Assembly: GCF_024199795.1 (NCBI RefSeq) | Contig: NZ_JANADK010000001.1 | Span: 434,001-498,000, forward strand | DNA length: 64,000 bases | Direction: 5' to 3' | Source of the DNA: Bradyrhizobium sp. CCGB01 | Lineage (GTDB): Bacteria > Pseudomonadota > Alphaproteobacteria > Rhizobiales > Xanthobacteraceae | In this document: positions 1-64,000 of the stretch, piece after piece | Layout of the letters: each line of letters opens with the position of its first letter | Position numbering within the stretch: position 1 is the first letter of the stretch | Notes under the pieces: generated by a model | Database searches by the model: none | Seen by the model: only the letters and a program-made list of their open reading frames with translations | What the model was told of the DNA's origin: nothing | Translations under genes and position numbers: made by a program

Positions 1-1901
1 GCCTGCATCGGCGCACCGGCAGCAGCCAGCACGGCGAGTGCGTCAGCCTTGGCATCGAACACATCAGCCTGTGTCGAGCCCGACCAATGCCGGCCGAGGC
101 CTTCCGAGGAAGCAAAGCCGCGGCGGACGCCGCTTGCCGCCATGAACTGATCCTGCGGGCGATCGCCCTTGAACACCTGGCCGACCTCGAACAGCGCGAC
201 ATCGCCAAAACCGCGATCGGCGTTGGCCTGCGCGGCCGCGACCAGGCCCGCCAGCAGAGTCGGGCGCATGTCGGACAGGTCCGAGGCGATCGGGTTGGCG
301 ACTTCGAGCTCGTGCGCGCCGCCGCCGAACAGTTCGGCCGCAGGCTTCGTGATGAATGACCAGGTCACCGCTTCGATGATGCCGCGGCTCGCGAGCGCGC
401 GACGGGCACGTCGGATGCGGAGCTGGAGCGGCGTCAGCACCGGCTTGCGCGCGTCCTCGCCGCGCTCGAACGGCGTCATCGGCACCTTGTCGACGCCGTA
501 GATTCGCACGATCTCCTCGACGATGTCGGCCTTGCCGTGCACGTCGGTGCGCCACGAGGGCACCGCGACCTTCACCACCGGACCCGGTCCGGCCATCATG
601 AAGCCGAGATGGGTCAGGATGCGCTTCATCTCCACCTGCGGCACCTCGATGCCGGAGAGGCGCTTGACCTCGGTGATCGGGAAATCGATCACGCGGTCGT
701 CGCCAAAGGCCTTGCCGACGACGACGTTCTCCGACGGTGCACCGCCGCACATCTCCATCACCAGCTTGGTCGCGAGCTCGAGGCCCGGCACCATGAAGGC
801 GGGATCGACGCCGCGCTCGAAGCGATAGCGCGCGTCCGAATTGATGCCGAGCTTGCGGCCGGTCTGGGCGATGTTGATCTCGTTCCAGAGCGCCGATTCG
901 ATCAGCACGTCGGTGGTGTTCTCGTCGCAGCCCGACGCTTCACCGCCCATGATGCCGGCGAGCGATTCGACGCCGTGCTCGTCCGCGATCACGCAGATCG
1001 CGGGATCGAGATTGTAGGTGCGGCCGTCGAGCGCGAGCAGCGTCTCGCCATCGCGGGCGCGGCGCACGACGAGATTGCCCCTCACCTTCTTGGCGTCGAA
1101 CACGTGCAGCGGACGCGCGCGGTCGTAGGTCATGAAGTTGGTGATGTCGACCAGCGCATTGATCGGGCGCAGCCCGATCGCGGTCAGCCGCTTTTGCAGC
1201 CATTCCGGCGACGGCCCGTTCTTCACCCCGCGCACGAGGCGCAGCGCGAAGCCCGGACACAGCGTGGCGTCCTCGACCGTGACCTTCACCGGACAGGGGA
1301 ACTCGCCCTTGATCGGCTTGATGGACGGATCCTTGAACTTGCCCATGTCGGCGGCGGCAAGATCGCGCGCGATGCCGTGCACGCCGGTGCAGTCCTGCCG
1401 GTTCGGCGTCAGGTTGATCTCGAGCATGGGATCGCCGAGGCCGGCCCATGCGGCGTAAGCCGCGCCGATCGGCGCATCCGCCGGCAATTCCATGATGCCG
1501 TCGTGGTCGTTGGAGATCTGGAGTTCAGCCGCCGAGCACAGCATGCCGCGGCTCTCGACGCCGCGGATGGTGCCGACGCCGAGGGTGATGTCCTTGCCGG
1601 GGATGTACGTGCCGGGCGGCGAGAACACGCTGACGAGCCCGGCGCGCGCATTCGGCGCACCGCACACGACCTGCACCGGCGCAGCCCCGTCACCGGTGTC
1701 GACCATGCAGACGCGCAGGCGATCCGCATTCGGATGCTGCTCGGCCGAGATCACCTTCGCGATGGTGAAAGGCTTCAGCGCCTTCGCCTTGTCCTCGATG
1801 TTCTCGACCTCGAGCCCGATCATGGTGAGCTTGTCGGCGAGCCTTTCCAGGGGCTCGTCGGTGTCGAGATGATCCTTCAGCCAGGAGAGAGTGAATTTCA
1901 C
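1..1901 (-). CDS. pheT: Phenylalanyl-tRNA synthetase beta subunit (3' end outside window)
   Basis: Charges tRNA-Phe as part of the cytoplasmic alpha2beta2 synthetase; the beta chain carries the tRNA-binding and editing domains. About 633 codons are visible. The start reads [13 protein letters not shown], followed by the EMAP/OB-type tRNA-binding fold (roughly residues 40-150), the B3/B4 editing region and the B5 region. The family is normally about 800 residues, so the C-terminal part including the anticodon-binding FDX-ACB domain lies outside the window. The start is GTG and its GTGA overlaps the pheS stop by 4 nt, so the two subunits are translationally coupled. Nothing suggests a broken gene: the frame is open to the window edge. 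Confidence 0.95.
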
Positions 1902-2980
1902 GAGCTCAGCCCTCCCGCAAGCGTCGGCACTTCGAGCGGCTTGAAGCCGTAATGGGACAGCCAGCGGACGTCGCTGTCGAACAGCTGGCGCAGATCGGCG
2001 ATGCCGTATTTCAGCATGGCGATGCGGTCGATGCCCATGCCCCAGGCAAAGCCCTGGTACTCGTCGGGATCGATGCCGCAGGCGCGCAGCACGTTCGGAT
2101 GCACCATGCCGCAGCCGAGAATCTCGAGCCAGTCCTCGCCCTCGCCGAAGCGGATCTCGCCCTTGTCGCGGCGGCACTGGATGTCGACTTCCAGCGACGG
2201 CTCGGTGAACGGGAAGAACGACGGCCGGAAGCGCATGTTGATGTGATCGACCTCGAAGAACGCCTTGCAGAACTCGTGCAGGATCCATTTGAGGTGGCCG
2301 AGATGCGAATGCTTGTCGATGACGAGGCCTTCGACCTGGTGGAATTGCGGCGTGTGGGTCGCGTCCGAATCGATGCGGTAGGTGCGGCCCGGGCAGATCA
2401 CGCGGATCGGCGGCTTCTGGCTCAGCATGGTGCGCACCTGCACCGGCGAGGTGTGGGTGCGCAACAGCATGCGCGAGCCGTCCTCCTTCGGATGGAAGAA
2501 GAAGGTGTCGTGCATCTCGCGCGCGGGATGGCCTTCCGGGAAATTCAGCTTGGTGAAGTTGTAGTCGTCGGTCTCGATGTCGGGACCTTCGGCGACCGAG
2601 AATCCCATGTCGGCGAAGATCGTGGTCAGCTCGTCCCAGACCTGGCTCAGCGGATGGATACGGCCGGCCTCGGTCTGCGCGTCGCGCAGCGGCAGGGTGA
2701 CGTCGACGGTCTCGGACGCAAGCCGCGCATCGAGCGCCGCCGACTTCAGCACGTCGCGCCGGGCAGTGAGCGCCTGGGTGACCTCGTCCTTGGCCTGGTT
2801 GATCGCGGCGCCTTGCGTCTTGCGCTCGTCCGGCGACATCTTGCCGAGCGTTGCGAGCAAGGCCGAGATCGAGCCCTTCTTGCCGAGGGAAGCAACACGG
2901 ACGGCTTCGAGGGCCGCTTCGTCCCCGGCAGCACTGATCTGCGCGAGGATGGATTGGACGAGACTGGCGAGGTCGGACAC
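1898..2980 (-). CDS. pheS: Phenylalanyl-tRNA synthetase alpha subunit
   Basis: Catalytic subunit of PheRS (360 aa). It has an N-terminal coiled-coil arm (about residues 1-90) and a class II synthetase core. Motif 2 is visible around [17 protein letters not shown] and motif 3 around [13 protein letters not shown] near residue 325. The start is GTG, preceded by AAGGA seven bases upstream, which supports it over any internal ATG. It is the first gene of pheST and overlaps pheT by 4 nt. A 137-bp divergent gap separates it from the plus-strand secreted gene at 3118, so it probably has its own promoter there rather than depending on rplT read-through. Confidence 0.96.
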
Positions 2981-3117
2981 GGTCGGATCCTTTCAAAAGG
3001 CTGCCGGTTGTGGCCGCAGCCGGGCCGGAACGTCAAGCCGAATGGCGCATCTCAAATGCAGGGTATTTGAACCGTACGGGCATGGCTGGCACCAACCTGA
3101 AGCCGAAGGAGACGATG

Positions 3118-3525
3118 ATGCGTTTGCGATCCTGCCTGGTCGGCCTGGTCCTGGTCCTCACGGGAAGCGCGGCTCGTGCCGCGGAGGAATGTCCGGCCAA
3201 ATCCACGTCGATGGATGACGTCATCGCGGTCCTGAACGCGGCGCCGAGCTGCGACCGCGCCATGCAACTGTTCGAGGCCTGCTCATACGGCGCCAGCGGC
3301 GACGTGCAATTCGGGGAGGTCGTCGAGAAGAAGTGCGAGGCCGACTTCCTCGGCCGATCGAAGCCGCCGCAGAAGCTCAGCTATCGGCGCGAGTTGCGGG
3401 TCTGCGACCGGAAGTACCGGAACAAGTCCGGCACCATGTATATCTCGGCCACGGCCTTCTGCCGGGCGGAGGTCGCCCAGCGCTACTCCCAACGAGCGCT
3501 GCAGGCCGGCGGAGCCGGCCATTAG
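3118..3525 (+). CDS. Small secreted Cys-rich protein, LprI/DUF1311-like (hypothetical)
   Basis: A 135-aa protein with a clear signal peptide (MRLRSCLVGLVLVLTGSAARA, cleavage near residue 21) and six Cys in the mature part, suggesting periplasmic disulfides. The C-terminal half (CDRKYRNKSGTMY then AFCRAEVAQRY) resembles LprI/DUF1311-type small periplasmic proteins, some of which inhibit lysozyme; this is inference from the pattern only. Tandem ATGs lie at 3115 and 3118. AAGGAG at 3106-3111 is best spaced (6 nt) for 3118. It sits on the opposite strand between pheS and rplT, interrupting what is often a continuous translation gene cluster. Confidence 0.75.
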   Translation: MRLRSCLVGLVLVLTGSAARAAEECPAKSTSMDDVIAVLNAAPSCDRAMQLFEACSYGASGDVQFGEVVEKKCEADFLGRSKPPQKLSYRRELRVCDRKYRNKSGTMYISATAFCRAEVAQRYSQRALQAGGAGH

Positions 3526-3573
3526 CGCAAGCCTTGCTCAAGCAAAACTTGCTCAGGCAGCCGGAGCGGCCTC

Positions 3574-3933
3574 TCAGGCGGCCAGCGCAGCCTTGGCCTT
3601 CTCGGCGATCGCCTGGAACGACGCAGGCTCGTTGATCGCGAGATCCGACAGCACCTTGCGGTCCACGGTGATGCCCGACTTGGCGAGACCGTCGATAAAT
3701 CGGCTGTAGGTCAGGCCGAACGGACGCACAGCGGCGTTGAGGCGCTGGATCCAGAGCGCGCGGAAGGTGCGCTTCTTGCGCTTGCGATCGCGGAAGGCGT
3801 ATTGCTGGGCCTTTTCCACGGCCGGCTTGGCGGCGCGGATGGTGTTCTTGCGGCGGCCATAGAAGCCCTTGGCGGCCTTGTAGACTTTCTTGTGCTTGGC
3901 GTGGGCGGTCACACCGCGTTTGACGCGAGACAT
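3574..3933 (-). CDS. rplT: 50S ribosomal protein L20
   Basis: A 119-aa basic protein of standard L20 length. It has the Lys/Arg-rich N-terminal helix ([18 protein letters not shown]) that threads into 23S rRNA and the globular C-terminal half ([18 protein letters not shown]). It is needed early in 50S assembly and in several bacteria represses its own operon by binding the mRNA leader; no such leader structure was established here. It lies 80 bp downstream of rpmI on the same strand and is almost certainly co-transcribed with it. The end of the gene has several short inverted repeats built on TTGCT/AGCAA (3535-3560) but no U-run. Confidence 0.97.
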
Positions 3934-4013
3934 GACAAAATCCTTCAGAGATGACTTTGGTTATCGGATTGCCGCGCGATACGCGGCACGGTTGGCAATG
4001 ATCGTGGACGCGA

Positions 4014-4214
4014 TCAGGCGTTCGGCAAGAAGTACTTCTTGACGTTGTCGCCGTCGGTCTTGAACAGCACGCGAGTGCCGCGGAGCTGACGGATCTGCTT
4101 CTTCGTCCGCTTGATCATGCCGTGACGCTTGCCGCGCTGGGCGTGCATCACTTTGCCGGTGGCAGTCACCTTGAAGCGCTTTTTAGCGCCCGATTTGGTC
4201 TTCAGCTTGGGCAT
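4014..4214 (-). CDS. rpmI: 50S ribosomal protein L35
   Basis: A 66-aa, very basic protein starting [15 protein letters not shown], the L35 signature, with the conserved [19 protein letters not shown] segment. It has standard length. AGGAG lies a few bases upstream of the ATG. It is first in an rpmI-rplT operon. infC, which usually precedes rpmI directly, is separated from it here by a plus-strand gene (4489-4884) and a bidirectional-looking terminator, so rpmI-rplT must have a promoter in 4215-4488. Confidence 0.97.
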
Positions 4215-4488
4215 TTGGCTCTCCTAATGGCCACAGAAGTCCGCCCGCGAAGGCGGCTGGCCGTCAAAAATGCTCGTTAGAGCGTTGATTGTGCTCAGGT
4301 TTTTGCGAACAAGCGCGAAACCCGCACGAAACACCGCCACGGCAGCCCTTAATCAGCCGGGCGATGAAGGCTGGGCTTATGACAGAGGACAGGCCAAATG
4401 GCAACGATGAACCGCCAGAACCTGCCCGCCGACTATTCGGAGTTACCACCGCTTATGTCCCAGCCGTGTCGCCTGGAGCAGGACCAAA

Positions 4489-4884
4489 ATGGCCCATTTT
4501 TCCCAATCGCTTTCTGATTTCGCCCGCCCGCGCAGACTGGCGCTGCTTGCTCTGCTCGCCACCGCCGCGCTGCCCTCGCCCGCCGAGGCCCGCATCGGCG
4601 GCTATGACGGCGTCTGGAATGTCACCTTCGCCACCACGCGGGGCAATTGCAGCTCCGGTTACAGCGTCCCCTTCACCGTCAGCGGCAGCCGGGTGTCATC
4701 CGCCGGCGGCGGCCGGGTCTCCGGCAAGGTCAATCGCAGCGGCGCCGTCGCGGTCCAGGTCTCGGTCGGCGCGTCCCACGCCAGTGGAGGCGGCCGGCTC
4801 GGCGGGATGGCCGGTGCAGGCTCCTGGAACGGCATCATTTCCGGCGACCGCTGCAGCGGCACCTGGCATGCGACCAGGTCCTGA
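4489..4884 (+). CDS. Small secreted Gly/Ser-rich protein (hypothetical)
   Basis: A 131-aa protein not recognised as a named family. It has an N-terminal signal peptide (hydrophobic LALLALLATAALPSPAEA, cleavage near residue 34) and a Gly/Ser-rich mature domain predicted to be beta-rich (alternating small and polar residues, YDGVWNVTFATTRGNC at the start, WNGIISGDRCSGTW at the end). The two mature Cys near the ends could form a disulfide closing a small barrel. The opening YDGVWNV and closing SGTWHA are typical of small extracytoplasmic beta-sandwich proteins. AGGA five bases upstream supports the ATG. It is encoded between infC and rpmI on the opposite strand. Confidence 0.65.
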   Translation: MAHFSQSLSDFARPRRLALLALLATAALPSPAEARIGGYDGVWNVTFATTRGNCSSGYSVPFTVSGSRVSSAGGGRVSGKVNRSGAVAVQVSVGASHASGGGRLGGMAGAGSWNGIISGDRCSGTWHATRS

Positions 4885-4890
4885 TACACA

Positions 4891-4921
4891 AACGGCCCGC
4901 CGGAAATCCGGACGGGCCGTT
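4891..4921. terminator. Intrinsic terminator, probably bidirectional
   Basis: A perfect inverted repeat (AACGGCCCG arm, short CCGG/AAAT/CCGG centre, CGGGCCGTT arm) sits between the convergent 3' ends of the secreted-protein gene (stop 4884, plus) and infC (stop 4948, minus). Arm flanks are AT-rich on both sides, as expected for a shared terminator. Confidence 0.7.
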
Positions 4922-4947
4922 GAACTTTCAGTCCTGACGAGCCCGCG

Positions 4948-5487
4948 TCAGCGCGGTGCCAGCACCATGACGACCTGACGGCCCTCGAACCTGGCGTCCT
5001 GCTCGACCTTGGCGAGCTCGGCGACGTCGTTCTTGATCTTGTCCAGAAGCTTGGTGCCGATCTCCTGGTGCGCCATTTCGCGGCCGCGATAGCGCAGCGT
5101 GATCTTGACCTTGTCGCCCTCTTCGAAGAACCGCTGCATCGCGCGCATCTTCACGTCGTAATCGTGGTCGTCGATCATCGGGCGGAGCTTGATCTCCTTG
5201 ATCTCGACGATCTTCTGCCGCTTGCGGGCTTCGGCGGCCTTTTTCTGGGCGGAATATTTGTACTTCCCGTAGTCCATAATCTTGCAGACGGGAGGGCTGA
5301 CATTCGGCGAAATCTCGACGAGATCCATACCAGCTTCCTGGGCCATGCGGATGGCCATGACGGTTTCGACCGTGCCCTTGTTGTCACCGGTCTGATCGAT
5401 CAGCTGGATTTGCGCATTGCGAATATCATCATTGATGCGCGGCCCGTCTTTGCTGGCAACGGGCGGGGCTTTATTGGGACGGCGAAT
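4948..5487 (-). CDS. infC: Translation initiation factor IF-3 (ATT start codon)
   Basis: Binds 30S subunits, prevents premature 50S joining and proofreads start codons. The 179-aa frame has the N-terminal domain ([19 protein letters not shown]), the linker and the C-terminal domain ([17 protein letters not shown] through VVMVLAPR). The start is chosen as ATT (codon 5487-5485): it begins [18 protein letters not shown] as IF-3 proteins normally do, gives the usual length, and has GGAG eight bases upstream. An upstream TTG would add 22 unusual residues. A non-canonical AUU start is known in infC, where IF-3 discriminates against it and so limits its own synthesis; the same logic is likely here. 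Confidence 0.93.
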
Positions 5488-5572
5488 GGGTGGTTCTCCA
5501 AAGTTGTGAAAGAGGCGGCTAGTTTGAAGGAAGATGCGTTTGCCGGCAAGCAAGTCGCGTGTGCGGGAAGCG

Positions 5573-5593
5573 AAAAAGCCTCAAATGCGAGGC
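5573..5593 (-). promoter_or_regulatory. Weak stem-loop plus U-run in the infC leader
   Basis: On the minus strand a 5-bp stem GCCTC/GAGGC is followed immediately by TTTTT, about 90 nt upstream of the infC ATT codon. The layout is that of a small attenuator or terminator, but the stem is short. Confidence 0.25.
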
Positions 5594-5738
5594 ATTTTGG
5601 TCACGCCCATAGGCACGCTGCACGACATAGACACCTTGCTTCTGTTCCGCAAGCGTCCCAAAGGGCCAATACCGATACCGGGCTGTGCCGCGGAACACAT
5701 CCAGACAGCTCAAACCAAACAGCCAGAGTAAACGTTCC

Positions 5739-6554
5739 ATGACCAATGCAATTCCGGAAGCCGTGCTCGGCTTCGTCGACGTGGGCGAGGGCCCGTCCGC
5801 ACGCAGGATCGCGGTGCGCAGCCGCGCGGCGCGTCAAGGAGCCGGTCAAGGACCCGGGCTGGTCTGGCTCGGCGGGTTCAAGTCGGACATGCAAGGCAGC
5901 AAGGCCGTGGCGCTGGACGGCTGGGGCCGGGACCACGGCCGTGCCGTGGTCCGGTTCGATTATTCCGGCCACGGCGAATCCGGCGGCGATTTCGCCGACG
6001 GAACCATCGGGCGCTGGCTGGAGGAGAGCGTGGCGGTGTTCGAGCGGTTCTGCGCGGGCCCGCAAGTTCTGATCGGCTCCTCCATGGGCGGCTGGATGGC
6101 GCTGCTGCTCGCGCGCGAGATCAGGAAGCGACAAGAGAGACAGCAAGCCGGGGCGTCGCTGGCGGGCCTGGTGCTGATCGCGCCGGCGCCCGACTTTACT
6201 GAGGAGCTGATGTGGAAGAATTTTCCGCCCGCGGTGAAGAAGGAAATCGAGACCAAGGGCGTCTGGCTGAGGCCGTCGGACTATGGTGACGGCTCGCCCT
6301 ATCCGATCACGCGGAATCTGATCGAGGAGGGCCGCAATCATTTGCTGCTTGGCGGTGCCATCGATCTCGGCTGTCCCGTCCGCATCCTGCAAGGAGCGCA
6401 GGATCCCGATGTGCCGTGGCAGCACGCATTCGCATTGACACATCGCCTGCCGGCCGACGACGTCGTGCTGACCATGATCCAGGACGGCGATCACCGCCTG
6501 TCCCGCCCGCAGGACATCGCGCGCATCCTTGCCGCGGTCGCCGAGATCGGGTGA
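5739..6554 (+). CDS. Alpha/beta hydrolase (ABHD10-like serine hydrolase)
   Basis: A 271-aa single-domain alpha/beta hydrolase. The nucleophile elbow is GSSMGGWMA (Ser near residue 112), an Asp lies in LQGAQDPDVPW near residue 225, and the His in IQDGDHRLS near residue 251 completes a credible triad. The oxyanion region is WLGGFKSDMQGSKA and the strand after it RFDYSGHGESGG. This arrangement fits the ABHD10/esterase group that cleaves acyl esters or thioesters; the real substrate cannot be read from sequence. The ATG at 5739 fits the domain boundary; the 18 codons upstream in frame are not hydrolase-like. It faces away from infC across a 251-bp gap. Confidence 0.85.
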   Translation: MTNAIPEAVLGFVDVGEGPSARRIAVRSRAARQGAGQGPGLVWLGGFKSDMQGSKAVALDGWGRDHGRAVVRFDYSGHGESGGDFADGTIGRWLEESVAVFERFCAGPQVLIGSSMGGWMALLLAREIRKRQERQQAGASLAGLVLIAPAPDFTEELMWKNFPPAVKKEIETKGVWLRPSDYGDGSPYPITRNLIEEGRNHLLLGGAIDLGCPVRILQGAQDPDVPWQHAFALTHRLPADDVVLTMIQDGDHRLSRPQDIARILAAVAEIG

Positions 6555-6560
6555 CAGTTC

Positions 6561-6705
6561 TCTTCCTTCTCCCCTTGTGGGAGAAGGTGGCTTCGCGAAG
6601 CGAAGCCGGATGAGGGGTTCTTTCCGCGGAGACAGACCCCTCACCCGTCTCAATCGCGCAAAGCGCAATTGATCCACCCTCTCCCACAAGGGGAGAGGGA
6701 AAGAA
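6561..6705. repeat. Palindromic intergenic repeat (RPE-type), about 145 bp
   Basis: Two outer arms, CTCCCCTTGTGGGAGAAGG near 6570 and its near-complement CTCTCCCACAAGGGGAGAGG near 6679, enclose a GC-rich centre that includes GGATGAGGGGTT and its complement. The whole can fold into one long imperfect hairpin. It lies between the hydrolase and SnoaL genes. I recognise this as one of the dispersed palindromic elements of rhizobial genomes. Confidence 0.75.
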
Positions 6706-6725
6706 GAACACCGGGAGGCAATTCA

Positions 6726-7193
6726 ATGACCACCACCGCCATGCTGCGCGCCTTCTGCGACGCGGTCGAGCAACGCAACGGCCGAGCGTTCGCCGAGCTG
6801 TTCACCGAGGACGGTGTCTATCACGACGTGTTCTACGGCGCCTTCGAAGGCCGCTCCAAAATCGCGGCGATGGTCGACGACTGGTTCTATCGCACGGCGA
6901 CCGATTTTCGCTGGGACATGCACGACCCCGTCACTGACGGCGCCACGCTCTATGCGCGCTACACCTTCAGCTATCGCTCGACCCTGCCGGAAGCGAACGG
7001 CGCGCGCGCGATGTTCGAGGGCGTCGCGATCATGACGCTGCGCGACGGCAGGATCGTCAGCTATCACGAGGTCGCCAACACCGCGCCGGCGTTTGTCGAT
7101 TTGAAGTTCGCGCCGGAGCGGATCGCGAAGATCGTCGGCAAGCAGGGCGCGGAGCTCAAGGCGCGGCCGGAGATGAAGCGGCATCTGGGCTGA
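6726..7193 (+). CDS. SnoaL-like / NTF2-fold protein
   Basis: A 155-aa protein with the NTF2-like cone fold: an N-terminal helix (LRAFCDAVEQRNGRAFAELF), the TEDGVYHDVFYGAFEGR segment, and strands ending in GVAIMTLRDGRIVSYHEVAN. Members act as small isomerases, hydrolases or binding proteins; no specific function can be assigned. The start at 6726 has GGGAGG at 6713-6718 with 7-nt spacing. The 19 in-frame codons upstream read through the palindromic repeat and are rejected. Confidence 0.8.
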   Translation: MTTTAMLRAFCDAVEQRNGRAFAELFTEDGVYHDVFYGAFEGRSKIAAMVDDWFYRTATDFRWDMHDPVTDGATLYARYTFSYRSTLPEANGARAMFEGVAIMTLRDGRIVSYHEVANTAPAFVDLKFAPERIAKIVGKQGAELKARPEMKRHLG

Positions 7194-7204
7194 CGGCAGA
7201 GCCC

Positions 7205-8005
7205 TTACGGCGGCGGTGGCTTCGCCATCGGCTTGCGCTGCGCCAGCGCCGCGACCGTGGCGGTGCCGATCGGCCCCTGCTCGTCATAGAGCCAGCATTC
7301 GCCGATCGCGACGCCGTCGGTCGCCTGGTGATTCACCACGTCGAAGCCGATCCACTTCGTCACCGGCAGGCGATGCAGATAGATCGTGACGTCGCTGTTG
7401 ATGTAGCCCAGCCCCTTGTCGCCGGCGTTCGCGAAGGGACTGGCGAAATCGGCACCGACAGCGACATGCACGAACGGCGTCATCGGCGCGCCCGCCACCA
7501 GTTCGCGCACCTCGCTCATCCAGAGTTTTCGCGGACCGAGCGAGCCCATATGGCCAACAATGGGGCGCGTCGTCCATTTGCCGTTCATGCCGAGCCGGGG
7601 ATCGGTCGGCTTCGGGATGTCTGATGGCTTCGGCACGTCCCAGTTCGGCGGCGACCAGACGTTGCCTTCGGGGTTTTGCGTCCGCCGCAGCAGCTGGCAC
7701 GAGGCGCGCGCCATGCTGACGCCGCCCGAGAAGAATTCGGCCTCGACCACGCGGATGCGCATTCCGTCGCGCACCAGCCGCGTCGTTACCTCGATCGGCT
7801 TGTCGATGGTCGGCAGCCGAAACATGTCGACCGTGAGCCGTGCAGGTACGAATTCGGGACCGGAATGGCGCTCCTCGATGGCGAAGCCGAGCAGGCCGAT
7901 GATGACGCGCCCGTGCAGCGATTTCGGATCCCAGGGACCGTTGGCCACTTCCGTCGGATGGAATGTATCGCCGTCGCGGGTGAAGAAAGGCATGCTTGTT
8001 GTCAT
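7205..8005 (-). CDS. Acyl-CoA thioesterase-like double-hotdog protein
   Basis: A 266-aa protein matching the thioesterase-like (TesB/4HBT_3) double-hotdog layout. The first hotdog contains SLHGRVIIGLLGFAIEERH and FVPARLTVDMFRLPTIDKP; the second contains FASPFANAGDKGLGYINSD then TIYLHRLPVTKWIGFD. The C-terminal strands read GVAIGECWLYDEQGPIG, the usual ending of this group. It probably hydrolyses or binds acyl-CoA thioesters; the substrate is unknown. The ATG at 8005 is the first of two (MTTSMPFF); an upstream in-frame ATG at 8041 would add 12 residues. Its stop lies 11 bp from the SnoaL gene stop, so the two are convergent. Confidence 0.75.
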   Translation of the reverse strand: MTTSMPFFTRDGDTFHPTEVANGPWDPKSLHGRVIIGLLGFAIEERHSGPEFVPARLTVDMFRLPTIDKPIEVTTRLVRDGMRIRVVEAEFFSGGVSMARASCQLLRRTQNPEGNVWSPPNWDVPKPSDIPKPTDPRLGMNGKWTTRPIVGHMGSLGPRKLWMSEVRELVAGAPMTPFVHVAVGADFASPFANAGDKGLGYINSDVTIYLHRLPVTKWIGFDVVNHQATDGVAIGECWLYDEQGPIGTATVAALAQRKPMAKPPPP

Positions 8006-8051
8006 GGTGCGCGACTTTGCGGGAATGGGCGGGGAAATCAAGGTCTACAAT

Positions 8052-8159
8052 CCTCATCCTGAGGAGGCGCGAAGTGCCGTCTCGAAGGATGCAGGCCCGG
8101 CTCTCGCAGCTCGGCCTCGATCCTTCGAGACGCGCGTTCCGCGCTCCTCAGGATGAGGG
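8052..8159. repeat. Palindromic intergenic repeat, about 108 bp
   Basis: Arms CCTCATCCTGAGGAG at 8053 and CTCCTCAGGATGAGG at about 8145 are exact complements, with a second inner pair (CTCGAAGGATG / GATCCTTCGAG). It is a dispersed hairpin element distinct in sequence from the one at 6561. It separates the thioesterase gene from queG. Confidence 0.75.
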
Positions 8160-8173
8160 GAGAGAGCGAGCTG

Positions 8174-9349
8174 CTAGGGCACTGCGCGCCATTCCTCGCG
8201 CACGTTTTCGTCGGGCTCGCTATTTGCGACAGTCAGCCTCATCGTTTCGAACGCTTCCCGCTCGACCAACTGCCCGAGCGCCCACACCGCGGCGCCACGC
8301 ACCAGCGGGCTTGCATCCTCCAACAATCGCCGCGCCTCTTCCGCCAGCGTCCCGTCTCCGGAGTTGCCGATCGCGATCAGCACGTTCCGCAAAAAGCGAT
8401 CGCGCCCGATGCGCTTGACCGGCGATTTCGTGAACAGCGCGCGAAACGCGGTGTCGTCGAGCCGCGACAACTCCGCAAGCGTCGGCGCGCGCAACTCGTC
8501 GCGCGCGGCCAGCTTCGCCTCGCGTCCCTCTTGCGCGAACTTGTTCCATGGACACGCGGCGAGGCAATCGTCGCAACCATAGATGCGGTTGCCGATCGCC
8601 TTGCGAAATTCTCGCGGGATCGGCCCCTTGTTCTCGATGGTCAGATACGAGATGCAGCGCCGTGCATCGAGCTTGTACGGCGCTGGAAACGCGGCGGTCG
8701 GGCAGATGTCGAGACACGCCTGGCACGAGCCGCAATGATCGATCTCCGCGGTGTCGCGCGGCAGATCGAGCGTGGTGTAGATCGCACCGAGAAACAGCCA
8801 GGAGCCGAACTCGCGCGAGACGAGATTGGTGTGCTTGCCCTGCCAGCCCAGATGCGCGGCTTGCGCGAGCGGCTTCTCCATCACCGCCGCGGTGTCGACG
8901 AACACCTTCACGTCCGATGGCGCGGTCGCGACCAGCCAGCGCGCCAGTGCCTTCAGGCGTTTCTTGATGATGTCGTGATAGTCGTCGCCTTGCGCATAGA
9001 CCGAGATCGCCGCGCGCGTGCGCTGCTGCAGGATCGCGAGCGGATCCCGGTCGGGCCCGTAATTGACGCCGAGCATGATGACGCTGCGCACGTCCTGCCA
9101 CAGCCCGCGCGGATCGACCCGGCGCTCAGGGCTTGCGGCGAGCCAGTCCATGTCGCCATGCCCGCCCGCGGCAATGAATTCGAGGAAATGCTTGCCGGCG
9201 TTCTCGATCGTGCCGGGCTCGGTGATGCCGATGCAGTCGAAGCCGAGCGCTTTCGCCTCGTGCGCCAGCGCCGTCTTCAGTTCAGTCGGGTCGGAGTTCA
9301 GAAGTCGAGGTCCACGTAGGTCCGCGATGCCGGCACGCCGGCCAGCCAT
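8174..9349 (-). CDS. queG: Epoxyqueuosine reductase QueG
   Basis: Cobalamin-dependent iron-sulfur enzyme doing the last step of queuosine synthesis in tRNA (epoxyqueuosine to queuosine). Two ferredoxin-type 4Fe-4S motifs are visible, [12 protein letters not shown] and [10 protein letters not shown], plus the catalytic/cobalamin region [15 protein letters not shown] and a C-terminal HEAT-like helix pair ([20 protein letters not shown]). The start is uncertain. The ATG at 9349 gives 391 aa. A CTG at 9301, overlapping the upstream stop as CTGA, would give 375 aa, the more usual family length, starting [13 protein letters not shown]. Either way the gene overlaps or abuts the FzlA-like gene and is coupled to it. 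Confidence 0.93.
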
Positions 9350-9990
9350 TCGCTCAGCAGCGGGCGGAACGACGGGCGGGATTTCACCCGCGCGTACCAC
9401 GCCTTTGCTGCGTCGTCCTCGCTCCATGGCACGTCGCCCAGATAGTCGATCGCCGAGAGATGCGCTGCGGCGGCGAGATCCGCGTAAGTGAGCCGGTCGC
9501 CGGCGAGGAAGTTACGCGTCTGCGCCAGCCAGCCGATATAGGCCAGATGATAGCGCACGTTTGCCTTGGCGGCTCGCATCACGTCGGCCGAGGGCGCACC
9601 GCCGCCGTTCTCCTCGCTCATGAAGCGCTTGTAGATGCGTTCGGTGACGAGAGGATGCGAGACCTCCTCGAAGAACTTTTCGTTGAACCAGGCCATCAGC
9701 CGGCGGACCTCGACGCGCTCGGCGACCGTCTCCGGCATCAGGCGCTTCGGTCCCATCTCGGCGCCATAGGCCTCGTCGACATATTCGGCGATGATGGCCC
9801 CGCCCGGTATGGGCGGCTGCTCGTCGTCCACCAGGACAGGCGTGGTGCCGGCCGCATTGAGCAGCAGAAACGCCTCGCGCCGCTCCCAGCTGCGCTCCTC
9901 GACCAGCTTCAGGTCGAGCCCGTATTCGCCCGCGATCAGACGAATGAAGCGCGAATGCGGGCAGAACGGATGATGAAACAGCGTAAACAT
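9298..9990 (-). CDS. fzlA: GST-fold protein, FzlA-like (FtsZ-binding division factor)
   Basis: A 230-aa glutathione-S-transferase-fold protein: thioredoxin-like N-domain ([17 protein letters not shown]) and helical C-domain ([20 protein letters not shown]). The segment [15 protein letters not shown], then [10 protein letters not shown], and the terminal tail DLDF match what I know of FzlA from Caulobacter, a GST homologue that binds FtsZ filaments and regulates constriction. FzlA proteins lack GST activity, so an enzymatic role is not assumed. It is first in a two-gene unit with queG. The assignment rests on remembered family features; a generic GST is the alternative. Confidence 0.7.
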
Positions 9991-10005
9991 GAAGCCTTTG
10001 ACTAT

Positions 10006-10030
10006 TTGATGGTGCTTAAGAATCCATCAA
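10006..10030. promoter_or_regulatory. 7-11-7 inverted repeat between fzlA and uppP
   Basis: TTGATGG and CCATCAA flank an 11-bp AT-rich centre, 16 bp upstream of the fzlA-like start and 130 bp upstream of uppP, in a 169-bp divergent gap. It could be an operator for one or both genes; no regulator is identifiable. Confidence 0.3.
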
Positions 10031-10159
10031 TGTTTGTGCGGCGCCACACTAGTCCTTCAAAACCGCGAGGCAAGAGCGTGATGCCGCATTTTGCGATTGC
10101 GAGAGAAGGGCGAATAGGCGAGAAGAGCCCCGCTTTTCCAGCGGAAATGGACCGTAAAT

Positions 10160-10966
10160 ATGTCAGATGCAATACGGGCAGTGATCCTCGGCATCATCGA
10201 GGGTGTGACCGAGTTCCTTCCCGTGTCCTCGACCGGCCACCTTCTGCTCGCGGAGCGCTTCTTCCATCTCGGCGAAGGCGCGTTCTGGGATTCGTTTACC
10301 GTTCTGATCCAGCTCGGCGCGATCCTCGCGATCGTCGTGCTGTACTTCAAGAAATTGTGGGACGTCGCGATCGGCATGTTCACGGGCGACGCCTATGCGC
10401 GCCGCTTCGTGATCGGCGTGCTGGTGGCGTTCCTCCCCGCCGTGATCGTCGGTCTGATCGCCGGCAAATACATCAAGAGCTTGCTGTTCAATCCGTGGGT
10501 GGTGTGCTTCTCGCTGATCGTCGGCGGCGCCATCCTGTTGTGGGTCGATCGGCTCGATCTCAAGGCGCGCGAGCATGACGCCACCAAATTTCCGCTGATG
10601 ATGTATCTCTATATCGGCATCGCGCAGTGCGTCGCCATGATCCCGGGCGTGTCGCGCTCCGGCGCCAGCATCGTCGCCGCGATGTTTTTGGGCGCCGACA
10701 AGCGTGCGGCGGCGGAGTTCTCGTTCTTCCTCGCCATCCCCACCATGATCGGCGCGTTCGCCTACGACTTCTACAAGAACCGCTCCGAGATGACGATGGA
10801 TCACATGGGCGTCGTCGCGATCGGCTTCGTGGTGTCGTTCATCACCGCGATCATCGTGGTGAAGACGTTCCTGGGGTACGTCACCCGCCACGGGTTTGCG
10901 GTGTTCGCCTGGTGGCGCGTCATCGTCGGCACGCTCGGCCTGATCGCGCTGGCGCTCGGCCGTTAA
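10160..10966 (+). CDS. uppP: Undecaprenyl-diphosphatase UppP (BacA)
   Basis: Integral membrane phosphatase that recycles undecaprenyl diphosphate to the monophosphate carrier for peptidoglycan and surface polysaccharides. The 268-aa protein has the two BacA signatures: EGVTEFLPVSSTGHLLL near residue 15 and PGVSRSGASIVAAMF near residue 160, with catalytic Glu/Ser/Arg in place. About eight hydrophobic segments are visible. The start MSDAIRAVILGIIEG is the usual family start, although the ribosome site before it is weak. It is divergent from fzlA. Loss of such enzymes typically affects bacitracin sensitivity. Confidence 0.96.
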   Translation: MSDAIRAVILGIIEGVTEFLPVSSTGHLLLAERFFHLGEGAFWDSFTVLIQLGAILAIVVLYFKKLWDVAIGMFTGDAYARRFVIGVLVAFLPAVIVGLIAGKYIKSLLFNPWVVCFSLIVGGAILLWVDRLDLKAREHDATKFPLMMYLYIGIAQCVAMIPGVSRSGASIVAAMFLGADKRAAAEFSFFLAIPTMIGAFAYDFYKNRSEMTMDHMGVVAIGFVVSFITAIIVVKTFLGYVTRHGFAVFAWWRVIVGTLGLIALALGR

Positions 10967-11067
10967 CTTTTCGAAAACCAACTGACGCGCCTCAACGCAA
11001 TATAAGCTTTTGATGGGTAGGCAGTTTCCAGAGCAGGGCGGCGCGCGCCCCGCACAGGAGCTGAACC

Positions 11068-12399
11068 ATGACCCTTGTCAGCGGCTGGGGGCGTTTCCCG
11101 GTCGTCGATAGCGATGTGCTGCGTCCGCGCTCGTTCGAGGCGGTGGGTGAGGCTGTCGCCAGGGTGACCGGCTCGGTGGCGCGGGGCAACGGCCGCGCCT
11201 ATGGCGATGCCGCGATCGGCGCCGTCAGGACGATCGGGATGACCGGGTTCGACCGGGTCCGGTCGTTCGATCCCGCGACCGGGCGTCTCCGTCTCGAAGC
11301 CGGCGTGCTGCTGTCTGATCTGATCGACACGTTCGGCCCGCGCGGCTTCCTGCCGTTCGTCGTGCCGGGCACGCGCTTCGTCTCGGTTGGCGGCGCCATC
11401 GCCGCCGACGTGCACGGCAAGAACCATCATTGCGAGGGCGGTTTCGGCCGCTATGTCGACAGCATCTTGCTGCGCACCGGGCAGAGCGAGACCATCGAAG
11501 CCTCGCGCGAGCAGAATTCGGATGCCTTCTTCGCGACCGTCGGCGGCATGGGCCTCACCGGCGTGATCCTGGAAGCGACGATGCGGCTCCGGCCGGTCGA
11601 GACCGGGTGGATTCGCGAGCGGGTGATCTCCGCGTCCGATCTCGATGCCGCCATGCGCGCGCTCGAGGCGAGCGATTCCGCGACCTATTCGGTGGCCTGG
11701 ATCGATTGCGCGGCACGCGGGCGCGATCTCGGCCGCTCGCTGATCTATCTCGGCGAGCACGCCGGCAGAGACGAGCTTGCCGAAGGTGCCGCTGCGTTTC
11801 CCGCCGGCAAGGATCCCGGCCTCGCGGTGCCCGTCGATCTGCCGTCGATGACGCTGAACCGCTACAGCATCCGCGCCTTCAACGAGCTCTACTACCGCAT
11901 GGGCGCGCGGCGCGCCGGCGGCAACCATGTGGTCTCGCTCTATCCGTATTTCTTCCCGCTCGACAGCCTCAGTGGTTGGAATCGCATCTATGGCCGGCGC
12001 GGCTTCCTCCAGCATCAATGCGTGATCCCGGAAGCCGGCGCGCGCGCCGTGCTCGGCGAGATCCTCGACCGCGTTGCCCGGCGCGGCGATGCCTCCTTCC
12101 TCGCGGTGCTCAAAAAGCTCGGCCAGGGCGACGGCATCCTGTCGTTCCCGCTGCCCGGCTACACGCTGGCGCTGGATTTCCCGGTGAAGGGCGACATCCT
12201 GAATTTCCTCGACGAGATCGACCGCCTGGTCGTCGCCGCCGGCGGCCGGCTTTATCTGGCCAAGGATGCGCGTCAGTCGCGCGCGACGTTCGAGGCCGGC
12301 TATCCCGCTCTGTCGCGCTTCAAGGCGATCCGCAAATCGCTCGATCCCGCCGGGGCCATCCGCTCGAAACTTTCACAACGCCTGTTCGATGAGGTTTAA
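11068..12399 (+). CDS. FAD-linked oxidase, DprE1-like
   Basis: A 443-aa PCMH-type FAD oxidase. The FAD-binding half includes ARGNGRAYGDAAIG, the VVPGTRFVSVGGAIAADVHG segment whose His is the usual flavin-contact region, and FFATVGGMGLTGVILEATM. The C-terminal half ends in YLAKDARQSRATFEAGYP, then SKLSQRL, as in DprE1. In actinobacteria DprE1 oxidises decaprenylphosphoryl-ribose to the 2-keto form, the first half of epimerisation to arabinose. The next gene, three bases downstream, is a DprE2-like reductase, which supports the assignment. The polyprenyl carrier and the final glycan in this organism are unknown. Confidence 0.85.
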   Translation: MTLVSGWGRFPVVDSDVLRPRSFEAVGEAVARVTGSVARGNGRAYGDAAIGAVRTIGMTGFDRVRSFDPATGRLRLEAGVLLSDLIDTFGPRGFLPFVVPGTRFVSVGGAIAADVHGKNHHCEGGFGRYVDSILLRTGQSETIEASREQNSDAFFATVGGMGLTGVILEATMRLRPVETGWIRERVISASDLDAAMRALEASDSATYSVAWIDCAARGRDLGRSLIYLGEHAGRDELAEGAAAFPAGKDPGLAVPVDLPSMTLNRYSIRAFNELYYRMGARRAGGNHVVSLYPYFFPLDSLSGWNRIYGRRGFLQHQCVIPEAGARAVLGEILDRVARRGDASFLAVLKKLGQGDGILSFPLPGYTLALDFPVKGDILNFLDEIDRLVVAAGGRLYLAKDARQSRATFEAGYPALSRFKAIRKSLDPAGAIRSKLSQRLFDEV

Positions 12400-12402
12400 G
12401 CC

Positions 12403-13143
12403 GTGACGTCACGCAAGACCGTTCTGGTGCTCGGTGGCTCCTCCGATATCGGCCGCGCCGCGGCGCGCGCATTCGCCAAGGCGGGGTACGATGTGGGCCT
12501 CGCGGGCCGCGACGTCGCCGCGCTGGAGCCTGACGCCGCCGATCTGCGCGCGCGCTCCAATGTCGAGGTCGGCCTCCACAAATTCGACGTGCTCGATACC
12601 GCGTCGTTCGATAGCTTTGTCAGCGGCCTTCCGGCGTTGCCCGATGTCGTGATCTCGATCGTCGGCTTGCTGGGTGTGCAGCAAAACGCCGAGAGCGACC
12701 TCGCGCATGCCACCACGATCATGCGCTCCAACTACGAAGGCCCGTCGCTGATCCTCGGCCTGTTCGCGGAAAAGTTTTTAGGCCGCGGCACCGGTACGAT
12801 CGTCGGCGTGTCGTCCGTTGCCGGCGATCGCGGCCGCGCTTCGAACTATGTCTACGGCTCGGCCAAGGCCGGCTTCTCCGCGTTCCTGTCCGGCCTGCGC
12901 GCGCGTGCGAGCCGCGGCGGCGTGCACGTCGTCACGGTGAAGCCAGGATTCGTCCGCACCAAAATGACGGAAGGCATGAAGCTGATCGGCCCGCTCACCG
13001 TCGAAGCGCCTGTCGTCGGCGATGCGATCCTTCGGGCCGTCGAGAGCAAGACCGACGTCGTCTATGTCAGCGGCAAGTGGCGCCTCGTGATGCTGATCAT
13101 CAAGACGCTGCCGGAGGCGGTGTTCAAGAAGCTGAAGTTCTAG
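12403..13143 (+). CDS. SDR oxidoreductase, DprE2-like
   Basis: A 246-aa short-chain dehydrogenase with the nucleotide motif LVLGGSSDIGRAAA at the N-terminus and the catalytic SSVAGDRG...YVYGSAKAGF (Ser, Tyr and Lys present). The C-terminus is hydrophobic (LVMLIIKTLPEAVFKKLKF), consistent with membrane association near a lipid-linked substrate. It starts with GTG three bases after the upstream stop, with GAGG inside the end of that gene, so the pair is one operon. By analogy with DprE1-DprE2 it would reduce the 2-keto sugar to polyprenylphosphoryl-arabinose. Confidence 0.85.
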   Translation: MTSRKTVLVLGGSSDIGRAAARAFAKAGYDVGLAGRDVAALEPDAADLRARSNVEVGLHKFDVLDTASFDSFVSGLPALPDVVISIVGLLGVQQNAESDLAHATTIMRSNYEGPSLILGLFAEKFLGRGTGTIVGVSSVAGDRGRASNYVYGSAKAGFSAFLSGLRARASRGGVHVVTVKPGFVRTKMTEGMKLIGPLTVEAPVVGDAILRAVESKTDVVYVSGKWRLVMLIIKTLPEAVFKKLKF

Positions 13144-13163
13144 CCGCAGAGGCGGTCTGCTCC

Positions 13164-13185
13164 CTCTCCCCGCAAGCGGGGCGAG
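13164..13185. repeat. Short GC-rich palindrome at convergent gene ends
   Basis: CCCCGC-AA-GCGGGG with CTCT/CGAG extension lies between the convergent stops at 13143 and 13199. It resembles half of the repeat at 6561. No U-run follows in either direction, so it may act as an RNA 3'-end stabiliser rather than a classical terminator. Confidence 0.5.
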
Positions 13186-13198
13186 GTAAAGAAAGGCC

Positions 13199-14164
13199 TC
13201 ACACGCTCATGCGCTGGAACTGCCCGGCGGAGCGGAAACGCCAGAGATATTGCGGGGCGATCGCCTCCAGCGAATCGGCCGATATGCCGAGGCCTTCGAG
13301 TGTCAGCCCTGCGGCCTTGGCCGCGTCCGACACGACATTGTCGCGCGCGAGCAGCGTGACCTGGTCCGGCGTCAGCTTGAACGCGCCCGGGGCGAATTGC
13401 AGGAAATTAGCCTGGAACCGGGCGAGGCCGAACGGCAGCGGCACCAGCATCCGCTTACGGTCGGTGATCGCGAGAATGGCCTCGATGATCTCGCGCATGG
13501 TCAGCACTTCCGGCCCGCCGAGCTCGTAGGTCGCGCCCGCCTTGGCCTTGCCGTCGACGGCGTCCGCGATCGCGGTGGCGACGTCGCCGACATAGACCGG
13601 CTGCATCCGGGTACTCTCGCCGATCAGCGGCAGCACCGGCGACATCCGCGCCAGCGCGGCGAAGCGGTTGGTGAACTGGTCCTCGGGGCCGAACATCACG
13701 GAGGGGCGGAAGATCGTGGCCGACGGCACGGCGGCCAATACCGCCGCCTCCCCGGCCGCCTTGGCCCTGGCATAGTGCGAGGGCGATTCGGCATCGGCGC
13801 CGATCGCGGAGACATGCACCAGGCGGCTACCTGCCGCCGCGGCCGCCTTGGCCACGGTCTCGGCACCCTTGGCCTGGACGGCGTCAAAGCTCTGCGCGCC
13901 GCCCTCCGCGAGGATGCCGACCAGATTGATCACGACATGCGAATCACGCAGCGCCGCCTCGACCGAGGCCGGATAGCGCAAATTCGACTGCACGATGTGG
14001 ACCTGCCCGACCCGCCCCGATGGCTGGAGGTATCCGGCCAGTTCCGGCCGCCGCACCGCGACCCGGACCCGGTAATCCCGCCGGCACAGCGCGCGGACGA
14101 CATTCCGGCCCAAAAACCCCGATCCGCCGAAAACCGTGACGAGAGTTTCCAGATTCGATGCCAT
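13199..14164 (-). CDS. Complex I NDUFA9-like NAD(P)-binding protein
   Basis: A 321-aa atypical SDR/NmrA-type protein: Rossmann motif VTVFGGSGFLGRNVVRAL at the N-terminus, VINLVGILAEGG, then HVSAIGADAESPSHYARAKA with Tyr and Lys in catalytic positions. This organisation is that of the NDUFA9 39-kDa accessory-subunit family and its bacterial relatives; in bacteria the role is mostly unassigned (quinone synthesis or membrane redox). The ATG at 14164 gives the standard MASNLETLVTVFGG start; 30 upstream in-frame codons are not family-like. It is monocistronic, convergent with the DprE2-like gene and divergent from tRNA-Leu. Confidence 0.85.
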   Translation of the reverse strand: MASNLETLVTVFGGSGFLGRNVVRALCRRDYRVRVAVRRPELAGYLQPSGRVGQVHIVQSNLRYPASVEAALRDSHVVINLVGILAEGGAQSFDAVQAKGAETVAKAAAAAGSRLVHVSAIGADAESPSHYARAKAAGEAAVLAAVPSATIFRPSVMFGPEDQFTNRFAALARMSPVLPLIGESTRMQPVYVGDVATAIADAVDGKAKAGATYELGGPEVLTMREIIEAILAITDRKRMLVPLPFGLARFQANFLQFAPGAFKLTPDQVTLLARDNVVSDAAKAAGLTLEGLGISADSLEAIAPQYLWRFRSAGQFQRMSV

Positions 14165-14313
14165 GGGAGCCAATCCTGCAGGAAGAGTGCGTGTTATCAG
14201 GCTTGTATCGGTCCGGTTTGCGATGCGCAATCCGCATCCCCACGCACCCTCCAAGCATCATTTGACAACCGCGTCACCGAACCGTAGTAACCGCCTCCGT
14301 GCCCAAACGGCAT

Positions 14314-14400
<87 letters not shown>

Positions 14401-14679
14401 TTGATTCTGGAAAATATGTAGATCCAGATAGATAAGCCCTTTCAGGGTGTTGCGCGGCCCCGATGGTGTAATGTTGGGGTGCAACATCGCTGTTGGGGGT
14501 TGTTCGGCCGATGCGCCGGGGTGCGTCTCATTTTTGGATTGTCGTCCGGCGTGGTCCCGCTGACGTTGTCGTGACGCCTGGCGTGTGCGCTCAGGTCGTC
14601 CGGCTCTCTCTCCGCGCCTCGAGGCCCAGCGAGGTCGAGACGCGCAAAGCGCTCGCGGCAGCCTAGGGCGCGGCGGGCA
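14401..14679. other. Non-coding gap after tRNA-Leu, possible island junction
   Basis: 279 bp with no credible gene. Its first 40 bases are AT-rich and there is a small perfect palindrome ATGTTG-GGGTG-CAACAT at 14471-14487. No integrase and no second copy of the tRNA 3' end were found by eye. Confidence 0.4.
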
Positions 14680-15903
14680 ATGTCTCTTTCGACGATCGCG
14701 ATCGACCTTTCACCGCTGAAGAGCAGCCGGCAGTTCGGCCGTCTTTATACCGCTGGTCTGCTTGCCATGTTCGCAGGCGAGCTTGTCGGCACCTCACTGT
14801 TCCTCCAGGTCCATGCGCTGGCCGGTCCGGTGGCGGTCGGACTTGTCGGAGCGCTTCGCTCGGTCGCAATGGTGTCGGGGTTGCTGGTTGGCGGCTATCT
14901 TGCAGATCGCCTCGACAAGCGATTTCTCATAGCCGGAACGGGTGCCTTCGTATCGATTCTGATGCTCGCTCTCGCCATCAATGCATGTGCGGACAAGCCG
15001 TCTTTGGTGGCGCTCTTTTTCATCGCAGCATTCGCGGGCGCCGGCCAGGGACTTTCCGCCCCGGCGGCGATGGCAGCCGCAGCCACGCTCGTGGCTCCGC
15101 ATCAGTTCGCAGCAATTGGCGCTCTCAATACGATCGCTGGTCGGATAGCTGGCGTTCTTTCGCCGATAGCGGCCGGATTCCTGATGGGATCGTTTGGCGA
15201 GACTACAGTGTATGCTGTCGGGTCCGTTGTTGCGCTGTCTGGAGGCGCCCTGTCGCTTTCGCTTTCGAGAATGCAGGTAGTGGGCGTCGTTGGACCGAGC
15301 TACCACGCATCGATGTCGGAGGCCCTGGCGTTCGTCAGAACGTCGCCAATCATCTGCGCCGTGCTAACGATCGATTTTGCGGCGATGCTGTTTGCGACTC
15401 CCTTCTCGCTGATTCCGAATCTTGCCGGCGGTGTGTTTGGAGGTGGACCTGAAACGGCGGGTCTACTGTATTCGGCGCCCGCGACAGGCGCGCTACTTGC
15501 GTCTCTCCTCAGCGGCTGGATCGGTCGGACGACTCGCCCGGGAAGATGGTTGCTCCTGGCGGCGCTGATGTGGCCCGTCGCAATTACTGCTTTCGGCCTC
15601 AGTGCGACAGTGGTCCTGGCAATCGCGTGTCTTGCAATCGCCGGGTTTGCAGATGCGACATCCGAGATAATTCGTACCGCGCTTGTTCAGGCAAATACAC
15701 CCAGCCATCTGCGTGGTCGCGTCAACGGCATATGGCTAACCCAGGCATTGATGGGCCCCGCCTTGGGAAACATCTACACTGCGACGGTTGCGGGTTTCCT
15801 TGGACCGTCGGCGGCAATCGTCATCGGCGGTTTGATGAGTGCGACCGCAACGATTGCATCCGGCCTTGCGTTTCCGGTTCTTCGCAGAACCAAGGCCTCT
15901 TGA
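14680..15903 (+). CDS. MFS exporter, EntS-like (putative siderophore exporter)
   Basis: A 407-aa major facilitator with twelve hydrophobic segments. The loop 2-3 signature GGYLADRLDKRFLI is intact, and the late motif HLRGRVNGIWLTQALMGPALG is characteristic of the EntS/MFS_3 branch that exports enterobactin-type siderophores. Its location beside a PchR-like regulator and a TonB siderophore receptor supports a siderophore role. No siderophore-synthesis gene is visible in the window, so it might instead clear xenosiderophores or degradation products. Codon use is less GC-biased than in neighbouring core genes, suggesting transfer. Confidence 0.75.
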   Translation: MSLSTIAIDLSPLKSSRQFGRLYTAGLLAMFAGELVGTSLFLQVHALAGPVAVGLVGALRSVAMVSGLLVGGYLADRLDKRFLIAGTGAFVSILMLALAINACADKPSLVALFFIAAFAGAGQGLSAPAAMAAAATLVAPHQFAAIGALNTIAGRIAGVLSPIAAGFLMGSFGETTVYAVGSVVALSGGALSLSLSRMQVVGVVGPSYHASMSEALAFVRTSPIICAVLTIDFAAMLFATPFSLIPNLAGGVFGGGPETAGLLYSAPATGALLASLLSGWIGRTTRPGRWLLLAALMWPVAITAFGLSATVVLAIACLAIAGFADATSEIIRTALVQANTPSHLRGRVNGIWLTQALMGPALGNIYTATVAGFLGPSAAIVIGGLMSATATIASGLAFPVLRRTKAS

Positions 15904-15994
15904 GAGTTTGAAGGCTGACCCATCTCACTCGCCGTTGATGGACCATTTTGAAAGCGGACCTCCGCATGGTCCGTGCCGATTGCGAAACGAGCAC

Positions 15995-16960
15995 TTAGGA
16001 CCGGTGGCTCCTAGCTTTGCCGGGCGGATAACCATAGCGCCGCCGAAAGGCCAGCGAGAAATTGGTCGTGTGAGAAAAGCCAGCGAAGTAAGCGGCTTGA
16101 TCGATCGTCATTTCATCTCGTTCGAGCGCGACGCGAGCCGAGTCCATGCGCCGCTCGGCGACATATCCCAATACGGTCTTGTCGAAGGTTCGTCGAAATT
16201 GACGGCTGAGAGTCCGGACGCTCATATCGTGCACTGCGGCCAGTTCAATGAGCCTGACTTCTTCGCCCGGCAGAAGGTTGTCGAGCGACTCCTTCACGCG
16301 CATCATGCGAGCCACATCGATACCGGCGGGAACGCGGAGTTGCAGGCTTTCGAGTTCGGCAAAGGCTTCGGCAAAAAAGCCCAGCGCGGCCGCCTCGCGA
16401 CGGAGCACAGTCAAGGGCCCATTCCAGCAGGAAGCTGCGAATAGTCGAGAAGCCGCAGTCAGCATTTGAGGCGACGCGGCGGCACTTTGGAAGAGACCGG
16501 GCTGGGAGAGAACTTTCTTGATGACGCCTGAGTCATCATATCTCTCAATCGAGCCGGAGTTGATCCATTCTTGATCCAGGAAGACAGAGCAACGTCGCTG
16601 ATTACCCCGCTCTCCCCGATAAAGTCTGGTCGGCGTAGTTTCATCGAGTGAAACGATGCTGAAATGACCGCTGGGTAGCCGCTCCTCGCGTCGACCAAAT
16701 TCTGCTCTATGCCCATCGCCCATGTAGAGAGAAATCATGCAGCGAGGCTGCGACTCCATGCAGATCGTGTAGTCCTCGTGGCTGACATACTCCGCAGCGA
16801 AGGCGACAAGTCCCGGCTGTACGTCGGCGTCAACGAGCCAGCCGTAACCGAGCACATCGTCCACGTCGTCTGCCTTCGACGTTTCGAGCGAGACTTTTCG
16901 ATCAGGCCTCGAAAGAGCCAGAATGTCGCTCACGTAAATCGGCTTCGAAGGGAGTGACAT
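15995..16960 (-). CDS. AraC-family regulator, PchR-like
   Basis: A 321-aa protein with a C-terminal double helix-turn-helix of AraC type (IELAAVHDMSVRTLSRQFRRTF, then MTIDQAAYFAGFSHTTNFSLAFRRRYG). The long N-terminal sensing domain carries CMISLYMGDGHRAEFG and similar strands as in PchR, which binds ferri-siderophore and activates uptake genes. It is transcribed divergently from the receptor gene across 142 bp, the usual layout for a PchR-type activator and its target. The coinducer would be the iron-loaded siderophore taken up by that receptor (inference). Confidence 0.8.
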   Translation of the reverse strand: MSLPSKPIYVSDILALSRPDRKVSLETSKADDVDDVLGYGWLVDADVQPGLVAFAAEYVSHEDYTICMESQPRCMISLYMGDGHRAEFGRREERLPSGHFSIVSLDETTPTRLYRGERGNQRRCSVFLDQEWINSGSIERYDDSGVIKKVLSQPGLFQSAAASPQMLTAASRLFAASCWNGPLTVLRREAAALGFFAEAFAELESLQLRVPAGIDVARMMRVKESLDNLLPGEEVRLIELAAVHDMSVRTLSRQFRRTFDKTVLGYVAERRMDSARVALERDEMTIDQAAYFAGFSHTTNFSLAFRRRYGYPPGKARSHRS

Positions 16961-17102
16961 ATATCTGAAATTGTACAGCTCTGAACGATTTGTCTTTTTA
17001 TCATACGCCTTGGCCGGATCACATATGACTTTGCAGGTATTCTAATGTTCGTACGGATGAACTGACGAGAGAGCCTCGATAGACCCAGACGCAGTTGCAG
17101 GT

Positions 17103-19454
17103 GTGAGCAACAGGTTCTGGGTGTCTTTGGGGGCGAGAATGAGTGGCGTTGGGTATCTGTCGCGTGGGCTTCTTTTGAGCGCGGCCAGCTATTTGGCTTT
17201 CGGGTTGGCCAGCGAGGTAAAGGCGCAATCCAGCACGTTGCCGCCCGTCACGGTGGACGCGCCGAAACAGCGACCTAATGCGAGGACGGCGCCGACTCGT
17301 CGGGCAACACAATCAGCAGCTCGCCGTGCGCCCGTTCAGAGCCAGCCGGCGGTCAATCCCGCGATAGCTGCGGCGGCCAGGCCAACGACGGGCACGACAC
17401 ACGTCATCGGCACACCGCCCGCGCCTTATGCCGGTGGACAGGTGGCAAGCGGTGCACGACTTGGTCTGCTTGGCAACAAGAGCATTTTTGATACGCCATT
17501 CACCGTAACCAGTTACACCTCTCAACTGATCCGAGATCAGCAAGCGCAGACAATCGCCGACGTTGTCGCCAACAACCCTTCTGTTCGTCAGCTCCAGTCG
17601 AGTTTCACCGGTCAGCAGAACTACTTCATTCGAGGTTTTCTGTTCAATGCACGTGAGGTTGGGTTCGATGGTCTGTACGGCATCGTTCCAATCTATCGTC
17701 CCGCATTGGAGGGCATTGAGCGCGTAGAGGTTCTGAACGGCCCGTCTGCACTCCTCTACGGCTTCTCACCGTCCGGCAACGTGGGTGGTGTGATCAACAT
17801 GATCCCCAAACGCGCCACCGACTATCCGATCACGCGCATTGCCGCTCAGTACATGTCCAATTCAAACGTCGGGACCGCATTCGACGTGGGTCGCCGCTAT
17901 GGCGAGGCCAATGAATTTGGTGTTCGCGCCAACGGCCTGTACCGCAATGGAGGGACGCCGGTCGATAATCAGAATCTCGAAACCGGGTTTGGCAGCGTAG
18001 GTCTCGACTATCGGGGCGACCGCTTCCGTGCCAGCCTGGATGTCGGCTATCAAAACGATATGATCAAGGCGCCGAGCGGTTCTTTCACCGTCGCGCCCGG
18101 CTTTGCTATTCCTCGCGCACCCGACCTCAGCAGGGGCATCGCGCAGCCGTGGGAACGATCCTACAGCGAGAGCCGATACGCGCTTGCTCGCGCCGAATAT
18201 GATGTGCTGCCGAACTGGACTCTGTTTGCTGCAGTTGGTGGCTCGAACCAGAAGAACGGCGGCTTCGGGACCACTGGTCGGATCGTCAACGCGGCTGGCG
18301 ACATCACTCAAACGGCTTCCACGTCGCAGGTCGGTGGCGCCGTCCAAGAGCAGTGGACGGGAGAAGTCGGCGTTCGGGGCAAGGTTCAGATAGGTCCGGT
18401 CCAGCACGCCATTTCGGTCGTTGGCACGTCGTATAACAGCAATCAGGAATTCGGCGGTTTCGTTAACGGACCCGTCTTCGTATCCAACCTGTACAACCCG
18501 ACATACTACCCGCGACCGACGTTCTCCGGAACGGCCGCAAGCCGTCAGCATCTGTTCGCAGATAGTGCGGCGGTGACCGATACATTGTCGGTTCTGGATG
18601 AACGGCTGCAGCTTCTGGTCGGTGCTCGTTACCAGTCATTGAGGACGGACACTTTTGGACCCACGGGCGTTTTCACCAGCTCCGAAGCCGGAGTGAGAAC
18701 CTCGCCGCTCGGTGCACTCATCGTAAAGCCGGTCAAGCCTCTTTCTCTTTACGTCAGTTACGCCGAAGGCTTCGGTTTCACCGCCACAACGCCGAACAAT
18801 GCACTCAACAATCCCGATCGAGTGCTGCCGCCTGGCCTGTCAAAGCAGATCGAGACCGGTGCCAAGCTCGATCTGGGCACCATTGGCATGTCGCTGGCTT
18901 TCTTTGAAATCACCAGGCCCAATGCCTTCCTTGATGCCAATTTGATTTTTGGCTTCAACGGTGAACAGCGGAACCGCGGCATTGACTACAATGTATTCGG
19001 TGAAGTGGCGCCGGGTGCCCGCATTCTTGGCGGCTTCACGCTGCTCGACGGCGTTCTCACCAAGACAGCCAACGGCGCGTTCGACGGAAAGAAGGCGCCG
19101 GGCGTGCCTGATGTCTCGATCAACATCGGTGGCGAGTACGACTGGTGGTTTGCGCCGGGCTTCACGACGAGTGCGCGCGTGATCTACACGTCGAAGCAAT
19201 ATTACGATCAGGCCAATCTCCAGTGGATCCCCGAGTGGACCCGTCTTGACCTTGGTGCACGTTATTCGTGGGTCTACGAGAAAATTCTCTGGAATGCGCG
19301 CTTCAATGTCGAGAACGTTACGGACCTGAATTATTGGGCCTCGACGGGGCAAGGGTCGCTGCAACAGGGGATGCCGCGTACCTTCCGGCTTACGCTCAGC
19401 GCGGACCTGACGCCCCCGCCTCCTCCGGTTACGCCGGTCCTGTACAGGAAGTGA
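17103..19454 (+). CDS. TonB-dependent siderophore receptor
   Basis: Outer-membrane receptor of 783 aa. It has a signal peptide (LLLSAASYLAFGLASEVKA), a TonB-box-like PPVTVDAP just after cleavage, an Ala/Pro-rich linker, a plug domain (SQLIRDQQAQTIADVVANNPS, then YFIRGF and ERVEVLNGPSALLYG, and GNVGGVINM) and a 22-strand barrel. No STN signalling domain is present, so regulation probably goes through the adjacent AraC protein. The start is either GTG 17103 or ATG 17139; the latter has a GGGGGCGAG stretch just upstream. The end is odd: after the last strand (FRLTLSADL) there is a Pro-rich tail TPPPPPVTPVLYRK instead of a terminal aromatic residue. Confidence 0.9.
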   Translation: MSNRFWVSLGARMSGVGYLSRGLLLSAASYLAFGLASEVKAQSSTLPPVTVDAPKQRPNARTAPTRRATQSAARRAPVQSQPAVNPAIAAAARPTTGTTHVIGTPPAPYAGGQVASGARLGLLGNKSIFDTPFTVTSYTSQLIRDQQAQTIADVVANNPSVRQLQSSFTGQQNYFIRGFLFNAREVGFDGLYGIVPIYRPALEGIERVEVLNGPSALLYGFSPSGNVGGVINMIPKRATDYPITRIAAQYMSNSNVGTAFDVGRRYGEANEFGVRANGLYRNGGTPVDNQNLETGFGSVGLDYRGDRFRASLDVGYQNDMIKAPSGSFTVAPGFAIPRAPDLSRGIAQPWERSYSESRYALARAEYDVLPNWTLFAAVGGSNQKNGGFGTTGRIVNAAGDITQTASTSQVGGAVQEQWTGEVGVRGKVQIGPVQHAISVVGTSYNSNQEFGGFVNGPVFVSNLYNPTYYPRPTFSGTAASRQHLFADSAAVTDTLSVLDERLQLLVGARYQSLRTDTFGPTGVFTSSEAGVRTSPLGALIVKPVKPLSLYVSYAEGFGFTATTPNNALNNPDRVLPPGLSKQIETGAKLDLGTIGMSLAFFEITRPNAFLDANLIFGFNGEQRNRGIDYNVFGEVAPGARILGGFTLLDGVLTKTANGAFDGKKAPGVPDVSINIGGEYDWWFAPGFTTSARVIYTSKQYYDQANLQWIPEWTRLDLGARYSWVYEKILWNARFNVENVTDLNYWASTGQGSLQQGMPRTFRLTLSADLTPPPPPVTPVLYRK

Positions 19455-19459
19455 GGCCG

Positions 19460-19588
19460 ATGAGCGAGCAACGCGGCATTGAAGACGATGTAGATGCCGT
19501 GTTGCAGCTCAAGGCGACGGATGTTGGCTCGGGGCTGCCGGGCGGGGGCAGCCCTGACGGCAAGTCCATAGGCTTGGTCCCACAATGA
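19460..19588 (+). CDS. Possible 42-aa small protein between receptor and PepSY genes
   Basis: The frame MSEQRGIEDDVDAVLQLKAT continues to ...SIGLVPQ. It begins 5 bp after the receptor stop with GTGAGG just upstream, and its stop overlaps the next ATG as ATGA. The N-terminal half is acidic and the second half Gly-rich. No family is recognised. The spacing and overlap suggest it could be translated to couple the operon, but it may be only a coupling spacer. Confidence 0.35.
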   Translation: MSEQRGIEDDVDAVLQLKATDVGSGLPGGGSPDGKSIGLVPQ

Positions 19589-20880
19589 TCAGATCAGTCT
19601 CCACAATTCTCCATCGTTGGTTCGGACTAACGATTGCTGCGTTCATCATCTTTTCCGGCCTCACAGGCGCGATCATTTCCTGGGACCACGCGATCGACGA
19701 ATGGCTCAACAGCGAATTCTTCGACGTCAAAACGCAAGGCGAGAATAAGCCGATTCTTGAACTCGTGCGTCTGGCGGAACAACGCGATCCTCGCATCGAG
19801 GTGATCTACTTCGAGCTGGTCCCGGAAGCCGGGAAGAGCGCCTATCTATATGCGGAACCGAAAATCGATCCCGCGACGAACAAGCGTTTCGTCGTGGACT
19901 ACGATCAGATCTATCTCGATCCGCATACCGGCGAAGAAATGGGAAAGCGCAAATTTGGCGCCCCGTGGCCGATAACGAAAACGAACTTCACGTCGTGGAT
20001 GCTCAAGTTTCACTATACCTTGCACTTCCCGGAATTCTGGGGAACGGACAAGTGGGGCATCTGGCTTCTCGGCGTCATCGCCGTGATCTGGACCGTCGAT
20101 TGCTTCGTTGGATTTTATCTGACCCTTCCACCGCGAAAACGAACCAGTATCGTGAGGCCCGCGGCCGTGGCTCGGGAATTGGGGAAAGGGTTCTGGACGC
20201 GCTGGTGGCCGGCCTGGAAGATCAAGACCAGAGGAAGCGCCTATCGGATCAACTTTGATATCCATCGGGCCTTCGGGCTTTGGACCTGGTCGCTTCTTTT
20301 CATCGTGGCGTTCACTGCATTCTCGTTGAACCTCTATCGAGAGGTCTTCAGCCCCATCATGCAGACTGTTTCCAACTATACGCCGTCTGTTTTTGAGACG
20401 CGCAAGCCAGTCGGTTTGGACGAAAGGATCACGCCGAAATTCTCGTTTCAGGAGATCATCGAACGGGCGAACGAGGAAGGTAAGCGTCGTGGGTGGCCCG
20501 AACCGGTCGGCGCTATTTCATACCAGGCCCGCTACGGAATCTATCAGCCGCGCTTCTTTTTTCCCGGAGCGGACGATCATGGAGGCGGTGGCGTCGGCCC
20601 TGCCCGGCTTCATTATGACGGCGTAACCGGCGAAGTGGTCGGACAACGCGTCCCTTGGAGCGGCAGCGCCGCGGACATTTTTGCGCAAGCGCAATTTCCG
20701 CTGCATTCGGGCCGTATCCTTGGATTGCCGGGCCGCATCCTCATCTCGGCGATGGGCCTTGTATCTGCCGCGCTGGCCGTGACGGGGGTGGTCATCTGGT
20801 GGCGAAAGCGGAGGGCAAGGGTTCTGCGTTCGAGCCAAGGAGCCTATGCCTCCGCTCTCAGGTCGCTGCCTGCCGAGTGA
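19585..20880 (+). CDS. PepSY-associated transmembrane protein (ferric reductase-like)
   Basis: A 431-aa inner-membrane protein of the PepSY_TM family. A first helix lies at the N-terminus (LHRWFGLTIAAFIIFSGLTGAIISW), paired helices lie in the middle (WGIWLLGVIAVIWTVDCFVG; FGLWTWSLLFIVAFTAF) and a last one at the C-terminus (ILISAMGLVSAALAVTGVVIWW). Conserved His in membrane segments (LHRW, FHYTLHFPEFWG, IHRAFG, FPLHSGRI) could bind haem. Members next to TonB receptors are thought to reduce siderophore-bound iron in the periplasm (established for some relatives, inferred here). It is the last gene of the receptor operon and its ATG overlaps the small ORF before it. Confidence 0.85.
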   Translation: MIRSVSTILHRWFGLTIAAFIIFSGLTGAIISWDHAIDEWLNSEFFDVKTQGENKPILELVRLAEQRDPRIEVIYFELVPEAGKSAYLYAEPKIDPATNKRFVVDYDQIYLDPHTGEEMGKRKFGAPWPITKTNFTSWMLKFHYTLHFPEFWGTDKWGIWLLGVIAVIWTVDCFVGFYLTLPPRKRTSIVRPAAVARELGKGFWTRWWPAWKIKTRGSAYRINFDIHRAFGLWTWSLLFIVAFTAFSLNLYREVFSPIMQTVSNYTPSVFETRKPVGLDERITPKFSFQEIIERANEEGKRRGWPEPVGAISYQARYGIYQPRFFFPGADDHGGGGVGPARLHYDGVTGEVVGQRVPWSGSAADIFAQAQFPLHSGRILGLPGRILISAMGLVSAALAVTGVVIWWRKRRARVLRSSQGAYASALRSLPAE

Positions 20881-20922
20881 ACGCGTTCCCCTGCATTGTG
20901 TCCACCGGCACGCGACAACCCC

Positions 20923-22194
20923 TCACACCACGCTTCTCCCTGCCCGCTCAGCCACCTGCCTCTGCACAAAATACATCGCCACCAGCGCGACCATCGCCGA
21001 CGCGACGACGACGTAGCCGATCCGGTCGAAATGGAGCAGCGAGCCGTCGGGCGCTTGCGCGACGATCGCGGCGGCGGCCACTGAGCCGAGGCCGCCGGAG
21101 AGCTGCTGAAGCGAGGCGCTGATCGCGCTGAACGAGCCGCGCTGGCTCTGGTCGGGGATCGCCGACATCAGGGCCTGCGACGGGATCATGCGCGAGAAGA
21201 TGCCGACGAACATCAGCACGTTGACGAGGATCGCGGTCGTCAGCGAGACGTGGCCGAGATGGGTGTAGATCAGCACCATGATGACGGACACCACGCTGCC
21301 GAACACGAAGGTCGGGTATTTGCCGAACGCATCGCTGGCCCGGCCGACCAGAGGCCCGGTGACGATGCTGAACAGGCCGGAGACGAGATAGATCGTCGGC
21401 AGGTGCAAAATGTCGATGCCGAGATTGTGCACGGTGAACGCGCTGGAGAACGGCATCAGCATGTAGCCGCCCGTCGCCAGCAGCGTCGTGACGGCGAAGG
21501 CCAGCGTGTAGCGCGGCTCTCCGATCGTCGCGATCAGATGGCGGAACGGATTTCTGTCCTGCTTCAGCTTCAGATGCGCGTCGACCGGCTCCATGGCGAA
21601 CACGATGATGGCGATCGCGGCGATCGACAGGCCGACGATCGCAATGAAGCAGACATGCCAGTTCCAGTGATTGGCGAGAAACAGCCCGGCCGGAATGCCG
21701 AGCACCTGGCTCGCGGCGAACGCCGTCTGGACGAAGCCCATCACCCGGCCGCGCAGGTGCAGCGCGAACAAATCGGTGATGATGGCGAGCACGACCGAGC
21801 CGATCACGCCGCCGAACAATCCGGTCACGATCCGGCCGAGCAGCAGCACATGGTAATTCGGCGCGGCGGCGCAGAGCGCGGTTCCGAGCGTGAAGCCGAC
21901 ATAGAAGAACAGCAGCAGGCGCTTGCGGTCGAAGCGATCGGCAAAGCCGGCGGCCAAAATGCCCGAAATGCCCGCGCTGAACGCGTAGGCCGAGACCGCG
22001 ACGCCGAACTGCCCGGCCGTGATGTCGAGCGCGGGCATCAGGATGGCGCCGAGCGGCGACATGATGATGAAATCGAGGATGATCGTGAACTGCGTGAACG
22101 CGAGCAGCGCGATGAGGAGCGCTTGATAGCGCGAAAAGCCGCGCGGGCGGTCCGATTGATCGTCGATAGGCGCGGCGAGCGTCTGGTCGGTCAT
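20923..22194 (-). CDS. MFS transporter (drug/metabolite exporter type)
   Basis: A 423-aa twelve-helix major facilitator. The signature after helix 2 reads AAGFADRFDRKRLLLFFY and helix 4-5 contains RIVTGLFGGVIGSVVLAIITD, as in DHA1-type H+ antiporters. The charged FADRFDRKR loop and Arg in helix 4 are intact. Substrate is unknown. The start at 22194 (MTDQTLAAPIDDQ) is preferred because the 35 in-frame codons upstream are not transporter-like. Base composition is typical of the core genome, so the acquired-looking iron block probably ends before it. It may be co-transcribed with the large regulator whose stop lies 102 bp upstream. Confidence 0.85.
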   Translation of the reverse strand: MTDQTLAAPIDDQSDRPRGFSRYQALLIALLAFTQFTIILDFIIMSPLGAILMPALDITAGQFGVAVSAYAFSAGISGILAAGFADRFDRKRLLLFFYVGFTLGTALCAAAPNYHVLLLGRIVTGLFGGVIGSVVLAIITDLFALHLRGRVMGFVQTAFAASQVLGIPAGLFLANHWNWHVCFIAIVGLSIAAIAIIVFAMEPVDAHLKLKQDRNPFRHLIATIGEPRYTLAFAVTTLLATGGYMLMPFSSAFTVHNLGIDILHLPTIYLVSGLFSIVTGPLVGRASDAFGKYPTFVFGSVVSVIMVLIYTHLGHVSLTTAILVNVLMFVGIFSRMIPSQALMSAIPDQSQRGSFSAISASLQQLSGGLGSVAAAAIVAQAPDGSLLHFDRIGYVVVASAMVALVAMYFVQRQVAERAGRSVV

Positions 22195-22295
22195 GGGGCT
22201 CGATTCATGGCGAGTGGAGGAGGAGACTGGCAGATAGGGTGGGCCGGGGCGAATTTCATGGGCCGCAGGCCGCTCGTTCCCCCGGAACATGAAGC

Positions 22296-25200
22296 TCACG
22301 CCGGGTTGTAGGATCCATGCAACAGGGAGTCCGGCAGTCCGCTCAATTCCGCTTCGGCCTGTGCCAGCCAGAACCGCATCTCCATCTCGCGGTACATCGT
22401 CGCCGCGGCAACAAGCTCGTCGCGAGCCTGGTCCGGACGTCCCGCGTTCGAATACAATTTTCCGAGGCCGTGACGGCAGCGCGCAGCGAGCGGGCGGAGG
22501 TCGAGTTCATCGGCCAGCGCGAGCGCGGCTCTGTAGTGACCTTCAGCCTGGTCCGGGGAGCTGTCGCCGCTGGAAGCCTCGCCCAGAAGGCGCAGGGCGG
22601 CCGCCTCGCCGCTCCTCTGGCCATTTTCACGGGCCAGCGTCAGCGCCCGCCCGGCAGCCCTGAGAGCATCCGCCTGCCGGCCCGCGAACAGGTATGCTTC
22701 GCCCAAAGGCGACAGGAACAGCGCCTGAGCAAATCGATGCCCCATCTTCTCGAAGACCCTCAGCGCCTGCTCCATCAGCGGCAGGCCTTCGGCCGTTCGC
22801 CCCAGCAGGGCATAAGCGTGGCCAAGGCTGCCGGAATTGCCTGCGACGAGGAACGGCAGGTTCCACTCGCGCGCCACCGCCAGTCCACGCTCCAGCACCA
22901 CGACTGCACGGTTCAGCTCTCCCCGGGACGCCAGCAGATCGGCAAAACACCAGCTGACGATGCCGAGGCTGTAGGGGTGATCGACCGCCTCGGCGAGGCG
23001 TATGCCTTCCTCGCCGTGAGCGATCCCGCGCGCGAACTTGCCCTGGTCGGCATAGATGCGAGCGAGAAAACCGTGGGCGGTCACCGCCGGAAATCCGGCG
23101 AGGGAAAATTGCTGGAGGCTTGCGTCGCCGTCGAGCAGTTCCAGTACGTTGAGGTAATGAGATTCCGACTCGCCGTAGTGCAGCGTCGAGAAGCAGGCGA
23201 GCCCGAGAAACAGCGATGCCGAGATGCGGAGCGAAAGCTCGCCGAGCTGCTCTGCGAGACGATGGGCGTCCCGCCCGAACGTGACGGCGTCCTGTGGATG
23301 GCCGCTCAGGCTGAGGGTCTGGCACATGTGAACGGACGCGAGGCAAAGTCGTCCGGGATCGTCGAGATTTCTGGCCAGCGCTTCGGCCTCGCGAAGATAG
23401 TCGACGATGCGCGCGAACTGGCCGAGTGGAAACAGCGAGGTCTTCAGGTCGAACCTGAGATCGATCGCCTGCTCCATTGTGTCCCGGGTCTGTGGCAGAG
23501 TCGCGAGACAGCGCAGCCCCCGTTCGAAGAAACTGGCCGCTTCGCGGTTGGCCCATCGCGCATGTGCGAGTCGCCCCGCCTTGATCCAGTGGTCGGTCGC
23601 CTCGCGGGCACGCCCGGCCTCGGTGAAATGAAGGGCAACGATCTCGGATTGGGTTTCGGCCAGTGCCGGGAAGCTTTCGATGAGTGTGTTCGCGATATCC
23701 GCATGCAATTGCTGCCTGCGGCTCCTCAGCATCGCGACATAGGCGGCATCCTGGACCAGCGCGTGCTTGAACGTGTAGCTCGCCTGCGGCGGCGAGCCGC
23801 GACGGCTGACGAGGCCGGAGGCCGTCAACCGTTCAAGCGCGGCGTCCAGATCGACAGGGGGCAGCGCGGATATTGCAGCGATCAGCTCGTAGGAGAACTC
23901 CCGCCCGATCGAAGCGCCGATCGAAGCCACGTCCTTCACCGCGCCGAGCAGATCGAGGCGAGCGGCCAGCGAGGCCTGCAACGTCGCCGGAATGGCGAGC
24001 GACCGCCGCGATCCCTCCGGCCCTTCGCTGCCGGATGCCTCGCGCAACAGCTCCTGCTCAATCAGCGTGCGGGTCAACTCCTCGACGAACAGCGGGATGC
24101 CGTCGGCACGCGACAATATCTGCTCGACGACGGGCTCGGGCAGAGGCTTGCCTCCCGCGACGTCATCAATGATGCCGGCGCTGTCGCTGCGGCCAAGGCG
24201 GCCGAGGGGCAGCAGCGTCACATGAGGCTGGCCGATCCAGGAAGGCTGGAATTCCGGCCTGATGGTGATGAGCAACAGCAACGGCAGATTTGCGGCGCGA
24301 GCCGCGATCGCGTCGAGCAGGTCGAGCGATGTCGGGTCGATCCAGTGCGCGTCCTCGATCACGATCAGCCCCGGTGTCTGCACCGTTCCGGCTGAAAGCT
24401 GGTTGAGCAGCGCATTGAGGGTCATCTCCCGCTTCTCCTGCGGGGAGATCGCGAGGGCCGGATAGCGTCCGTCCGAGGGCACGCCGAGAAGCTCGGCGAT
24501 CAGCATGACATCGCGGGTCAGATTTTTCGTTGCGGGCGCGAGCAGGGTTTCCAGCCTGTCTATCCGTGCGCCGGCGCTGCTGCCGGGTTCGAAATCGGCA
24601 GCCCGTTCAAGCTGAATGATGAGCGGGTAGAGCGCGCTGTGCGCATGATGCGGAGAGCAATAATAGCGCAAGCGGCTGTGTTGCTCGTCCTCGAGCCTCG
24701 TCAACACGCTCTCGACGATGCGCGACTTGCCGATGCCGGGCTCGCCCGAGATCAGCACCACGCGGCCCGCACCGGACTTCGCCTGATCCCAGCGGCGCAG
24801 CAGCAGCTCGATCTCTTCCTGGCGACCGACGAGCGCGGACAGTGAATCGGCGCGCCGCGCATCGAAACGGCTGACGCCCACGGCCTCGCCGAGCACTTGC
24901 CACGCGGGCACCGGCTCTCGCAGTCCCTTGACCTCGATATCCGGAAGCGCGCGCGTGTCGAACAATTGCCCAAGCAGCCGCCGCGTGCCGGCTGCGATCG
25001 CGACCTCGCCCGGTCCGGCAACGCCCTGCAACCGCGTTGCCAGGTTCGGCGTCTCGCCGATCGCAACGTGCTGCCTGAGATCGCCGGGCCCGGGCTTCTC
25101 GCCGATCACGACGAGGCCGGTTGCGATCCCGACGCTCGCCCGCGGTGCCGTGCCGGCCGGTGCGTTGAGAATGCGAACCGCGTCGACGATCGCGAGGCCG

Positions 25201-26291
25201 GCGCGTACGGCGTGTTCGGCATCGTGCTCGCGCGCCATGGGATAACCGAAATAGATCAGGACACCGTTGCCCTGGTGCTGGGCGACGAAGCCATGGAATT
25301 GCACCGCGATCCGGGCCGCGACCTGATGAAAGGCGACGATCTGGTCGTGGACGTCCTCTGGGTCGCGCTCCGCGGACAGAGGCATCGCGCCGATCAGATG
25401 GCAAGCCATGATCGTCAACTGGCGCTGCTGGCGGCCGCCCGGGCGAAGCGATTCCGAAGGCGGGGCATCGTCGTCGCGTTCCGCGACGGCTGCGGCTTCG
25501 GTCTCCCGCACCCGAACGCCATCCAGGGGCTCGTTCGTCCGCGCGCCACCGGATGGTCTGGCGTTGCGGAGTTCCGCGACGAGCGACTGGGTGACCGCAT
25601 CGGGCTCCGTGTTCAGCTCGCGCTTGAGCAGCGCGACGAGATCCTGATAGCGCTTGAGCGCCTCGGCCCTGCGTCCAGTGGCGGTGAGCGCCTGGATGAC
25701 CAGCCGATGCGCATCCTCGCGCAAGGCATTCACGGCAATGGCCCGGTTGGCCGTCCTGAGCGCGGATTCCGCATGTCCGGACTGCAGCGCGTGCTGGCCG
25801 TGCCGGACCATGGAATCGACTGCCAGGCCGTCCAGCCGCTCCCGTTCCTGGTCGCGCCATTCCGACCATGCGTCTTCTTCGATGTTCAGATCCGTCAGCA
25901 GCGGATTGCGGTAGAGATCGGCGGCCGCGGCCAGCGACGCACGGCTGCCCTCGACGATCAGCGTCTCGAAGCGGACCGCATCGCAATCGATCACGCCGGG
26001 CGCGAGCCAGACGTCGTTGTCGTCGCTGCAAATGGAGTCCTGCCCGAGAATCCGCCGTAACCGCACGAGGCTCTGGCGCAGATTCTGCCGCGCCTGGGTC
26101 TCGAAATGCGAGCCCCACAGCAGGTTCGCGAGCTTTTCGCGCGGTTGGCGGCGCGGCGCAGTGCAAGCCAGATAGGCCAGCAATCCCGCAAGCTTCCGGC
26201 CCGGCAACGAAACCACGCCGTCATTTGTCGTCAGTTCAAAACGTCCGAACAGCGAAAGACCAAATCTCGGAAGCGGCACGCAGTCTCTCAT
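22296..26291 (-). CDS. SARP-type regulator with degenerate cyclase domain, AAA ATPase and TPRs
   Basis: A 1331-aa multidomain protein. In order: OmpR-like winged helix (about 10-100, LSLFGRFELTTNDG), BTAD helical domain (105-255, LNIEEDAWSEWRDQERERL), class III cyclase-homology domain (292-460), STAND/AAA ATPase with Walker A GEPGIGKSR near 515 and Walker B LIVIEDAHW, then a long TPR-like tail to the end. In the cyclase domain both metal-binding Asp are replaced: the usual FCDLVGS reads ACHLIGA (His298) and GDGVL reads GNGVL (Asn342). It therefore probably senses nucleotides or ligands rather than making cAMP. The start is taken at ATG 26291; a GTG at 26354 is possible. Divergent from the adhesin cluster, which it may control (inference). 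Confidence 0.85.
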   Translation of the reverse strand: MRDCVPLPRFGLSLFGRFELTTNDGVVSLPGRKLAGLLAYLACTAPRRQPREKLANLLWGSHFETQARQNLRQSLVRLRRILGQDSICSDDNDVWLAPGVIDCDAVRFETLIVEGSRASLAAAADLYRNPLLTDLNIEEDAWSEWRDQERERLDGLAVDSMVRHGQHALQSGHAESALRTANRAIAVNALREDAHRLVIQALTATGRRAEALKRYQDLVALLKRELNTEPDAVTQSLVAELRNARPSGGARTNEPLDGVRVRETEAAAVAERDDDAPPSESLRPGGRQQRQLTIMACHLIGAMPLSAERDPEDVHDQIVAFHQVAARIAVQFHGFVAQHQGNGVLIYFGYPMAREHDAEHAVRAGLAIVDAVRILNAPAGTAPRASVGIATGLVVIGEKPGPGDLRQHVAIGETPNLATRLQGVAGPGEVAIAAGTRRLLGQLFDTRALPDIEVKGLREPVPAWQVLGEAVGVSRFDARRADSLSALVGRQEEIELLLRRWDQAKSGAGRVVLISGEPGIGKSRIVESVLTRLEDEQHSRLRYYCSPHHAHSALYPLIIQLERAADFEPGSSAGARIDRLETLLAPATKNLTRDVMLIAELLGVPSDGRYPALAISPQEKREMTLNALLNQLSAGTVQTPGLIVIEDAHWIDPTSLDLLDAIAARAANLPLLLLITIRPEFQPSWIGQPHVTLLPLGRLGRSDSAGIIDDVAGGKPLPEPVVEQILSRADGIPLFVEELTRTLIEQELLREASGSEGPEGSRRSLAIPATLQASLAARLDLLGAVKDVASIGASIGREFSYELIAAISALPPVDLDAALERLTASGLVSRRGSPPQASYTFKHALVQDAAYVAMLRSRRQQLHADIANTLIESFPALAETQSEIVALHFTEAGRAREATDHWIKAGRLAHARWANREAASFFERGLRCLATLPQTRDTMEQAIDLRFDLKTSLFPLGQFARIVDYLREAEALARNLDDPGRLCLASVHMCQTLSLSGHPQDAVTFGRDAHRLAEQLGELSLRISASLFLGLACFSTLHYGESESHYLNVLELLDGDASLQQFSLAGFPAVTAHGFLARIYADQGKFARGIAHGEEGIRLAEAVDHPYSLGIVSWCFADLLASRGELNRAVVVLERGLAVAREWNLPFLVAGNSGSLGHAYALLGRTAEGLPLMEQALRVFEKMGHRFAQALFLSPLGEAYLFAGRQADALRAAGRALTLARENGQRSGEAAALRLLGEASSGDSSPDQAEGHYRAALALADELDLRPLAARCRHGLGKLYSNAGRPDQARDELVAAATMYREMEMRFWLAQAEAELSGLPDSLLHGSYNPA

Positions 26292-26488
26292 TCCAGTGGC
26301 AACCGGGCACGGCGATCGTGGCCTCGGAAACACACCTAACACGCTTTGACGCACTTTGAATGCCGCGCAAAGCAGGAGTCACGCTGCTGTCACGCCGGAC
26401 TGACGCCGGCATTGACGGCGGTCGGCCTACAAATCCGCCGCGGGCGCGCTCCCGATGGCGAATTGGGGAGATAGTGGGGGACGAAAAT

Positions 26489-27940
26489 ATGAATATTTCA
26501 GTCGTATTCCGGATGCGAGCAGCCGCTTTCCTTGCAACCGCGCTCATTGCCGCGATCGTGATCTGCGCCGGCGCGCCGCAAGCCCGGGCTCAATTTGTCT
26601 GCGTCGATACCGGCGCCTCCGCCCAAGGTGCGACGGCAACCGGGTCAGGCGGCAATTTTGCCTGCGGGACCAATGCAAACGCCACCGGCACAGGCGGTAA
26701 CAACACGGCAATCGGGTTCGGAGCAAACGCCAACGGCAACGTCAGTGGCAATCTCGCCATCGGCCTCGCCAACGCCAGTGGCAATAGCAGCGTCAATACA
26801 GCGGTCGGGGACAACGCCAATGCCAGCGGCAACAGCAGCGTCAATACCGCGACCGGGGAAGCGCTCGCCAACGGCAACAACAGCTCCAACACCGCGAGCG
26901 GATTTGACGCCATTGCCAGCGGTGATGGCAGCAAAAATACTGCGACCGGGTCCGGCGCTCACGCGACGGGCGACAACAGCGCCAATTCCGCATTGGGTGC
27001 TGGGGCCGTTGCAAACGGCAACGCCAGCAACAACATTGCGTCCGGGACCAACGCCAACGCCAGCGGCAATATCAGCTCCAACGTCGCGACCGGCTTGAAC
27101 GCCAACGCGAGTGGCGCCGGAAGCCGAAACGTCGCGACCGGCGACGGCGCCAACGCCAGTGGCGCGAGCAGCTTCAACGCGGCGAGCGGCTATCTCTCCA
27201 ATGCGAGCGGCGCCAATTCGGGAAATGTCGCAACCGGAGCAGGCGCTCTGGCTAACGGCACCGGTAGCGCCAACGTCGCGGTGGGCCTCAACGCCACCGC
27301 CAGTGGAAACGGCGTCGCCAATACCGCGGTGGGCAATGGCTCCAACGCCACGGGCGCGAATTCGTCGGCCTTCGGCAATGGCGCGTCGGCGACTTTCGCG
27401 AACTCCACCGCGATCGGCAACGGCGCCACCGCGACGCGCGCGAACCAGCAGGTCTACGGCACCGCCACCAATACCTACACGATGACCGGCATCGCCTCGG
27501 CGGCGAGCACGGCCGCGCAGTCCGGACCGACGCAACTCGTCACCACGGATGCCGCCGGCAATCTCGCCTCGACGTCGCTGGCCGCGCTCGGGCTTGCCAG
27601 CTCCGGCGACATCGCCGGAATCAACAATCGGCTCGCAGGCATCAATGCGCACCTCTCCGAACTCGACGGCAGGACCAGCAAGGCGATCAACGGTGTTGCG
27701 ATGGCTTTTGCGATGTCCGGTTCGCCGTGGCTAATGCCGTCCGAGAAGATCGCGGTCACCGCGAACTGGGGCACGTTCCAGAACACCAATGCGCTCTCTA
27801 TGAGCGCCGCGCTCCGCGTCAGCGAGCATGTGCAGGCCAGCGGCGGCCTGACCTATGGCACGAACGGCCGGCGGATTGGGCGGACGTGTCGGAATGCGCG
27901 TCGGCTGGTGAAGGCGGGCGCGGCCAGTCCATGCAATTGA
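26489..27940 (+). CDS. YadA-like trimeric autotransporter adhesin, C-terminal frameshift
   Basis: A surface adhesin of 483 aa as read. It has a signal peptide (FLATALIAAIVICAGAPQARA), a head of about fourteen 15-16-residue repeats of type ASGNxSxNxATGxNAN followed by two canonical 14-residue YadA repeats, a short neck, a coiled coil (IAGINNRLAGINAHLSELDG) and the membrane anchor (AMAFAMSGSPWLMPSEKIAVTANWG). The end is abnormal: the frame runs into RIGRTCRNARRLVKAGAAS. Removing one C at 27868-27869 restores GGLGGRVGMRVGW and a TGA at 27909, the expected last barrel strand with terminal aromatic residue. The reading frame is thus probably a recent frameshift or a sequencing error. The start at 26489 follows GGGGGAC; upstream in-frame codons lack a signal peptide. 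Confidence 0.85.
   Translation: MNISVVFRMRAAAFLATALIAAIVICAGAPQARAQFVCVDTGASAQGATATGSGGNFACGTNANATGTGGNNTAIGFGANANGNVSGNLAIGLANASGNSSVNTAVGDNANASGNSSVNTATGEALANGNNSSNTASGFDAIASGDGSKNTATGSGAHATGDNSANSALGAGAVANGNASNNIASGTNANASGNISSNVATGLNANASGAGSRNVATGDGANASGASSFNAASGYLSNASGANSGNVATGAGALANGTGSANVAVGLNATASGNGVANTAVGNGSNATGANSSAFGNGASATFANSTAIGNGATATRANQQVYGTATNTYTMTGIASAASTAAQSGPTQLVTTDAAGNLASTSLAALGLASSGDIAGINNRLAGINAHLSELDGRTSKAINGVAMAFAMSGSPWLMPSEKIAVTANWGTFQNTNALSMSAALRVSEHVQASGGLTYGTNGRRIGRTCRNARRLVKAGAASPCN
26690..27440 (+). repeat. Tandem 48-bp coding repeats of the adhesin head
   Basis: About fourteen diverged units of 45-48 bp encode the 16-residue head repeat (pattern A-S/N-G-N-x-S-x-N-x-A-x-G-x-N-A-N), ending in two 42-bp units. 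Such repeats can expand or contract by recombination and may vary in number between strains. Confidence 0.8.
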
Positions 27941-28500
27941 TTGCGCGTGCCCTGATTGCGCTGGCGCTGCTGCTGTCGTGCAGCAACGGCCGGGCGGAAG
28001 CTCAACAGAAAACGCTTGCGCCTGCGGCCACGCCCGCGCAGCCGTCGCTGCCTGTCACGCTGGAGCAGGCGCTCTATCTGATCCGTTCGACGCTGCTTAC
28101 GCTCAATGATGCCAACCGCACCGGCAATTACACCGTGCTGCGCGATCTCGCCGCGCCCGATTTCCAGGCGCGCAATACCGCCGCCGATCTCGGGCTGAAT
28201 TTTCTCGACCTGCGGCGTCGCAATTTCGATCTGTACGGCGCGGCATTGCTGCCGCCGCAATTCACCGAAGCGCCATCGCTCGACCAGCGCGGAATGCTGC
28301 GCCTTGCCGGTTACATTCCGACCCAGCCGCAGCAGATCAAGTTCGATCTTGTGTTTCAGATCGCCGCCGGACAATGGCGTCTGTTCGGGATCGCGATCGC
28401 CACGCCGGAAGCACCCGCGCCGCCGCAGGCTCAGGCTCAAGCCCAGACTCAAGCGTCTCCCGTCAAGCCGGCGGCACCTCTGCAAAAGAAATCACAATGA
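27931..28500 (+). CDS. Secreted NTF2-like protein (hypothetical, possible lipoprotein)
   Basis: A 189-aa protein starting MQLIARALIALALLLSCSNG. The LLSC could be a lipobox, or the signal may be cut after RAEA. The central part reads LNDANRTGNYTVLRDLAAPDFQ, then GMLRLAGYIPTQPQQIKFDL and ends GQWRLFGIAI, a pattern of NTF2-like domains, followed by a Gln/Ala-rich low-complexity tail ending KKSQ. The start has AAGGCGGG upstream and lies 19 bp after the restored stop of the adhesin (27911), so with the frameshift repaired the two genes are neatly spaced in one operon. As the sequence stands the adhesin stop overlaps it by 10 bp. Confidence 0.7.
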   Translation: MQLIARALIALALLLSCSNGRAEAQQKTLAPAATPAQPSLPVTLEQALYLIRSTLLTLNDANRTGNYTVLRDLAAPDFQARNTAADLGLNFLDLRRRNFDLYGAALLPPQFTEAPSLDQRGMLRLAGYIPTQPQQIKFDLVFQIAAGQWRLFGIAIATPEAPAPPQAQAQAQTQASPVKPAAPLQKKSQ

Positions 28501-28588
28501 GGCGCTCTGCCAACAGATTCTCAGCCGCGACCGTCATCGGCTGGAATTTTTCACTGCTCCCGGACGGATTATGAAGAGGAACAAGTTC

Positions 28589-28771
28589 ATGATGTATCGA
28601 ATGATGATCGCCGCGGCGTTGTTCGCAGCGGTCAGCGCCGCCCCGGTCATGGCTTACACGAGATCTCCGTCGCTGAGCGACGCGTCCGTACGGAAGAACA
28701 TCCCGCCGCCGCCGAAGCCCACTCCGGCGCCCCCCAAGCCGCCAGCCCCCACGTCCGGGAAGAAGCCGTAG
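28589..28771 (+). CDS. Small secreted Pro-rich protein (hypothetical)
   Basis: About 60 aa with a signal peptide (MMYRMMIAAALFAAVSAAPVMA) and a short mature part ending in a Pro/Lys run (PPPPKPTPAPPKPPAPTSG then KKP). The GAGGA at 28576-28580, eight bases upstream, favours ATG 28589; an upstream in-frame ATG at 28571 lacks a site. Pro-rich tails of this kind can span the periplasm or touch peptidoglycan, but no function is claimed. It is the third gene of the surface cluster. It could be missed by annotation because of its size. Confidence 0.55.
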   Translation: MMYRMMIAAALFAAVSAAPVMAYTRSPSLSDASVRKNIPPPPKPTPAPPKPPAPTSGKKP

Positions 28772-28867
28772 CCGCGGCTTTATTGCGAGTCCGAGCGCGA
28801 GGTCGCCGTGCATCCGGCGATCTCGTTGCCGCCAGGCTTCTCCAACTGCATGTCCTGTCAGCCCATC

Positions 28868-30097
28868 ATGCGCGCACGCCTCTGCGATTTCGTTCGAGAC
28901 GGATGGAAGCGCGCGTGTGTCGTCATGGCCTGCTGTACGGTTTCCTCGCTTGCGAATGCCGCCGAGCCGAACTGGTCGCTGAGCGCCGATCAGGATTTGC
29001 GATATGCGAGCTGGAGCGGCACGCGGGGTTTCCCTGCCAGCGGCTCGACGGCGGCCGGCGCCGGGACGCAGGTCTATGCACCCCTGACGATCCAGGCGAG
29101 CGGGCAGCCGCTCGAAAACGTCAAAGTCGATCTGCTCGGCAGGGGCGGCTATGTGTGGTCACGGCAATCCACGCCCGGGTTGACCGGCAGCATCACGACC
29201 GCGACCGATACGGTGGTCTCGGGGACAGCAACCTATCTCGGCATTCCCGGAATTCAGCCGTTCGTCTCCATGAACGTCAACCTTCCCTCGGGGACGACGG
29301 CTCTCTATGGCAGCGCGGCGAATGCGCGAATGGATCAGGACATCGTCGACCTCGCAACATTCGGCGAAGGGTTGAACATAGGGCCGACGGTCGGCGTCAA
29401 CCTGCCCATCGGCGAACAGCTCATCCTGACGTTCAGTTCCGGCTATACCTGGCGCGGCGCATATCGCATGGAAGCGCTGCTCGATCCCGCAAGCACGGAG
29501 CCGCAGGCAACCACATTGGTGGGGCCGGGACGGGTCGCGACGCAGAGTGCGTCGCTCGGCTACCAGCTGGCAAACCTGACGCTGCTGGCTTCAGCGTCCT
29601 ACGCCCACGAAACTGCAACCTATCTGGATCATATCTCATCTTATGCGCTTGGCGACCGCTACACGCTGTCAGGTACGGTCGGATACGCATGGACGACATC
29701 GTCGAGCACGACATTCACGGCGTCGTGGACCAACGCGGAGAAGAACAGGGTGTTGGATCCGGACCTGTTGAAGATTGTTCCCGAGTCGTTTCGGTCCAAC
29801 AGCGCCGTTTATCGGTATCGCCTCGAGCAACCCGTCGTGAGCGGCAACTGGACCGTCGCACCGATGGTGAACTACATGCGGCGCGATCAAAACTCCTACA
29901 ATCCGGTCACGCAGCAATTCATTCCGGCAAAGACCCGCATCGGAGCCGGAGGTTCTGCGCAGTATTCACTACGCGAAGGCTTGTCCTTGAAAGCGAGTGT
30001 AGAGCACTTCTGGATCAATGAGAATCCGACCGAGCTGACACCGAACCTTCGCGTTCGCGGCTGGATCGCGATACTTGGCGGGAGCATGAAATTTTGA
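28868..30097 (+). CDS. Outer-membrane beta-barrel protein (hypothetical)
   Basis: A 409-aa protein with a signal peptide ending SSLANA and a mature part of alternating hydrophobic and polar residues typical of a transmembrane barrel (WSLSADQDLRYASWSG; LILTFSSGYTWRGAYRM; YTLSGTVGYAWTTSSSTTF). It ends LRVRGWIAILGGSMKF, with the terminal Phe that the BAM complex recognises. No named family is recognised; it resembles autotransporter-type and porin-like barrels. The start is uncertain: GTG 28808 or ATG 28868, the latter giving a normal signal peptide. Its stop overlaps the next gene (TTGA), so they are coupled. It could be a partner channel of the cluster. Confidence 0.7.
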   Translation: MRARLCDFVRDGWKRACVVMACCTVSSLANAAEPNWSLSADQDLRYASWSGTRGFPASGSTAAGAGTQVYAPLTIQASGQPLENVKVDLLGRGGYVWSRQSTPGLTGSITTATDTVVSGTATYLGIPGIQPFVSMNVNLPSGTTALYGSAANARMDQDIVDLATFGEGLNIGPTVGVNLPIGEQLILTFSSGYTWRGAYRMEALLDPASTEPQATTLVGPGRVATQSASLGYQLANLTLLASASYAHETATYLDHISSYALGDRYTLSGTVGYAWTTSSSTTFTASWTNAEKNRVLDPDLLKIVPESFRSNSAVYRYRLEQPVVSGNWTVAPMVNYMRRDQNSYNPVTQQFIPAKTRIGAGGSAQYSLREGLSLKASVEHFWINENPTELTPNLRVRGWIAILGGSMKF

Positions 30098-30672
30098 CGC
30101 GCATCATCACCGGGTTGAGCGGCTTTGCTCTTGTCACGGCATTCGTCGCCGGCTTGTCGACTTTCGATCAGGCGCACGCAAGATGCCCAGAGGGCAGGAC
30201 TGCAGGTGGTGGATGCGTCAACGGCGGCCTCGCCAGGTCGATGCGCCAGCGAGCGATCATCTTCTCGCAGCCCAAACTGTCCTATACCGGCGCGCCGGTC
30301 TCGCAGAGCCGCGGCGACAGCCAGGACACGAACACCCCCAGGTTGATCGAGCGGTCCTACAACAAATACGGACCGCCTCCGCCCCAGCCCGTGCCGGCGG
30401 TGGTTCCGACCCTGCCGCCAACGCCTCCACCGCCTCCACCGCCTGTCACGTCCGACAGACGGCTCAAGCACGACATCTTGCGCCTTGGATGTCTCGACAG
30501 CGGCATCTGCCTCTACCGGTTTCGCTATCTCTGGGACGACACGTTCTATGTCGGTGTGATGGCCCAGGAGGTCGAGCGGATCTTGCCCAGTGCCGTGGTG
30601 CACGGTCCCGACGGCTATCTTCGGGTCCGTTACGACCTGCTCGGACTGCAGTTCCGCAGCTGGGGCGGTTGA
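30094..30672 (+). CDS. Secreted protein with S74 intramolecular-chaperone domain
   Basis: A 192-aa protein with a signal peptide (ALVTAFVAGLSTFDQAHA), a Cys pair, a Pro-rich linker (about 94-117) and a C-terminal Peptidase S74/ICA-like domain: SDRRLKHDI, then YRFRYLWDDTFYVGVMAQEVERIL and YDLLG. In phage tail spikes this domain trimerises the fibre and then cuts itself off with a Ser-Lys dyad; here Ser120 and Lys125 keep the S-x4-K spacing. The domain usually ends a large spike protein, but here it stands nearly alone. It starts with TTG overlapping the barrel stop by 4 nt. It may act in trans on the trimeric adhesin (speculative). Confidence 0.7.
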   Translation: MTRIITGLSGFALVTAFVAGLSTFDQAHARCPEGRTAGGGCVNGGLARSMRQRAIIFSQPKLSYTGAPVSQSRGDSQDTNTPRLIERSYNKYGPPPPQPVPAVVPTLPPTPPPPPPPVTSDRRLKHDILRLGCLDSGICLYRFRYLWDDTFYVGVMAQEVERILPSAVVHGPDGYLRVRYDLLGLQFRSWGG

Positions 30673-30685
30673 GAAACCACCAGGC

Positions 30686-30796
30686 CTAGCTGACCAGGAT
30701 GATCGTGTGAGTCATGTCCACCGGCTGATAGGCCAGCACTGTTTCGCCGACACCGTCGCTTGTGAGCGTCAACTCCGGTGAAGTTATGTTAATCAT
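30686..30796 (-). CDS. Possible 36-aa ORF or gene remnant
   Basis: The minus-strand frame reads MINITSPELTLTSDGVGETV and ends in HTIILVS before TAG. The amino-acid pattern looks like the C-terminal beta strands of a larger protein. It has no ribosome-binding site and its ATG lies inside the palindrome at 30783-30804. It may be a remnant left at the boundary of the surface cluster. Confidence 0.25.
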   Translation of the reverse strand: MINITSPELTLTSDGVGETVLAYQPVDMTHTIILVS

Positions 30797-30804
30797 AACA
30801 TAAC
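30783..30804. promoter_or_regulatory. Perfect 9-4-9 AT-rich palindrome
   Basis: GTTATGTTA and TAACATAAC flank ATCA, in an otherwise GC-rich 286-bp gap between the S74 gene (30672) and the UbiA-family gene (30959). The AT-rich arms make a terminator unlikely; an operator for a dimeric regulator fits better. Distance to the UbiA start is about 155 bp. Confidence 0.45.
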
Positions 30805-30958
30805 ACGATGCCGGCGGAATGACGGGTCGGCGAAACGGGTTGGCGGCAGTCTCCGGTTAAGCCAGCCTTAGCGAATGCCCCCTACGCTCGCGGCCGTCCA
30901 TTTCCCTGCTCCCCGGCCTAAGGGCCGGTCAGTTTGCGGCAAGTCAGAGCGTTTTCGG

Positions 30959-32284
30959 ATGGAGCAGCCTGCCTGGCAGTATGATTCTGGCGCGCCTGAG
31001 CCGTCGGCAACGGCGGCGGCTGCGCGGACGCTCGTCATTGATCTCGAAGGCGCCCTGCTGCGGTCCGAGCTCTTGATGGAAGCGCTGTTCTCCAGCCCCG
31101 CCCGCCTGCTGGCGCGCTTCGGTGCGGGCGGACGGCCGGGGATGGCGGCGCTGACGGATGTCCTGGCGCAGGCCGAGATCGACTATGCCCATCTGCCCTA
31201 TGATTCCGGCGTGCTGAACCAGGCGCTGGCGGCGCGGGCGCGGGGCGGGAAGATCTATCTGGTTGCCGGCCGCTTTGCCCGCCATGCCGCCGGCATTGCC
31301 GCCCATCTCGGCTTTGACGGCGTCGTTACGCCGGCTGATCTTTCTGCGGGCGGCAAGCTGCCGTTCGATCCCGCCTCCGTGGAGCGCATCGAGAAGCGCG
31401 GCAGCGCTGGCGCGAGCCTCAAGACCTGGGCGAAGGCGCTGCGGGTCTATCAATACGCCAAGAACACGCTGGTGTTCGTGCCTGCGATCACTGCGCATCA
31501 GATGAACCTTCCGACGCTCGGCTATGCGCTGCTGGCGTTCATGGCGTTCTCGGCCTGCGCGTCGGGCGCCTATCTGATGAACGATCTGCTCGATCTCGCT
31601 GCCGACCGGCAGCATCCGACCAAGCGCCATCGGGCGCTTGCGGCCGGCGATCTGCCGATCTCGTCGGCGCTGCTTGCGATCCCCGCGCTGTGGCTGTTCG
31701 CGGTTGCAGCTTCCCTCTGCATCTCACCGCTGTTCCTCGGCGTGCTCGGTGGCTATCTCGCCACCACGATCGCCTATTCGCTCGTGCTCAAGCGCAAGAT
31801 GCTGGTCGACGTCGTCACGCTCGCTGGCCTCTACACGCTGCGCATCGTCGCCGGCGCGGTCGGTGTCGATGTGGTGCTGTCGGAATGGCTGCTGATCTTC
31901 TCGCTGTTCGTGTTCACCTCGCTGGCGCTGATCAAGCGCTTCAGCGAGCTCAGCATGCGCGAGAGCGCCGGCCTCGCCGATCCCTCCAACCGCGATTACA
32001 AGATCACCGACCTGCACATCATCAGCGCGATGGCGGCGGCGAGCGCCATGAACGCGGTGACCGTGTTCTCGCTCTATGTGTCCTCGTCCGCGGTGACGCC
32101 GCTCTACAGCCGGCCCTGGATGCTGTGGCTGCTCAACCCGCTGCTGCTCTACTGGTTCGGCCGTGCCCTGATGATGGCGCATCGCCGCGAGATGCCCGAC
32201 GATCCGATTCTCTATACTTTTCGCGACGGTGCCAGCCGCATCACGGTGGCGGCGATGATCTGCATCATGCTGGCCGCGATCTGA
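30959..32284 (+). CDS. UbiA-family prenyltransferase (DprP-like) with degenerate HAD domain
   Basis: A 441-aa protein with two parts. Residues about 20-150 form a HAD-like domain that has lost key residues (VIDLEGALL where DxDGT is expected), so phosphatase activity is doubtful. Residues 170-441 form a UbiA membrane domain with about eight helices. Its first motif NDLLDLAADRQHPTKRHR and second region KRFSELSMRESAGLADPSN resemble the decaprenyl-phosphate phosphoribosyltransferase (Rv3806c type) more than quinone UbiA enzymes. It would attach phosphoribose to polyprenyl phosphate, feeding the DprE1/DprE2-like pair at 11.1-13.1 kb. The ATG at 30959 is favoured; one 84 bp upstream is possible. 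Confidence 0.8.
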   Translation: MEQPAWQYDSGAPEPSATAAAARTLVIDLEGALLRSELLMEALFSSPARLLARFGAGGRPGMAALTDVLAQAEIDYAHLPYDSGVLNQALAARARGGKIYLVAGRFARHAAGIAAHLGFDGVVTPADLSAGGKLPFDPASVERIEKRGSAGASLKTWAKALRVYQYAKNTLVFVPAITAHQMNLPTLGYALLAFMAFSACASGAYLMNDLLDLAADRQHPTKRHRALAAGDLPISSALLAIPALWLFAVAASLCISPLFLGVLGGYLATTIAYSLVLKRKMLVDVVTLAGLYTLRIVAGAVGVDVVLSEWLLIFSLFVFTSLALIKRFSELSMRESAGLADPSNRDYKITDLHIISAMAAASAMNAVTVFSLYVSSSAVTPLYSRPWMLWLLNPLLLYWFGRALMMAHRREMPDDPILYTFRDGASRITVAAMICIMLAAI

Positions 32285-32400
32285 CCGGGCTTGGCAGGAA
32301 CCGCCGGCGCTTGCGCGGCCCGCCGCCAGTGGCTACATCGCAGGCCATCCGACTAGCTTATGATGCCGACAGACCAATTCGACCGAGGTTTTGAAACGCC

Positions 32401-33015
32401 ATGACCGTACGCCTGCATCGCGGCGACCTGCCCGACCTGTCCCGCTACACCACAGCGGTGGCGATCGATACCGAGACCATGGGGCTGAACCCGCATCGCG
32501 ACCGGCTCTGCGTGGTGCAGCTCTCGCCCGGCGACGGCAGCGCCGACGTGGTGCAGATCCCCAAGGGCCACACCGACGCGCCGAACCTGAAGGCCCTGCT
32601 GGCCAATCCCGCGATCACGAAGATCTTCCACTTCGCGCGGTTCGACGTCGCGGTGCTGTACCAGACCTTCGGCGTCATGACCGGGCCGATTTATTGCACC
32701 AAGATTGCCTCGCGCCTGACCCGCACCTACACCGACCGCCATGGCCTCAAGGACCTCGTGCGCGAGGTGCTCAATGTCGACCTCTCCAAGCAGCAGCAAT
32801 CCAGCGATTGGGGTTCCGACAGCCTGACCGAGCCGCAGCTCGCCTATGCCGCCTCCGACGTGCTGCACCTTCATGCCCTGCGGGAGCGGCTCGACGCCAT
32901 GCTGGTGCGGGAGGGCCGCACCGCGCTGGCAAAGGCCTGTTTCGACTTCCTGCCGACCCGCGCTTTGCTCGACCTCCAGGGCTGGCAGGAAGAGGACATT
33001 TTCGCGCATTCCTGA
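32401..33015 (+). CDS. nrnC: NanoRNase C-like 3'-5' exoribonuclease (RNase D catalytic domain only)
   Basis: A 204-aa DEDDy exonuclease. The acidic residues are visible: DTE (AIDTETMGLNPHRD) near residue 23, Asp in FHFARFD near 80, and Tyr/Asp in LAYAASD near 155. It consists of the catalytic domain alone; true RNase D has two HRDC domains after it. This size and the opening MTVRLHRGDLPD match NrnC of alphaproteobacteria, which degrades dinucleotides (including pGpG from c-di-GMP turnover) in place of Orn. The assignment depends on length and family memory. Monocistronic, upstream of lptC. Confidence 0.85.
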   Translation: MTVRLHRGDLPDLSRYTTAVAIDTETMGLNPHRDRLCVVQLSPGDGSADVVQIPKGHTDAPNLKALLANPAITKIFHFARFDVAVLYQTFGVMTGPIYCTKIASRLTRTYTDRHGLKDLVREVLNVDLSKQQQSSDWGSDSLTEPQLAYAASDVLHLHALRERLDAMLVREGRTALAKACFDFLPTRALLDLQGWQEEDIFAHS

Positions 33016-33157
33016 AGCGCCCAGCGGCCGTTAGGCTGGGGTTGCCGCCCCGTTTCGGACACTTTCGTGCGGCCTCTCGCGGGCTGCATATCCTGGCGGT
33101 GCCGGGTACAATGGCGCGCCATCGACCGGACAAGGCGAGCGACACTCTGGAGCAGCG

Positions 33158-33886
33158 GTGAATTCGGCCCAGAATCCAACCTACGACGCCGCGCTTGCGG
33201 CGAAGTTTGCCAGCGCGGCGCGCCACAGCCGCCTGGTGCGGATTCTGCGCATCGCGGTGCCGGTGACGGTGGCTGCGTCGATCGCCGCGATCGTCGCGGT
33301 CTCGACCTTCCTCAATCCCTTCCAGATCCCCATCAAGCTCGACTCCGGAAACCTCGTGGTGACAGGCACCAAGATCACGATGGAATCGCCGCATCTGGCC
33401 GGCTTCACCCCGGACCAGCGGCCCTACGAGCTCTGGGCCAAGACCGCGACGCAGGACATCACTGATCCCGATCACGTCGATCTCAATGATTTGCGCGCGA
33501 AGGTGCTGATGGAAGACAAATCGACCCTGCTGCTCGATGCCCGCACCGGCCGCTTCGACAACAAGCAGCAGCAGCTCGACCTGCACAAGGATATCTTCCT
33601 GCGCACCTCGACCGGCTACGAGGCGCGGCTGAACTCGGCCTTCGTCGACATGGGCAAGGGCACGGTCTCCTCGGACGAGCGTGTCGACGTCAAGCTGACC
33701 AACGGCACGCTGACCGCCGACCGGCTGCGCATCACGGAAGGCGGCGACGTCATCCGCTTCGAGGGCAATGTGGTGATGCATCTGGACAAGCTGGACGACC
33801 CCGCCGCTCAGCCTGCGCCGGCCGAGCAGCCCGCGCCGCCTGTAAAAACGCGTACGCCCCAGAACAAGTCTGCCAATTCAAAGTGA
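33158..33886 (+). CDS. lptC: LPS export protein LptC
   Basis: A 242-aa bitopic inner-membrane protein. One N-terminal helix (LVRILRIAVPVTVAASIAAIV) is followed by a periplasmic beta-jellyroll (LVVTGTKITMESPHLAGFT; LRITEGGDVIRFEGNVVMH). It links the LptB2FG extractor to the LptA bridge. The start is GTG at 33158 (VNSAQNPTYDAALAAKF). The C-terminus is a Pro/Ala-rich tail. It is first in lptC-lptA, and the stop almost touches the lptA start. It is larger than E. coli LptC (191 aa), as usual in rhizobia. Confidence 0.9.
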   Translation: MNSAQNPTYDAALAAKFASAARHSRLVRILRIAVPVTVAASIAAIVAVSTFLNPFQIPIKLDSGNLVVTGTKITMESPHLAGFTPDQRPYELWAKTATQDITDPDHVDLNDLRAKVLMEDKSTLLLDARTGRFDNKQQQLDLHKDIFLRTSTGYEARLNSAFVDMGKGTVSSDERVDVKLTNGTLTADRLRITEGGDVIRFEGNVVMHLDKLDDPAAQPAPAEQPAPPVKTRTPQNKSANSK

Positions 33887-33891
33887 TTTTC

Positions 33892-34617
33892 ATGTCGAAG
33901 TTTTTTCCGCGCAACGAAGAGAAGCGCAGCGTCATCCTCGGTGCGGCCGCGCTCGCCGCCACAGTCGCGCTGATCGCAACGGGCGCGGCGCTCGCACAGA
34001 GCACAATGCAAGGCGTGCCCAACGCCATGCAGGGCTTTTCGCAGAACCGCGATCAGCCGATCCAGATCGAAGCCGCTTCGCTGGAGATGCGCGACAAGAA
34101 GAAGGAGGCGACCTTCTCCGGCAACGTGAAGGTCATCCAGGGCGACACCACCATGACCTCGAAGACGCTGGTGGTGTTTTACGAATCCGGTGGCGACAAG
34201 CCGGCCACGCCGCAGCCCGCGGCGAAGGCGGCCAAGAATAGCGGCACCGGCGCGCCGATGCAGTCGGCGACGCCGGGCCCGGGCGGCAGCTCCTCGATCA
34301 AGCGGCTGGAGGCGCGCGGCAATGTCGTTGTCACCCAGAAGGACCAGGTGGTGACGGGCGAGACCGCCGTCTTCGACACCAAGACCAACCTCATCACCAT
34401 GCTCGGCGGCGTCGTCCTGACGCAGTGCAAGAACGTGCTGCGCGGCGACCGTCTGGCGGTCGACATGACGACCGGCGTGTCCCGCGTAGAGTCGGATACC
34501 GGCCGGGTGCAGGCGTTGCTGCCGCAGGGCGGGAGCAATGATTGCGGATCGGGCAGTCCGGGCAAAGCCGGCGCGGGTCCGCCTCTGCAATTGCCTGGCA
34601 CGGGCAAGCAGAAGTAA
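33892..34617 (+). CDS. lptA: LPS transport periplasmic protein LptA
   Basis: A 241-aa OstA-like protein with a signal peptide (LAATVALIATGAALAQ). The jellyroll repeat units are visible as IQIEAASLEMRDKKKEATF, GNVKVIQGDTTMTSKTL, then VVTQKDQVVTGETAVFD. A Gly/Pro-rich insert (SGGDKPATPQPAAKAA and following) sits inside the fold, a rhizobial feature. It bridges LptC to the outer-membrane LptD. The ATG at 33892 lies 5 bp after the lptC stop; a GTG overlapping that stop (33883) would add 3 residues. lptB follows after 236 bp. Confidence 0.9.
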   Translation: MSKFFPRNEEKRSVILGAAALAATVALIATGAALAQSTMQGVPNAMQGFSQNRDQPIQIEAASLEMRDKKKEATFSGNVKVIQGDTTMTSKTLVVFYESGGDKPATPQPAAKAAKNSGTGAPMQSATPGPGGSSSIKRLEARGNVVVTQKDQVVTGETAVFDTKTNLITMLGGVVLTQCKNVLRGDRLAVDMTTGVSRVESDTGRVQALLPQGGSNDCGSGSPGKAGAGPPLQLPGTGKQK

Positions 34618-34853
34618 ATTCCAGGCGCGATTTCAACGGCTTGGGCCAGATTCTCCCGATCCGAGGTTGAAGCTTGCCCGGCGAGACTGTATCTAGCGCG
34701 CAGGGCTTTCGAAGCGGGGTCCGCCGCTTTTCGGGCGTGTTTCACTGGGCATGAGACATCCCTTCACTCATGCTGTTCCGGCGAATCGCAAGGCCGGTGC
34801 GGCAGATCGCGCGAATTCCGCGCAGGATCGTCGCGAAAGGCTAGAAGGCGGGG

Positions 34854-35864
34854 ATGGTCGATCTCTTCAGCATGTTCCGTCGGCGCCCCGCCAAGCGCGG
34901 CCGGCCAGGATTTGCGCGTCAGGACATCACCGCGCTCGGTGACAGCGTCGGCGGTCTCGTGCCCAGCCCGGTGCGCGACGCGCCGCCGATCGCCCGTGAC
35001 CAGCCGATGCGCGCGCCCGATCATTTCCAGGCCGACTTCCAAGCCGACTATCAGGCCGAGCAGCCGCGTGCCCAGGCGGTGCATCCGGTGCGGGCCGCCA
35101 GCCGGCCCAACGGCGCCGGTGGGCCCCAGCTCCTGAAGCGGCCGGGCTTCCTGGCGGTGCATAGCGTGGAAAAGAGTTTTGGCAGCCGTCAGGTGGTGCG
35201 CGGCGTCAGCATCTATGTGCGTCGTGGCGAAGCGGTCGGCCTGCTCGGCCCGAACGGCGCCGGCAAGACCACCGTGTTCTACATGATCACCGGCCTCATC
35301 AAGCCCGATCGCGGCGCGATCGAGCTCGACGGCCACGACGTCACCAGGCTGCCGATGTATCAGCGCGCGCGGCTCGGCATCGGCTATCTGCCGCAGGAAG
35401 CCTCGATCTTTCGCGGCCTCACCGTCGAGCAGAACATTCGCGCCGTGCTCGAAGTGGTCGAGCCCTCGCGCAAGAAGCGCGAGCAGCAGCTCGACTCGTT
35501 GCTCGACGAATTCAACATCACGCGCTTGAGGAAATCGCCGTCGATCGCGCTGTCGGGCGGCGAGCGCCGCCGCGTCGAGATCGCGCGCGCGCTCGCGACG
35601 CGTCCGAACTACATGCTGCTCGACGAGCCCTTCGCCGGCATCGATCCGATCGCGGTCGGCGACATTCAGGACCTCGTCCGCCATCTCACCAACCGCGGCA
35701 TCGGCGTGCTGATCACCGACCACAATGTCCGCGAGACGCTCGGCCTGACCGATCGCGCCTATATCGTCTATGCCGGTGAAATCTTGACCGAGGGTAGCCC
35801 GGATGAGATCGTCGCTGATCCTGACGTTCGCCGGCTTTACCTTGGCGAGGAATTCCGCCTCTAG
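34854..35864 (+). CDS. lptB: LPS export ABC transporter ATPase LptB (N-terminally extended)
   Basis: The ABC core (about residues 98-336) has Walker [10 protein letters not shown], the Q-loop LPQEASIF, signature [15 protein letters not shown], Walker [14 protein letters not shown] and the H-loop TDHN. It energises extraction of LPS from the inner membrane. The first 97 residues are an added low-complexity segment, rich in Arg, Pro and Gln ([17 protein letters not shown]), absent from E. coli LptB (241 aa). AAGGCGGGG just upstream supports the start, so the extension is probably translated. rpoN follows, as in many proteobacteria. Confidence 0.95.
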
Positions 35865-35954
35865 CCCGTTTTTCCAATTCGTCAAGCCGTGTACATCGGG
35901 CTCGGACTAGGATAAGCAAAAATCGGACCAACTTTTGGGATCGGTTCTTGCTTC

Positions 35955-37580
35955 ATGGCGCTAACGCAGAGATTAGAGTTCCGGCAATCGCAGTCGCTGG
36001 TCATGACGCCGCAGCTGATGCAGGCGATCAAGCTGCTGCAATTGTCCAATCTCGATCTCACGACGTTCGTGGAAGAGGAACTCGAGCGTAACCCTCTGCT
36101 GGAGCGGGCCAATGACGAGCCCCCCGGCGGCGAAGCTCCCGCCGAGGCCGGCCAGTTCGGCGATGGCGAGGAGTCCGGCGGCCAAGGTGATGGGCAGGGC
36201 GATGACGGTTTTGGCGGCAGCGCCTTCGAGCCGGGCCAGGAAGAATGGATGAGCAAGGATCTCGGCACCCGCGCCGAGATCGAGCAGACCCTGGACACGG
36301 GCCTCGACAACGTCTTCTCCGAGGAACCGGCCGAGGCTGCCGCGCGCAACGCCCAGGATGCGGCGCCGACCACCTATACCGAATGGGGCGGCGGCGCCTC
36401 CGGCGACGAGGACTACAATCTCGAGGCCTTCGTTGCCGCCGAAACCACGCTGGGCGACCACCTCGCCGAGCAGCTTTCGGTTGCCTTCACGGCACCCGCG
36501 CAGCGCATGATCGGTCAGTACCTGATCGACCTCGTCGACGAGGCCGGCTATCTGCCGCCGGATCTCGGCCAGGCCGCCGAGCGCCTTGGCGCGTCGCAGC
36601 AGGACGTCGAGGGCGTCCTCGCCGTGCTGCAAAAATTCGATCCGCCCGGCGTCTGCGCCCGTAATTTGAGCGAATGCCTGGCGATCCAGCTCCGCGAGCT
36701 CGACCGCTACGACCCCGCGATGCAGGCCCTCGTCGAGCATCTCGATCTGCTCGCCAAGCGCGACATCGCTGCCTTGCGCAAGCTCTGCGGCGTCGACGAC
36801 GAGGACATCGCCGACATGATCGGCGAGATCCGCCGCCTCAATCCCAAGCCCGGCATGAAGTTCGGCTCGGCGCGGCTCCAGACCATGGTGCCGGATGTCT
36901 ATGTCCGCCCGGGTCCCGATGGCGGCTGGCATGTCGAGCTCAACAGCGACACCTTGCCGCGCGTGCTGGTCAACCAGACCTATTACTCCGAGCTGTCGAA
37001 GAAGATCGGCAAGGACGGCGACAAGTCCTATTTCACCGACGCGCTCCAGAACGCGACCTGGCTCGTGCGCGCGCTCGATCAGCGCGCCCGGACCATCCTG
37101 AAGGTTGCAACGGAAATCGTGCGCCAGCAGGACGGCTTCTTCACCCATGGCGTTGCGCATCTGCGGCCGCTGAATCTGAAGGCCGTCGCCGACGCCATCC
37201 AGATGCATGAATCCACGGTGTCGCGGGTCACCGCCAACAAGTACATGGCGACAAATCGCGGCACATTCGAATTGAAATATTTCTTCACCGCCTCGATCGC
37301 CTCGGCCGACGGCGGCGAGGCGCATTCCGCCGAAGCCGTCCGTCACCACATCAAGCAGCTGATCGATTCGGAAGCGCCGGCGGCGATCCTGTCGGACGAC
37401 ACCATCGTGGAACGCTTACGCGCCTCGGGCATTGATATTGCCCGCCGCACGGTCGCGAAGTACCGCGAAGCCATGCGCATTCCCTCCTCGGTGCAACGCC
37501 GCCGCGACAAGCAGAGCGCTCTTGGTAACGTCCTCTCCACCGCAATGTCCGATCGCTCCCGCAACACCGAGCCGGCCTGA
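35955..37580 (+). CDS. rpoN: RNA polymerase sigma-54 factor
   Basis: A 541-aa sigma-54. Region I (1-50) is the Gln/Leu-rich activator-interacting segment (LEFRQSQSLVMTPQLMQAIK). Region II is acidic. The core-binding domain follows, then the helix-turn-helix near 420 (MHESTVSRVTANKYM) and the RpoN box ARRTVAKYREAMRIP near 500, all intact. It directs transcription of nitrogen, C4-dicarboxylate and other genes together with enhancer-binding ATPases. Gene order lptB-rpoN-hpf-ptsN is classical. The start (MALTQRLEFRQSQ) is the family start. Confidence 0.97.
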   Translation: MALTQRLEFRQSQSLVMTPQLMQAIKLLQLSNLDLTTFVEEELERNPLLERANDEPPGGEAPAEAGQFGDGEESGGQGDGQGDDGFGGSAFEPGQEEWMSKDLGTRAEIEQTLDTGLDNVFSEEPAEAAARNAQDAAPTTYTEWGGGASGDEDYNLEAFVAAETTLGDHLAEQLSVAFTAPAQRMIGQYLIDLVDEAGYLPPDLGQAAERLGASQQDVEGVLAVLQKFDPPGVCARNLSECLAIQLRELDRYDPAMQALVEHLDLLAKRDIAALRKLCGVDDEDIADMIGEIRRLNPKPGMKFGSARLQTMVPDVYVRPGPDGGWHVELNSDTLPRVLVNQTYYSELSKKIGKDGDKSYFTDALQNATWLVRALDQRARTILKVATEIVRQQDGFFTHGVAHLRPLNLKAVADAIQMHESTVSRVTANKYMATNRGTFELKYFFTASIASADGGEAHSAEAVRHHIKQLIDSEAPAAILSDDTIVERLRASGIDIARRTVAKYREAMRIPSSVQRRRDKQSALGNVLSTAMSDRSRNTEPA

Positions 37581-37664
37581 TTGCGCTGGCGCCAAATCGC
37601 GCTACTCTCACCTCCCCCTTCGCGACCGATCCAAGCTAGGCCCTCAAACCAAGCGAGGCATCAC

Positions 37665-38264
37665 ATGACTCTCAGAATCTCCGGAAAGAGCGTTAGCGTC
37701 GGCGACGCCCTGCGCGGCCGCGTGACCGACCGGACTGAAGAGGTCCTGCGCAAGTATTTCGACGGCAATTATTCCGGTCACATCACGCTGAGCAAGGACG
37801 GCTTCGGCTTCCGTACCGACTGTGCCCTGCACCTTGATTCGGGGATCACGCTCGAGGCCGATTCGAACGCGCCGGACGCCTATGCCAGCGCCGACCAGGC
37901 GCTCCTGATGATCGAGAAGCGGCTCAAGCGTTACAAGAGCCGGCTCAAGGACCGCTCGGCCCGCAAGGCCCATGTCGCCTCCGCCGCCCTCGCCGCCCTG
38001 AATGCCACGAGCTACGTGCTGGAGGCGCCGGGCGATGGGGAGGACGAGGACGAGGTCACCGGCTACAGCCCCGTCATCATCGCCGAGGCCACGACCTCGC
38101 TGAAGCAGCTGTCGGTCAGCGAGGCCGTCATGGAGCTCGACCTCAGCGGAGCGCCCTGCCTGGTATTCCAGCACGGCTCCAGCGGCCGGGTGAACATCAT
38201 TTACCGCCGGGCCGACGGCAATGTCGGCTGGATCGACCCGCCGGGGGCCAAACCGGACGGTTAA
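37665..38264 (+). CDS. hpf: Long-form ribosome hibernation-promoting factor
   Basis: A 199-aa protein with the RaiA/HPF domain (1-100: MTLRISGKSVSVGDALRGRV; GHITLSKDGFGF) and a C-terminal dimerisation domain (YSPVIIAEATTSLKQLS; VNIIYRRADGNVGWIDPP). The long form dimerises 70S ribosomes into inactive 100S particles in stationary phase. The start has GCGAGG upstream; the in-frame codons before it are not HPF-like. It lies between rpoN and ptsN. Confidence 0.95.
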   Translation: MTLRISGKSVSVGDALRGRVTDRTEEVLRKYFDGNYSGHITLSKDGFGFRTDCALHLDSGITLEADSNAPDAYASADQALLMIEKRLKRYKSRLKDRSARKAHVASAALAALNATSYVLEAPGDGEDEDEVTGYSPVIIAEATTSLKQLSVSEAVMELDLSGAPCLVFQHGSSGRVNIIYRRADGNVGWIDPPGAKPDG

Positions 38265-38486
38265 GGGCTGGAACCTGGGCTCCGTATCATCCGCAGCCTT
38301 TAACAATGACCGGGGCAAAGCCGCACGCAGCAGTTGGCACCGGGATTGCGTTGGAGTAGAAGCGCCCCACATCAGGATCGGGGCTAAGTCCCCTTCCTGC
38401 TTGACCTTCTCGACGCCGGCCGGGCGTGGTTCGACCAAGCTGGCCAATTCGGAACCTGACGGTTTAATTCACCTCGGAAACCTTCC

Positions 38487-38948
38487 ATGCCGATTACCGA
38501 TCTGGTCGCACCCGAGGCGATTCTCCCGGCATTGAAGGTCAACAGCAAGAAGCAGGCGCTTCAGGAGCTTGCGGCCAAGGCCGCCGAGCTGACCGGGCAG
38601 AACGAACGCGCGGTGTTCGAGGTGCTGCTGCAGCGTGAGAAGCTCGGCACCACCGCAGTCGGCTACGGTGTCGCCATTCCCCACGGCAAGCTGCCCAAGC
38701 TGGAAAAGATTTTTGGCCTGTTCGCGCGCCTCGATCGTCCGATCGATTTCGAGGCGATGGACGGCCAGCCGGTAGATCTCGTCTTCCTGCTGCTCGCCCC
38801 CGAAGGCGCCGGCGCCGACCACCTCAAGGCGCTCGCCCGAATCGCCCGCCTGCTGCGCGACCAGGACATCGCCAAGAAGCTCCGCGCCTCGCGCGACGCC
38901 CAGGCGATCTATTCGGTGCTGGCGCTGCCGCCGGCGACCGCGGCGTAA
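38487..38948 (+). CDS. ptsN: PTS IIA-like nitrogen regulatory protein (EIIA-Ntr)
   Basis: A 153-aa phosphoacceptor protein of the nitrogen PTS. The active His is in VGYGVAIPHGKLPKLE near residue 66 and the domain ends SVLALPPA. It receives phosphate through PtsP and PtsO and in rhizobia affects potassium transport, nitrogen and carbon use. The start MPITDLVAPEAIL is the family start. Upstream 222 bp separate it from hpf, so it could have its own promoter. Confidence 0.96.
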   Translation: MPITDLVAPEAILPALKVNSKKQALQELAAKAAELTGQNERAVFEVLLQREKLGTTAVGYGVAIPHGKLPKLEKIFGLFARLDRPIDFEAMDGQPVDLVFLLLAPEGAGADHLKALARIARLLRDQDIAKKLRASRDAQAIYSVLALPPATAA

Positions 38949-39222
38949 CTTCGCTTTTCCTCGCCGCCCGCTGAGAAGCGGAATCGACCCACGCAATTGC
39001 CAATCTACGCCGGCCATCTCCGTCGCATGCGCGCGGGATGTCGCGATCTCGTAACAACCGGCGAGATCACGCGAATAATTTCCCCATTTGAGACGTCCGG
39101 CACAACGCGCCATGTCGGCGTCCGCTAAGGACGCCCAGGAACGCAAGTGGCGCCTGGATCGACGCGCCGTCCTGCGCTTTCGCTGATGTCGTTACCTATT
39201 GCCCGAAGGTCGGGCCCGCAGG

Positions 39223-40959
39223 ATGAAAGTGGTTGGCGCGGTGCAGTGCAGGGTTGTTGTGGTCGGGCTAGTGATAGCAGGTACCGCAGTCCCGGCCGTC
39301 GCGCAGGATGCTGGATCGCTGCTCCGCGAGATGCAGCGGCAGCAGGAGTTGCAGCGGCAGGAAAGGCTGCCGGCTCCTGACGAGATTCGACCGCAGCAGC
39401 CGCCCGCCGCCACCCCCGACCGGGGCGAGCGCATCATCGTGAAGGGCGTTCGCTTCACCGGCAAGGTGGAGCTGCTGCCGCCGGCCGAGCGCGAGCAGCT
39501 CGTTGCCTCGGTGCGCGGCAAGCGCCTCGGCATCCAAGGGCTCTATGCGCTGGCCGATCAGGTGACGGCCGCGCTCCAGGGCCGCGGCCGGCTGCTGGCG
39601 CGCGCGCTGCTGCCGCCGCAGGATGTCACGAGCGGCATCGTCACGATCGAGATCGCCGAGGGTGCGCTCAAGACCATCACGCTCGACCGCGCCAAGGGCG
39701 TACGGGTGCGCGAGGATTTGCTGCGCGCCATCATCGAGGGCCGGCTGAAGCCCGACGGGGTGACGCGGCAGGATCTGGAAGACGCGCTGCTGCGCATGAA
39801 CGACCTGCCCGGCGTGTCCGTGCATGCGAAGCTCGCGCCGGGCGAGGCGCCGAACACCACCAGGCTCGTCGTCGGTGTCGAACAGGCTCCGGTCGTTGGC
39901 GTCAGCTTCTGGGCCGACAACTATGGCAGCTCCAATGTCGGCAAGGCGCAAGGAAGCGGTCTCGTGACATTCACCGACGTGACCGGTTGGGGCGATCTCA
40001 CGCGCGTCTCCGGCACGGTCTCGCAGGGACAGGAGTACGGGTCGTTTGGGACGAGCGTGCCGCTCGGCGCAAGCGGCCTTACGGCCAATGCCAGCTACGG
40101 TTATCTCGACTATCACAACATCGACGCGATCGGGCAGGCCCTCGGTCTCACCGGATTCGCTCATTTCGCCAATGGCGGCACGGACTACAGCCTGATCCGC
40201 AGCCGCGATTTCAACCTTCAGCTCGGCGGCGCCGTGACCTGGAAGGCGCTGGTCGACGACAGCATCGCCGGGACGCTTCAGGACAAGCGCTCCATCTCCA
40301 CCACGCTTAGCCTGAACGGCGACCGGCGCGATGCCTTGCTCGGCGGCGGCATCACCAGCTGGTCGGTGAGCTGGACGCTCGGCGATCTCGATCTCGCGCG
40401 TGTGGCGAGCGCGCTCGCGGCCGACCAGGCCGGGCTCAGGACGCAGGGCCAGTTCAATCGCATCAATGCGACGGTGGCCCGGCTTCAGGCGCTGCCCGGT
40501 GACTTCGCGCTGTTCGGCCGCCTCTACGGACAATGGGCGGACAAGAATCTCGATTCCTCGGAAGACTTTGCGCTGGGCGGTCCGTTCGGCGTGCGCGGCT
40601 ATCCCGTCGGCGAGGGGCGCGGCGACATGGGCGTGCTCGGCACGCTCGAGCTTCGCTACAACGCGCCGCTGCCGCCGCGCTTTGGCGGCCTGCAACTGGC
40701 GAGCTTCGTGGACGGCGGCTACGTCAAGGTCAACGTGTCGCCGAACGGCATTCCGCCGGTCACCGCGTGCGGCTGCAACGATTACGGCCTCGCCAGCGCC
40801 GGGCTTGCCGCGCGCTGGGCGCGCGAAAGGCTGAACGTATCGGCAAGCTGGGCCCACACGCTGGGCGACAATCCCGGCCGTTCCATCATCACCGAAGTCA
40901 ATGCCGATGGCGTCAGGTCCAGCGACCAGTTCTGGCTGCAAGCCGCCATCCGCTTCTGA
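39223..40959 (+). CDS. Two-partner secretion transporter TpsB (ShlB/FhaC family)
   Basis: A 578-aa outer-membrane translocator. Signal peptide VVVVGLVIAGTAVPAVA; then a Gln/Arg-rich segment (LLREMQRQQELQRQERLPAP), POTRA 1 (IIVKGVRFTGKVELLPP), POTRA 2 (KTITLDRAKGVRVRED to VHAKLAPGEAPNTTRL) and a 16-strand barrel with the characteristic FGVRGYPVGEGRGDMG motif and the terminal FWLQAAIRF. It would recognise the TPS domain of the next gene product and thread it outward. ATG 39223 starts the signal peptide; a TTG at 39199 is an alternative. It is in operon with tpsA, 20 bp apart. Confidence 0.93.
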   Translation: MKVVGAVQCRVVVVGLVIAGTAVPAVAQDAGSLLREMQRQQELQRQERLPAPDEIRPQQPPAATPDRGERIIVKGVRFTGKVELLPPAEREQLVASVRGKRLGIQGLYALADQVTAALQGRGRLLARALLPPQDVTSGIVTIEIAEGALKTITLDRAKGVRVREDLLRAIIEGRLKPDGVTRQDLEDALLRMNDLPGVSVHAKLAPGEAPNTTRLVVGVEQAPVVGVSFWADNYGSSNVGKAQGSGLVTFTDVTGWGDLTRVSGTVSQGQEYGSFGTSVPLGASGLTANASYGYLDYHNIDAIGQALGLTGFAHFANGGTDYSLIRSRDFNLQLGGAVTWKALVDDSIAGTLQDKRSISTTLSLNGDRRDALLGGGITSWSVSWTLGDLDLARVASALAADQAGLRTQGQFNRINATVARLQALPGDFALFGRLYGQWADKNLDSSEDFALGGPFGVRGYPVGEGRGDMGVLGTLELRYNAPLPPRFGGLQLASFVDGGYVKVNVSPNGIPPVTACGCNDYGLASAGLAARWARERLNVSASWAHTLGDNPGRSIITEVNADGVRSSDQFWLQAAIRF

Positions 40960-40979
40960 CGTTTTCGAGAGGGCACGAC

Positions 40980-43900
40980 ATGACATCGACCCTGCCGCGA
41001 ATCCAGCTCGCAATCGCGCTGTCCGCGACCACGATGTTGACGCCGCCAGCGCTGGCGCAGACCCTGCCGACCGGCGGTCAGGTCGTATCGGGGCAGGCCA
41101 CGATCAGCCAGTCCGGCAATGCCATGACCATCAACCAGTCGAGCGACCGGATGATCGCCAATTGGCAGAGTTTTTCGATCGGCACCGGCAACTCCGTGAC
41201 CTTCAATCAGCCCGGCGCGTCCTCGGTCGCGCTGAACCGCGTCGTCGGGCAGGATCCGTCGCAAATCCTCGGCAATCTCAGCGCCAACGGGCAGGTGTTC
41301 CTGATCAACCCGAACGGCATTGCCATCGGCAAATCCGGCAGCGTGCAGACCGGCGGCTTCGTCGCCTCCACCCTCGGCATCAGCAACACGGATTTCTTGG
41401 CCGGCCGCTACAATTTCACCGGCAGCGGCGGTGCGATCAGCAATGAAGGCAACCTTTCCGGCAAGGTGGTGGCGCTGATCTCGCCGAGCGTCAGCAATTC
41501 CGGCACCATCGCCGGCAGCACGGCGCTCGCGGCCGGCACCGACGTGCTGCTCGACTTCAATGGTGACGGCCTGCTCTCGGTCGAGGTCAAGGCCTCGACC
41601 GTCAAGACCCTGGTCGAGAACAAGGGGCTGATCCGCGCCGATGGCGGGCTTGCCGTTCTCACGGCCAAAGGTGCCAGCGATGCCATGAAGGGCGTCGTCA
41701 ACAATTCAGGCGTGGTGCAGGCCGCGAGCATCGGCAGCAGGAACGGCCGCATCCTCCTGCTCGGCGACTCCAGGTACGGCGAGGTCAATGCCGGCGGCAC
41801 GCTGCGCGCGCGCTCCGTCGAGACATCCGCCGCCAAGGTCAAGCTCGCCGCCGATCTGAAGGTCGACACGCTGGGCGGACGCTGGCTGATCGATCCCGTC
41901 AACATCACCATCGACGCCAATTACGCGGCGGCCCTGCAGACCGCGCTGGCGAGCGGCGACGTGACGGTGACCACCTCGGGCAGCGGCACGGATGCGGGCA
42001 ACATCGCGGTCAACGCGCCGATCAATTGGGCATCGCACATCCTCACGCTTCGCGCCGACAACACCATCAGCATCAATGCGCCGCTGACCTCGACCGGCAC
42101 GACCGGCCTCGACGGCCTCGTGCTGCAATATGCGCAGACCAATTCGACCGGCACCTACAGCGTCAATGCGCCGGTCAATCTCGCGGCCGGAAGCCTGTTC
42201 CAGACCCAGAGCGGCAGCAATGCGCCGGTCACTTACACGGTCATCACCGATCTCAACGCCTTGCAGAACATCAATACGAATCTTGCCGGCAACTACGTGC
42301 TGGGCGCGAACATCGACGCCAGCAGCACGGCGGGCTGGAACGGCGGCGCGGGCTTCATGCCGATCGGAGGCGCCGGCAACACCTATTTCAGCGGCGTTTT
42401 CGACGGGCTTGGCCATGTCGTCAGCAATCTGACCATCAACCGGCCCACTACCGACGGTGTCGGTCTGTTCGGCTACATCGACAATGGTGCGAGCCTCCGC
42501 AATGTCGGATTGGAAGGCGGCAGCGTAACGGGTAACAATTCCGTCGGTGGCCTGGTCGGATTGACCGGCATCTGGGTTTACCTCGGCACGAGCAGCGCCG
42601 GTGGCGCCACCATCAGCAACGTTTACAACACGGGCAATGTGACCGGCAGCGGCGCCTTCGTCGGCGGAATAGTGGGCGACACCTGGCTCACCACGATCAG
42701 CAACGCATATGCAACCGGCACGGTTGCGGGCTATGGCTCCGTCGGCGGGCTCGCGGGGCGCACGGTCGCCACGATCGTCTCCAACTCATACGCCACCGGC
42801 AATGTGTCCGCCATCGACCAGGGTGCCGGCGGACTGGTTGGGTTCAATCTCGGAACGTGGATCGGACCAGGTCAGGCGGATTATGCGATTGGGACGATTA
42901 GCCACTCCCACGCCACCGGTGCAGTGTCCGGCGGCGTCTTTGTCGGTGGACTGCTGGGGTACAGCAACATTGGTCTCATCACCGACAGCTACGCCACCGG
43001 CAATGTGTCGGGCACAGGTAACAGTTGGCCCGTAGGCTCAGCTGCCGGCGGGCTGGTGGGATACAGCACGTACGGTCAGGTGCTGCGATCCTATGCCACG
43101 GGGAATGTCTCCGGCATCGACACGGTCGGCGGGCTAATGGGGGCGAACTGGACCGGCGGCTCGATAAGTCAATCCTATGCCACCGGCAACGTGTCGGGGA
43201 CGCGTCAAGTTGGAGGACTGGTGGGGCAAAACTACGACGACCCCTATATAGAATATTCTTACGCCACGGGTACGGTCACGGGAACGCAGATCGTCGGCGG
43301 ACTGGTCGGATACAATTTCGGCGGTACGGTGAACTGGAGTTACGCCACGGGCGCGGTATCCGGGACCACCGATGTTGGCGCGCTGATAGGGCTCATCTCG
43401 GGTGCTAACATCACGCAGAGCTATGCAAACCGCGACACCACGGGGCAGAGCTCCGTATGCGGCACGGTTTTCGCGGGCTCCTGCGCGGGCGGCGCTCTCC
43501 TCACCAACGCGCAGATGCGCGATCCCTTCACGTTCATCAACGCGGGCTACGATTTTGTCACCATGTGGGGCACGTCCGTCAGCGGCGCCAACAACGGCAT
43601 GCCGGTGCTGCGGGTGTTCGGCGACACGGTCTACGATGTCTATGTGAATGTGTCGGGTTCGGCGAGCACCACCTATGGCACGTTGGCCTCGCTCGCTGGA
43701 TTGACCGCGACCGGTGTGAACGCGAACCACGTCACGCTCGGCTGGGGCAGCGCGGTGACCACCACGCTGGGGGCGGGGAGCTACAATCTGAGCGGTCCCG
43801 GCGTTGTGAACGCGACCAGCTCCGGCGGTGCCGTCTATGTCGGATCCGTCGCGGTCGGTCTCACCATCGGCAACGCATCGCTCACCATCACCGCAAATGC

Positions 43901-44552
43901 CTCCAAGACCTATGACGGTGTGGCGTTCTCCGGCGGCAACGTCACTTATTCCGGGCTCATGAATGGAGAGAGTGCGTCGGTTCTCTCCGGCACGCTCAAC
44001 TATGGTGGCAGCGGGCAGGGCGCGGTGAATGCAGGGCAGTACACCCTGAGCATCTCCGGCCTCTCCTCGACCAACTACGCCATCACCTATGTCGACGGCT
44101 CGCTGACCATCAACAAGGCGGCACTCACCATCACAGCGAACGACGTCACCAGGATTTCCGACGGCGTTCCGTTCTCCGGCGGCAGCGTGGCCTATTCCGG
44201 CTTCGTCAACGGCGAGGCGACGTCCGTGCTATCAGGCACGCTCCTCTTTGGCGGCTCGGCCCAGGGTGCGCGCAATCCCGGGGTCTATGGCATCACCGCC
44301 TCGGGCCTGACGTCTGGGAACTACGACATCACCTATGTCGGCGGCCGGCTCGCGATCATTTCGCGGGATGCGGGCGGCTGCTCGCTCGGGGCTGGCGGCA
44401 ACGCGGTCTGCGGCGCCACGCCACCTGATCCTGCCGCGCCCCTCGGGCTGAACGACCAGGCGCCGATCGAGGTCGTGCTGCCTCAGAGCACCCCCGTAGC
44501 GGTACAATCGCTGTATCTCGTGACAGCATCGACGCCCGACGTCCGAAGGTGA
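40980..44552 (+). CDS. Filamentous-haemagglutinin-type exoprotein (TpsA)
   Basis: A 1190-aa secreted protein: signal peptide (AIALSATTMLTPPALA), TPS domain (about 27-260, with NQSSDRMIANWQSFSIG and the hallmark NPNGI), then a long beta-helix with about nine GLUG-type repeats (pattern SYATGNVSG-x-VGGLVG, 500-810) and two MBG/YDG repeats (about 975-1120: ASKTYDGVAFSGG and YAITYVDGSL). It has no membrane anchor, so the mature protein may be released or stay attached by partial transfer. The GAGAGGG before the ATG is good. It probably acts in adhesion, biofilm or contact with host or rivals; no toxin domain is visible at the C-terminus. Confidence 0.9.
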   Translation: MTSTLPRIQLAIALSATTMLTPPALAQTLPTGGQVVSGQATISQSGNAMTINQSSDRMIANWQSFSIGTGNSVTFNQPGASSVALNRVVGQDPSQILGNLSANGQVFLINPNGIAIGKSGSVQTGGFVASTLGISNTDFLAGRYNFTGSGGAISNEGNLSGKVVALISPSVSNSGTIAGSTALAAGTDVLLDFNGDGLLSVEVKASTVKTLVENKGLIRADGGLAVLTAKGASDAMKGVVNNSGVVQAASIGSRNGRILLLGDSRYGEVNAGGTLRARSVETSAAKVKLAADLKVDTLGGRWLIDPVNITIDANYAAALQTALASGDVTVTTSGSGTDAGNIAVNAPINWASHILTLRADNTISINAPLTSTGTTGLDGLVLQYAQTNSTGTYSVNAPVNLAAGSLFQTQSGSNAPVTYTVITDLNALQNINTNLAGNYVLGANIDASSTAGWNGGAGFMPIGGAGNTYFSGVFDGLGHVVSNLTINRPTTDGVGLFGYIDNGASLRNVGLEGGSVTGNNSVGGLVGLTGIWVYLGTSSAGGATISNVYNTGNVTGSGAFVGGIVGDTWLTTISNAYATGTVAGYGSVGGLAGRTVATIVSNSYATGNVSAIDQGAGGLVGFNLGTWIGPGQADYAIGTISHSHATGAVSGGVFVGGLLGYSNIGLITDSYATGNVSGTGNSWPVGSAAGGLVGYSTYGQVLRSYATGNVSGIDTVGGLMGANWTGGSISQSYATGNVSGTRQVGGLVGQNYDDPYIEYSYATGTVTGTQIVGGLVGYNFGGTVNWSYATGAVSGTTDVGALIGLISGANITQSYANRDTTGQSSVCGTVFAGSCAGGALLTNAQMRDPFTFINAGYDFVTMWGTSVSGANNGMPVLRVFGDTVYDVYVNVSGSASTTYGTLASLAGLTATGVNANHVTLGWGSAVTTTLGAGSYNLSGPGVVNATSSGGAVYVGSVAVGLTIGNASLTITANASKTYDGVAFSGGNVTYSGLMNGESASVLSGTLNYGGSGQGAVNAGQYTLSISGLSSTNYAITYVDGSLTINKAALTITANDVTRISDGVPFSGGSVAYSGFVNGEATSVLSGTLLFGGSAQGARNPGVYGITASGLTSGNYDITYVGGRLAIISRDAGGCSLGAGGNAVCGATPPDPAAPLGLNDQAPIEVVLPQSTPVAVQSLYLVTASTPDVRR

Positions 44553-44619
44553 ACTCTCGAACGTTACGCGCAGCTATCCCGGCAAAGGCAATGACCTTCG
44601 CCGGCGCCGCTCGTGCGCT

Positions 44620-45258
44620 TCAGCAGACCGTTGGCAGCAGGCGCCGGACTTCGTCGAGCAGTTCGGGAATCGCCGTTTTGTCGCCCGCGAGGTGCTTGAG
44701 CAGCGCACTCTGGAATAGGCCGTCAAACAGCGCATAGAGCGCAGCCGGCGACGACGCTGGTCGCTTGCCGCCGAGCTCGGCATAGCGGGAGGCGATACGC
44801 CAGATCATCGCTTCCAGGCTCTTGTCGATCTCGAGCACATCCTTGCGAAACGCTGCCTCGAACATCGCCTGCGAGCGCAAATCGTACCAAAGACGGTGCA
44901 TGCGCGCTTCGGTCTGCAGGGTTGCTGCGAGCTTGGCGAGGAAACCCTCCGTCAATTCGTCGCGGCTCGTTGCTGTCGCGACGACATCGTCATATCGCGT
45001 CACGCACTTCGCCTTGTAGTGGCGGACGCAGCAGCAGATCAGGTCGAGCTTGTCGCTGAAATAATAATGGAACACGCCGTGCGTGAACGCCGAGTTCTGC
45101 GCGATTTCGCGCAGGCTGGTGCGTGCGAAGCCGAGCTCTCCAAGCGTTTCGAGCGCGGCCTCGGAAAGCTCGATGCGCCGCGCGTTGAACTTCTCGTCGC
45201 GCAGCACCTCGGCCGCATCAGCCACACGCCGGGCCGCTCCCGTCACCTGCCGCGCCAT
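44620..45258 (-). CDS. TetR-family repressor
   Basis: A 212-aa regulator. The DNA-binding domain lies at about 25-75 (ELSEAALETLGELGFARTSL, then FTHGVFHYYFSDKLDLI), and the C-terminal ligand domain is poorly conserved as usual. It is divergent from the SDR operon across 283 bp that contain three palindromes of the TTGAC-N4-GTCAA type. It therefore probably represses itself and that operon and is released by an acyl-CoA or aromatic substrate of those enzymes (inference). Confidence 0.9.
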   Translation of the reverse strand: MARQVTGAARRVADAAEVLRDEKFNARRIELSEAALETLGELGFARTSLREIAQNSAFTHGVFHYYFSDKLDLICCCVRHYKAKCVTRYDDVVATATSRDELTEGFLAKLAATLQTEARMHRLWYDLRSQAMFEAAFRKDVLEIDKSLEAMIWRIASRYAELGGKRPASSPAALYALFDGLFQSALLKHLAGDKTAIPELLDEVRRLLPTVC

Positions 45259-45341
45259 CTCGTCCCTTCCTCAGTCCCGTTCTTTCAAGGACTTATACCG
45301 CGTCGATCGCGGAATGCTCCATCCCCTCACAACCACTTCCC

Positions 45342-45420
45342 TTGACGACTGTCAAATTCGTTCTTGACAAGTGTCAAGATTCTGGCGGAGGTTCGCACCA
45401 AGAATTTGGACAGTCGTCAA
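45342..45420. promoter_or_regulatory. Three operator palindromes for the divergent TetR/SDR promoters
   Basis: Site 1 TTGACGACTGTCAA at 45342-45355; site 2 TTGACAAGTGTCAA at 45364-45377; site 3, in the opposite orientation, TTGACGACTGTCC ending at 45420 (read on the minus strand). Sites 1 and 3 share a longer core (CTTGACGACTGTC then AAATTC), so they form a large inverted repeat around site 2. Half-site TTGAC/GTCAA is typical of TetR operators. Confidence 0.7.
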
Positions 45421-45541
45421 GACGTCCAACCATGGAGGAACGCTTCGCTGGGTGCCGCCGAAAGGCCTGCGCCCATCGACTTGGTGCGCGCCGATGGGCG
45501 CAGCACGAAAAGATCGATCACCAGCAACGGAGGAGTGCGTC

Positions 45542-46345
45542 ATGAGTGCCAAGAGCCTTGCAGGCAGGAAAGCCCTGGTCACCGGCGGTGCCCGCGGAAT
45601 CGGCGCGGCCATCGCGCAGGCGTTGGCGCGAGCCGGCGCCTCGATCATGATCGCCGACATCCTGGAGGAGACCGGCCGCGCCAGCGCAGCCGCAATCGCG
45701 AAGGAAGATGTCGCGACGGGCTTCGTCCAGCTCGACGTCACCGACGACGCTCAATGGGAGCGGGCGGTTGCCAATACCGTCGCAACCCTCGGCGGCTACG
45801 ACATCCTGATCAACAATGCCGGCATCGAGATCACCTCGCTGATCTCCGAGGTCAAGGCCGAGGACGCGCGGCGGATGTGCGACGTCAATATCGTCGGCAC
45901 CGTGCTCGGCATGAAGCACGCCTTCCGTGCGATGCGCCCGGGCGGGCCGGCCGGCAAGGGCGGCGCCGTCGTCAACATCGCCTCGGTTGCGGCAACGATC
46001 GCCTTCCCGAGCATCGCGGTCTATTCGGGCACCAAATCCGCGGTTGACCGCATGACGCGGGTCGGAGCGATGGAAGCCGGCAAGCTCGGTTTCGGCGTGC
46101 GCGTAAACTGCATCTATCCGGGGCTGATCCCGACCGACATGGGCATGCAGCTCGCCAACGACATCGTCAAGGTCGGGCTCGCGGCTGACGTCAACGCCGC
46201 AGTCGGCTCGGTGGTGGAGCAAACCCCGCTCGGCCGTCTCGCCGAGGTCACGGACATCGGCGATGCCGCGGTGTTCCTGTGCTCGAACGAGGCGCGCTTC
46301 ATCACCGGCATCGGACTGCCGGTCGATGGCGGCATGGGCATGTAA
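45542..46345 (+). CDS. SDR-family oxidoreductase
   Basis: A 267-aa classical short-chain dehydrogenase: ALVTGGARGIGAAIAQ (TGxxxGIG), NNAGIE, catalytic Ser in VVNIASVAA, YSGTKSAVDR (Tyr and Lys) and the C-terminal FITGIGLPVDGG. It reduces or oxidises an alcohol or ketone with NAD(P); substrate unknown. A GGAGG-type site before ATG 45542 is strong. It is first of three genes (SDR, saccharopine-DH-like, acyl-CoA ligase) controlled by the divergent TetR. A pathway degrading or activating a carboxylic acid or sterol-like compound is plausible but not shown. Confidence 0.9.
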   Translation: MSAKSLAGRKALVTGGARGIGAAIAQALARAGASIMIADILEETGRASAAAIAKEDVATGFVQLDVTDDAQWERAVANTVATLGGYDILINNAGIEITSLISEVKAEDARRMCDVNIVGTVLGMKHAFRAMRPGGPAGKGGAVVNIASVAATIAFPSIAVYSGTKSAVDRMTRVGAMEAGKLGFGVRVNCIYPGLIPTDMGMQLANDIVKVGLAADVNAAVGSVVEQTPLGRLAEVTDIGDAAVFLCSNEARFITGIGLPVDGGMGM

Positions 46346-46381
46346 CAACAAAGCCGACAACAAGCATTTCGGAGGATCGCA

Positions 46382-47509
46382 ATGAGCAAGAAGCCCGTCA
46401 TCGTCTACGGCGCATCCGGCTACACCGGCCGGCTGGTCTGCGAATACTTACGCGAATACAACATCCCCTTCATCGCCGCCGGGCGCAGCGAAGAGAAGCT
46501 CAACGCCGCGATGAAGTCGAACGTCGCCGGCATCGAGACCGCCGACTACGAGGTGGTGACGGTGCCGCACACCGCGGCCGCGCTGACTGAATTGTTCAAG
46601 GGCGCCTCGGTGGTGCTCAACACCGTGGGCCCCTTCGCCAAGTTCGGCACTGAGGTGGTGCAGGCTTGCCTCGCTTCCAGATGCCATTACACCGACACCA
46701 CCGGCGAGCAGGACTGGCTGATCACGCTCGAGCAGGAGTTCGGCACGAAGTTCGCCAATGCCGGGCTGCTGTTGGCGCCAGGCATCGCGCAGATGTACAC
46801 CACCGGCGAGATCGCCGCGCAGCTGTGCCTGGAGACACCAGGCCTCGACACGCTGGACATTGCCGTGTTCTGGGGTGGCAGCCCGACCATCGCATCGACG
46901 CAGACCATCCTGGTCAACGCGGCGATGGCCAAGGCCTACTATTTGGAGCAGAACAAATATGTCGAGCATCAGCCCGATGCCGGCCTCTACAACCTCGCCA
47001 TCCCCGGTCAGCACGAGCTGGCGCTGGCGTTGCCCTGGGGTGGCACCTCGCACCCGGTGTGGTTCAAGCGCGATCCGCGCGTGGCCAACGTGAAGGTGCT
47101 GGGCGGTGTGTTCAATCGCGCGCTGATGCTGGGCGTGCCGCAGATCGTCGCGGCCGCGCTGGAGGCGACCAAGGACATGAATCCCGACGACCGCTACGCC
47201 GCATTGGCGCAGACCGCCGCCGGTGTGATGAACACCATGCCGCCGCGCGAGAACCCGCGCGTCAACAAGTCGATGGATTCGGTGCATGCCTCCGGCCCGT
47301 TGGGGCGCGCGCACTGCATCATCTACGGCAACAGCAACTACAAGCAGACCGGCTTGCTGCAGGCTTATGCCGCGGCGCACCTGCTGCAGCAGCCGCCGAA
47401 GCGCGTGGGGTTCGCCTCCGGCTGCCAGGCGTTCGGCCATCACGAGCTGCTCGGGCAGTTGCGCAGCTTCGGGCTCGTCAGCAAGCCGGTTCTGACCGTG
47501 AACGATTAA
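46382..47509 (+). CDS. Saccharopine-dehydrogenase-like NAD(P)-binding protein
   Basis: A 375-aa protein with an N-terminal Rossmann fold (VIVYGASGYTGRLVCEYL, AAGRSEEKL) and GPFAKFGTEVVQACLASRCHY, as in trans-acting enoyl reductases and saccharopine-dehydrogenase relatives. The C-terminal part (NTMPPRENPRVNKSMDSVHA, then YKQTGLLQAYAAAHLLQQP) is less common. True saccharopine dehydrogenase is unlikely because no lysine-pathway context exists. GGAGG precedes the ATG. It lies between the SDR and ligase genes, 36 bp after the SDR stop, in the same operon. Confidence 0.8.
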   Translation: MSKKPVIVYGASGYTGRLVCEYLREYNIPFIAAGRSEEKLNAAMKSNVAGIETADYEVVTVPHTAAALTELFKGASVVLNTVGPFAKFGTEVVQACLASRCHYTDTTGEQDWLITLEQEFGTKFANAGLLLAPGIAQMYTTGEIAAQLCLETPGLDTLDIAVFWGGSPTIASTQTILVNAAMAKAYYLEQNKYVEHQPDAGLYNLAIPGQHELALALPWGGTSHPVWFKRDPRVANVKVLGGVFNRALMLGVPQIVAAALEATKDMNPDDRYAALAQTAAGVMNTMPPRENPRVNKSMDSVHASGPLGRAHCIIYGNSNYKQTGLLQAYAAAHLLQQPPKRVGFASGCQAFGHHELLGQLRSFGLVSKPVLTVND

Positions 47510-47567
47510 GGTAAATCGCGGGTGGCGCGGACCTCCGCGTCACCTGCTACCGCTTCGGGTGTTGATC

Positions 47568-49106
47568 ATGCGCTTCATCGATTACCTCGACAAAGGTGCC
47601 TCGCTCGGCGCCGACGCGCCGTGCCTCACCATGGATGGACGCGACCTCAGCTATCGCGAGGTGCAGTTGCTGAGCTACCGCGTCGCGCGCGGGCTCGCGC
47701 GATCGGGGATTGCTGCCGGCGAGAAGGTCGCAATCCTTTCCGGCAACGATCCGGTCGCGTTTGCTTGCGTGTTCGGCATTTCCCGCGCCGGTGCGGTCTG
47801 GTGCCCGATCAATCCGCGAAACGAGGCGGCCGAAAATCGGCTCATCCTCGACCAATTCGACTGCAGCCTGCTGCTATTTCATTCGAGCTTCGCGCCAATG
47901 GTCGAGGCGGTGCGTGCAGAGCTGCCGAAGCTGCGCGCCCTCGTCTGCCTCGATGCCGCGTTACCCTTTGCGCCCTCGTTCGACAGCTGGCTCGCCGGCT
48001 TTGCCGATGACCACTACCAGCGCGAGACGATCGACGATCTCGCGATGATCCCGGGCACCGGCGGCACCACCGGCAAGCCGAAAGGGGTCATGCTGTCGGG
48101 CCGCAATATCGAGGCCATGACGGCACTGACGCTGATGGGCTATCCCTTCAAGGGACGTCCGATCTATCTCGCGCTCGCGCCGCTGACCCACGCGGCCGGC
48201 GTGCTGTGTTTCCCGATCATGGCGCTCGGCGGCCGCATCGTGATCATGCATCACCCCGACATCGCCGAATTTCTCGATCTGATCGAGCGCTATCGCGTCA
48301 CGCACACCTTCCTGCCGCCGACCGTGATCTACATGCTGCTCGATCATCCGAAGCTCGACTCCGCGAAGCTCGGGTCCCTGCAATGCTTCTGGTACGGCGC
48401 GGCGCCGATCTCGGCCGCGCGGCTTGCGGAGGCGCTCCAGCGTATCGGGCCGATGGCGCAGCTGTTCGGTCAGACCGAGGCGCCGATGATGATCTCGATG
48501 ATGGCACCTGGCGAGCATTACAATGCCGACGGCACGATCGCGATGGAGCGTCTCGCCTCGGCGGGGCGGATTAGCCCGCTGGTGCAGGCCGGCATCATGG
48601 ATGGCGACGGCAATCTGCTGCCATCAGGCGCCCGCGGCGAGATCGTAGTCCGCGGTTCGCTGGTGATGGAGGGCTATTACAAAAATCCCGAGGCTACGGC
48701 GGAGGCCTCCGCGCATGGCTGGCACCACACCGGCGACATCGGCTATATCGACGACGACGGCTACCTCTATATCGTCGATCGCGCCAAGGACATGATCATC
48801 ACCGGCGGGTTCAACGTCTACTCGATCGAGGTCGAGAACGCGCTGCGGGCGCATGAGGCGGTGCAGGATTGCGCCGTGATCGGGCTGGCGGACGAGAAAT
48901 GGGGTGAGCGGATCGTCGCCGTGGTGCAGCCCCGCGCCGGCCAAAGCGTCGATGCGACGGCGCTGGCGGCCTTCGTCAAGCAGCGGATCGGCAGCGTCAA
49001 GACACCGAAGCAGATCGAAGTCTGGGATGACCTGCCGCGCTCCAAAGTGGGCAAGGTGCTGAAGCCGGACATCCGCGCGCGGCTGGCAGGTCGCTCAGGC
49101 GACTAG
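47568..49106 (+). CDS. Acyl-CoA synthetase / AMP-dependent ligase
   Basis: A 512-aa ANL-superfamily enzyme. The P-loop reads IPGTGGTTGKPKGVMLS, A5 is FGQTEAP, A7 YLYIVDRAKDMIITGG with the hinge Asp, and A10 Lys is in LPRSKVGKVLK. It activates a carboxylate to acyl-CoA via an acyl-AMP. Fatty, aromatic or bile-acid-like substrates are all possible. The start is taken at ATG 47568; GTG 47559 would add three residues. It ends the three-gene operon, and its stop is about 90 bp from the convergent DUF1150 gene. Confidence 0.9.
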   Translation: MRFIDYLDKGASLGADAPCLTMDGRDLSYREVQLLSYRVARGLARSGIAAGEKVAILSGNDPVAFACVFGISRAGAVWCPINPRNEAAENRLILDQFDCSLLLFHSSFAPMVEAVRAELPKLRALVCLDAALPFAPSFDSWLAGFADDHYQRETIDDLAMIPGTGGTTGKPKGVMLSGRNIEAMTALTLMGYPFKGRPIYLALAPLTHAAGVLCFPIMALGGRIVIMHHPDIAEFLDLIERYRVTHTFLPPTVIYMLLDHPKLDSAKLGSLQCFWYGAAPISAARLAEALQRIGPMAQLFGQTEAPMMISMMAPGEHYNADGTIAMERLASAGRISPLVQAGIMDGDGNLLPSGARGEIVVRGSLVMEGYYKNPEATAEASAHGWHHTGDIGYIDDDGYLYIVDRAKDMIITGGFNVYSIEVENALRAHEAVQDCAVIGLADEKWGERIVAVVQPRAGQSVDATALAAFVKQRIGSVKTPKQIEVWDDLPRSKVGKVLKPDIRARLAGRSGD

Positions 49107-49125
49107 CAAACGCCTGCGAGGCGCC

Positions 49126-49163
49126 AAAAAAAATACGCGGGCCGCCCTGAGGCATGCCCGCGC
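49126..49163 (-). terminator. Rho-independent terminator of the hsp20-DUF1150 operon
   Basis: On the minus strand a perfect GCCCGCG/CGCGGGC stem with A-U flanks is followed by a run of eight T. It lies 33 bp after the DUF1150 stop. On the plus strand the A-run precedes the stem, so it works only for the minus strand. Confidence 0.75.
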
Positions 49164-49195
49164 ATTTGAATTCGTTAGCTGCGCGCGCGTAGCGC

Positions 49196-49468
49196 TCAGT
49201 GCACGCTCACCGCCTGCAACTCGTTGCTCCAGGCATTCGCGACAGCGGCTTCGCGGCTGTCGGTCAGCATGATCGGCGTACCGTCGGCGGCGTGCAGCGC
49301 GAAGAGCTTGAGGCCCGGCGCGATCTTCGGCGCTTCGGGAAACAGCCCGGGCACATCCTCGGAGCGGATCTGCTTCACATAGGCGATATGGCCTTCGCCG
49401 AGGGTTGCCAGCGTCTCCGGAGAGACGTTCTTGGCTTCGTATTCGAACGCAACGTGACCTTCACTCAT
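49196..49468 (-). CDS. DUF1150-family small protein
   Basis: A 90-aa alphaproteobacterial protein (MSEGHVAFEYEAKNVSPETL; GLKLFALHAADGTPIMLTDS) of the DUF1150 type. It commonly sits next to small heat-shock genes, as here, 51 bp downstream of hsp20 in the same operon, so a role in proteostasis is likely but unproven. Function unknown. A terminator follows. Confidence 0.85.
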   Translation of the reverse strand: MSEGHVAFEYEAKNVSPETLATLGEGHIAYVKQIRSEDVPGLFPEAPKIAPGLKLFALHAADGTPIMLTDSREAAVANAWSNELQAVSVH

Positions 49469-49519
49469 GGTCTCGACTCCTCTCTCGAAACTAAGCGGTC
49501 GAGTCCGCTACTCGTTCCA

Positions 49520-49945
49520 TTATTCGTGCTCATTGATAGCGATTGTCTTAACGATCCTCTCCGGTTCAGGCCGGGCGAGATCGACGGACAACAGCCCGTT
49601 CCTGAGATCCGCACCCAGCACCAGCATCCCCTCCGCCAGCACGAACGTGCGCTGGAAGTGGCGCGCGGCGATGCCGCGATGGATGTATTGCCGGGACTTG
49701 TCGTCCTGCTGCCGCCCGCGGATCACGAGCTGGTTTTCCTCAATGGTTACATCGAGTTGGTCGCGGGTGAATCCGGCGACCGCCAGCGTGATGCGAAGGC
49801 GCTCGGGCTGGCCGTCCGACCGTTCACACCTCTCGATATTGTAGGGAGGGTAACCGTCGGCGCCTTTGACGACGCGGTCGAGCACGCGCTCGATCTCGTC
49901 GAAACCCAGAAGGAACGGACTGGAAAGCGTTGGAACACGAGACAT
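49520..49945 (-). CDS. Small heat-shock protein, Hsp20/IbpA family
   Basis: A 141-aa alpha-crystallin-type chaperone. The crystallin domain spans about 35-130 (YPPYNIERCERSDGQPERLR; RITLAVAGFTRDQLDVTIE; GIAARHFQRTFVLAEG), and the C-terminal IAINEHE replaces the common IxI motif with weaker IVKTIAI. It holds unfolded proteins for DnaK or ClpB. It belongs to the rhizobial class A type. It is controlled by a RpoH-like promoter and a ROSE thermometer (separate entries). It is first of the operon with the DUF1150 gene. Confidence 0.92.
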   Translation of the reverse strand: MSRVPTLSSPFLLGFDEIERVLDRVVKGADGYPPYNIERCERSDGQPERLRITLAVAGFTRDQLDVTIEENQLVIRGRQQDDKSRQYIHRGIAARHFQRTFVLAEGMLVLGADLRNGLLSVDLARPEPERIVKTIAINEHE

Positions 49946-50008
49946 AGTTTACAAAGTCCTCTCGAAGCGACTTTGGCATTTCAGGGCCCGGAAGCGGCGC
50001 CCCTTGGT
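49946..50008 (-). ncRNA. ROSE-type RNA thermometer (5' UTR of hsp20)
   Basis: In the mRNA the Shine-Dalgarno AGGA (49960-49957) lies in a hairpin (49953-49974) opposite UCGCU (49970-49966). U-A, C-G, C-G and U-A pairs form while the central G of UCGCU is unpaired or bulged. This is the U(U/C)GCU feature of ROSE elements known from rhizobial small heat-shock genes. Three further A-U pairs and one G-C extend the stem. A GC-rich second hairpin (GGGGCGCC...GGGCCC) lies just upstream. Heating would open the stem and expose the ribosome site, 11 nt from the AUG. The 5' end is inferred from the promoter. Confidence 0.75.
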
Positions 50009-50013
50009 CAGTA

Positions 50014-50042
50014 ATATGGGCATATCTCTGTGGGGGTTCAAG
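50014..50042 (-). promoter_or_regulatory. RpoH (sigma-32)-type promoter for hsp20
   Basis: On the minus strand CTTGAA (50042-50037) and GCCCATAT (50021-50014) are 15 bp apart, matching the sigma-32 pattern CTTGAA-N13-16-CCCCATNT at all but one base. It predicts a start near 50008 and a leader of about 62 nt, which would include the ROSE hairpin. Confidence 0.7.
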
Positions 50043-50120
50043 CAGGTAGCCGGGGGCTGTGGATTGGCGTCTCGGCCCCGTGGCCTGTCCAATATCGCGT
50101 AAAGTGCTTCCGGATCGTTA

Positions 50121-50199
50121 TGGCCCGGGCTTGTTCCGGCCATCCACGACCTTGCTCGCAGCCCAAAAACGCGGATGCCCGGGACAAGCCCGGGCATGA
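50121..50199. repeat. Palindromic intergenic repeat (CCCGGGCTTGT type)
   Basis: Arms TGGCCCGGGCTTGTTCCGG at 50121 and CCGGGACAAGCCCGGGCATG at 50180 are inverted, with GATGCC/GGCCATC inner matches. A dispersed hairpin element between the hsp20 promoter and ugpC. From 50200 to 50294 nothing further is recognised. Confidence 0.7.
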
Positions 50200-50294
50200 T
50201 GAATCTGCGAGTGATTTATCCCAATGAAAACAATGTCCTAGCTACTGTGCATGGGGTTGTTTTCGCAGTTTTGTTGGCCGGCCCTCGGAACCGG

Positions 50295-51380
50295 TCAGGC
50301 CTCGATCCGCTTCCGGCCGTCGCCGCTGAAAAGATGCAGTTTCTGGCGCACAGCAGCGACGCGGATCCTCGCGCCGATCGCGGGGGCCTCGGTTCCTGGA
50401 ATGCGGACGATGACTTCGCCGGGCGGCAGCTCGCCGGGGGTGGCGGCGACGCGTTGCTCGTCCTGGGCCCGCGTGCCGTAGACGAAGGTTTCGGCGCCGA
50501 CGCGCTCGATCGCTTCCACGGTCAGCGGCAGTGCGACGCCACCGGCCGGTGTCTGGTCGGTGATGACGAAATCCTCCGGGCGGATGCCGAGGATGCCGGC
50601 CTCGGTCGCGCCGCCACCGAGCTGCGACTTGATCTCGTCAGCGCGCGTCGACATCAGGTTCATCGGCGGTGCCCCGATGAAGGAGGCGACGAACGTCGTC
50701 GCCGGCTTCTCGTAGATCGCGAGCGGATTGCCGACCTGCTCGACCTGGCCGCCGTTCATCACCACCAGGACGTCGGCGAGCGTCATCGCCTCGAGCTGGT
50801 CGTGGGTGACGTAGATCGACGTCGTGTTGAGCCGGCGCTGCAATTTGCGGATCTCGACCCGCATCGCGATGCGCAGCTTGGCATCGAGGTTCGACAGTGG
50901 CTCGTCGAACAGGAACACTTTTGGCTGGCGCACGATGGCGCGGCCCATGGCGACGCGCTGGCGCTGGCCGCCGGAGAGCTGGCGCGGCTTGCGCTCCAGC
51001 ATCGGCGCGAGCTCGAGCACGCGCGCGGCCTCCTCGACGCGGGTCTTGACCTCGGCTTCCGCCATGCCACGGTTGCGCAGGCCGTAGGCCATGTTGTTGT
51101 AGACGCTCATATGCGGATAGAGCGCGTAGTTCTGGAACACCATCGCGATGTCGCGATCGGCGGGCTCGATCTGGTTGACGACACGGCCGCCGATGTCGAT
51201 CTCGCCGCCGGTGACGGTCTCGAGGCCCGCGACCATGCGCAGCAGCGTGGACTTGCCGCAGCCGGAGGGGCCGACCAGCACGCAGAACTGGCCGTCGCCG
51301 ACATCGACGTTGACGCCCTTGATGGCCTCGAAGCCGCCCGTATAGGTCTTGCGGACGTTGCGCAGGGTGACGTTAGCCAT
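50295..51380 (-). CDS. ugpC: sn-Glycerol-3-phosphate ABC transporter ATP-binding protein
   Basis: A 361-aa MalK/UgpC-type ATPase: Walker [10 protein letters not shown], signature [19 protein letters not shown], Walker [14 protein letters not shown]-loop YVTHD, then the C-terminal regulatory TOBE domains (GIRPEDFVI). It powers import by the upstream permeases and is last of ugpBAEC, 6 bp after ugpE. A shared MalK-type ATPase is possible, but the context fixes the role. Confidence 0.93.
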
Positions 51381-51386
51381 GAAAAC

Positions 51387-52235
51387 TCACTTTTCGGTCT
51401 CGACCAGTCCGCGCACGAACAATTTCTGCATGGCGACGACGACGAACACCGGTGGCAGCATGGCCAGCACGGCGGTTGCCATCACGATCGGCCATTCGGT
51501 CAGCGCGTCGGTGGTGGTGATCATCTTGCGGATGCCGACCTGGATGGTCTGCATGTCGTCGCGCGTGGTGATGAGCAGCGGCCAGAGATACTGATTCCAG
51601 CCGAGGATGAAGAGGATCACGAACAGCGCCGCCATGTTGGTGCGCGACAGCGGCAGCAGCGTATCCCAGAAGAAGCGCAAGGGGCCGGCGCCGTCGATGC
51701 GCGAGGCCTCCAGCAGCTCGTCCGGCACCGTCATGAAGAACTGGCGGAACAGCAGCGTTGCGGTCGCAGAGGCGATCAGCGGCAGGGCGAGGCCGGCATA
51801 GCTGTCGAGCATGTGCAGATCGGCGACGATCTTGTAGGTCGGATAGATGCGCACCTCGACCGGCAGCATCAACGTGATGAAGATGATCCAGAAGATCGCC
51901 ATCCGGAACGGAAAGCGGAAATACACGATCGCATAGGCCGAGATGATCGAGATCGCGATCTTGCCGATCGCGATCGCCAGCGCCATCACCAGCGAGTTCA
52001 GCATCATGTTGCCGACGGGCTCGCGGGTCGAGCCGCTCGTGCCGACGAAGATGGTCTGGTAGTAGACCTCGAAGAAATGGCCGCCGGGCAGCAGCGACAT
52101 CTGCCCGTTCGCGATCAGCGCGTTGTCCTGGGTCGAGGCGACGATGGCGATGTAGACCGGGAACGCGACGATCGCGATCCCGATCCACAGGATGGCGTGA
52201 GCGATGTAGCGCCGAAAACCCTCTTCCTCGACCAT
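51387..52235 (-). CDS. ugpE: sn-Glycerol-3-phosphate ABC permease UgpE
   Basis: A 282-aa permease with six helices. The EAA loop reads ELLEASRIDGAGPLRFFWDTLLP. The start ([17 protein letters not shown]) shares one base with the ugpA stop (TGATG), so translation is coupled. It pairs with UgpA. The C-terminal VVAMQKLFVRGLVETEK is typical of MalG-type subunits. Confidence 0.93.
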   Translation of the reverse strand: MVEEEGFRRYIAHAILWIGIAIVAFPVYIAIVASTQDNALIANGQMSLLPGGHFFEVYYQTIFVGTSGSTREPVGNMMLNSLVMALAIAIGKIAISIISAYAIVYFRFPFRMAIFWIIFITLMLPVEVRIYPTYKIVADLHMLDSYAGLALPLIASATATLLFRQFFMTVPDELLEASRIDGAGPLRFFWDTLLPLSRTNMAALFVILFILGWNQYLWPLLITTRDDMQTIQVGIRKMITTTDALTEWPIVMATAVLAMLPPVFVVVAMQKLFVRGLVETEK

Positions 52236-53116
52236 CAGTAGGTCACCTTGCGTTCGACGAAGCGGAACTGGATTCCCGTCAGCACGATCACCATGACCAT
52301 CAGGATCACCGATTGCGCTGCGGAGCTGCCGAGATTGCCGCCGAGCAGGCCGTCGGAATAGACCTTGTAGACCAGCGTGACCGTCGACGTTCCCGGCCCG
52401 CCGCGGGTCATGGTGTCGATGATGCCGAAGGTGTCGAAGAAGGCGTAGACGATGTTGACGACCAGCAGGAAGAAGATGGTCGGCGACAGCAGCGGGAAGG
52501 TCACGGTCCAGAACCGGCGCATCGGACGGGCGCCGTCGATCGCGGCGGCCTCGAACACGGATCTCGGGATGGCTTGCAGGCCGGCGAGGAAGAACAGGAA
52601 ATTATAGGAGATCTGCTTCCAGGCGGCGGCGAGGATGATCAAGCCAGCGGCCTGGTTGCCGTCGAGCAGCGGATTCCAGTCGACGCCGAGGCCGCGCAGA
52701 TAGCGCGAGAGCACGCCGAGCGAGGGATGCAGCATGAAGATCCAGAGCACGCCGACGACGGGCGGCGCGACGGCATAGGGCCAGATCAGCAGCGTGCGGT
52801 AGAGCATCGAGCCGCGCAGCGGCTTGTCGGCCATCACCGCGAGCAGCAGCGCGAAAGACAGCGACGAAATCGCAATCGCGAACGAGAAGAAGAAGGTCCG
52901 GACGATCGCCTCGAAATAGGCGGGGTCCTTGAACAGCTCGATGTAATTGTCGAACCAGACGAAGGTGCTCGACAGACCGAAGGCGTCCTGGAGCAGGAAC
53001 GACTGGATCACCGCCTGCAAGGCCGGCCAGTAGAAGAAAATCAGGACGATTGCGAGCTGCGGCGCAACCAGCGCGTAGGGCAATAGCTTCGACTGGAAAA
53101 TGGCCTGTTTTTGCAT
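52235..53116 (-). CDS. ugpA: sn-Glycerol-3-phosphate ABC permease UgpA
   Basis: A 293-aa six-helix permease. The EAA motif is [23 protein letters not shown], and [19 protein letters not shown] is the typical MalF-type start. The start [13 protein letters not shown] matches UgpA. It follows a strong stem-loop after ugpB, so its mRNA level may be lower than that of ugpB. Overlaps ugpE by one base. Confidence 0.94.
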
Positions 53117-53123
53117 GATGGGT

Positions 53124-53158
53124 GGCGCCGGCAGGCCGCTCGATGGCCTGCCGGCGCC
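53124..53158 (-). promoter_or_regulatory. Perfect 14-bp stem-loop between ugpB and ugpA
   Basis: Arms GGCGCCGGCAGGCC and GGCCTGCCGGCGCC enclose a 7-nt loop. No U-run follows, so it probably works as a 3' stabiliser for ugpB mRNA or partial attenuator, as in other binding-protein operons (for example malE-malF). It ends 7 bases before the ugpB stop and begins 7 bases from the ugpA start. Confidence 0.6.
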
Positions 53159-53164
53159 TTTGCC

Positions 53165-54481
53165 TTATTTTACCGCGGTCTTTTCGAACTGGCGCAGCAT
53201 GGTGTTGCCGCGTTCGACGGCGGTGTCGAGCGCCTGCTTGGCGGTCTTCTTGCCGGCCAGCGCCTGCTCGATCTCTTCCGACCAGACGTCACGGAGCTGA
53301 ACCATGTTGCCGAGGCGCAGACCGCGCGAATTCTCGGTCGGCTCCTTGTTGGTCAGCTCGAGCAGCGGGGTCTCGAGATAGGGCTGATCCTTGTAGAAGC
53401 CCTCGGCCTTGGCCTTCTCATAGGCCGCCTTGGTGATCGGCAGATAGCCGGAGGCCTTGTGGATGTAGACTTGGCGATCGGTGTCCGAGAGGAAGGTCAG
53501 GAATTTCGCGACGCCCTTGTATTCCTCGGCCGATTTGCCGCCCATGACCCAGAGCGAGGCGCCGCCGATGATCGAGTTCTGCGGCGCGCCCTTGACGTCC
53601 GGATAGTAGGGCATCGGCACGGCGGTGAAGTTGAACTTGGCCTGCGCCTTGACGTTGCCGAAGAACGCCGACGAGGTCAGGTAGATCGGGCATTCGCCGG
53701 AGGTGAAGCGGCCTTCGCCGGTGTTGGTGCGGCCGGCATAGTCGTAGACCTTGGTCTTCTGGAGCTCGACCAGGGTTTCGAGATGCTTGACCTGGAGCGG
53801 GCCGTTGAACTCCAGCACGGTGTCGAAGCCGTCGAGGCCGTTGGCCTTGCTGGCGAGCGGCACGTTGTGCCAGGCGGAGAGCTGCTCGAGATTGACCCAG
53901 GTGACCCAGGAGCCGGAGAAGCCGCAGGTGTCATGACCCGCAGCCTTCAGCTTCTTGGCAGCCTCGAACGTTTCCGGCCAGGTCTTGGGGATCTCGACGT
54001 TCGCCTTCTTGAGCTCGTCGAGGTTGACCCACATGACGGTCGACGACGAGTTGAACGGGAAGGACAGCATCTCGCCCTTCGAGGTCGAGTAGTAGCCGGT
54101 GATGGCGGGCAGGTAGATCTTGGGATCGAACTTCTCGCCGGCCTCGGCCATCAGCTTGTAGACGGGTTTTACGGCGCCGGTCGCGGCCATCATGGTCGCG
54201 GTGCCGACTTCGAACACCTGCATGATGTGCGGCGCGTTACCGGCGCGGAACGCCGCGATGCCGGCGTTCATCGTATCGGGGTAGTTGCCCTTGTAGGTTG
54301 GGATCACCTTGTAGTCGGTCTGCGACGCGTTGAAGTCGGTGGCGAGCTTGACGATGACGTCGTTGTTGGCACCGGTCATCGCGTGCCACCACTGGATTTC
54401 GGTCACGGCCCACGCCGGCGAACTGCCAAAACCAACGGTGACTGCAAGCGCGGCAGCCGCGCCAAAGTGTCGAAGAGCCAT
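53165..54481 (-). CDS. ugpB: sn-Glycerol-3-phosphate binding protein UgpB
   Basis: A 438-aa periplasmic substrate-binding protein: signal peptide ending SSPAWA, then VTEIQWWHAMTGANNDV, YKVIPTYKGNYPDTMNAGIAA, NAPHIMQVFEVGTATMMAATG, and APQNSIIGGASLWVMGG. The last three segments are near-identical to UgpB of enteric bacteria as I remember it, including ligand-contact Tyr and Trp. GGGAGG lies seven bases before ATG 54481 and decides the start over the TTG three bases upstream. First gene of ugpBAEC. Pho-box candidate upstream. Confidence 0.95.
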   Translation of the reverse strand: MALRHFGAAAALAVTVGFGSSPAWAVTEIQWWHAMTGANNDVIVKLATDFNASQTDYKVIPTYKGNYPDTMNAGIAAFRAGNAPHIMQVFEVGTATMMAATGAVKPVYKLMAEAGEKFDPKIYLPAITGYYSTSKGEMLSFPFNSSSTVMWVNLDELKKANVEIPKTWPETFEAAKKLKAAGHDTCGFSGSWVTWVNLEQLSAWHNVPLASKANGLDGFDTVLEFNGPLQVKHLETLVELQKTKVYDYAGRTNTGEGRFTSGECPIYLTSSAFFGNVKAQAKFNFTAVPMPYYPDVKGAPQNSIIGGASLWVMGGKSAEEYKGVAKFLTFLSDTDRQVYIHKASGYLPITKAAYEKAKAEGFYKDQPYLETPLLELTNKEPTENSRGLRLGNMVQLRDVWSEEIEQALAGKKTAKQALDTAVERGNTMLRQFEKTAVK

Positions 54482-54533
54482 CAAGAAACCTCCCTTGGGC
54501 CGTCAAAATGATCGCTTGCGCTAGCAGCGCCAT

Positions 54534-54551
54534 ATGACGTTCACATGACTG
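54534..54551 (-). promoter_or_regulatory. Candidate Pho box upstream of ugpB
   Basis: On the minus strand CAGTCAT-GTGA-ACGTCAT shows two 7-bp direct repeats 4 bp apart, the PhoB layout (CTGTCAT consensus, 6/7 and 5/7 matches), 53 bp before the ugpB ATG. ugp operons are phosphate-starvation genes in enterics and rhizobia. Confidence 0.45.
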
Positions 54552-54698
54552 TGTAAGCGGCCGAAACGAAAGCGGCAAGCGCTGGAAAAGGGAAGCCGTC
54601 AAATAGGCGAATGCCGGGCGCGCAGCCTCCTCCGTTCGCGGTGCACAGGCGTGCCCGCGCCGCAGTGCGGCATGACTTGGGTGAGGAGGTGAGGGCCC

Positions 54699-55901
54699 CT
54701 AGCGCTTGCGCTCGGGGCCGCAGACCGTGCCCTGCTCGACCATCGCGTCGATCTCGGATTTGGAGTAGCCGAACTCGCCCAGCACTTCCTGGGAGTGCTG
54801 GCTGAATTTCGGCGGCAGCCGGCGCAGGCTCGGCTTGCTGCGATCGAGCCGGATCGGCGAGGCCACGCCCTTGTACCAGTCCTTCTCAATGACATCGCCG
54901 CGGGCGATCGTGTGCGGGTTGGTCAACGCCTGGTCGATCTTCTGCACGGGACCTGCGGGCAGGCCCGCGGCGAGCAGGCGATTGCACAGCGGCTCGGCCT
55001 CGTGCTGGCTGAACACGGCGGCAAGCTCGGCGCGCAGCGCATCGCGATTGGCGATGCGGTCCTTGTTGCGGGCAAAGCGCGGATCGGTGCCGAGCTCGGG
55101 CTTGCCGATCTCCTTGGCGAGCTTGCGGAAGGTGCCGTCATTGCCGACGCCGATGAAGATGTTGTCGGTTTTCGTCGGGAAGATCGCATAGGGCACGAGG
55201 TTGGGATGCTCGTTGCCGGTCAGGCTCGGCGGCTTGCCATGCATGAAATAGTTCGCGGTGTGCGGATGCATGATGGCAAGACCGGTCTCGTACAGCGTCG
55301 TCTCCAGGAACTGGCCCTGGCCCGAGCGCTGCCGCTCCGACAGCGCCATCAGGATACCGATCGCCGCATAGAGGCCGGTGGTGATGTCGACCAGCGGCAC
55401 GCCGATCCGCATCGGCCCGCTCTCGGGCGAGCCGGTGGCCGCGATCATGCCGGTCATGGCCTGGATGATGGCGTCATAGCCGGGATTGCCGCCGCGCGGG
55501 CCGTCGGCGCCGAAGCCGCAGATCCGGCAGTGCACCAGGCGCGGGAATTTCTCGCGCAGCACCTCGTTGCCGATGCCCCATTTCTCCAGCGTGCCCGGCT
55601 TGAAATTCTCGATCAGGACGTCGGCGCTCTCCAGCATCTTGAGCAGCACGGCGCGGCCGCCTTCGGAGGCGAGGTCGAGGCCGATCGAGCGCTTGTTGCG
55701 GTTGATGCCGATGAAATAGGCCGCGTCTTCCTCGTGGAAGGGAGGGCCCCAGTCGCGCACCTCGTCGCCGGCCGGCGGCTCGACCTTGATCACGTCGGCG
55801 CCGTGGTCGGCAAGAATCTGGGTGCAGTAGGGACCGCCGAGCACGCGCGTGAGATCGATGACGCGCAGTCCGCTCATTGCGCCCAATACGGCTTCAGTCA
55901 T
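54699..55901 (-). CDS. Class III (CaiB/BaiF) CoA transferase
   Basis: A 400-aa family III CoA transferase: RVLGGPYCTQILADHGADVIK near residue 20, PPAGDEVRDWGPPF, the catalytic-Asp region AMTGMIAATGSPE to PLVDITTGLYAAIG, and SGQGQFLETTLYET. It moves CoA between acyl-CoA and a carboxylate such as succinate, formate or carnitine; the donor is unknown. The start MTEAVLGAMSGLRVIDL is at 55901. A 37-codon upstream extension is not family-like. Single gene on the minus strand next to ugpB. Confidence 0.9.
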   Translation of the reverse strand: MTEAVLGAMSGLRVIDLTRVLGGPYCTQILADHGADVIKVEPPAGDEVRDWGPPFHEEDAAYFIGINRNKRSIGLDLASEGGRAVLLKMLESADVLIENFKPGTLEKWGIGNEVLREKFPRLVHCRICGFGADGPRGGNPGYDAIIQAMTGMIAATGSPESGPMRIGVPLVDITTGLYAAIGILMALSERQRSGQGQFLETTLYETGLAIMHPHTANYFMHGKPPSLTGNEHPNLVPYAIFPTKTDNIFIGVGNDGTFRKLAKEIGKPELGTDPRFARNKDRIANRDALRAELAAVFSQHEAEPLCNRLLAAGLPAGPVQKIDQALTNPHTIARGDVIEKDWYKGVASPIRLDRSKPSLRRLPPKFSQHSQEVLGEFGYSKSEIDAMVEQGTVCGPERKR

Positions 55902-56077
55902 GCCTTCGCTTCCCCTGTGTCGACGTTTGATCACAGGCCTAGCGAGGTTCGCGGACGCCAGCAATGGCCTGTTGCGTGGGGGCGTATGCGCCGCCGTGCG
56001 GCTATCCCGCAACGTGGCAAAATCGAACGGAAGCGGCCGGCCCGAGGGGGATCTCGGGCCAGCCAGTCACCCTTCGA

Positions 56078-56503
56078 TCAGACGACCGTCAGGCGAACGT
56101 CGACATTGCCGCGCGTGGCATTGGAGTACGGGCACACCTGGTGGGCCTTCTCGACCAGCGCCTCGGCTTCCGCACGGGCGAGGCCCGGCAGCGAGACGGC
56201 GAGGTCGATGTCGAGACCGAAGCCGCCGGCCGAGCGCGGGCCGATGCCGACGGTCGAGGTCACCGACGCGTCGGCCGGAACCTTCGGGCCACCCTGCGAG
56301 GCCACGAACTTCATCGCGCCGATGAAGCAGGCGGCATAGCCCGCCGCGAACAGCTGCTCGGGATTGTTGCCGGCGCCGCCGCCGCCGCCGAGCTCCTTCG
56401 GCGTGGTGAGCTTGACGTCGAGCGCGCCGTCGAGGGTGGCGGCATGGCCGTCGCGGCCGCCAGTGGCTTTTGCGCTGGTCTTGTAGAGGACGTTCACGGA
56501 CAT
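56078..56503 (-). CDS. ohr: Organic hydroperoxide resistance protein Ohr
   Basis: A 141-aa OsmC/Ohr peroxidase. The catalytic Cys pair is at 59 ([12 protein letters not shown]) and 124 ([13 protein letters not shown]); the Arg and Glu of the active site are also present ([18 protein letters not shown]). It reduces organic hydroperoxides using lipoylated proteins. GAGGAG precedes the ATG. It is divergent from ohrR, whose operators lie between them. Confidence 0.95.
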
Positions 56504-56550
56504 TTTGGTCTCCTCGGATCTTCGGGTTGGGTGCGGCCTGTATCGCAAAC

Positions 56551-56605
56551 AATTAGATTGCGCGCAATTGAAATTGGAGCGCCTCACATTTAATTGTTCG
56601 CAATT
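56551..56605. promoter_or_regulatory. OhrR operator region
   Basis: ATTGCGCGCAAT (56557-56568) is a perfect palindrome and AATTGTTCGCAATT (56592-56605) is a 5-4-5 inverted repeat. Both contain GCAATTGAA as a direct repeat. AT-rich CAATT half-sites are typical of OhrR operators and lie between the two divergent starts. Confidence 0.7.
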
Positions 56606-56644
56606 GAATGTGCCGGCGGCCGGCCCCAGAATGAGGAAAGTCTC

Positions 56645-57118
56645 GTGAGATTCTCCATGCCCCGGAAACACCCGGCAGCGGATCAGCCGCTGCGGCTCGA
56701 CAACCAGATCTGCTTCGCGGTCTATTCGGCCGCGCATGCCTTCAACCGCGTCTACAAGCCGCTGCTCGACCGGCTCGGCCTGACCTATCCGCAATATCTG
56801 GTGATGCTGGTGCTGTGGGAGCGCGACGACGTGCCGGTCAAGGTCATCGGCGAAAAGCTGTTCCTGGATTCGGGCACGCTGACGCCGCTGCTCAAGCGGC
56901 TCGAGGCTGCCCACCTCGTCAGGCGCACGCGCTCGAGCGAGGACGAACGTCAGGTGCTGATCGCGCTGACGGCGCAGGGCCACGCCTTGAAGGACAAGGC
57001 GCGGGCCGTGCCGCAATCGGTCCTCGCGGCGTCGGACTGCTCGGTCTCGGAACTGGTCGCGATGAAGGACGAGATCGTCGCGCTGCGCGACCGGCTCAAT
57101 GCGGTGATCGGGGAGTAG
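56645..57118 (+). CDS. ohrR: MarR-family organic peroxide sensor OhrR
   Basis: A 157-aa winged-helix repressor. The reactive Cys is in [21 protein letters not shown] near residue 23, with the two Tyr that hydrogen-bond it. The wing/helix region reads [21 protein letters not shown] and [17 protein letters not shown]. Oxidation by organic peroxides releases it from the ohr promoter. The start GTG 56645 has GAGGAAAG just upstream; an in-frame ATG lies four codons later (56657). Confidence 0.93.
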
Positions 57119-57125
57119 GGAAGGC

Positions 57126-57368
57126 TTACGTCAGCCGCTTCTTCGTGAAGGCGCGACCGGAGTGAGACTTCAGATAAGCCTCAAACGCGAGCGCTTTGTG
57201 CTTGTCTGGGAAGGCGCAGTACCAGATCAGCTTCCAGGGTTTGAACTTGGCGGTGTGGCTGGATTTGCCGGCGTTATGTTCCGGAATCCGTCGCTTCAAA
57301 TCTTCCGAAGCTCCAACGTATTCCTGCTCGGGAAATTCGATGCTGCGGAGGATGTAGACATACCACAT
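57126..57368 (-). CDS. GIY-YIG endonuclease-domain protein
   Basis: An 80-aa single GIY-YIG domain of the URI type: MWYVYILRS (GIY element), [19 protein letters not shown] (YIG element with catalytic Arg) and the Glu in [14 protein letters not shown]. The stand-alone domain is common in alphaproteobacteria and has no settled function; DNA repair or a solo nuclease is possible. Convergent with ohrR, stops 8 bp apart. The stretch between this gene and tRNA-Ala is repeat-rich. Confidence 0.85.
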
Positions 57369-57440
57369 TGACGACGATCGCCTGGGTAGCCGTTAGACGG
57401 GCCTCAACAGTCCGTCTTCGCCCTGCGGGCTTCGCCGGAC

Positions 57441-57501
57441 ACCACGCTTCGCCATTCAGGCTCCGCGCGGCTGCGCCACGCGTAGCCCGAAGGGCGAAGC
57501 G

Positions 57502-57505
<4 letters not shown>
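57441..57505. repeat. Inverted repeat touching the 3' end of tRNA-Ala
   Basis: ACCACGCTTCGCC (57441-57453) and GGCGAAGCGTGGT (57493-57505) are exact complements; the right arm contains the CCA end of tRNA-Ala. On the minus strand it makes a large hairpin after the tRNA and may serve as its processing or termination signal. An inner GCCCGAAGGGC is also palindromic. Confidence 0.55.
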
Positions 57506-57577
<72 letters not shown>

Positions 57578-57672
57578 TTAGTCCATAAATGGGACGATCC
57601 TGGTGGATCACTCCCGACCGGCGAGCCTGGTGACTCGCGCGGTGCACCCTTTTTCACAGATCAGGGCTGATC

Positions 57673-58080
57673 TCAAGTCTCTTCATCACCTCCGACATCA
57701 CCAATGATGTCGGTCACGTCCTCATCGCCCTCTTCTTCGTCGGCGATGAAGGTCGAATCATCGTCATCGTCGTCGTCGATGGTCTCGTCGACCTCGATAT
57801 CGTCCTCGGATTCGGGCACCACGGCCTTGACCTTGCCGGTGTTCTCCTCGGCATCGGCCTCCTCGAGCGAGACCTCTTCGACCTCTGCCGGCTCCGGCGC
57901 GGTGTCGGCGGTCGCCGCGTGGCGGGCTTCGGCGCCGCGGGTCGCGCGAGCCGGCGCCACGGGCGCGATCGGCACGACTTCGCCGGTATAGGGCGAGATC
58001 ACCGGATTCTTGTTGAGATCATAGAATTTCTTGCCCGTGGTCGGGCAAATACGTTTGGTTCCGAGTTCGGACTTGGCCAC
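57673..58080 (-). CDS. TIGR02300-family acidic protein
   Basis: A 135-aa alphaproteobacterial protein. Its N-terminus AKSELGTKRICPTTGKKFYD carries a half zinc-ribbon-like CP motif, and its C-terminal half is extremely acidic with a run of Asp (IDDDDDDDSTFIADEEEGDE). Length and layout match the TIGR02300 type; function unknown. The start is GTG at 58080, with AGGA eight bases upstream; an in-frame ATG at 58119 would add 13 residues. Divergent from aroA. Confidence 0.8.
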   Translation of the reverse strand: MAKSELGTKRICPTTGKKFYDLNKNPVISPYTGEVVPIAPVAPARATRGAEARHAATADTAPEPAEVEEVSLEEADAEENTGKVKAVVPESEDDIEVDETIDDDDDDDSTFIADEEEGDEDVTDIIGDVGGDEET

Positions 58081-58250
58081 GGCAGGAATCCTGGGAATGT
58101 CTGAAAAGCGGTGCTTCACTTGGCTAGTTGGCGGCCCGCTGTCAATAGCGCATTACGGGAGAAAGACATGCCCGTGACGGCGGGGAAACCATATGGTACC
58201 TGCCCTGCGAGCCCCGCAGGGATGCTTCGGGCCTATTCAAGGACACAAAC

Positions 58251-59588
58251 TTGACCGATTCCGACAAGCCGACGCCGCTCAAGTCGCGCGCAAGCGGTCC
58301 CCTGACCGGAAAAGTACGGGTGCCCGGGGACAAGTCGATTTCCCACCGCGCGCTCATCCTGGGCGCGCTCGCGGTCGGCGAGACCCGGATTTCGGGCTTG
58401 CTCGAGGGCGAGGACGTCCTCAACACCGCCAAATCGATGCAGGCGCTGGGCGCCAGGGTCGAGCGCACCGGCGATTTCGCCTGGAAGGTGAACGGCGTGG
58501 GCGTCGCCGGCTTTGCCGAGCCCAAGGCGCCGCTTGATTTCGGCAACTCCGGCACCGGCTGCCGGCTCGTCATGGGCGCCGTCGCCGGCTGCCCGATCTC
58601 GGCGGTGTTCGACGGCGATGCCTCGCTGCGCAGCCGCCCGATGCGCCGGATCCTCGATCCGCTCGAGAAGATGGGCGCCAAAGTGGTGTCCGGCGGCGAG
58701 GGCGGCCGTCTGCCGCTGACCGTCCAGGGCGCGCGCGATCCGCTGCCGATCACCTACAAGACCCCGGTCGCCTCGGCGCAGATCAAATCGGCCGTGCTAC
58801 TGGCGGGCCTGGCCGCGCCCGGCATCACGACCGTGATCGAGGCCGAGGCCAGCCGCGACCATACCGAGTTGATGCTGAAGCATTTCGGCGCCGAGATCAC
58901 CTCGACGCAGGAGGGTCAGCACGGCCGCCGCATCACGCTGGTGGGCCAGCCTGAGCTGCACGGTGCCACTGTCATTGTGCCCGCCGACCCCTCGTCTGCA
59001 GCGTTCCCGATCGTTGCGGCGTTGATCGTCGAAGGCTCGGATGTCGTTCTGTCCGACGTCATGACCAATCCGCTGCGCACCGGCCTGTTCACCACGCTGC
59101 GCGAAATGGGCGCCTCGATCGAGGAAAGCGAAGTCCGCGGCGACGCCGGCGAGCCGATGGCGCAGCTGCGCGTGCGCGCCTCGAAGCTGCGCGGCGTCGA
59201 GGTGCCGCCGGAGCGCGCGCCCTCGATGATCGACGAATATCTGGTGCTGGCCGTGGCGGCCTCCTTCGCCGAAGGCACGACCATCATGCGCGGCCTGCAG
59301 GAGCTGCGCGTCAAGGAATCCGACCGCCTGGAAGCCACCGCCGAGATGCTTCGCGTCAACGGCGTGAAGGTCGATGTCTCCGGCGACGATCTGATCGTCG
59401 AGGGGCGTGGTCACGTCCCCGGCGGCGGCGTTGTCGCCACGCACATGGACCATCGTATCGCGATGTCCGCGCTGGTGATGGGCTGCGCCTCCGATCAGCC
59501 CGTGACCGTCGACGACACCGCCTTCATCGCCACCAGCTTCCCGGACTTCATTCCGATGATGCGTTCGCTGGGGGCCGAGTTTTCATGA
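58251..59588 (+). CDS. aroA: EPSP synthase (3-phosphoshikimate 1-carboxyvinyltransferase), class II type
   Basis: Joins shikimate-3-phosphate and PEP in the shikimate pathway. The 445-aa protein has [15 protein letters not shown] at the N-terminus, the [15 protein letters not shown] and [17 protein letters not shown] segments and [11 protein letters not shown]. Overall pattern is that of CP4-like class II enzymes. At the residue equivalent to CP4 Ala100 it reads GNSGTGCRL, that is Gly. The start is TTG, with AAGGA eight bases before; no ATG is available in frame near it. It is in operon with cmk (ATGA overlap) and probably rpsA. Confidence 0.95.
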
Positions 59589-60223
59589 TCATCGCCATCG
59601 ACGGGCCCGCGGCCTCGGGCAAAGGGACGCTCGGCAAGCGCCTTGCCCATCACTACGGCTATCGTCATCTCGATACCGGCGTGATCTATCGCGCGGTGGC
59701 CTACGCCCTGATGCAGTCCGGCCACGATCTGCGCGACGAGGCGGCCGCGGTCGCGGCGGCGCTGGAACTCGATCCCGAAAAGTTCGGCAATCCCGCCCTG
59801 AAGACGCAGCAGGCCGGCGAGGGCGCCTCCATCGTCTCGGCGATCCCCGGGGTCCGCGAGGCCCTGGTCAATTTCCAGCGGCAATTCGCCGCCGATCCGC
59901 CGGGGGCTGTCCTGGACGGCCGAGACATTGGAACCGTGATCTGCCCGCATGCCGACGTGAAGATTTTCGTGGTCGCAGACCCCAGGGTCCGCGCGCGCCG
60001 CCGGACCATGGAGGCGCGGGCGAGGGGCGAGGACGCGGACGAGGCGGCCGTGCTCGCCGACATCATCCAGCGCGACGAACGCGACAAGAACCGGGCGATT
60101 GCGCCCTTGAAACCGGCCTCTGATGCTTACTTGCTAGATAACTCCCAACTGGATATAGAAGGCGGCGTCCGGGCCGCCATCGACATTATCGAGGCCGTCC
60201 GAGCGGGCCGGTCGCGGGGTTAA
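59585..60223 (+). CDS. cmk: Cytidylate kinase
   Basis: A 212-aa (d)CMP kinase: P-loop [20 protein letters not shown]-binding [34 protein letters not shown] and the [23 protein letters not shown]. Phosphorylates CMP and dCMP for RNA and DNA synthesis. Its ATG overlaps the aroA stop by 4 nt. aroA-cmk-rpsA order is frequent in bacteria. Confidence 0.96.
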
Positions 60224-60489
60224 GCCGCCGCCGTCATTGGAGGAAGCGCCCGCTCCCGCTCTTTGAGGTCGATACCCCCCGGTCCCCCGTTTGGGCCCGG
60301 CGAGATCCAGGCTCCGGACACAGATTTTCACGTATCGAACGTGCGGGCCTCAGCCGGCCCGCTTCCGCTGCTCCGCCGCAAGGCCGGAGCAGCGAGCGGT
60401 CGCTCGAAGGTCTTGCGGACCTTCCGACACTGCGCGTGCGATGCGCCCATGAACCCAACGGCCGGCATACTTCCGCAACTGGAGAACAA

Positions 60490-62199
60490 ATGGCTTCGAC
60501 TTCTGCTGATACCTACAGCCCGTCGCGTGACGATTTCGCCGCGATGCTCGACGAGTCCTTCGCAGGTGGCAACCTGCAGGAGAGCTCCGTCGTCAAGGGC
60601 AAGGTGGTTGCAATTGAAAAAGACATGGCCGTCATCGATGTCGGCCTGAAGACCGAGGGCCGCGTCGCCCTGCGCGAATTTTCCGGCCCCGGCCGTGACA
60701 GCGAGATCAAGGTCGGCGACGAGGTGGAAGTGTTCCTCGATCGCATCGAGAACGCCCTCGGCGAAGCCGTGCTGTCGCGCGACAAGGCGCGCCGCGAAGA
60801 GAGCTGGGGCAAGCTCGAGAAGGCGTTCCAGAACAACGAGAAGGTCAACGGCGTCATCTTCAACCAGGTCAAGGGCGGCTTCACCGTCGACCTCGACGGT
60901 GCCGTGGCCTTCCTGCCGCGCTCGCAGGTCGACATCCGTCCGATCCGCGACGTTGCGCCGCTGATGAACAACTCGCAGCCGTTCCAGATCCTCAAGATGG
61001 ACCGCCGCCGCGGCAACATCGTCGTGTCCCGCCGCACGGTTCTCGAAGAGACCCGCGCCGAGCAGCGTCAGGAGCTGGTGCAGAACCTCGAAGAGGGTCA
61101 GGTCATCGACGGCGTGGTCAAGAACATCACCGATTACGGTGCGTTCGTTGATCTCGGCGGCATCGACGGCCTGCTGCACGTCACCGACATCGCGTGGCGC
61201 CGCGTCAACCACCCGACCGAGGTGCTCTCGATCGGCCAGACCGTGAAGGTCAAGATCATCAAGATCAACCACGAGACGCACCGCATCTCGCTGGGCATGA
61301 AGCAGCTGCTGGACGATCCGTGGCAGGGCATCGAAGCCAAGTACCCGCTGGGTGCCCGCTTCACCGGCCGCGTCACCAACATCACCGACTACGGTGCGTT
61401 CGTCGAGCTCGAGCCGGGCATCGAAGGCCTGATCCACGTCTCCGAGATGTCGTGGACCAAGAAGAACATGCACCCCGGCAAGATCGTTTCGACCTCGCAG
61501 GAAGTCGAAGTGCAGGTGCTGGAAGTCGATTCCGTCAAGCGCCGTATCTCGCTCGGTCTCAAGCAGACCATGCGCAACCCCTGGGAGGTCTTCGTCGAAG
61601 GTCACCCGACCGGTTCGGTGGTCGAGGGCGAAGTCAAGAACAAGACCGAGTTCGGTCTGTTCCTGGGCCTCGAGGGCGACGTCGACGGCATGGTCCATCT
61701 CTCCGACCTCGACTGGAAGCTTCCGGGCGAGCAGGTGATCGACAACTACAAGAAGGGCGACATGGTGAAGGCCGTGGTGCTCGATGTGGACGTCGAGAAG
61801 GAGCGCATCTCGCTCGGCATCAAGCAGCTCGAAGGCGACCCCTTCGCCGAGCCGGGCGATGTCAAGAAGGGCGCGGTCGTGACCTGCGAAGTGCTCGAAG
61901 TGAAGGAAAGCGGCATCGAGGTGAAGATCACCGGTACCGACTTCTCGACCTTCATCAAGCGCTCGGAGCTCGCGCGTGACCGCAACGACCAGCGCGCCGA
62001 ACGCTTCGCGGTCGGCGAGAAGGTCGATGCCCGCGTGATCCAGTTCGACAAGAAGGCCCGCAAGGTCCAGGTGTCGATCAAGGCGCTCGAAGTCGCCGAA
62101 GAGAAGGAAGCCATCGCGCAGTACGGCTCCTCCGATTCGGGAGCGACGCTCGGCGACATCCTCGGCACCGCGCTCAAGAACCGCGGCGACAACAAGTAA
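60490..62199 (+). CDS. rpsA: 30S ribosomal protein S1
   Basis: A 569-aa protein with six S1 (OB) repeats, the usual alphaproteobacterial size. Typical repeats read VKNITDYGAFVDLGGIDGLL, VTNITDYGAFVELEPGIEGL and VKNKTEFGLFLGLEGDVDGM. S1 unwinds mRNA and brings it to the 30S subunit. GGAG lies seven bases before the ATG 60490. The 266-bp leader (60224-60489) may hold an autoregulatory structure, though none was proven. A terminator follows. Confidence 0.98.
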   Translation: MASTSADTYSPSRDDFAAMLDESFAGGNLQESSVVKGKVVAIEKDMAVIDVGLKTEGRVALREFSGPGRDSEIKVGDEVEVFLDRIENALGEAVLSRDKARREESWGKLEKAFQNNEKVNGVIFNQVKGGFTVDLDGAVAFLPRSQVDIRPIRDVAPLMNNSQPFQILKMDRRRGNIVVSRRTVLEETRAEQRQELVQNLEEGQVIDGVVKNITDYGAFVDLGGIDGLLHVTDIAWRRVNHPTEVLSIGQTVKVKIIKINHETHRISLGMKQLLDDPWQGIEAKYPLGARFTGRVTNITDYGAFVELEPGIEGLIHVSEMSWTKKNMHPGKIVSTSQEVEVQVLEVDSVKRRISLGLKQTMRNPWEVFVEGHPTGSVVEGEVKNKTEFGLFLGLEGDVDGMVHLSDLDWKLPGEQVIDNYKKGDMVKAVVLDVDVEKERISLGIKQLEGDPFAEPGDVKKGAVVTCEVLEVKESGIEVKITGTDFSTFIKRSELARDRNDQRAERFAVGEKVDARVIQFDKKARKVQVSIKALEVAEEKEAIAQYGSSDSGATLGDILGTALKNRGDNK

Positions 62200-62225
62200 G
62201 CGGAACGCTTCGTTTCGCGAGACAT

Positions 62226-62256
62226 CAAAGCCCCGGCGCAAGCCGGGGCTTTTTTG
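62226..62256 (+). terminator. Rho-independent terminator of rpsA
   Basis: AAAGCCCCGGC-GCAA-GCCGGGGCTT followed by TTTTT, 27 bp after the rpsA stop. A perfect strong stem with U-run. Confidence 0.92.
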
Positions 62257-62269
62257 TTGCGGCCTCCTC

Positions 62270-62480
62270 AACCGTCGTCCCGGACAAGCGCAGCGGAGCG
62301 GAGCGCCGATCCGGCATCCATAGCCACAGGGCGTGGTTTGGCGAAGACAGGTCGTGCAAGAGCCTTCCCGCGGTGCTCACATCCGACGCTCACCGACGCA
62401 TCACGCGGTATGGGTGCCCGCGCCCCGTGCGCAATTGCGCACTAGGCGGCGACGACAGCGAGGGTGTGGCGCGCCCCGCC
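62270..62480. repeat. Dispersed intergenic repeat region (62.27-62.48 kb)
   Basis: GC-rich sequence with CGTCCCGGACAAGCG, CCGATCCGGCATCCATAG and GCGCAATTGCGC palindromes, the style of dispersed rhizobial elements. The 400-bp gap from 62200 to 62599 holds the rpsA terminator, this repeat and, before sppA, nothing else I can identify. Confidence 0.5.
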
Positions 62481-62599
62481 TCTCAGCCGGCTCACAGCCT
62501 TGTTTTCTTCAAAATGCGCCGCAATTGATGTATCCAGATAAGCCGATGGTCACGCTGTGACGGCACAACGCACCTGACCTTTTATTTGGAGATATTCCG

Positions 62600-63580
62600 A
62601 TGTCGCTCGATTCGGACATCATCGTCGATCGCCGCAGGATTCGCCGCAAGCTGACGTTCTGGCGCGTGATGGCCGCGCTGATCGCGATCGCGGCGATCGC
62701 GGGCTTCGCGCTGGTCGCGACGCCCGGTGCGCGCGGCACGTTCGCATCCGCCGGCTCGATCGCGCGGGTCCAGATCGAGGGGCTGATCCGCAGCGACTCC
62801 GATCGTACCCAGGCGCTGGAGCGGCTGGAGAATTCGCAGGCCGCCGCCGTCATCATTCACATCAACTCGCCGGGTGGCACCACCGCCGGCTCCGAGCAGC
62901 TCTACGACTCGCTCGTCCGGCTGAAGGCGAAGAAGCCGCTCGTCGTCGTGGTCGAGGGCCTCGCCGCCTCCGGCGGCTACATCACGGCGATCGCCAGCGA
63001 CCACATCATCGCCCAGCAGAGCTCGCTGGTCGGCTCGATCGGCGTGCTGTTCCAGTATCCCAACGTCACCGAGCTGCTGAAGACCATCGGCGTCAAGGTC
63101 GAGGAGGTCAAATCCTCGCCGCTGAAGGCCGCACCGAATGGTTTTGAGCCGACCAGTCCTGAGGCGCGCGCCGCGCTCGATGCGCTGGTCAAGGATTCCT
63201 ATGCCTGGTTCAGGGGATTGGTGAAGGAACGGCGTGGCATGGATGACACGCAGCTGGAAAAAGTCGCCGATGGCCGCGTCTTCACCGGACGTCAGGCGAT
63301 CGATCTCAAGCTGATCGATCAGATCGGCGACGAGAAGACCGCAGTGACCTGGCTGGTCGAACAGAAGGGCGTCAAGAAGGGGCTCACCGTCCGCGATTAC
63401 AAGCTCCAGCCTCGCTTCGGCGACCTGCCGTTCCTCAAGACGGCGGCCGCCGTGACGCTGGAAGCGCTTGGTTTAGGCTCGATTGCGCATCAGATCGGGC
63501 AAACCGGCGTCGCACAGGCCGTCGATCGGTTCGGCATGGATGGAATGCTGGCCCTGTGGCAGCCGGCTGCGTCAAACTGA
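62600..63580 (+). CDS. sppA: Signal peptide peptidase SppA (S49, short form)
   Basis: A 326-aa membrane-anchored serine protease. An N-terminal helix (VMAALIAIAAIAGFALVATPG) precedes the S49 domain: VIIHINSPGGTTAGSEQLYD, nucleophile Ser in GLAASGGYITAIAS, general-base Lys near VEEVKSSPLKAAPNGF. It degrades leftover signal peptides. The short form works as an oligomer. GGAG before the ATG supports the start. Downstream is ihfB. Confidence 0.92.
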   Translation: MSLDSDIIVDRRRIRRKLTFWRVMAALIAIAAIAGFALVATPGARGTFASAGSIARVQIEGLIRSDSDRTQALERLENSQAAAVIIHINSPGGTTAGSEQLYDSLVRLKAKKPLVVVVEGLAASGGYITAIASDHIIAQQSSLVGSIGVLFQYPNVTELLKTIGVKVEEVKSSPLKAAPNGFEPTSPEARAALDALVKDSYAWFRGLVKERRGMDDTQLEKVADGRVFTGRQAIDLKLIDQIGDEKTAVTWLVEQKGVKKGLTVRDYKLQPRFGDLPFLKTAAAVTLEALGLGSIAHQIGQTGVAQAVDRFGMDGMLALWQPAASN

Positions 63581-63752
63581 GCGGAACCAGGCGAGTTTCC
63601 GACGCTTTTCCCGTCTGGCGGGTGGTGGGGCAGCCCGCTTTTTCGGCATTTGTCACGTATTTTCGCGACGCTCAACCTTCATTTAGCGTCTTGACAGATC
63701 ACGGTATTTTCACGGAAATGGTCATCCGCACGCTTCCGGGTCAATTCTCTCG

Positions 63753-64000
63753 ATGATCAAATCCGAACTTGTTCAGCGTATCGCCGAGCACAACCCGCAT
63801 CTGTACCAGCGGGATGTCGAGAACATTGTGAATGCGATTCTCGAAGAGATCGTAGCGGCTCTCGCGCGCGGTGATCGCGTCGAGTTGCGCGGCTTCGGTG
63901 CCTTCTCGGTCAAGCATCGCCCTGCACGCGCAGGGCGCAATCCGCGCACCGGCGCCCATGTGCCGGTCGATCAGAAGAGCGTTCCGTTCTTCAAGACCGG
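63753..64000 (+). CDS. ihfB: Integration host factor beta subunit (3' end outside window)
   Basis: Eighty-two codons are visible: [20 protein letters not shown], then [40 protein letters not shown]. This is the IHF/HU fold with the DNA-bending Pro in the arm and the beta-type opening. It bends DNA at IHF sites with IhfA, supporting recombination and sigma-54 promoters. A TTGACA at 63691 could be the -35 box. The family is about 100 aa, so about 20 residues are missing. Confidence 0.95.

Follow-up and report, generated by a model that had tools for sequence, protein, structure and literature searches.

Five genes for putative surface proteins lie divergent from the gene of a very large regulator in Bradyrhizobium sp. 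CCGB01, which raises the question whether they form one system under its control. We analysed the locus within a window of 64,000 nucleotides (contig NZ_JANADK010000001.1, positions 434,001 to 498,000); the host genome comprises about 9.3 Mb and contains all six genes. Positions and strands agree with the preliminary description, with five plus-strand genes divergent from the regulator (REG), as does the overlap of the barrel and S74 genes by the 4 bases TTGA. Export signals were assigned by visual inspection of the sequences. The features are, with their basis in brackets:

20923-22299, minus strand: MFS transporter, a flank marking the chromosomal place (Pfam, locus comparison)
22296-26354, minus strand: REG, the large regulator, likely true start 26291 (Pfam)
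26379-26420, plus strand: candidate operator (repeat scan, sequence only)
26360-27940, plus strand: open reading frame of the YadA-like trimeric autotransporter adhesin (TAA), likely start 26489 (PF05658; frame comparison)
27931-28500, plus strand: NTF2-like secreted protein, candidate TAA partner (alignment, model, PDB fold matches)
28571-28771, plus strand: small protein of 66 aa, Pro-rich and secreted (relatives in other genomes)
28808-30097, plus strand: predicted outer-membrane beta-barrel, porin/FadL-like model, likely start 28868 (structure model)
30094-30672, plus strand: secreted 'CPEGRT..CVN' protein with a C-terminal short S74 domain (PF13884)
30875-32284, plus strand: UbiA prenyltransferase, a flank marking the chromosomal place (Pfam, locus comparison)

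We favour, with a probability of roughly 0.6, the reading that the locus holds an exchangeable block of surface-protein genes controlled by a local regulator of SARP-LAL type, with two independent cargo modules. As delineated by comparison of sequences, module 1 consists of the TAA and the secreted NTF2-like protein, and module 2 of the barrel and the small secreted CPEGRT protein. The six genes look like these two modules, separately inherited, beside one regulator rather than like a five-gene machine.

The gene order itself recurs. The complete set is found in three further genomes, G122, B. stylosanthis BR 446 and OK095 (the last without the small gene), and a partial set in two more, SZCCT0400 (the same strain as G068 and L009) and G034; thus the gene set is more than chance. 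In OK095 REG and the order TAA, NTF2, barrel, S74 lie at a different chromosomal place from that in the window, as does the block in G034. The parts also occur separately. In ten fetched genomes the TAA adjoins the same MFS gene, with REG, barrel and S74 absent between the flanks, and at nine of these ten MFS-flanked loci without REG the NTF2 gene follows the TAA. In SZCCT0400 the repeat is followed by the small gene, with exactly the intervening TAA-NTF2 stretch missing; in its genome neither TAA nor NTF2 was matched under the thresholds applied, and REG, barrel and S74 are retained. Module 2 persists where module 1 is missing. G433, from another family, has REG divergent from TAA-NTF2; the genomes with a barrel do not include it. 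Across 146 genomes of the genus the search found the barrel in 5 and the TAA in 36, absences not being proof since only 4-22 candidates per genome were scored. Synonymous divergence (dS) is lower within the block (0.06-0.18) than in the flanks (0.20-0.33) for L008 and L009, while for G122 the block (0.16-0.60) is not below the flanks (0.14-0.30).

The barrel has no Pfam match and was identified from a structure model, the predicted fold of which matches FadL/porin-type channels; it differs from these in belonging to no Pfam family and in having a conserved CPEGRT secreted neighbour. In another genus 6 of 8 barrel loci have a CPEGRT-type gene, the products of which match the window protein in BLASTP with E values of 2e-12 to 3e-5. 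The S74 domain (PF13884, E 1e-7) lies near the C-terminus of the window protein, as in the Peptidase_S74/endosialidase intramolecular chaperones. Unlike those, it is a short domain on a secreted Pro-rich protein of 192 aa, with no fibre part recognised, and it is missing from the same protein in other lineages; phmmer of this protein against the PDB returned chance-like matches only. We rejected the S74 domain as the feature that defines this protein. What stays constant is the CPEGRT half, and in G034 as well as in the other genus the barrel's partner has no S74. By sequence it is an add-on, in the window lineage, to the CPEGRT protein, the conserved secreted partner of the barrel. An S74 domain also forms the tail of a DUF3300 protein elsewhere in the host genome. 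Relatives of the small Pro-rich protein occur in G122, B. stylosanthis and SZCCT0400, with two variants in G034 and none found in OK095.

These observations bear on the proposal, made in the preliminary description, of a single five-gene system, read here as one with the S74 protein as an in-trans chaperone of the YadA-like adhesin and with the barrel as part of the same machine. The genes are closely spaced and overlapping, and their order is shared by the window, G122, B. stylosanthis and OK095 (the last lacking the small gene). Nevertheless, in most genomes that carry it TAA-NTF2 is accompanied by neither barrel nor S74 (barrel in 5, TAA in 36 of 146), and REG with barrel-S74 is kept in a genome without any TAA or NTF2 match, which led us to discard the idea of five genes as one machine. 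Independent occurrence of the genes in relatives, which the preliminary description itself named as grounds against its proposal, is thus observed. Moreover, S74 forms the end of a secreted protein of its own, as on the DUF3300 protein, and the barrel's partners in G034 and the other genus lack it, so that the data lend no support to S74 as a separate chaperone of YadA. We consider the five-gene system very improbable. A single transcript of the plus-strand genes, also suggested from their spacing, may still be formed: the search for terminator-like sites on the plus strand between 26200 and 31000 found none and carries little weight on this point because its yield of sites was not above that of shuffles, and a sigma-70 promoter scan of the divergent REG/TAA region found nothing.

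REG contains, according to Pfam, a BTAD domain (PF03704, E 5e-23), cyclase homology (PF00211), AAA_16 (PF13191) and then TPR, preceded by a putative N-terminal winged helix with a weak match (PF00486, E 0.0018, 18.8 bits, below the cut-off of 26.2). In cyclases two Asp residues form the metal positions; both are changed in REG (ACHLIGAM, GNG), and the cyclase domain is dead-looking by sequence. The order BTAD, cyclase homology, ATP-binding domain matches that of SARP-LAL regulators (PimR class). According to PMC3367932 and PMC5930380 this class likewise has a SARP domain at the N-terminus, a region of cyclase homology in which the usual signature is missing and a large ATP-binding part, and PimR is bound to three heptamers with 4-bp spacers between the divergent pimR and pimM. 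Direct repeats 11 bp apart in a divergent intergenic region are, by sequence, a further likeness. REG differs from Streptomyces PimR in being alphaproteobacterial, in its TPR C-terminus and in the sequence of the repeat, and its neighbours are surface proteins, whereas those of the PimR class belong to an antibiotic cluster.

The candidate operator comprises TCACGCTG, TCACGCCG and TGACGCCG at a spacing of 11 bp, with a fourth-like TGACGGCG 12 bp further; it lies 87 bp from the REG ATG and 68 bp from the TAA ATG. A direct repeat of SARP type with an 11-bp period is present at 11 of the 14 loci whose SARP part is similar; of three loci with a distant SARP part none has it. Scanning 3.06 million positions, both strands counted, yielded 33 rows that correspond to 11 distinct sites, every one beside REG-family genes, and the same repeat was found in none of 10 shuffled windows. 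At the five most diverged loci the element is 71-88% identical, compared to 30-46% for the flanks. The repeat is absent at the L141 regulator; L140 and L142 have degenerate repeats whose scores do not exceed those of some random pieces, the periodicity at G433 is by itself not significant (reached by 44% of shuffles), and distant regulators without the repeat number 20. With this conserved element, very large regulators of this class have a concrete candidate operator. We propose that REG would bind the run of repeats in its divergent region and activate whatever surface cargo adjoins, possibly with autoregulation too.

Surface genes occupy the divergent side at all 8 distinct loci read at which REG identity reaches 66% or more, the first cargo being a TAA in five, the small secreted gene and barrel in two and a classical autotransporter in one. 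The association is biased, since three of the loci (B. stylosanthis, OK095, G433) were retrieved through surface genes and, besides the window itself, only four (G068, G122, G034, G049) through the regulator. For regulators of 47-59% overall identity a surface gene is directly divergent in none of five readable neighbourhoods, and because the repeat also precedes these regulators it may serve autoregulation only. REG could then control itself alone, or a distant regulon, with the surface genes parked beside it by hotspot recombination; repeats conserved before REG homologues with non-surface neighbours fit this explanation, and so do the signs of exchange between strains in dS. It is harder to reconcile with surface genes of three kinds at all 8 loci of the higher REG identity (again counting the three found through those genes) and with the lack of such a repeat, at 16/18 or better, at 20 fetched TAA loci without REG (L220-L239). 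We judge it unlikely, and the link between regulator and surface genes, put forward in the preliminary description, is supported by sequence, not proven. Such very large regulators seem to be numerous in Bradyrhizobium: the REG search gave 35-76 candidate stretches in each of 41 matched genomes, with only four per genome scored. Judged by titles and the beginnings of abstracts, none of the papers among the matches listed appears to concern their targets.

Within the favoured block of two modules, module 1 pairs the TAA with an NTF2-like neighbour. The NTF2 gene lies just downstream of the TAA at 42 of 43 loci in the sampled genus, and the pairing is seen at 16 of 20 fetched loci outside it. 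Among 297 genomes of the order, 40 have TAA anchor and NTF2, 10 the anchor alone and 6 NTF2 alone, figures biased toward pairing because the anchor profile was built mainly from TAAs adjoining NTF2. An independent Pfam anchor matched 15 genomes, with NTF2 in 9 and none in 6, the latter including three of the four best-scoring anchors (G213, G186, G210). On these data the pairing extends across the order, for one TAA subgroup. The window protein matches no Pfam or NCBIfam family and its family profile has no match in the PDB. Its model has a core pLDDT of about 90, and a general PDB fold search placed NTF2-like folds on top: Foldseek probabilities to NTF2-like chains reach 0.99, with a best E value of 0.0055 (a designed protein) and TM values of 0.25-0.53 in the top five rows, so the predicted fold is a weak assignment by weak fold matches. 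A lipoprotein was considered and rejected, the signal Cys of the window protein being missing in many relatives.

Two known systems offer a comparison. As in SadBA, where PMC3953254 and PMC8151025 describe SadB as a trimeric inner-membrane lipoprotein for the TAA SadA, similar to MATH domains, a gene for an exported helper adjoins the TAA gene; the partner here differs in being NTF2-like and in having no conserved lipobox cysteine. As in AtaA-TpgA, a putatively periplasmic partner is encoded with the TAA, while TpgA interacts with peptidoglycan (PMC8151025) and no peptidoglycan-binding domain was recognised here by Pfam or NCBIfam. That review names SadB and TpgA as the partners encoded together with TAAs and describes their exact mechanism as unknown. 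The NTF2-like family is, by sequence, a candidate third class of TAA partner after these two. It would probably be periplasmic and act on the autotransporter, in its export competence or its joining to the envelope.

More specifically, it could be a dedicated biogenesis or anchoring factor of a divergent TAA subgroup across Hyphomicrobiales, placed in the window lineage under a PimR-like SARP regulator whose operator permits cargo swaps, a tentative proposal to which we give slightly less than even odds. NTF2-like folds often bind small ligands, and the protein might be no assembly factor at all, having instead a job of its own (peptidoglycan or ligand binding, or an enzyme activity) while co-expressed with the adhesin. 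Tandem NTF2 copies beside single TAA anchors (G207, G331, G217) and weak relatives in many Bradyrhizobium (E 8e-18 and weaker, a truncated G029 copy excepted) are consistent with this; the close adjacency to one TAA-anchor subgroup and purifying selection on the NTF2 gene (dN/dS 0.08-0.22 in six comparisons) speak against it, and we regard it as the less probable role. If the dedicated role holds, this would be a third, widespread and compact TAA partner family in soil bacteria, through which the function of such partners would become testable in harmless strains. Such a secreted partner beside TAAs in many related bacteria has been little noticed so far; judged by titles among the matches listed, no report linking TAAs with an NTF2-like protein was found.

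In the window the TAA, whose head repeats match PF05658 (E 1.3e-5; 25.8 bits, cut-off 25), has a frame broken near its end. The reading frame runs off after '...GLTYGTNG' and GGRVGMRVGW, the last strand, is encoded in a different frame, while this strand is in frame at all 14 other loci checked with the same anchor. The terminal part of the 'YadA' reading frame and its overlap with the NTF2 gene thus result from this shift. The window adhesin may be a pseudogene, or the shift a sequencing error, and module 1 may be silent in this strain; we consider the chances evenly balanced. Against this reading, the remaining TAA gene, its NTF2 partner and the candidate operator are all intact, and a single frame shift in GC-rich DNA is a common error of long-read assembly. 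The break is absent from the preliminary description. The YadA-type anchor PF03895 has no match in the window's genome; it matches 20 of 25 TAA tails of relatives at E≤1, the best at 2.9e-9 and the closest relative at 0.00063, below the cut-off.

The window (434001-498000) lies in a one-contig genome of 9.3 Mb with Bradyrhizobium as its named relatives, and all six genes placed at this locus by the preliminary description, a regulator and five surface genes, are confirmed in its sequence:

22296..26354 (-), large SARP-type regulator gene (REG)
26489..27940 (+), YadA-like trimeric autotransporter (TAA)
27850-27890, frame shift in the TAA gene near its end
27931..28500 (+), secreted NTF2-like protein (NTF2)
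28571..28771 (+), small secreted Pro-rich protein
28808..30097 (+), predicted outer-membrane beta-barrel
30094..30672 (+), CPEGRT protein with a C-terminal S74 tail (S74 protein)

The TAA carries YadA head repeats (PF05658). At 14 other loci checked with the same TAA anchor the last strand is in frame, but in the window it is not; the frame shift may be a sequencing error or a real lesion. The Pfam YadA anchor has no match anywhere in the window genome, and a profile of the relatives' tails matches the window TAA as far as position 99 of 108. No family in Pfam or NCBIfam was matched by the NTF2-like protein or the barrel, and within the S74 protein the S74 part alone has a Pfam match. Just upstream (17103-20880), a TonB-receptor-like ORF, recognized by eye, is followed by a PepSY-TM gene, likely an iron-uptake pair.

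Using samples with one genome per species, we found the TAA in 36 of 146 genus genomes (E<=1e-20); a search for the NTF2-like protein at E<=1e-5 gave 92 genomes. The 54 TAA matches comprise 43 loci once 11 fragments of ORFs already listed are removed, and at 42 of these an NTF2 match follows within 360 bp on the same strand, one of them truncated; genome G008 holds the sole locus without one. For the reverse comparison we took 56 NTF2 matches, the 55 strongest plus the truncated copy. Fourteen have no TAA match, and inspection of all 14 fetched loci revealed a TAA-type ORF directly upstream in six (one with a displaced end), a classical autotransporter (PF03797) upstream in one, TAA-like repeats on the opposite strand in three and no TAA-type neighbour in four. 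Distant NTF2-like relatives (about 30-38% identity) occur in many Bradyrhizobium, some of the matched stretches with an in-frame stop.

The pairing extends across the order, where 42 of 297 genomes, three of them from the window's genus, hold NTF2 at E<=1e-20. Among 20 of the 39 genomes outside the genus, sampled at one locus each, a TAA ORF lies directly upstream on the same strand in 16; three loci (L206, L211, L213) have the TAA anchor 1-3.2 kb from NTF2 in another arrangement, and near NTF2 of L217 no anchor was seen. A TAA-anchor profile (A3) matches 50 of the 297 genomes and NTF2 (E<=1e-5) 46, 40 genomes matching both (Fisher P about 1e-33), an association to be read with the bias of A3, all 25 source tails of which come from loci fetched around NTF2 or a paired TAA. 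At the gene level NTF2 lies within 800 bp downstream of 43 of 68 A3 anchors, is near but arranged otherwise at six and is missing at 19, while 28 of 71 NTF2 matches are not paired with an anchor within 800 bp upstream. The unbiased Pfam anchor matched in 15 of 79 genomes, and by hand count NTF2 is present in nine of these 15, among them G196 with a weak and unlinked copy, versus nine of the 64 others. Three of the four best Pfam anchors are in genomes without NTF2; the second-best (G194) has it 1 kb away on the opposite strand. Since most of the best Pfam anchors thus lack it, the NTF2-like partner, judged from sequence, goes with one subgroup of TAAs. Tandem NTF2-like copies were seen in G207, G217 (C2), G331 (C68) and G175 (C12), and copy numbers in genus g33 run from three to six per genome.

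The NTF2-like protein is strongly conserved (dN/dS 0.08-0.22), with N-termini that look signal-like by eye. Its model has a core pLDDT of about 90, and the closest folds are NTF2-like proteins, with weak scores. In strain OK095 the NTF2-like gene (L010 7831-8259) is 97% identical to window 27931-28500 with a dS of 0.09, versus 0.45-0.90 for the TAA, barrel and S74 gene, so the partner gene seems to have been exchanged alone.

The five-gene order proposed beside the regulator stands in part. The window, G122 and B. stylosanthis share the order MFS / REG / TAA-NTF2 / small-barrel-S74 / UbiA, MFS and UbiA being flanking marker genes. It is broken in SZCCT0400, where the TAA-NTF2 stretch is cleanly missing, and in ten fetched genomes (L220-L229), where REG, barrel and S74 are absent between the flanks. 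In these ten the TAA adjoins the same MFS gene as in the window, with UbiA (eight genomes) or RNase D (two) on the other flank; NTF2 follows in nine, where the G029 copy is truncated and that of G062 spread over more than one frame, and is absent in G008. OK095 and G034 carry the block at another place, and neither MFS nor UbiA was matched in these stretches. Synonymous divergence at L008 and L009 (SZCCT0400) is 0.06-0.18 in the block versus 0.20-0.33 in the flanks, as expected given block transfer by recombination; in G122 the block is not reduced (0.16-0.60 versus 0.14-0.30), so low block divergence is not general. REG faces TAA-NTF2 in G433, from another family, and a classical autotransporter in G049. 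At L139 (4769-12082) a large TPR-sulfotransferase protein comes next after the classical autotransporter opposite REG.

REG combines BTAD, cyclase homology, AAA_16 and TPR domains. Metal-binding Asp residues are catalytic in cyclases. Where REG is 76% identical or more (seven distinct loci), GNG stands in place of GDG in the second metal-Asp motif; at the first Asp position five of these loci have His or Gln, and G034 and G049 have Asp. Three of the eight close REG loci were reached via their surface genes, and the regulator search scored four candidates per genome, which limits any absence.

The stretch separating REG from the divergent gene contains a candidate operator, TCACGCTG..TCACGCCG..TGACGCCG, with 11-bp spacing and a fourth-like unit. 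Scanning 3.06 million positions (both strands counted, overlapping loci included) at a threshold of 16 of 18 gave 33 matches, which reduce to 11 distinct sites, each next to a REG-family gene (the one in L142 lies 1.1 kb upstream); ten shuffled windows gave none. The repeat (score >=15) is found at 11 of 14 distinct loci with a SARP part at least 59% identical, in a common orientation 58-104 nt upstream of the estimated REG start. L140 and L142 have degenerate forms (13 and 14) at the expected place, and L141 has no repeat before the regulator. Scores are 11-12 at L115, L121 and L130 (SARP part 34-36%) and 10-14 for 17 homologues in which no SARP part could be recognised. Random 450-nt pieces, which come from these same loci, peak at 11, with 5 of 400 reaching 14 and two scoring 17-18. 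Ungapped element identity to the window is 71-88% versus 30-46% in the flanks (L136, L139, L143, L144, L118), the element figure being raised by the motif-based choice of site. The L142 site about 1.1 kb upstream of its REG homologue, at 6812, is a second operator-like repeat (16 of 18).

The mechanism as a whole, as read from these sequences, most likely works as follows. REG would sense some signal via its pseudo-cyclase, ATPase and TPR parts, bind the repeats cooperatively and then activate the facing surface genes. Cooperative binding is inferred from the precedent of PimR, which shares the domain order of REG and binds three heptamers, set apart by 4-bp spacers, in the region separating the divergent genes pimR and pimM (PMC3367932, PMC5930380). 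The NTF2-like protein might, at slightly less than even odds, act on the TAA during its export, and the barrel and CPEGRT protein would form an envelope pair apart from TAA-NTF2.

The barrel occurs in five of 146 genus genomes, one at 33%, and its profile (E<=1e-20) in seven of 297 order genomes, namely the window genome and six from one other genus; named homologues are from Bradyrhizobium, Methylobacterium, Methylocapsa and Pseudolabrys, some with a second barrel domain. The barrel model (pLDDT 82.5) is similar to FadL and porins. At six of eight loci in the other genus a small secreted C[PA]EGRT..G.CV[NS] protein is encoded at the barrel 3' end; these proteins match the first half of the window S74 protein (BLASTP E 2e-12 to 3e-5, 37-51% identity), and no S74 part was seen at the six loci. 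G136 has a weaker relative (E 1e-4), and the barrel partner of G034 is without S74. S74-type matches are widespread in the genus (109 of 146 genomes), mostly in ORFs of about 330-880 aa with some short ones of 109-190 aa; in the sole such ORF checked (L002 1390-3150, window genome) S74 forms the tail of a DUF3300 protein. In the other genus, L162, L164 and L166 carry two consecutive small secreted 'AGCGGYVNVFVSGCAPWDNN' genes 5' of the barrel gene.
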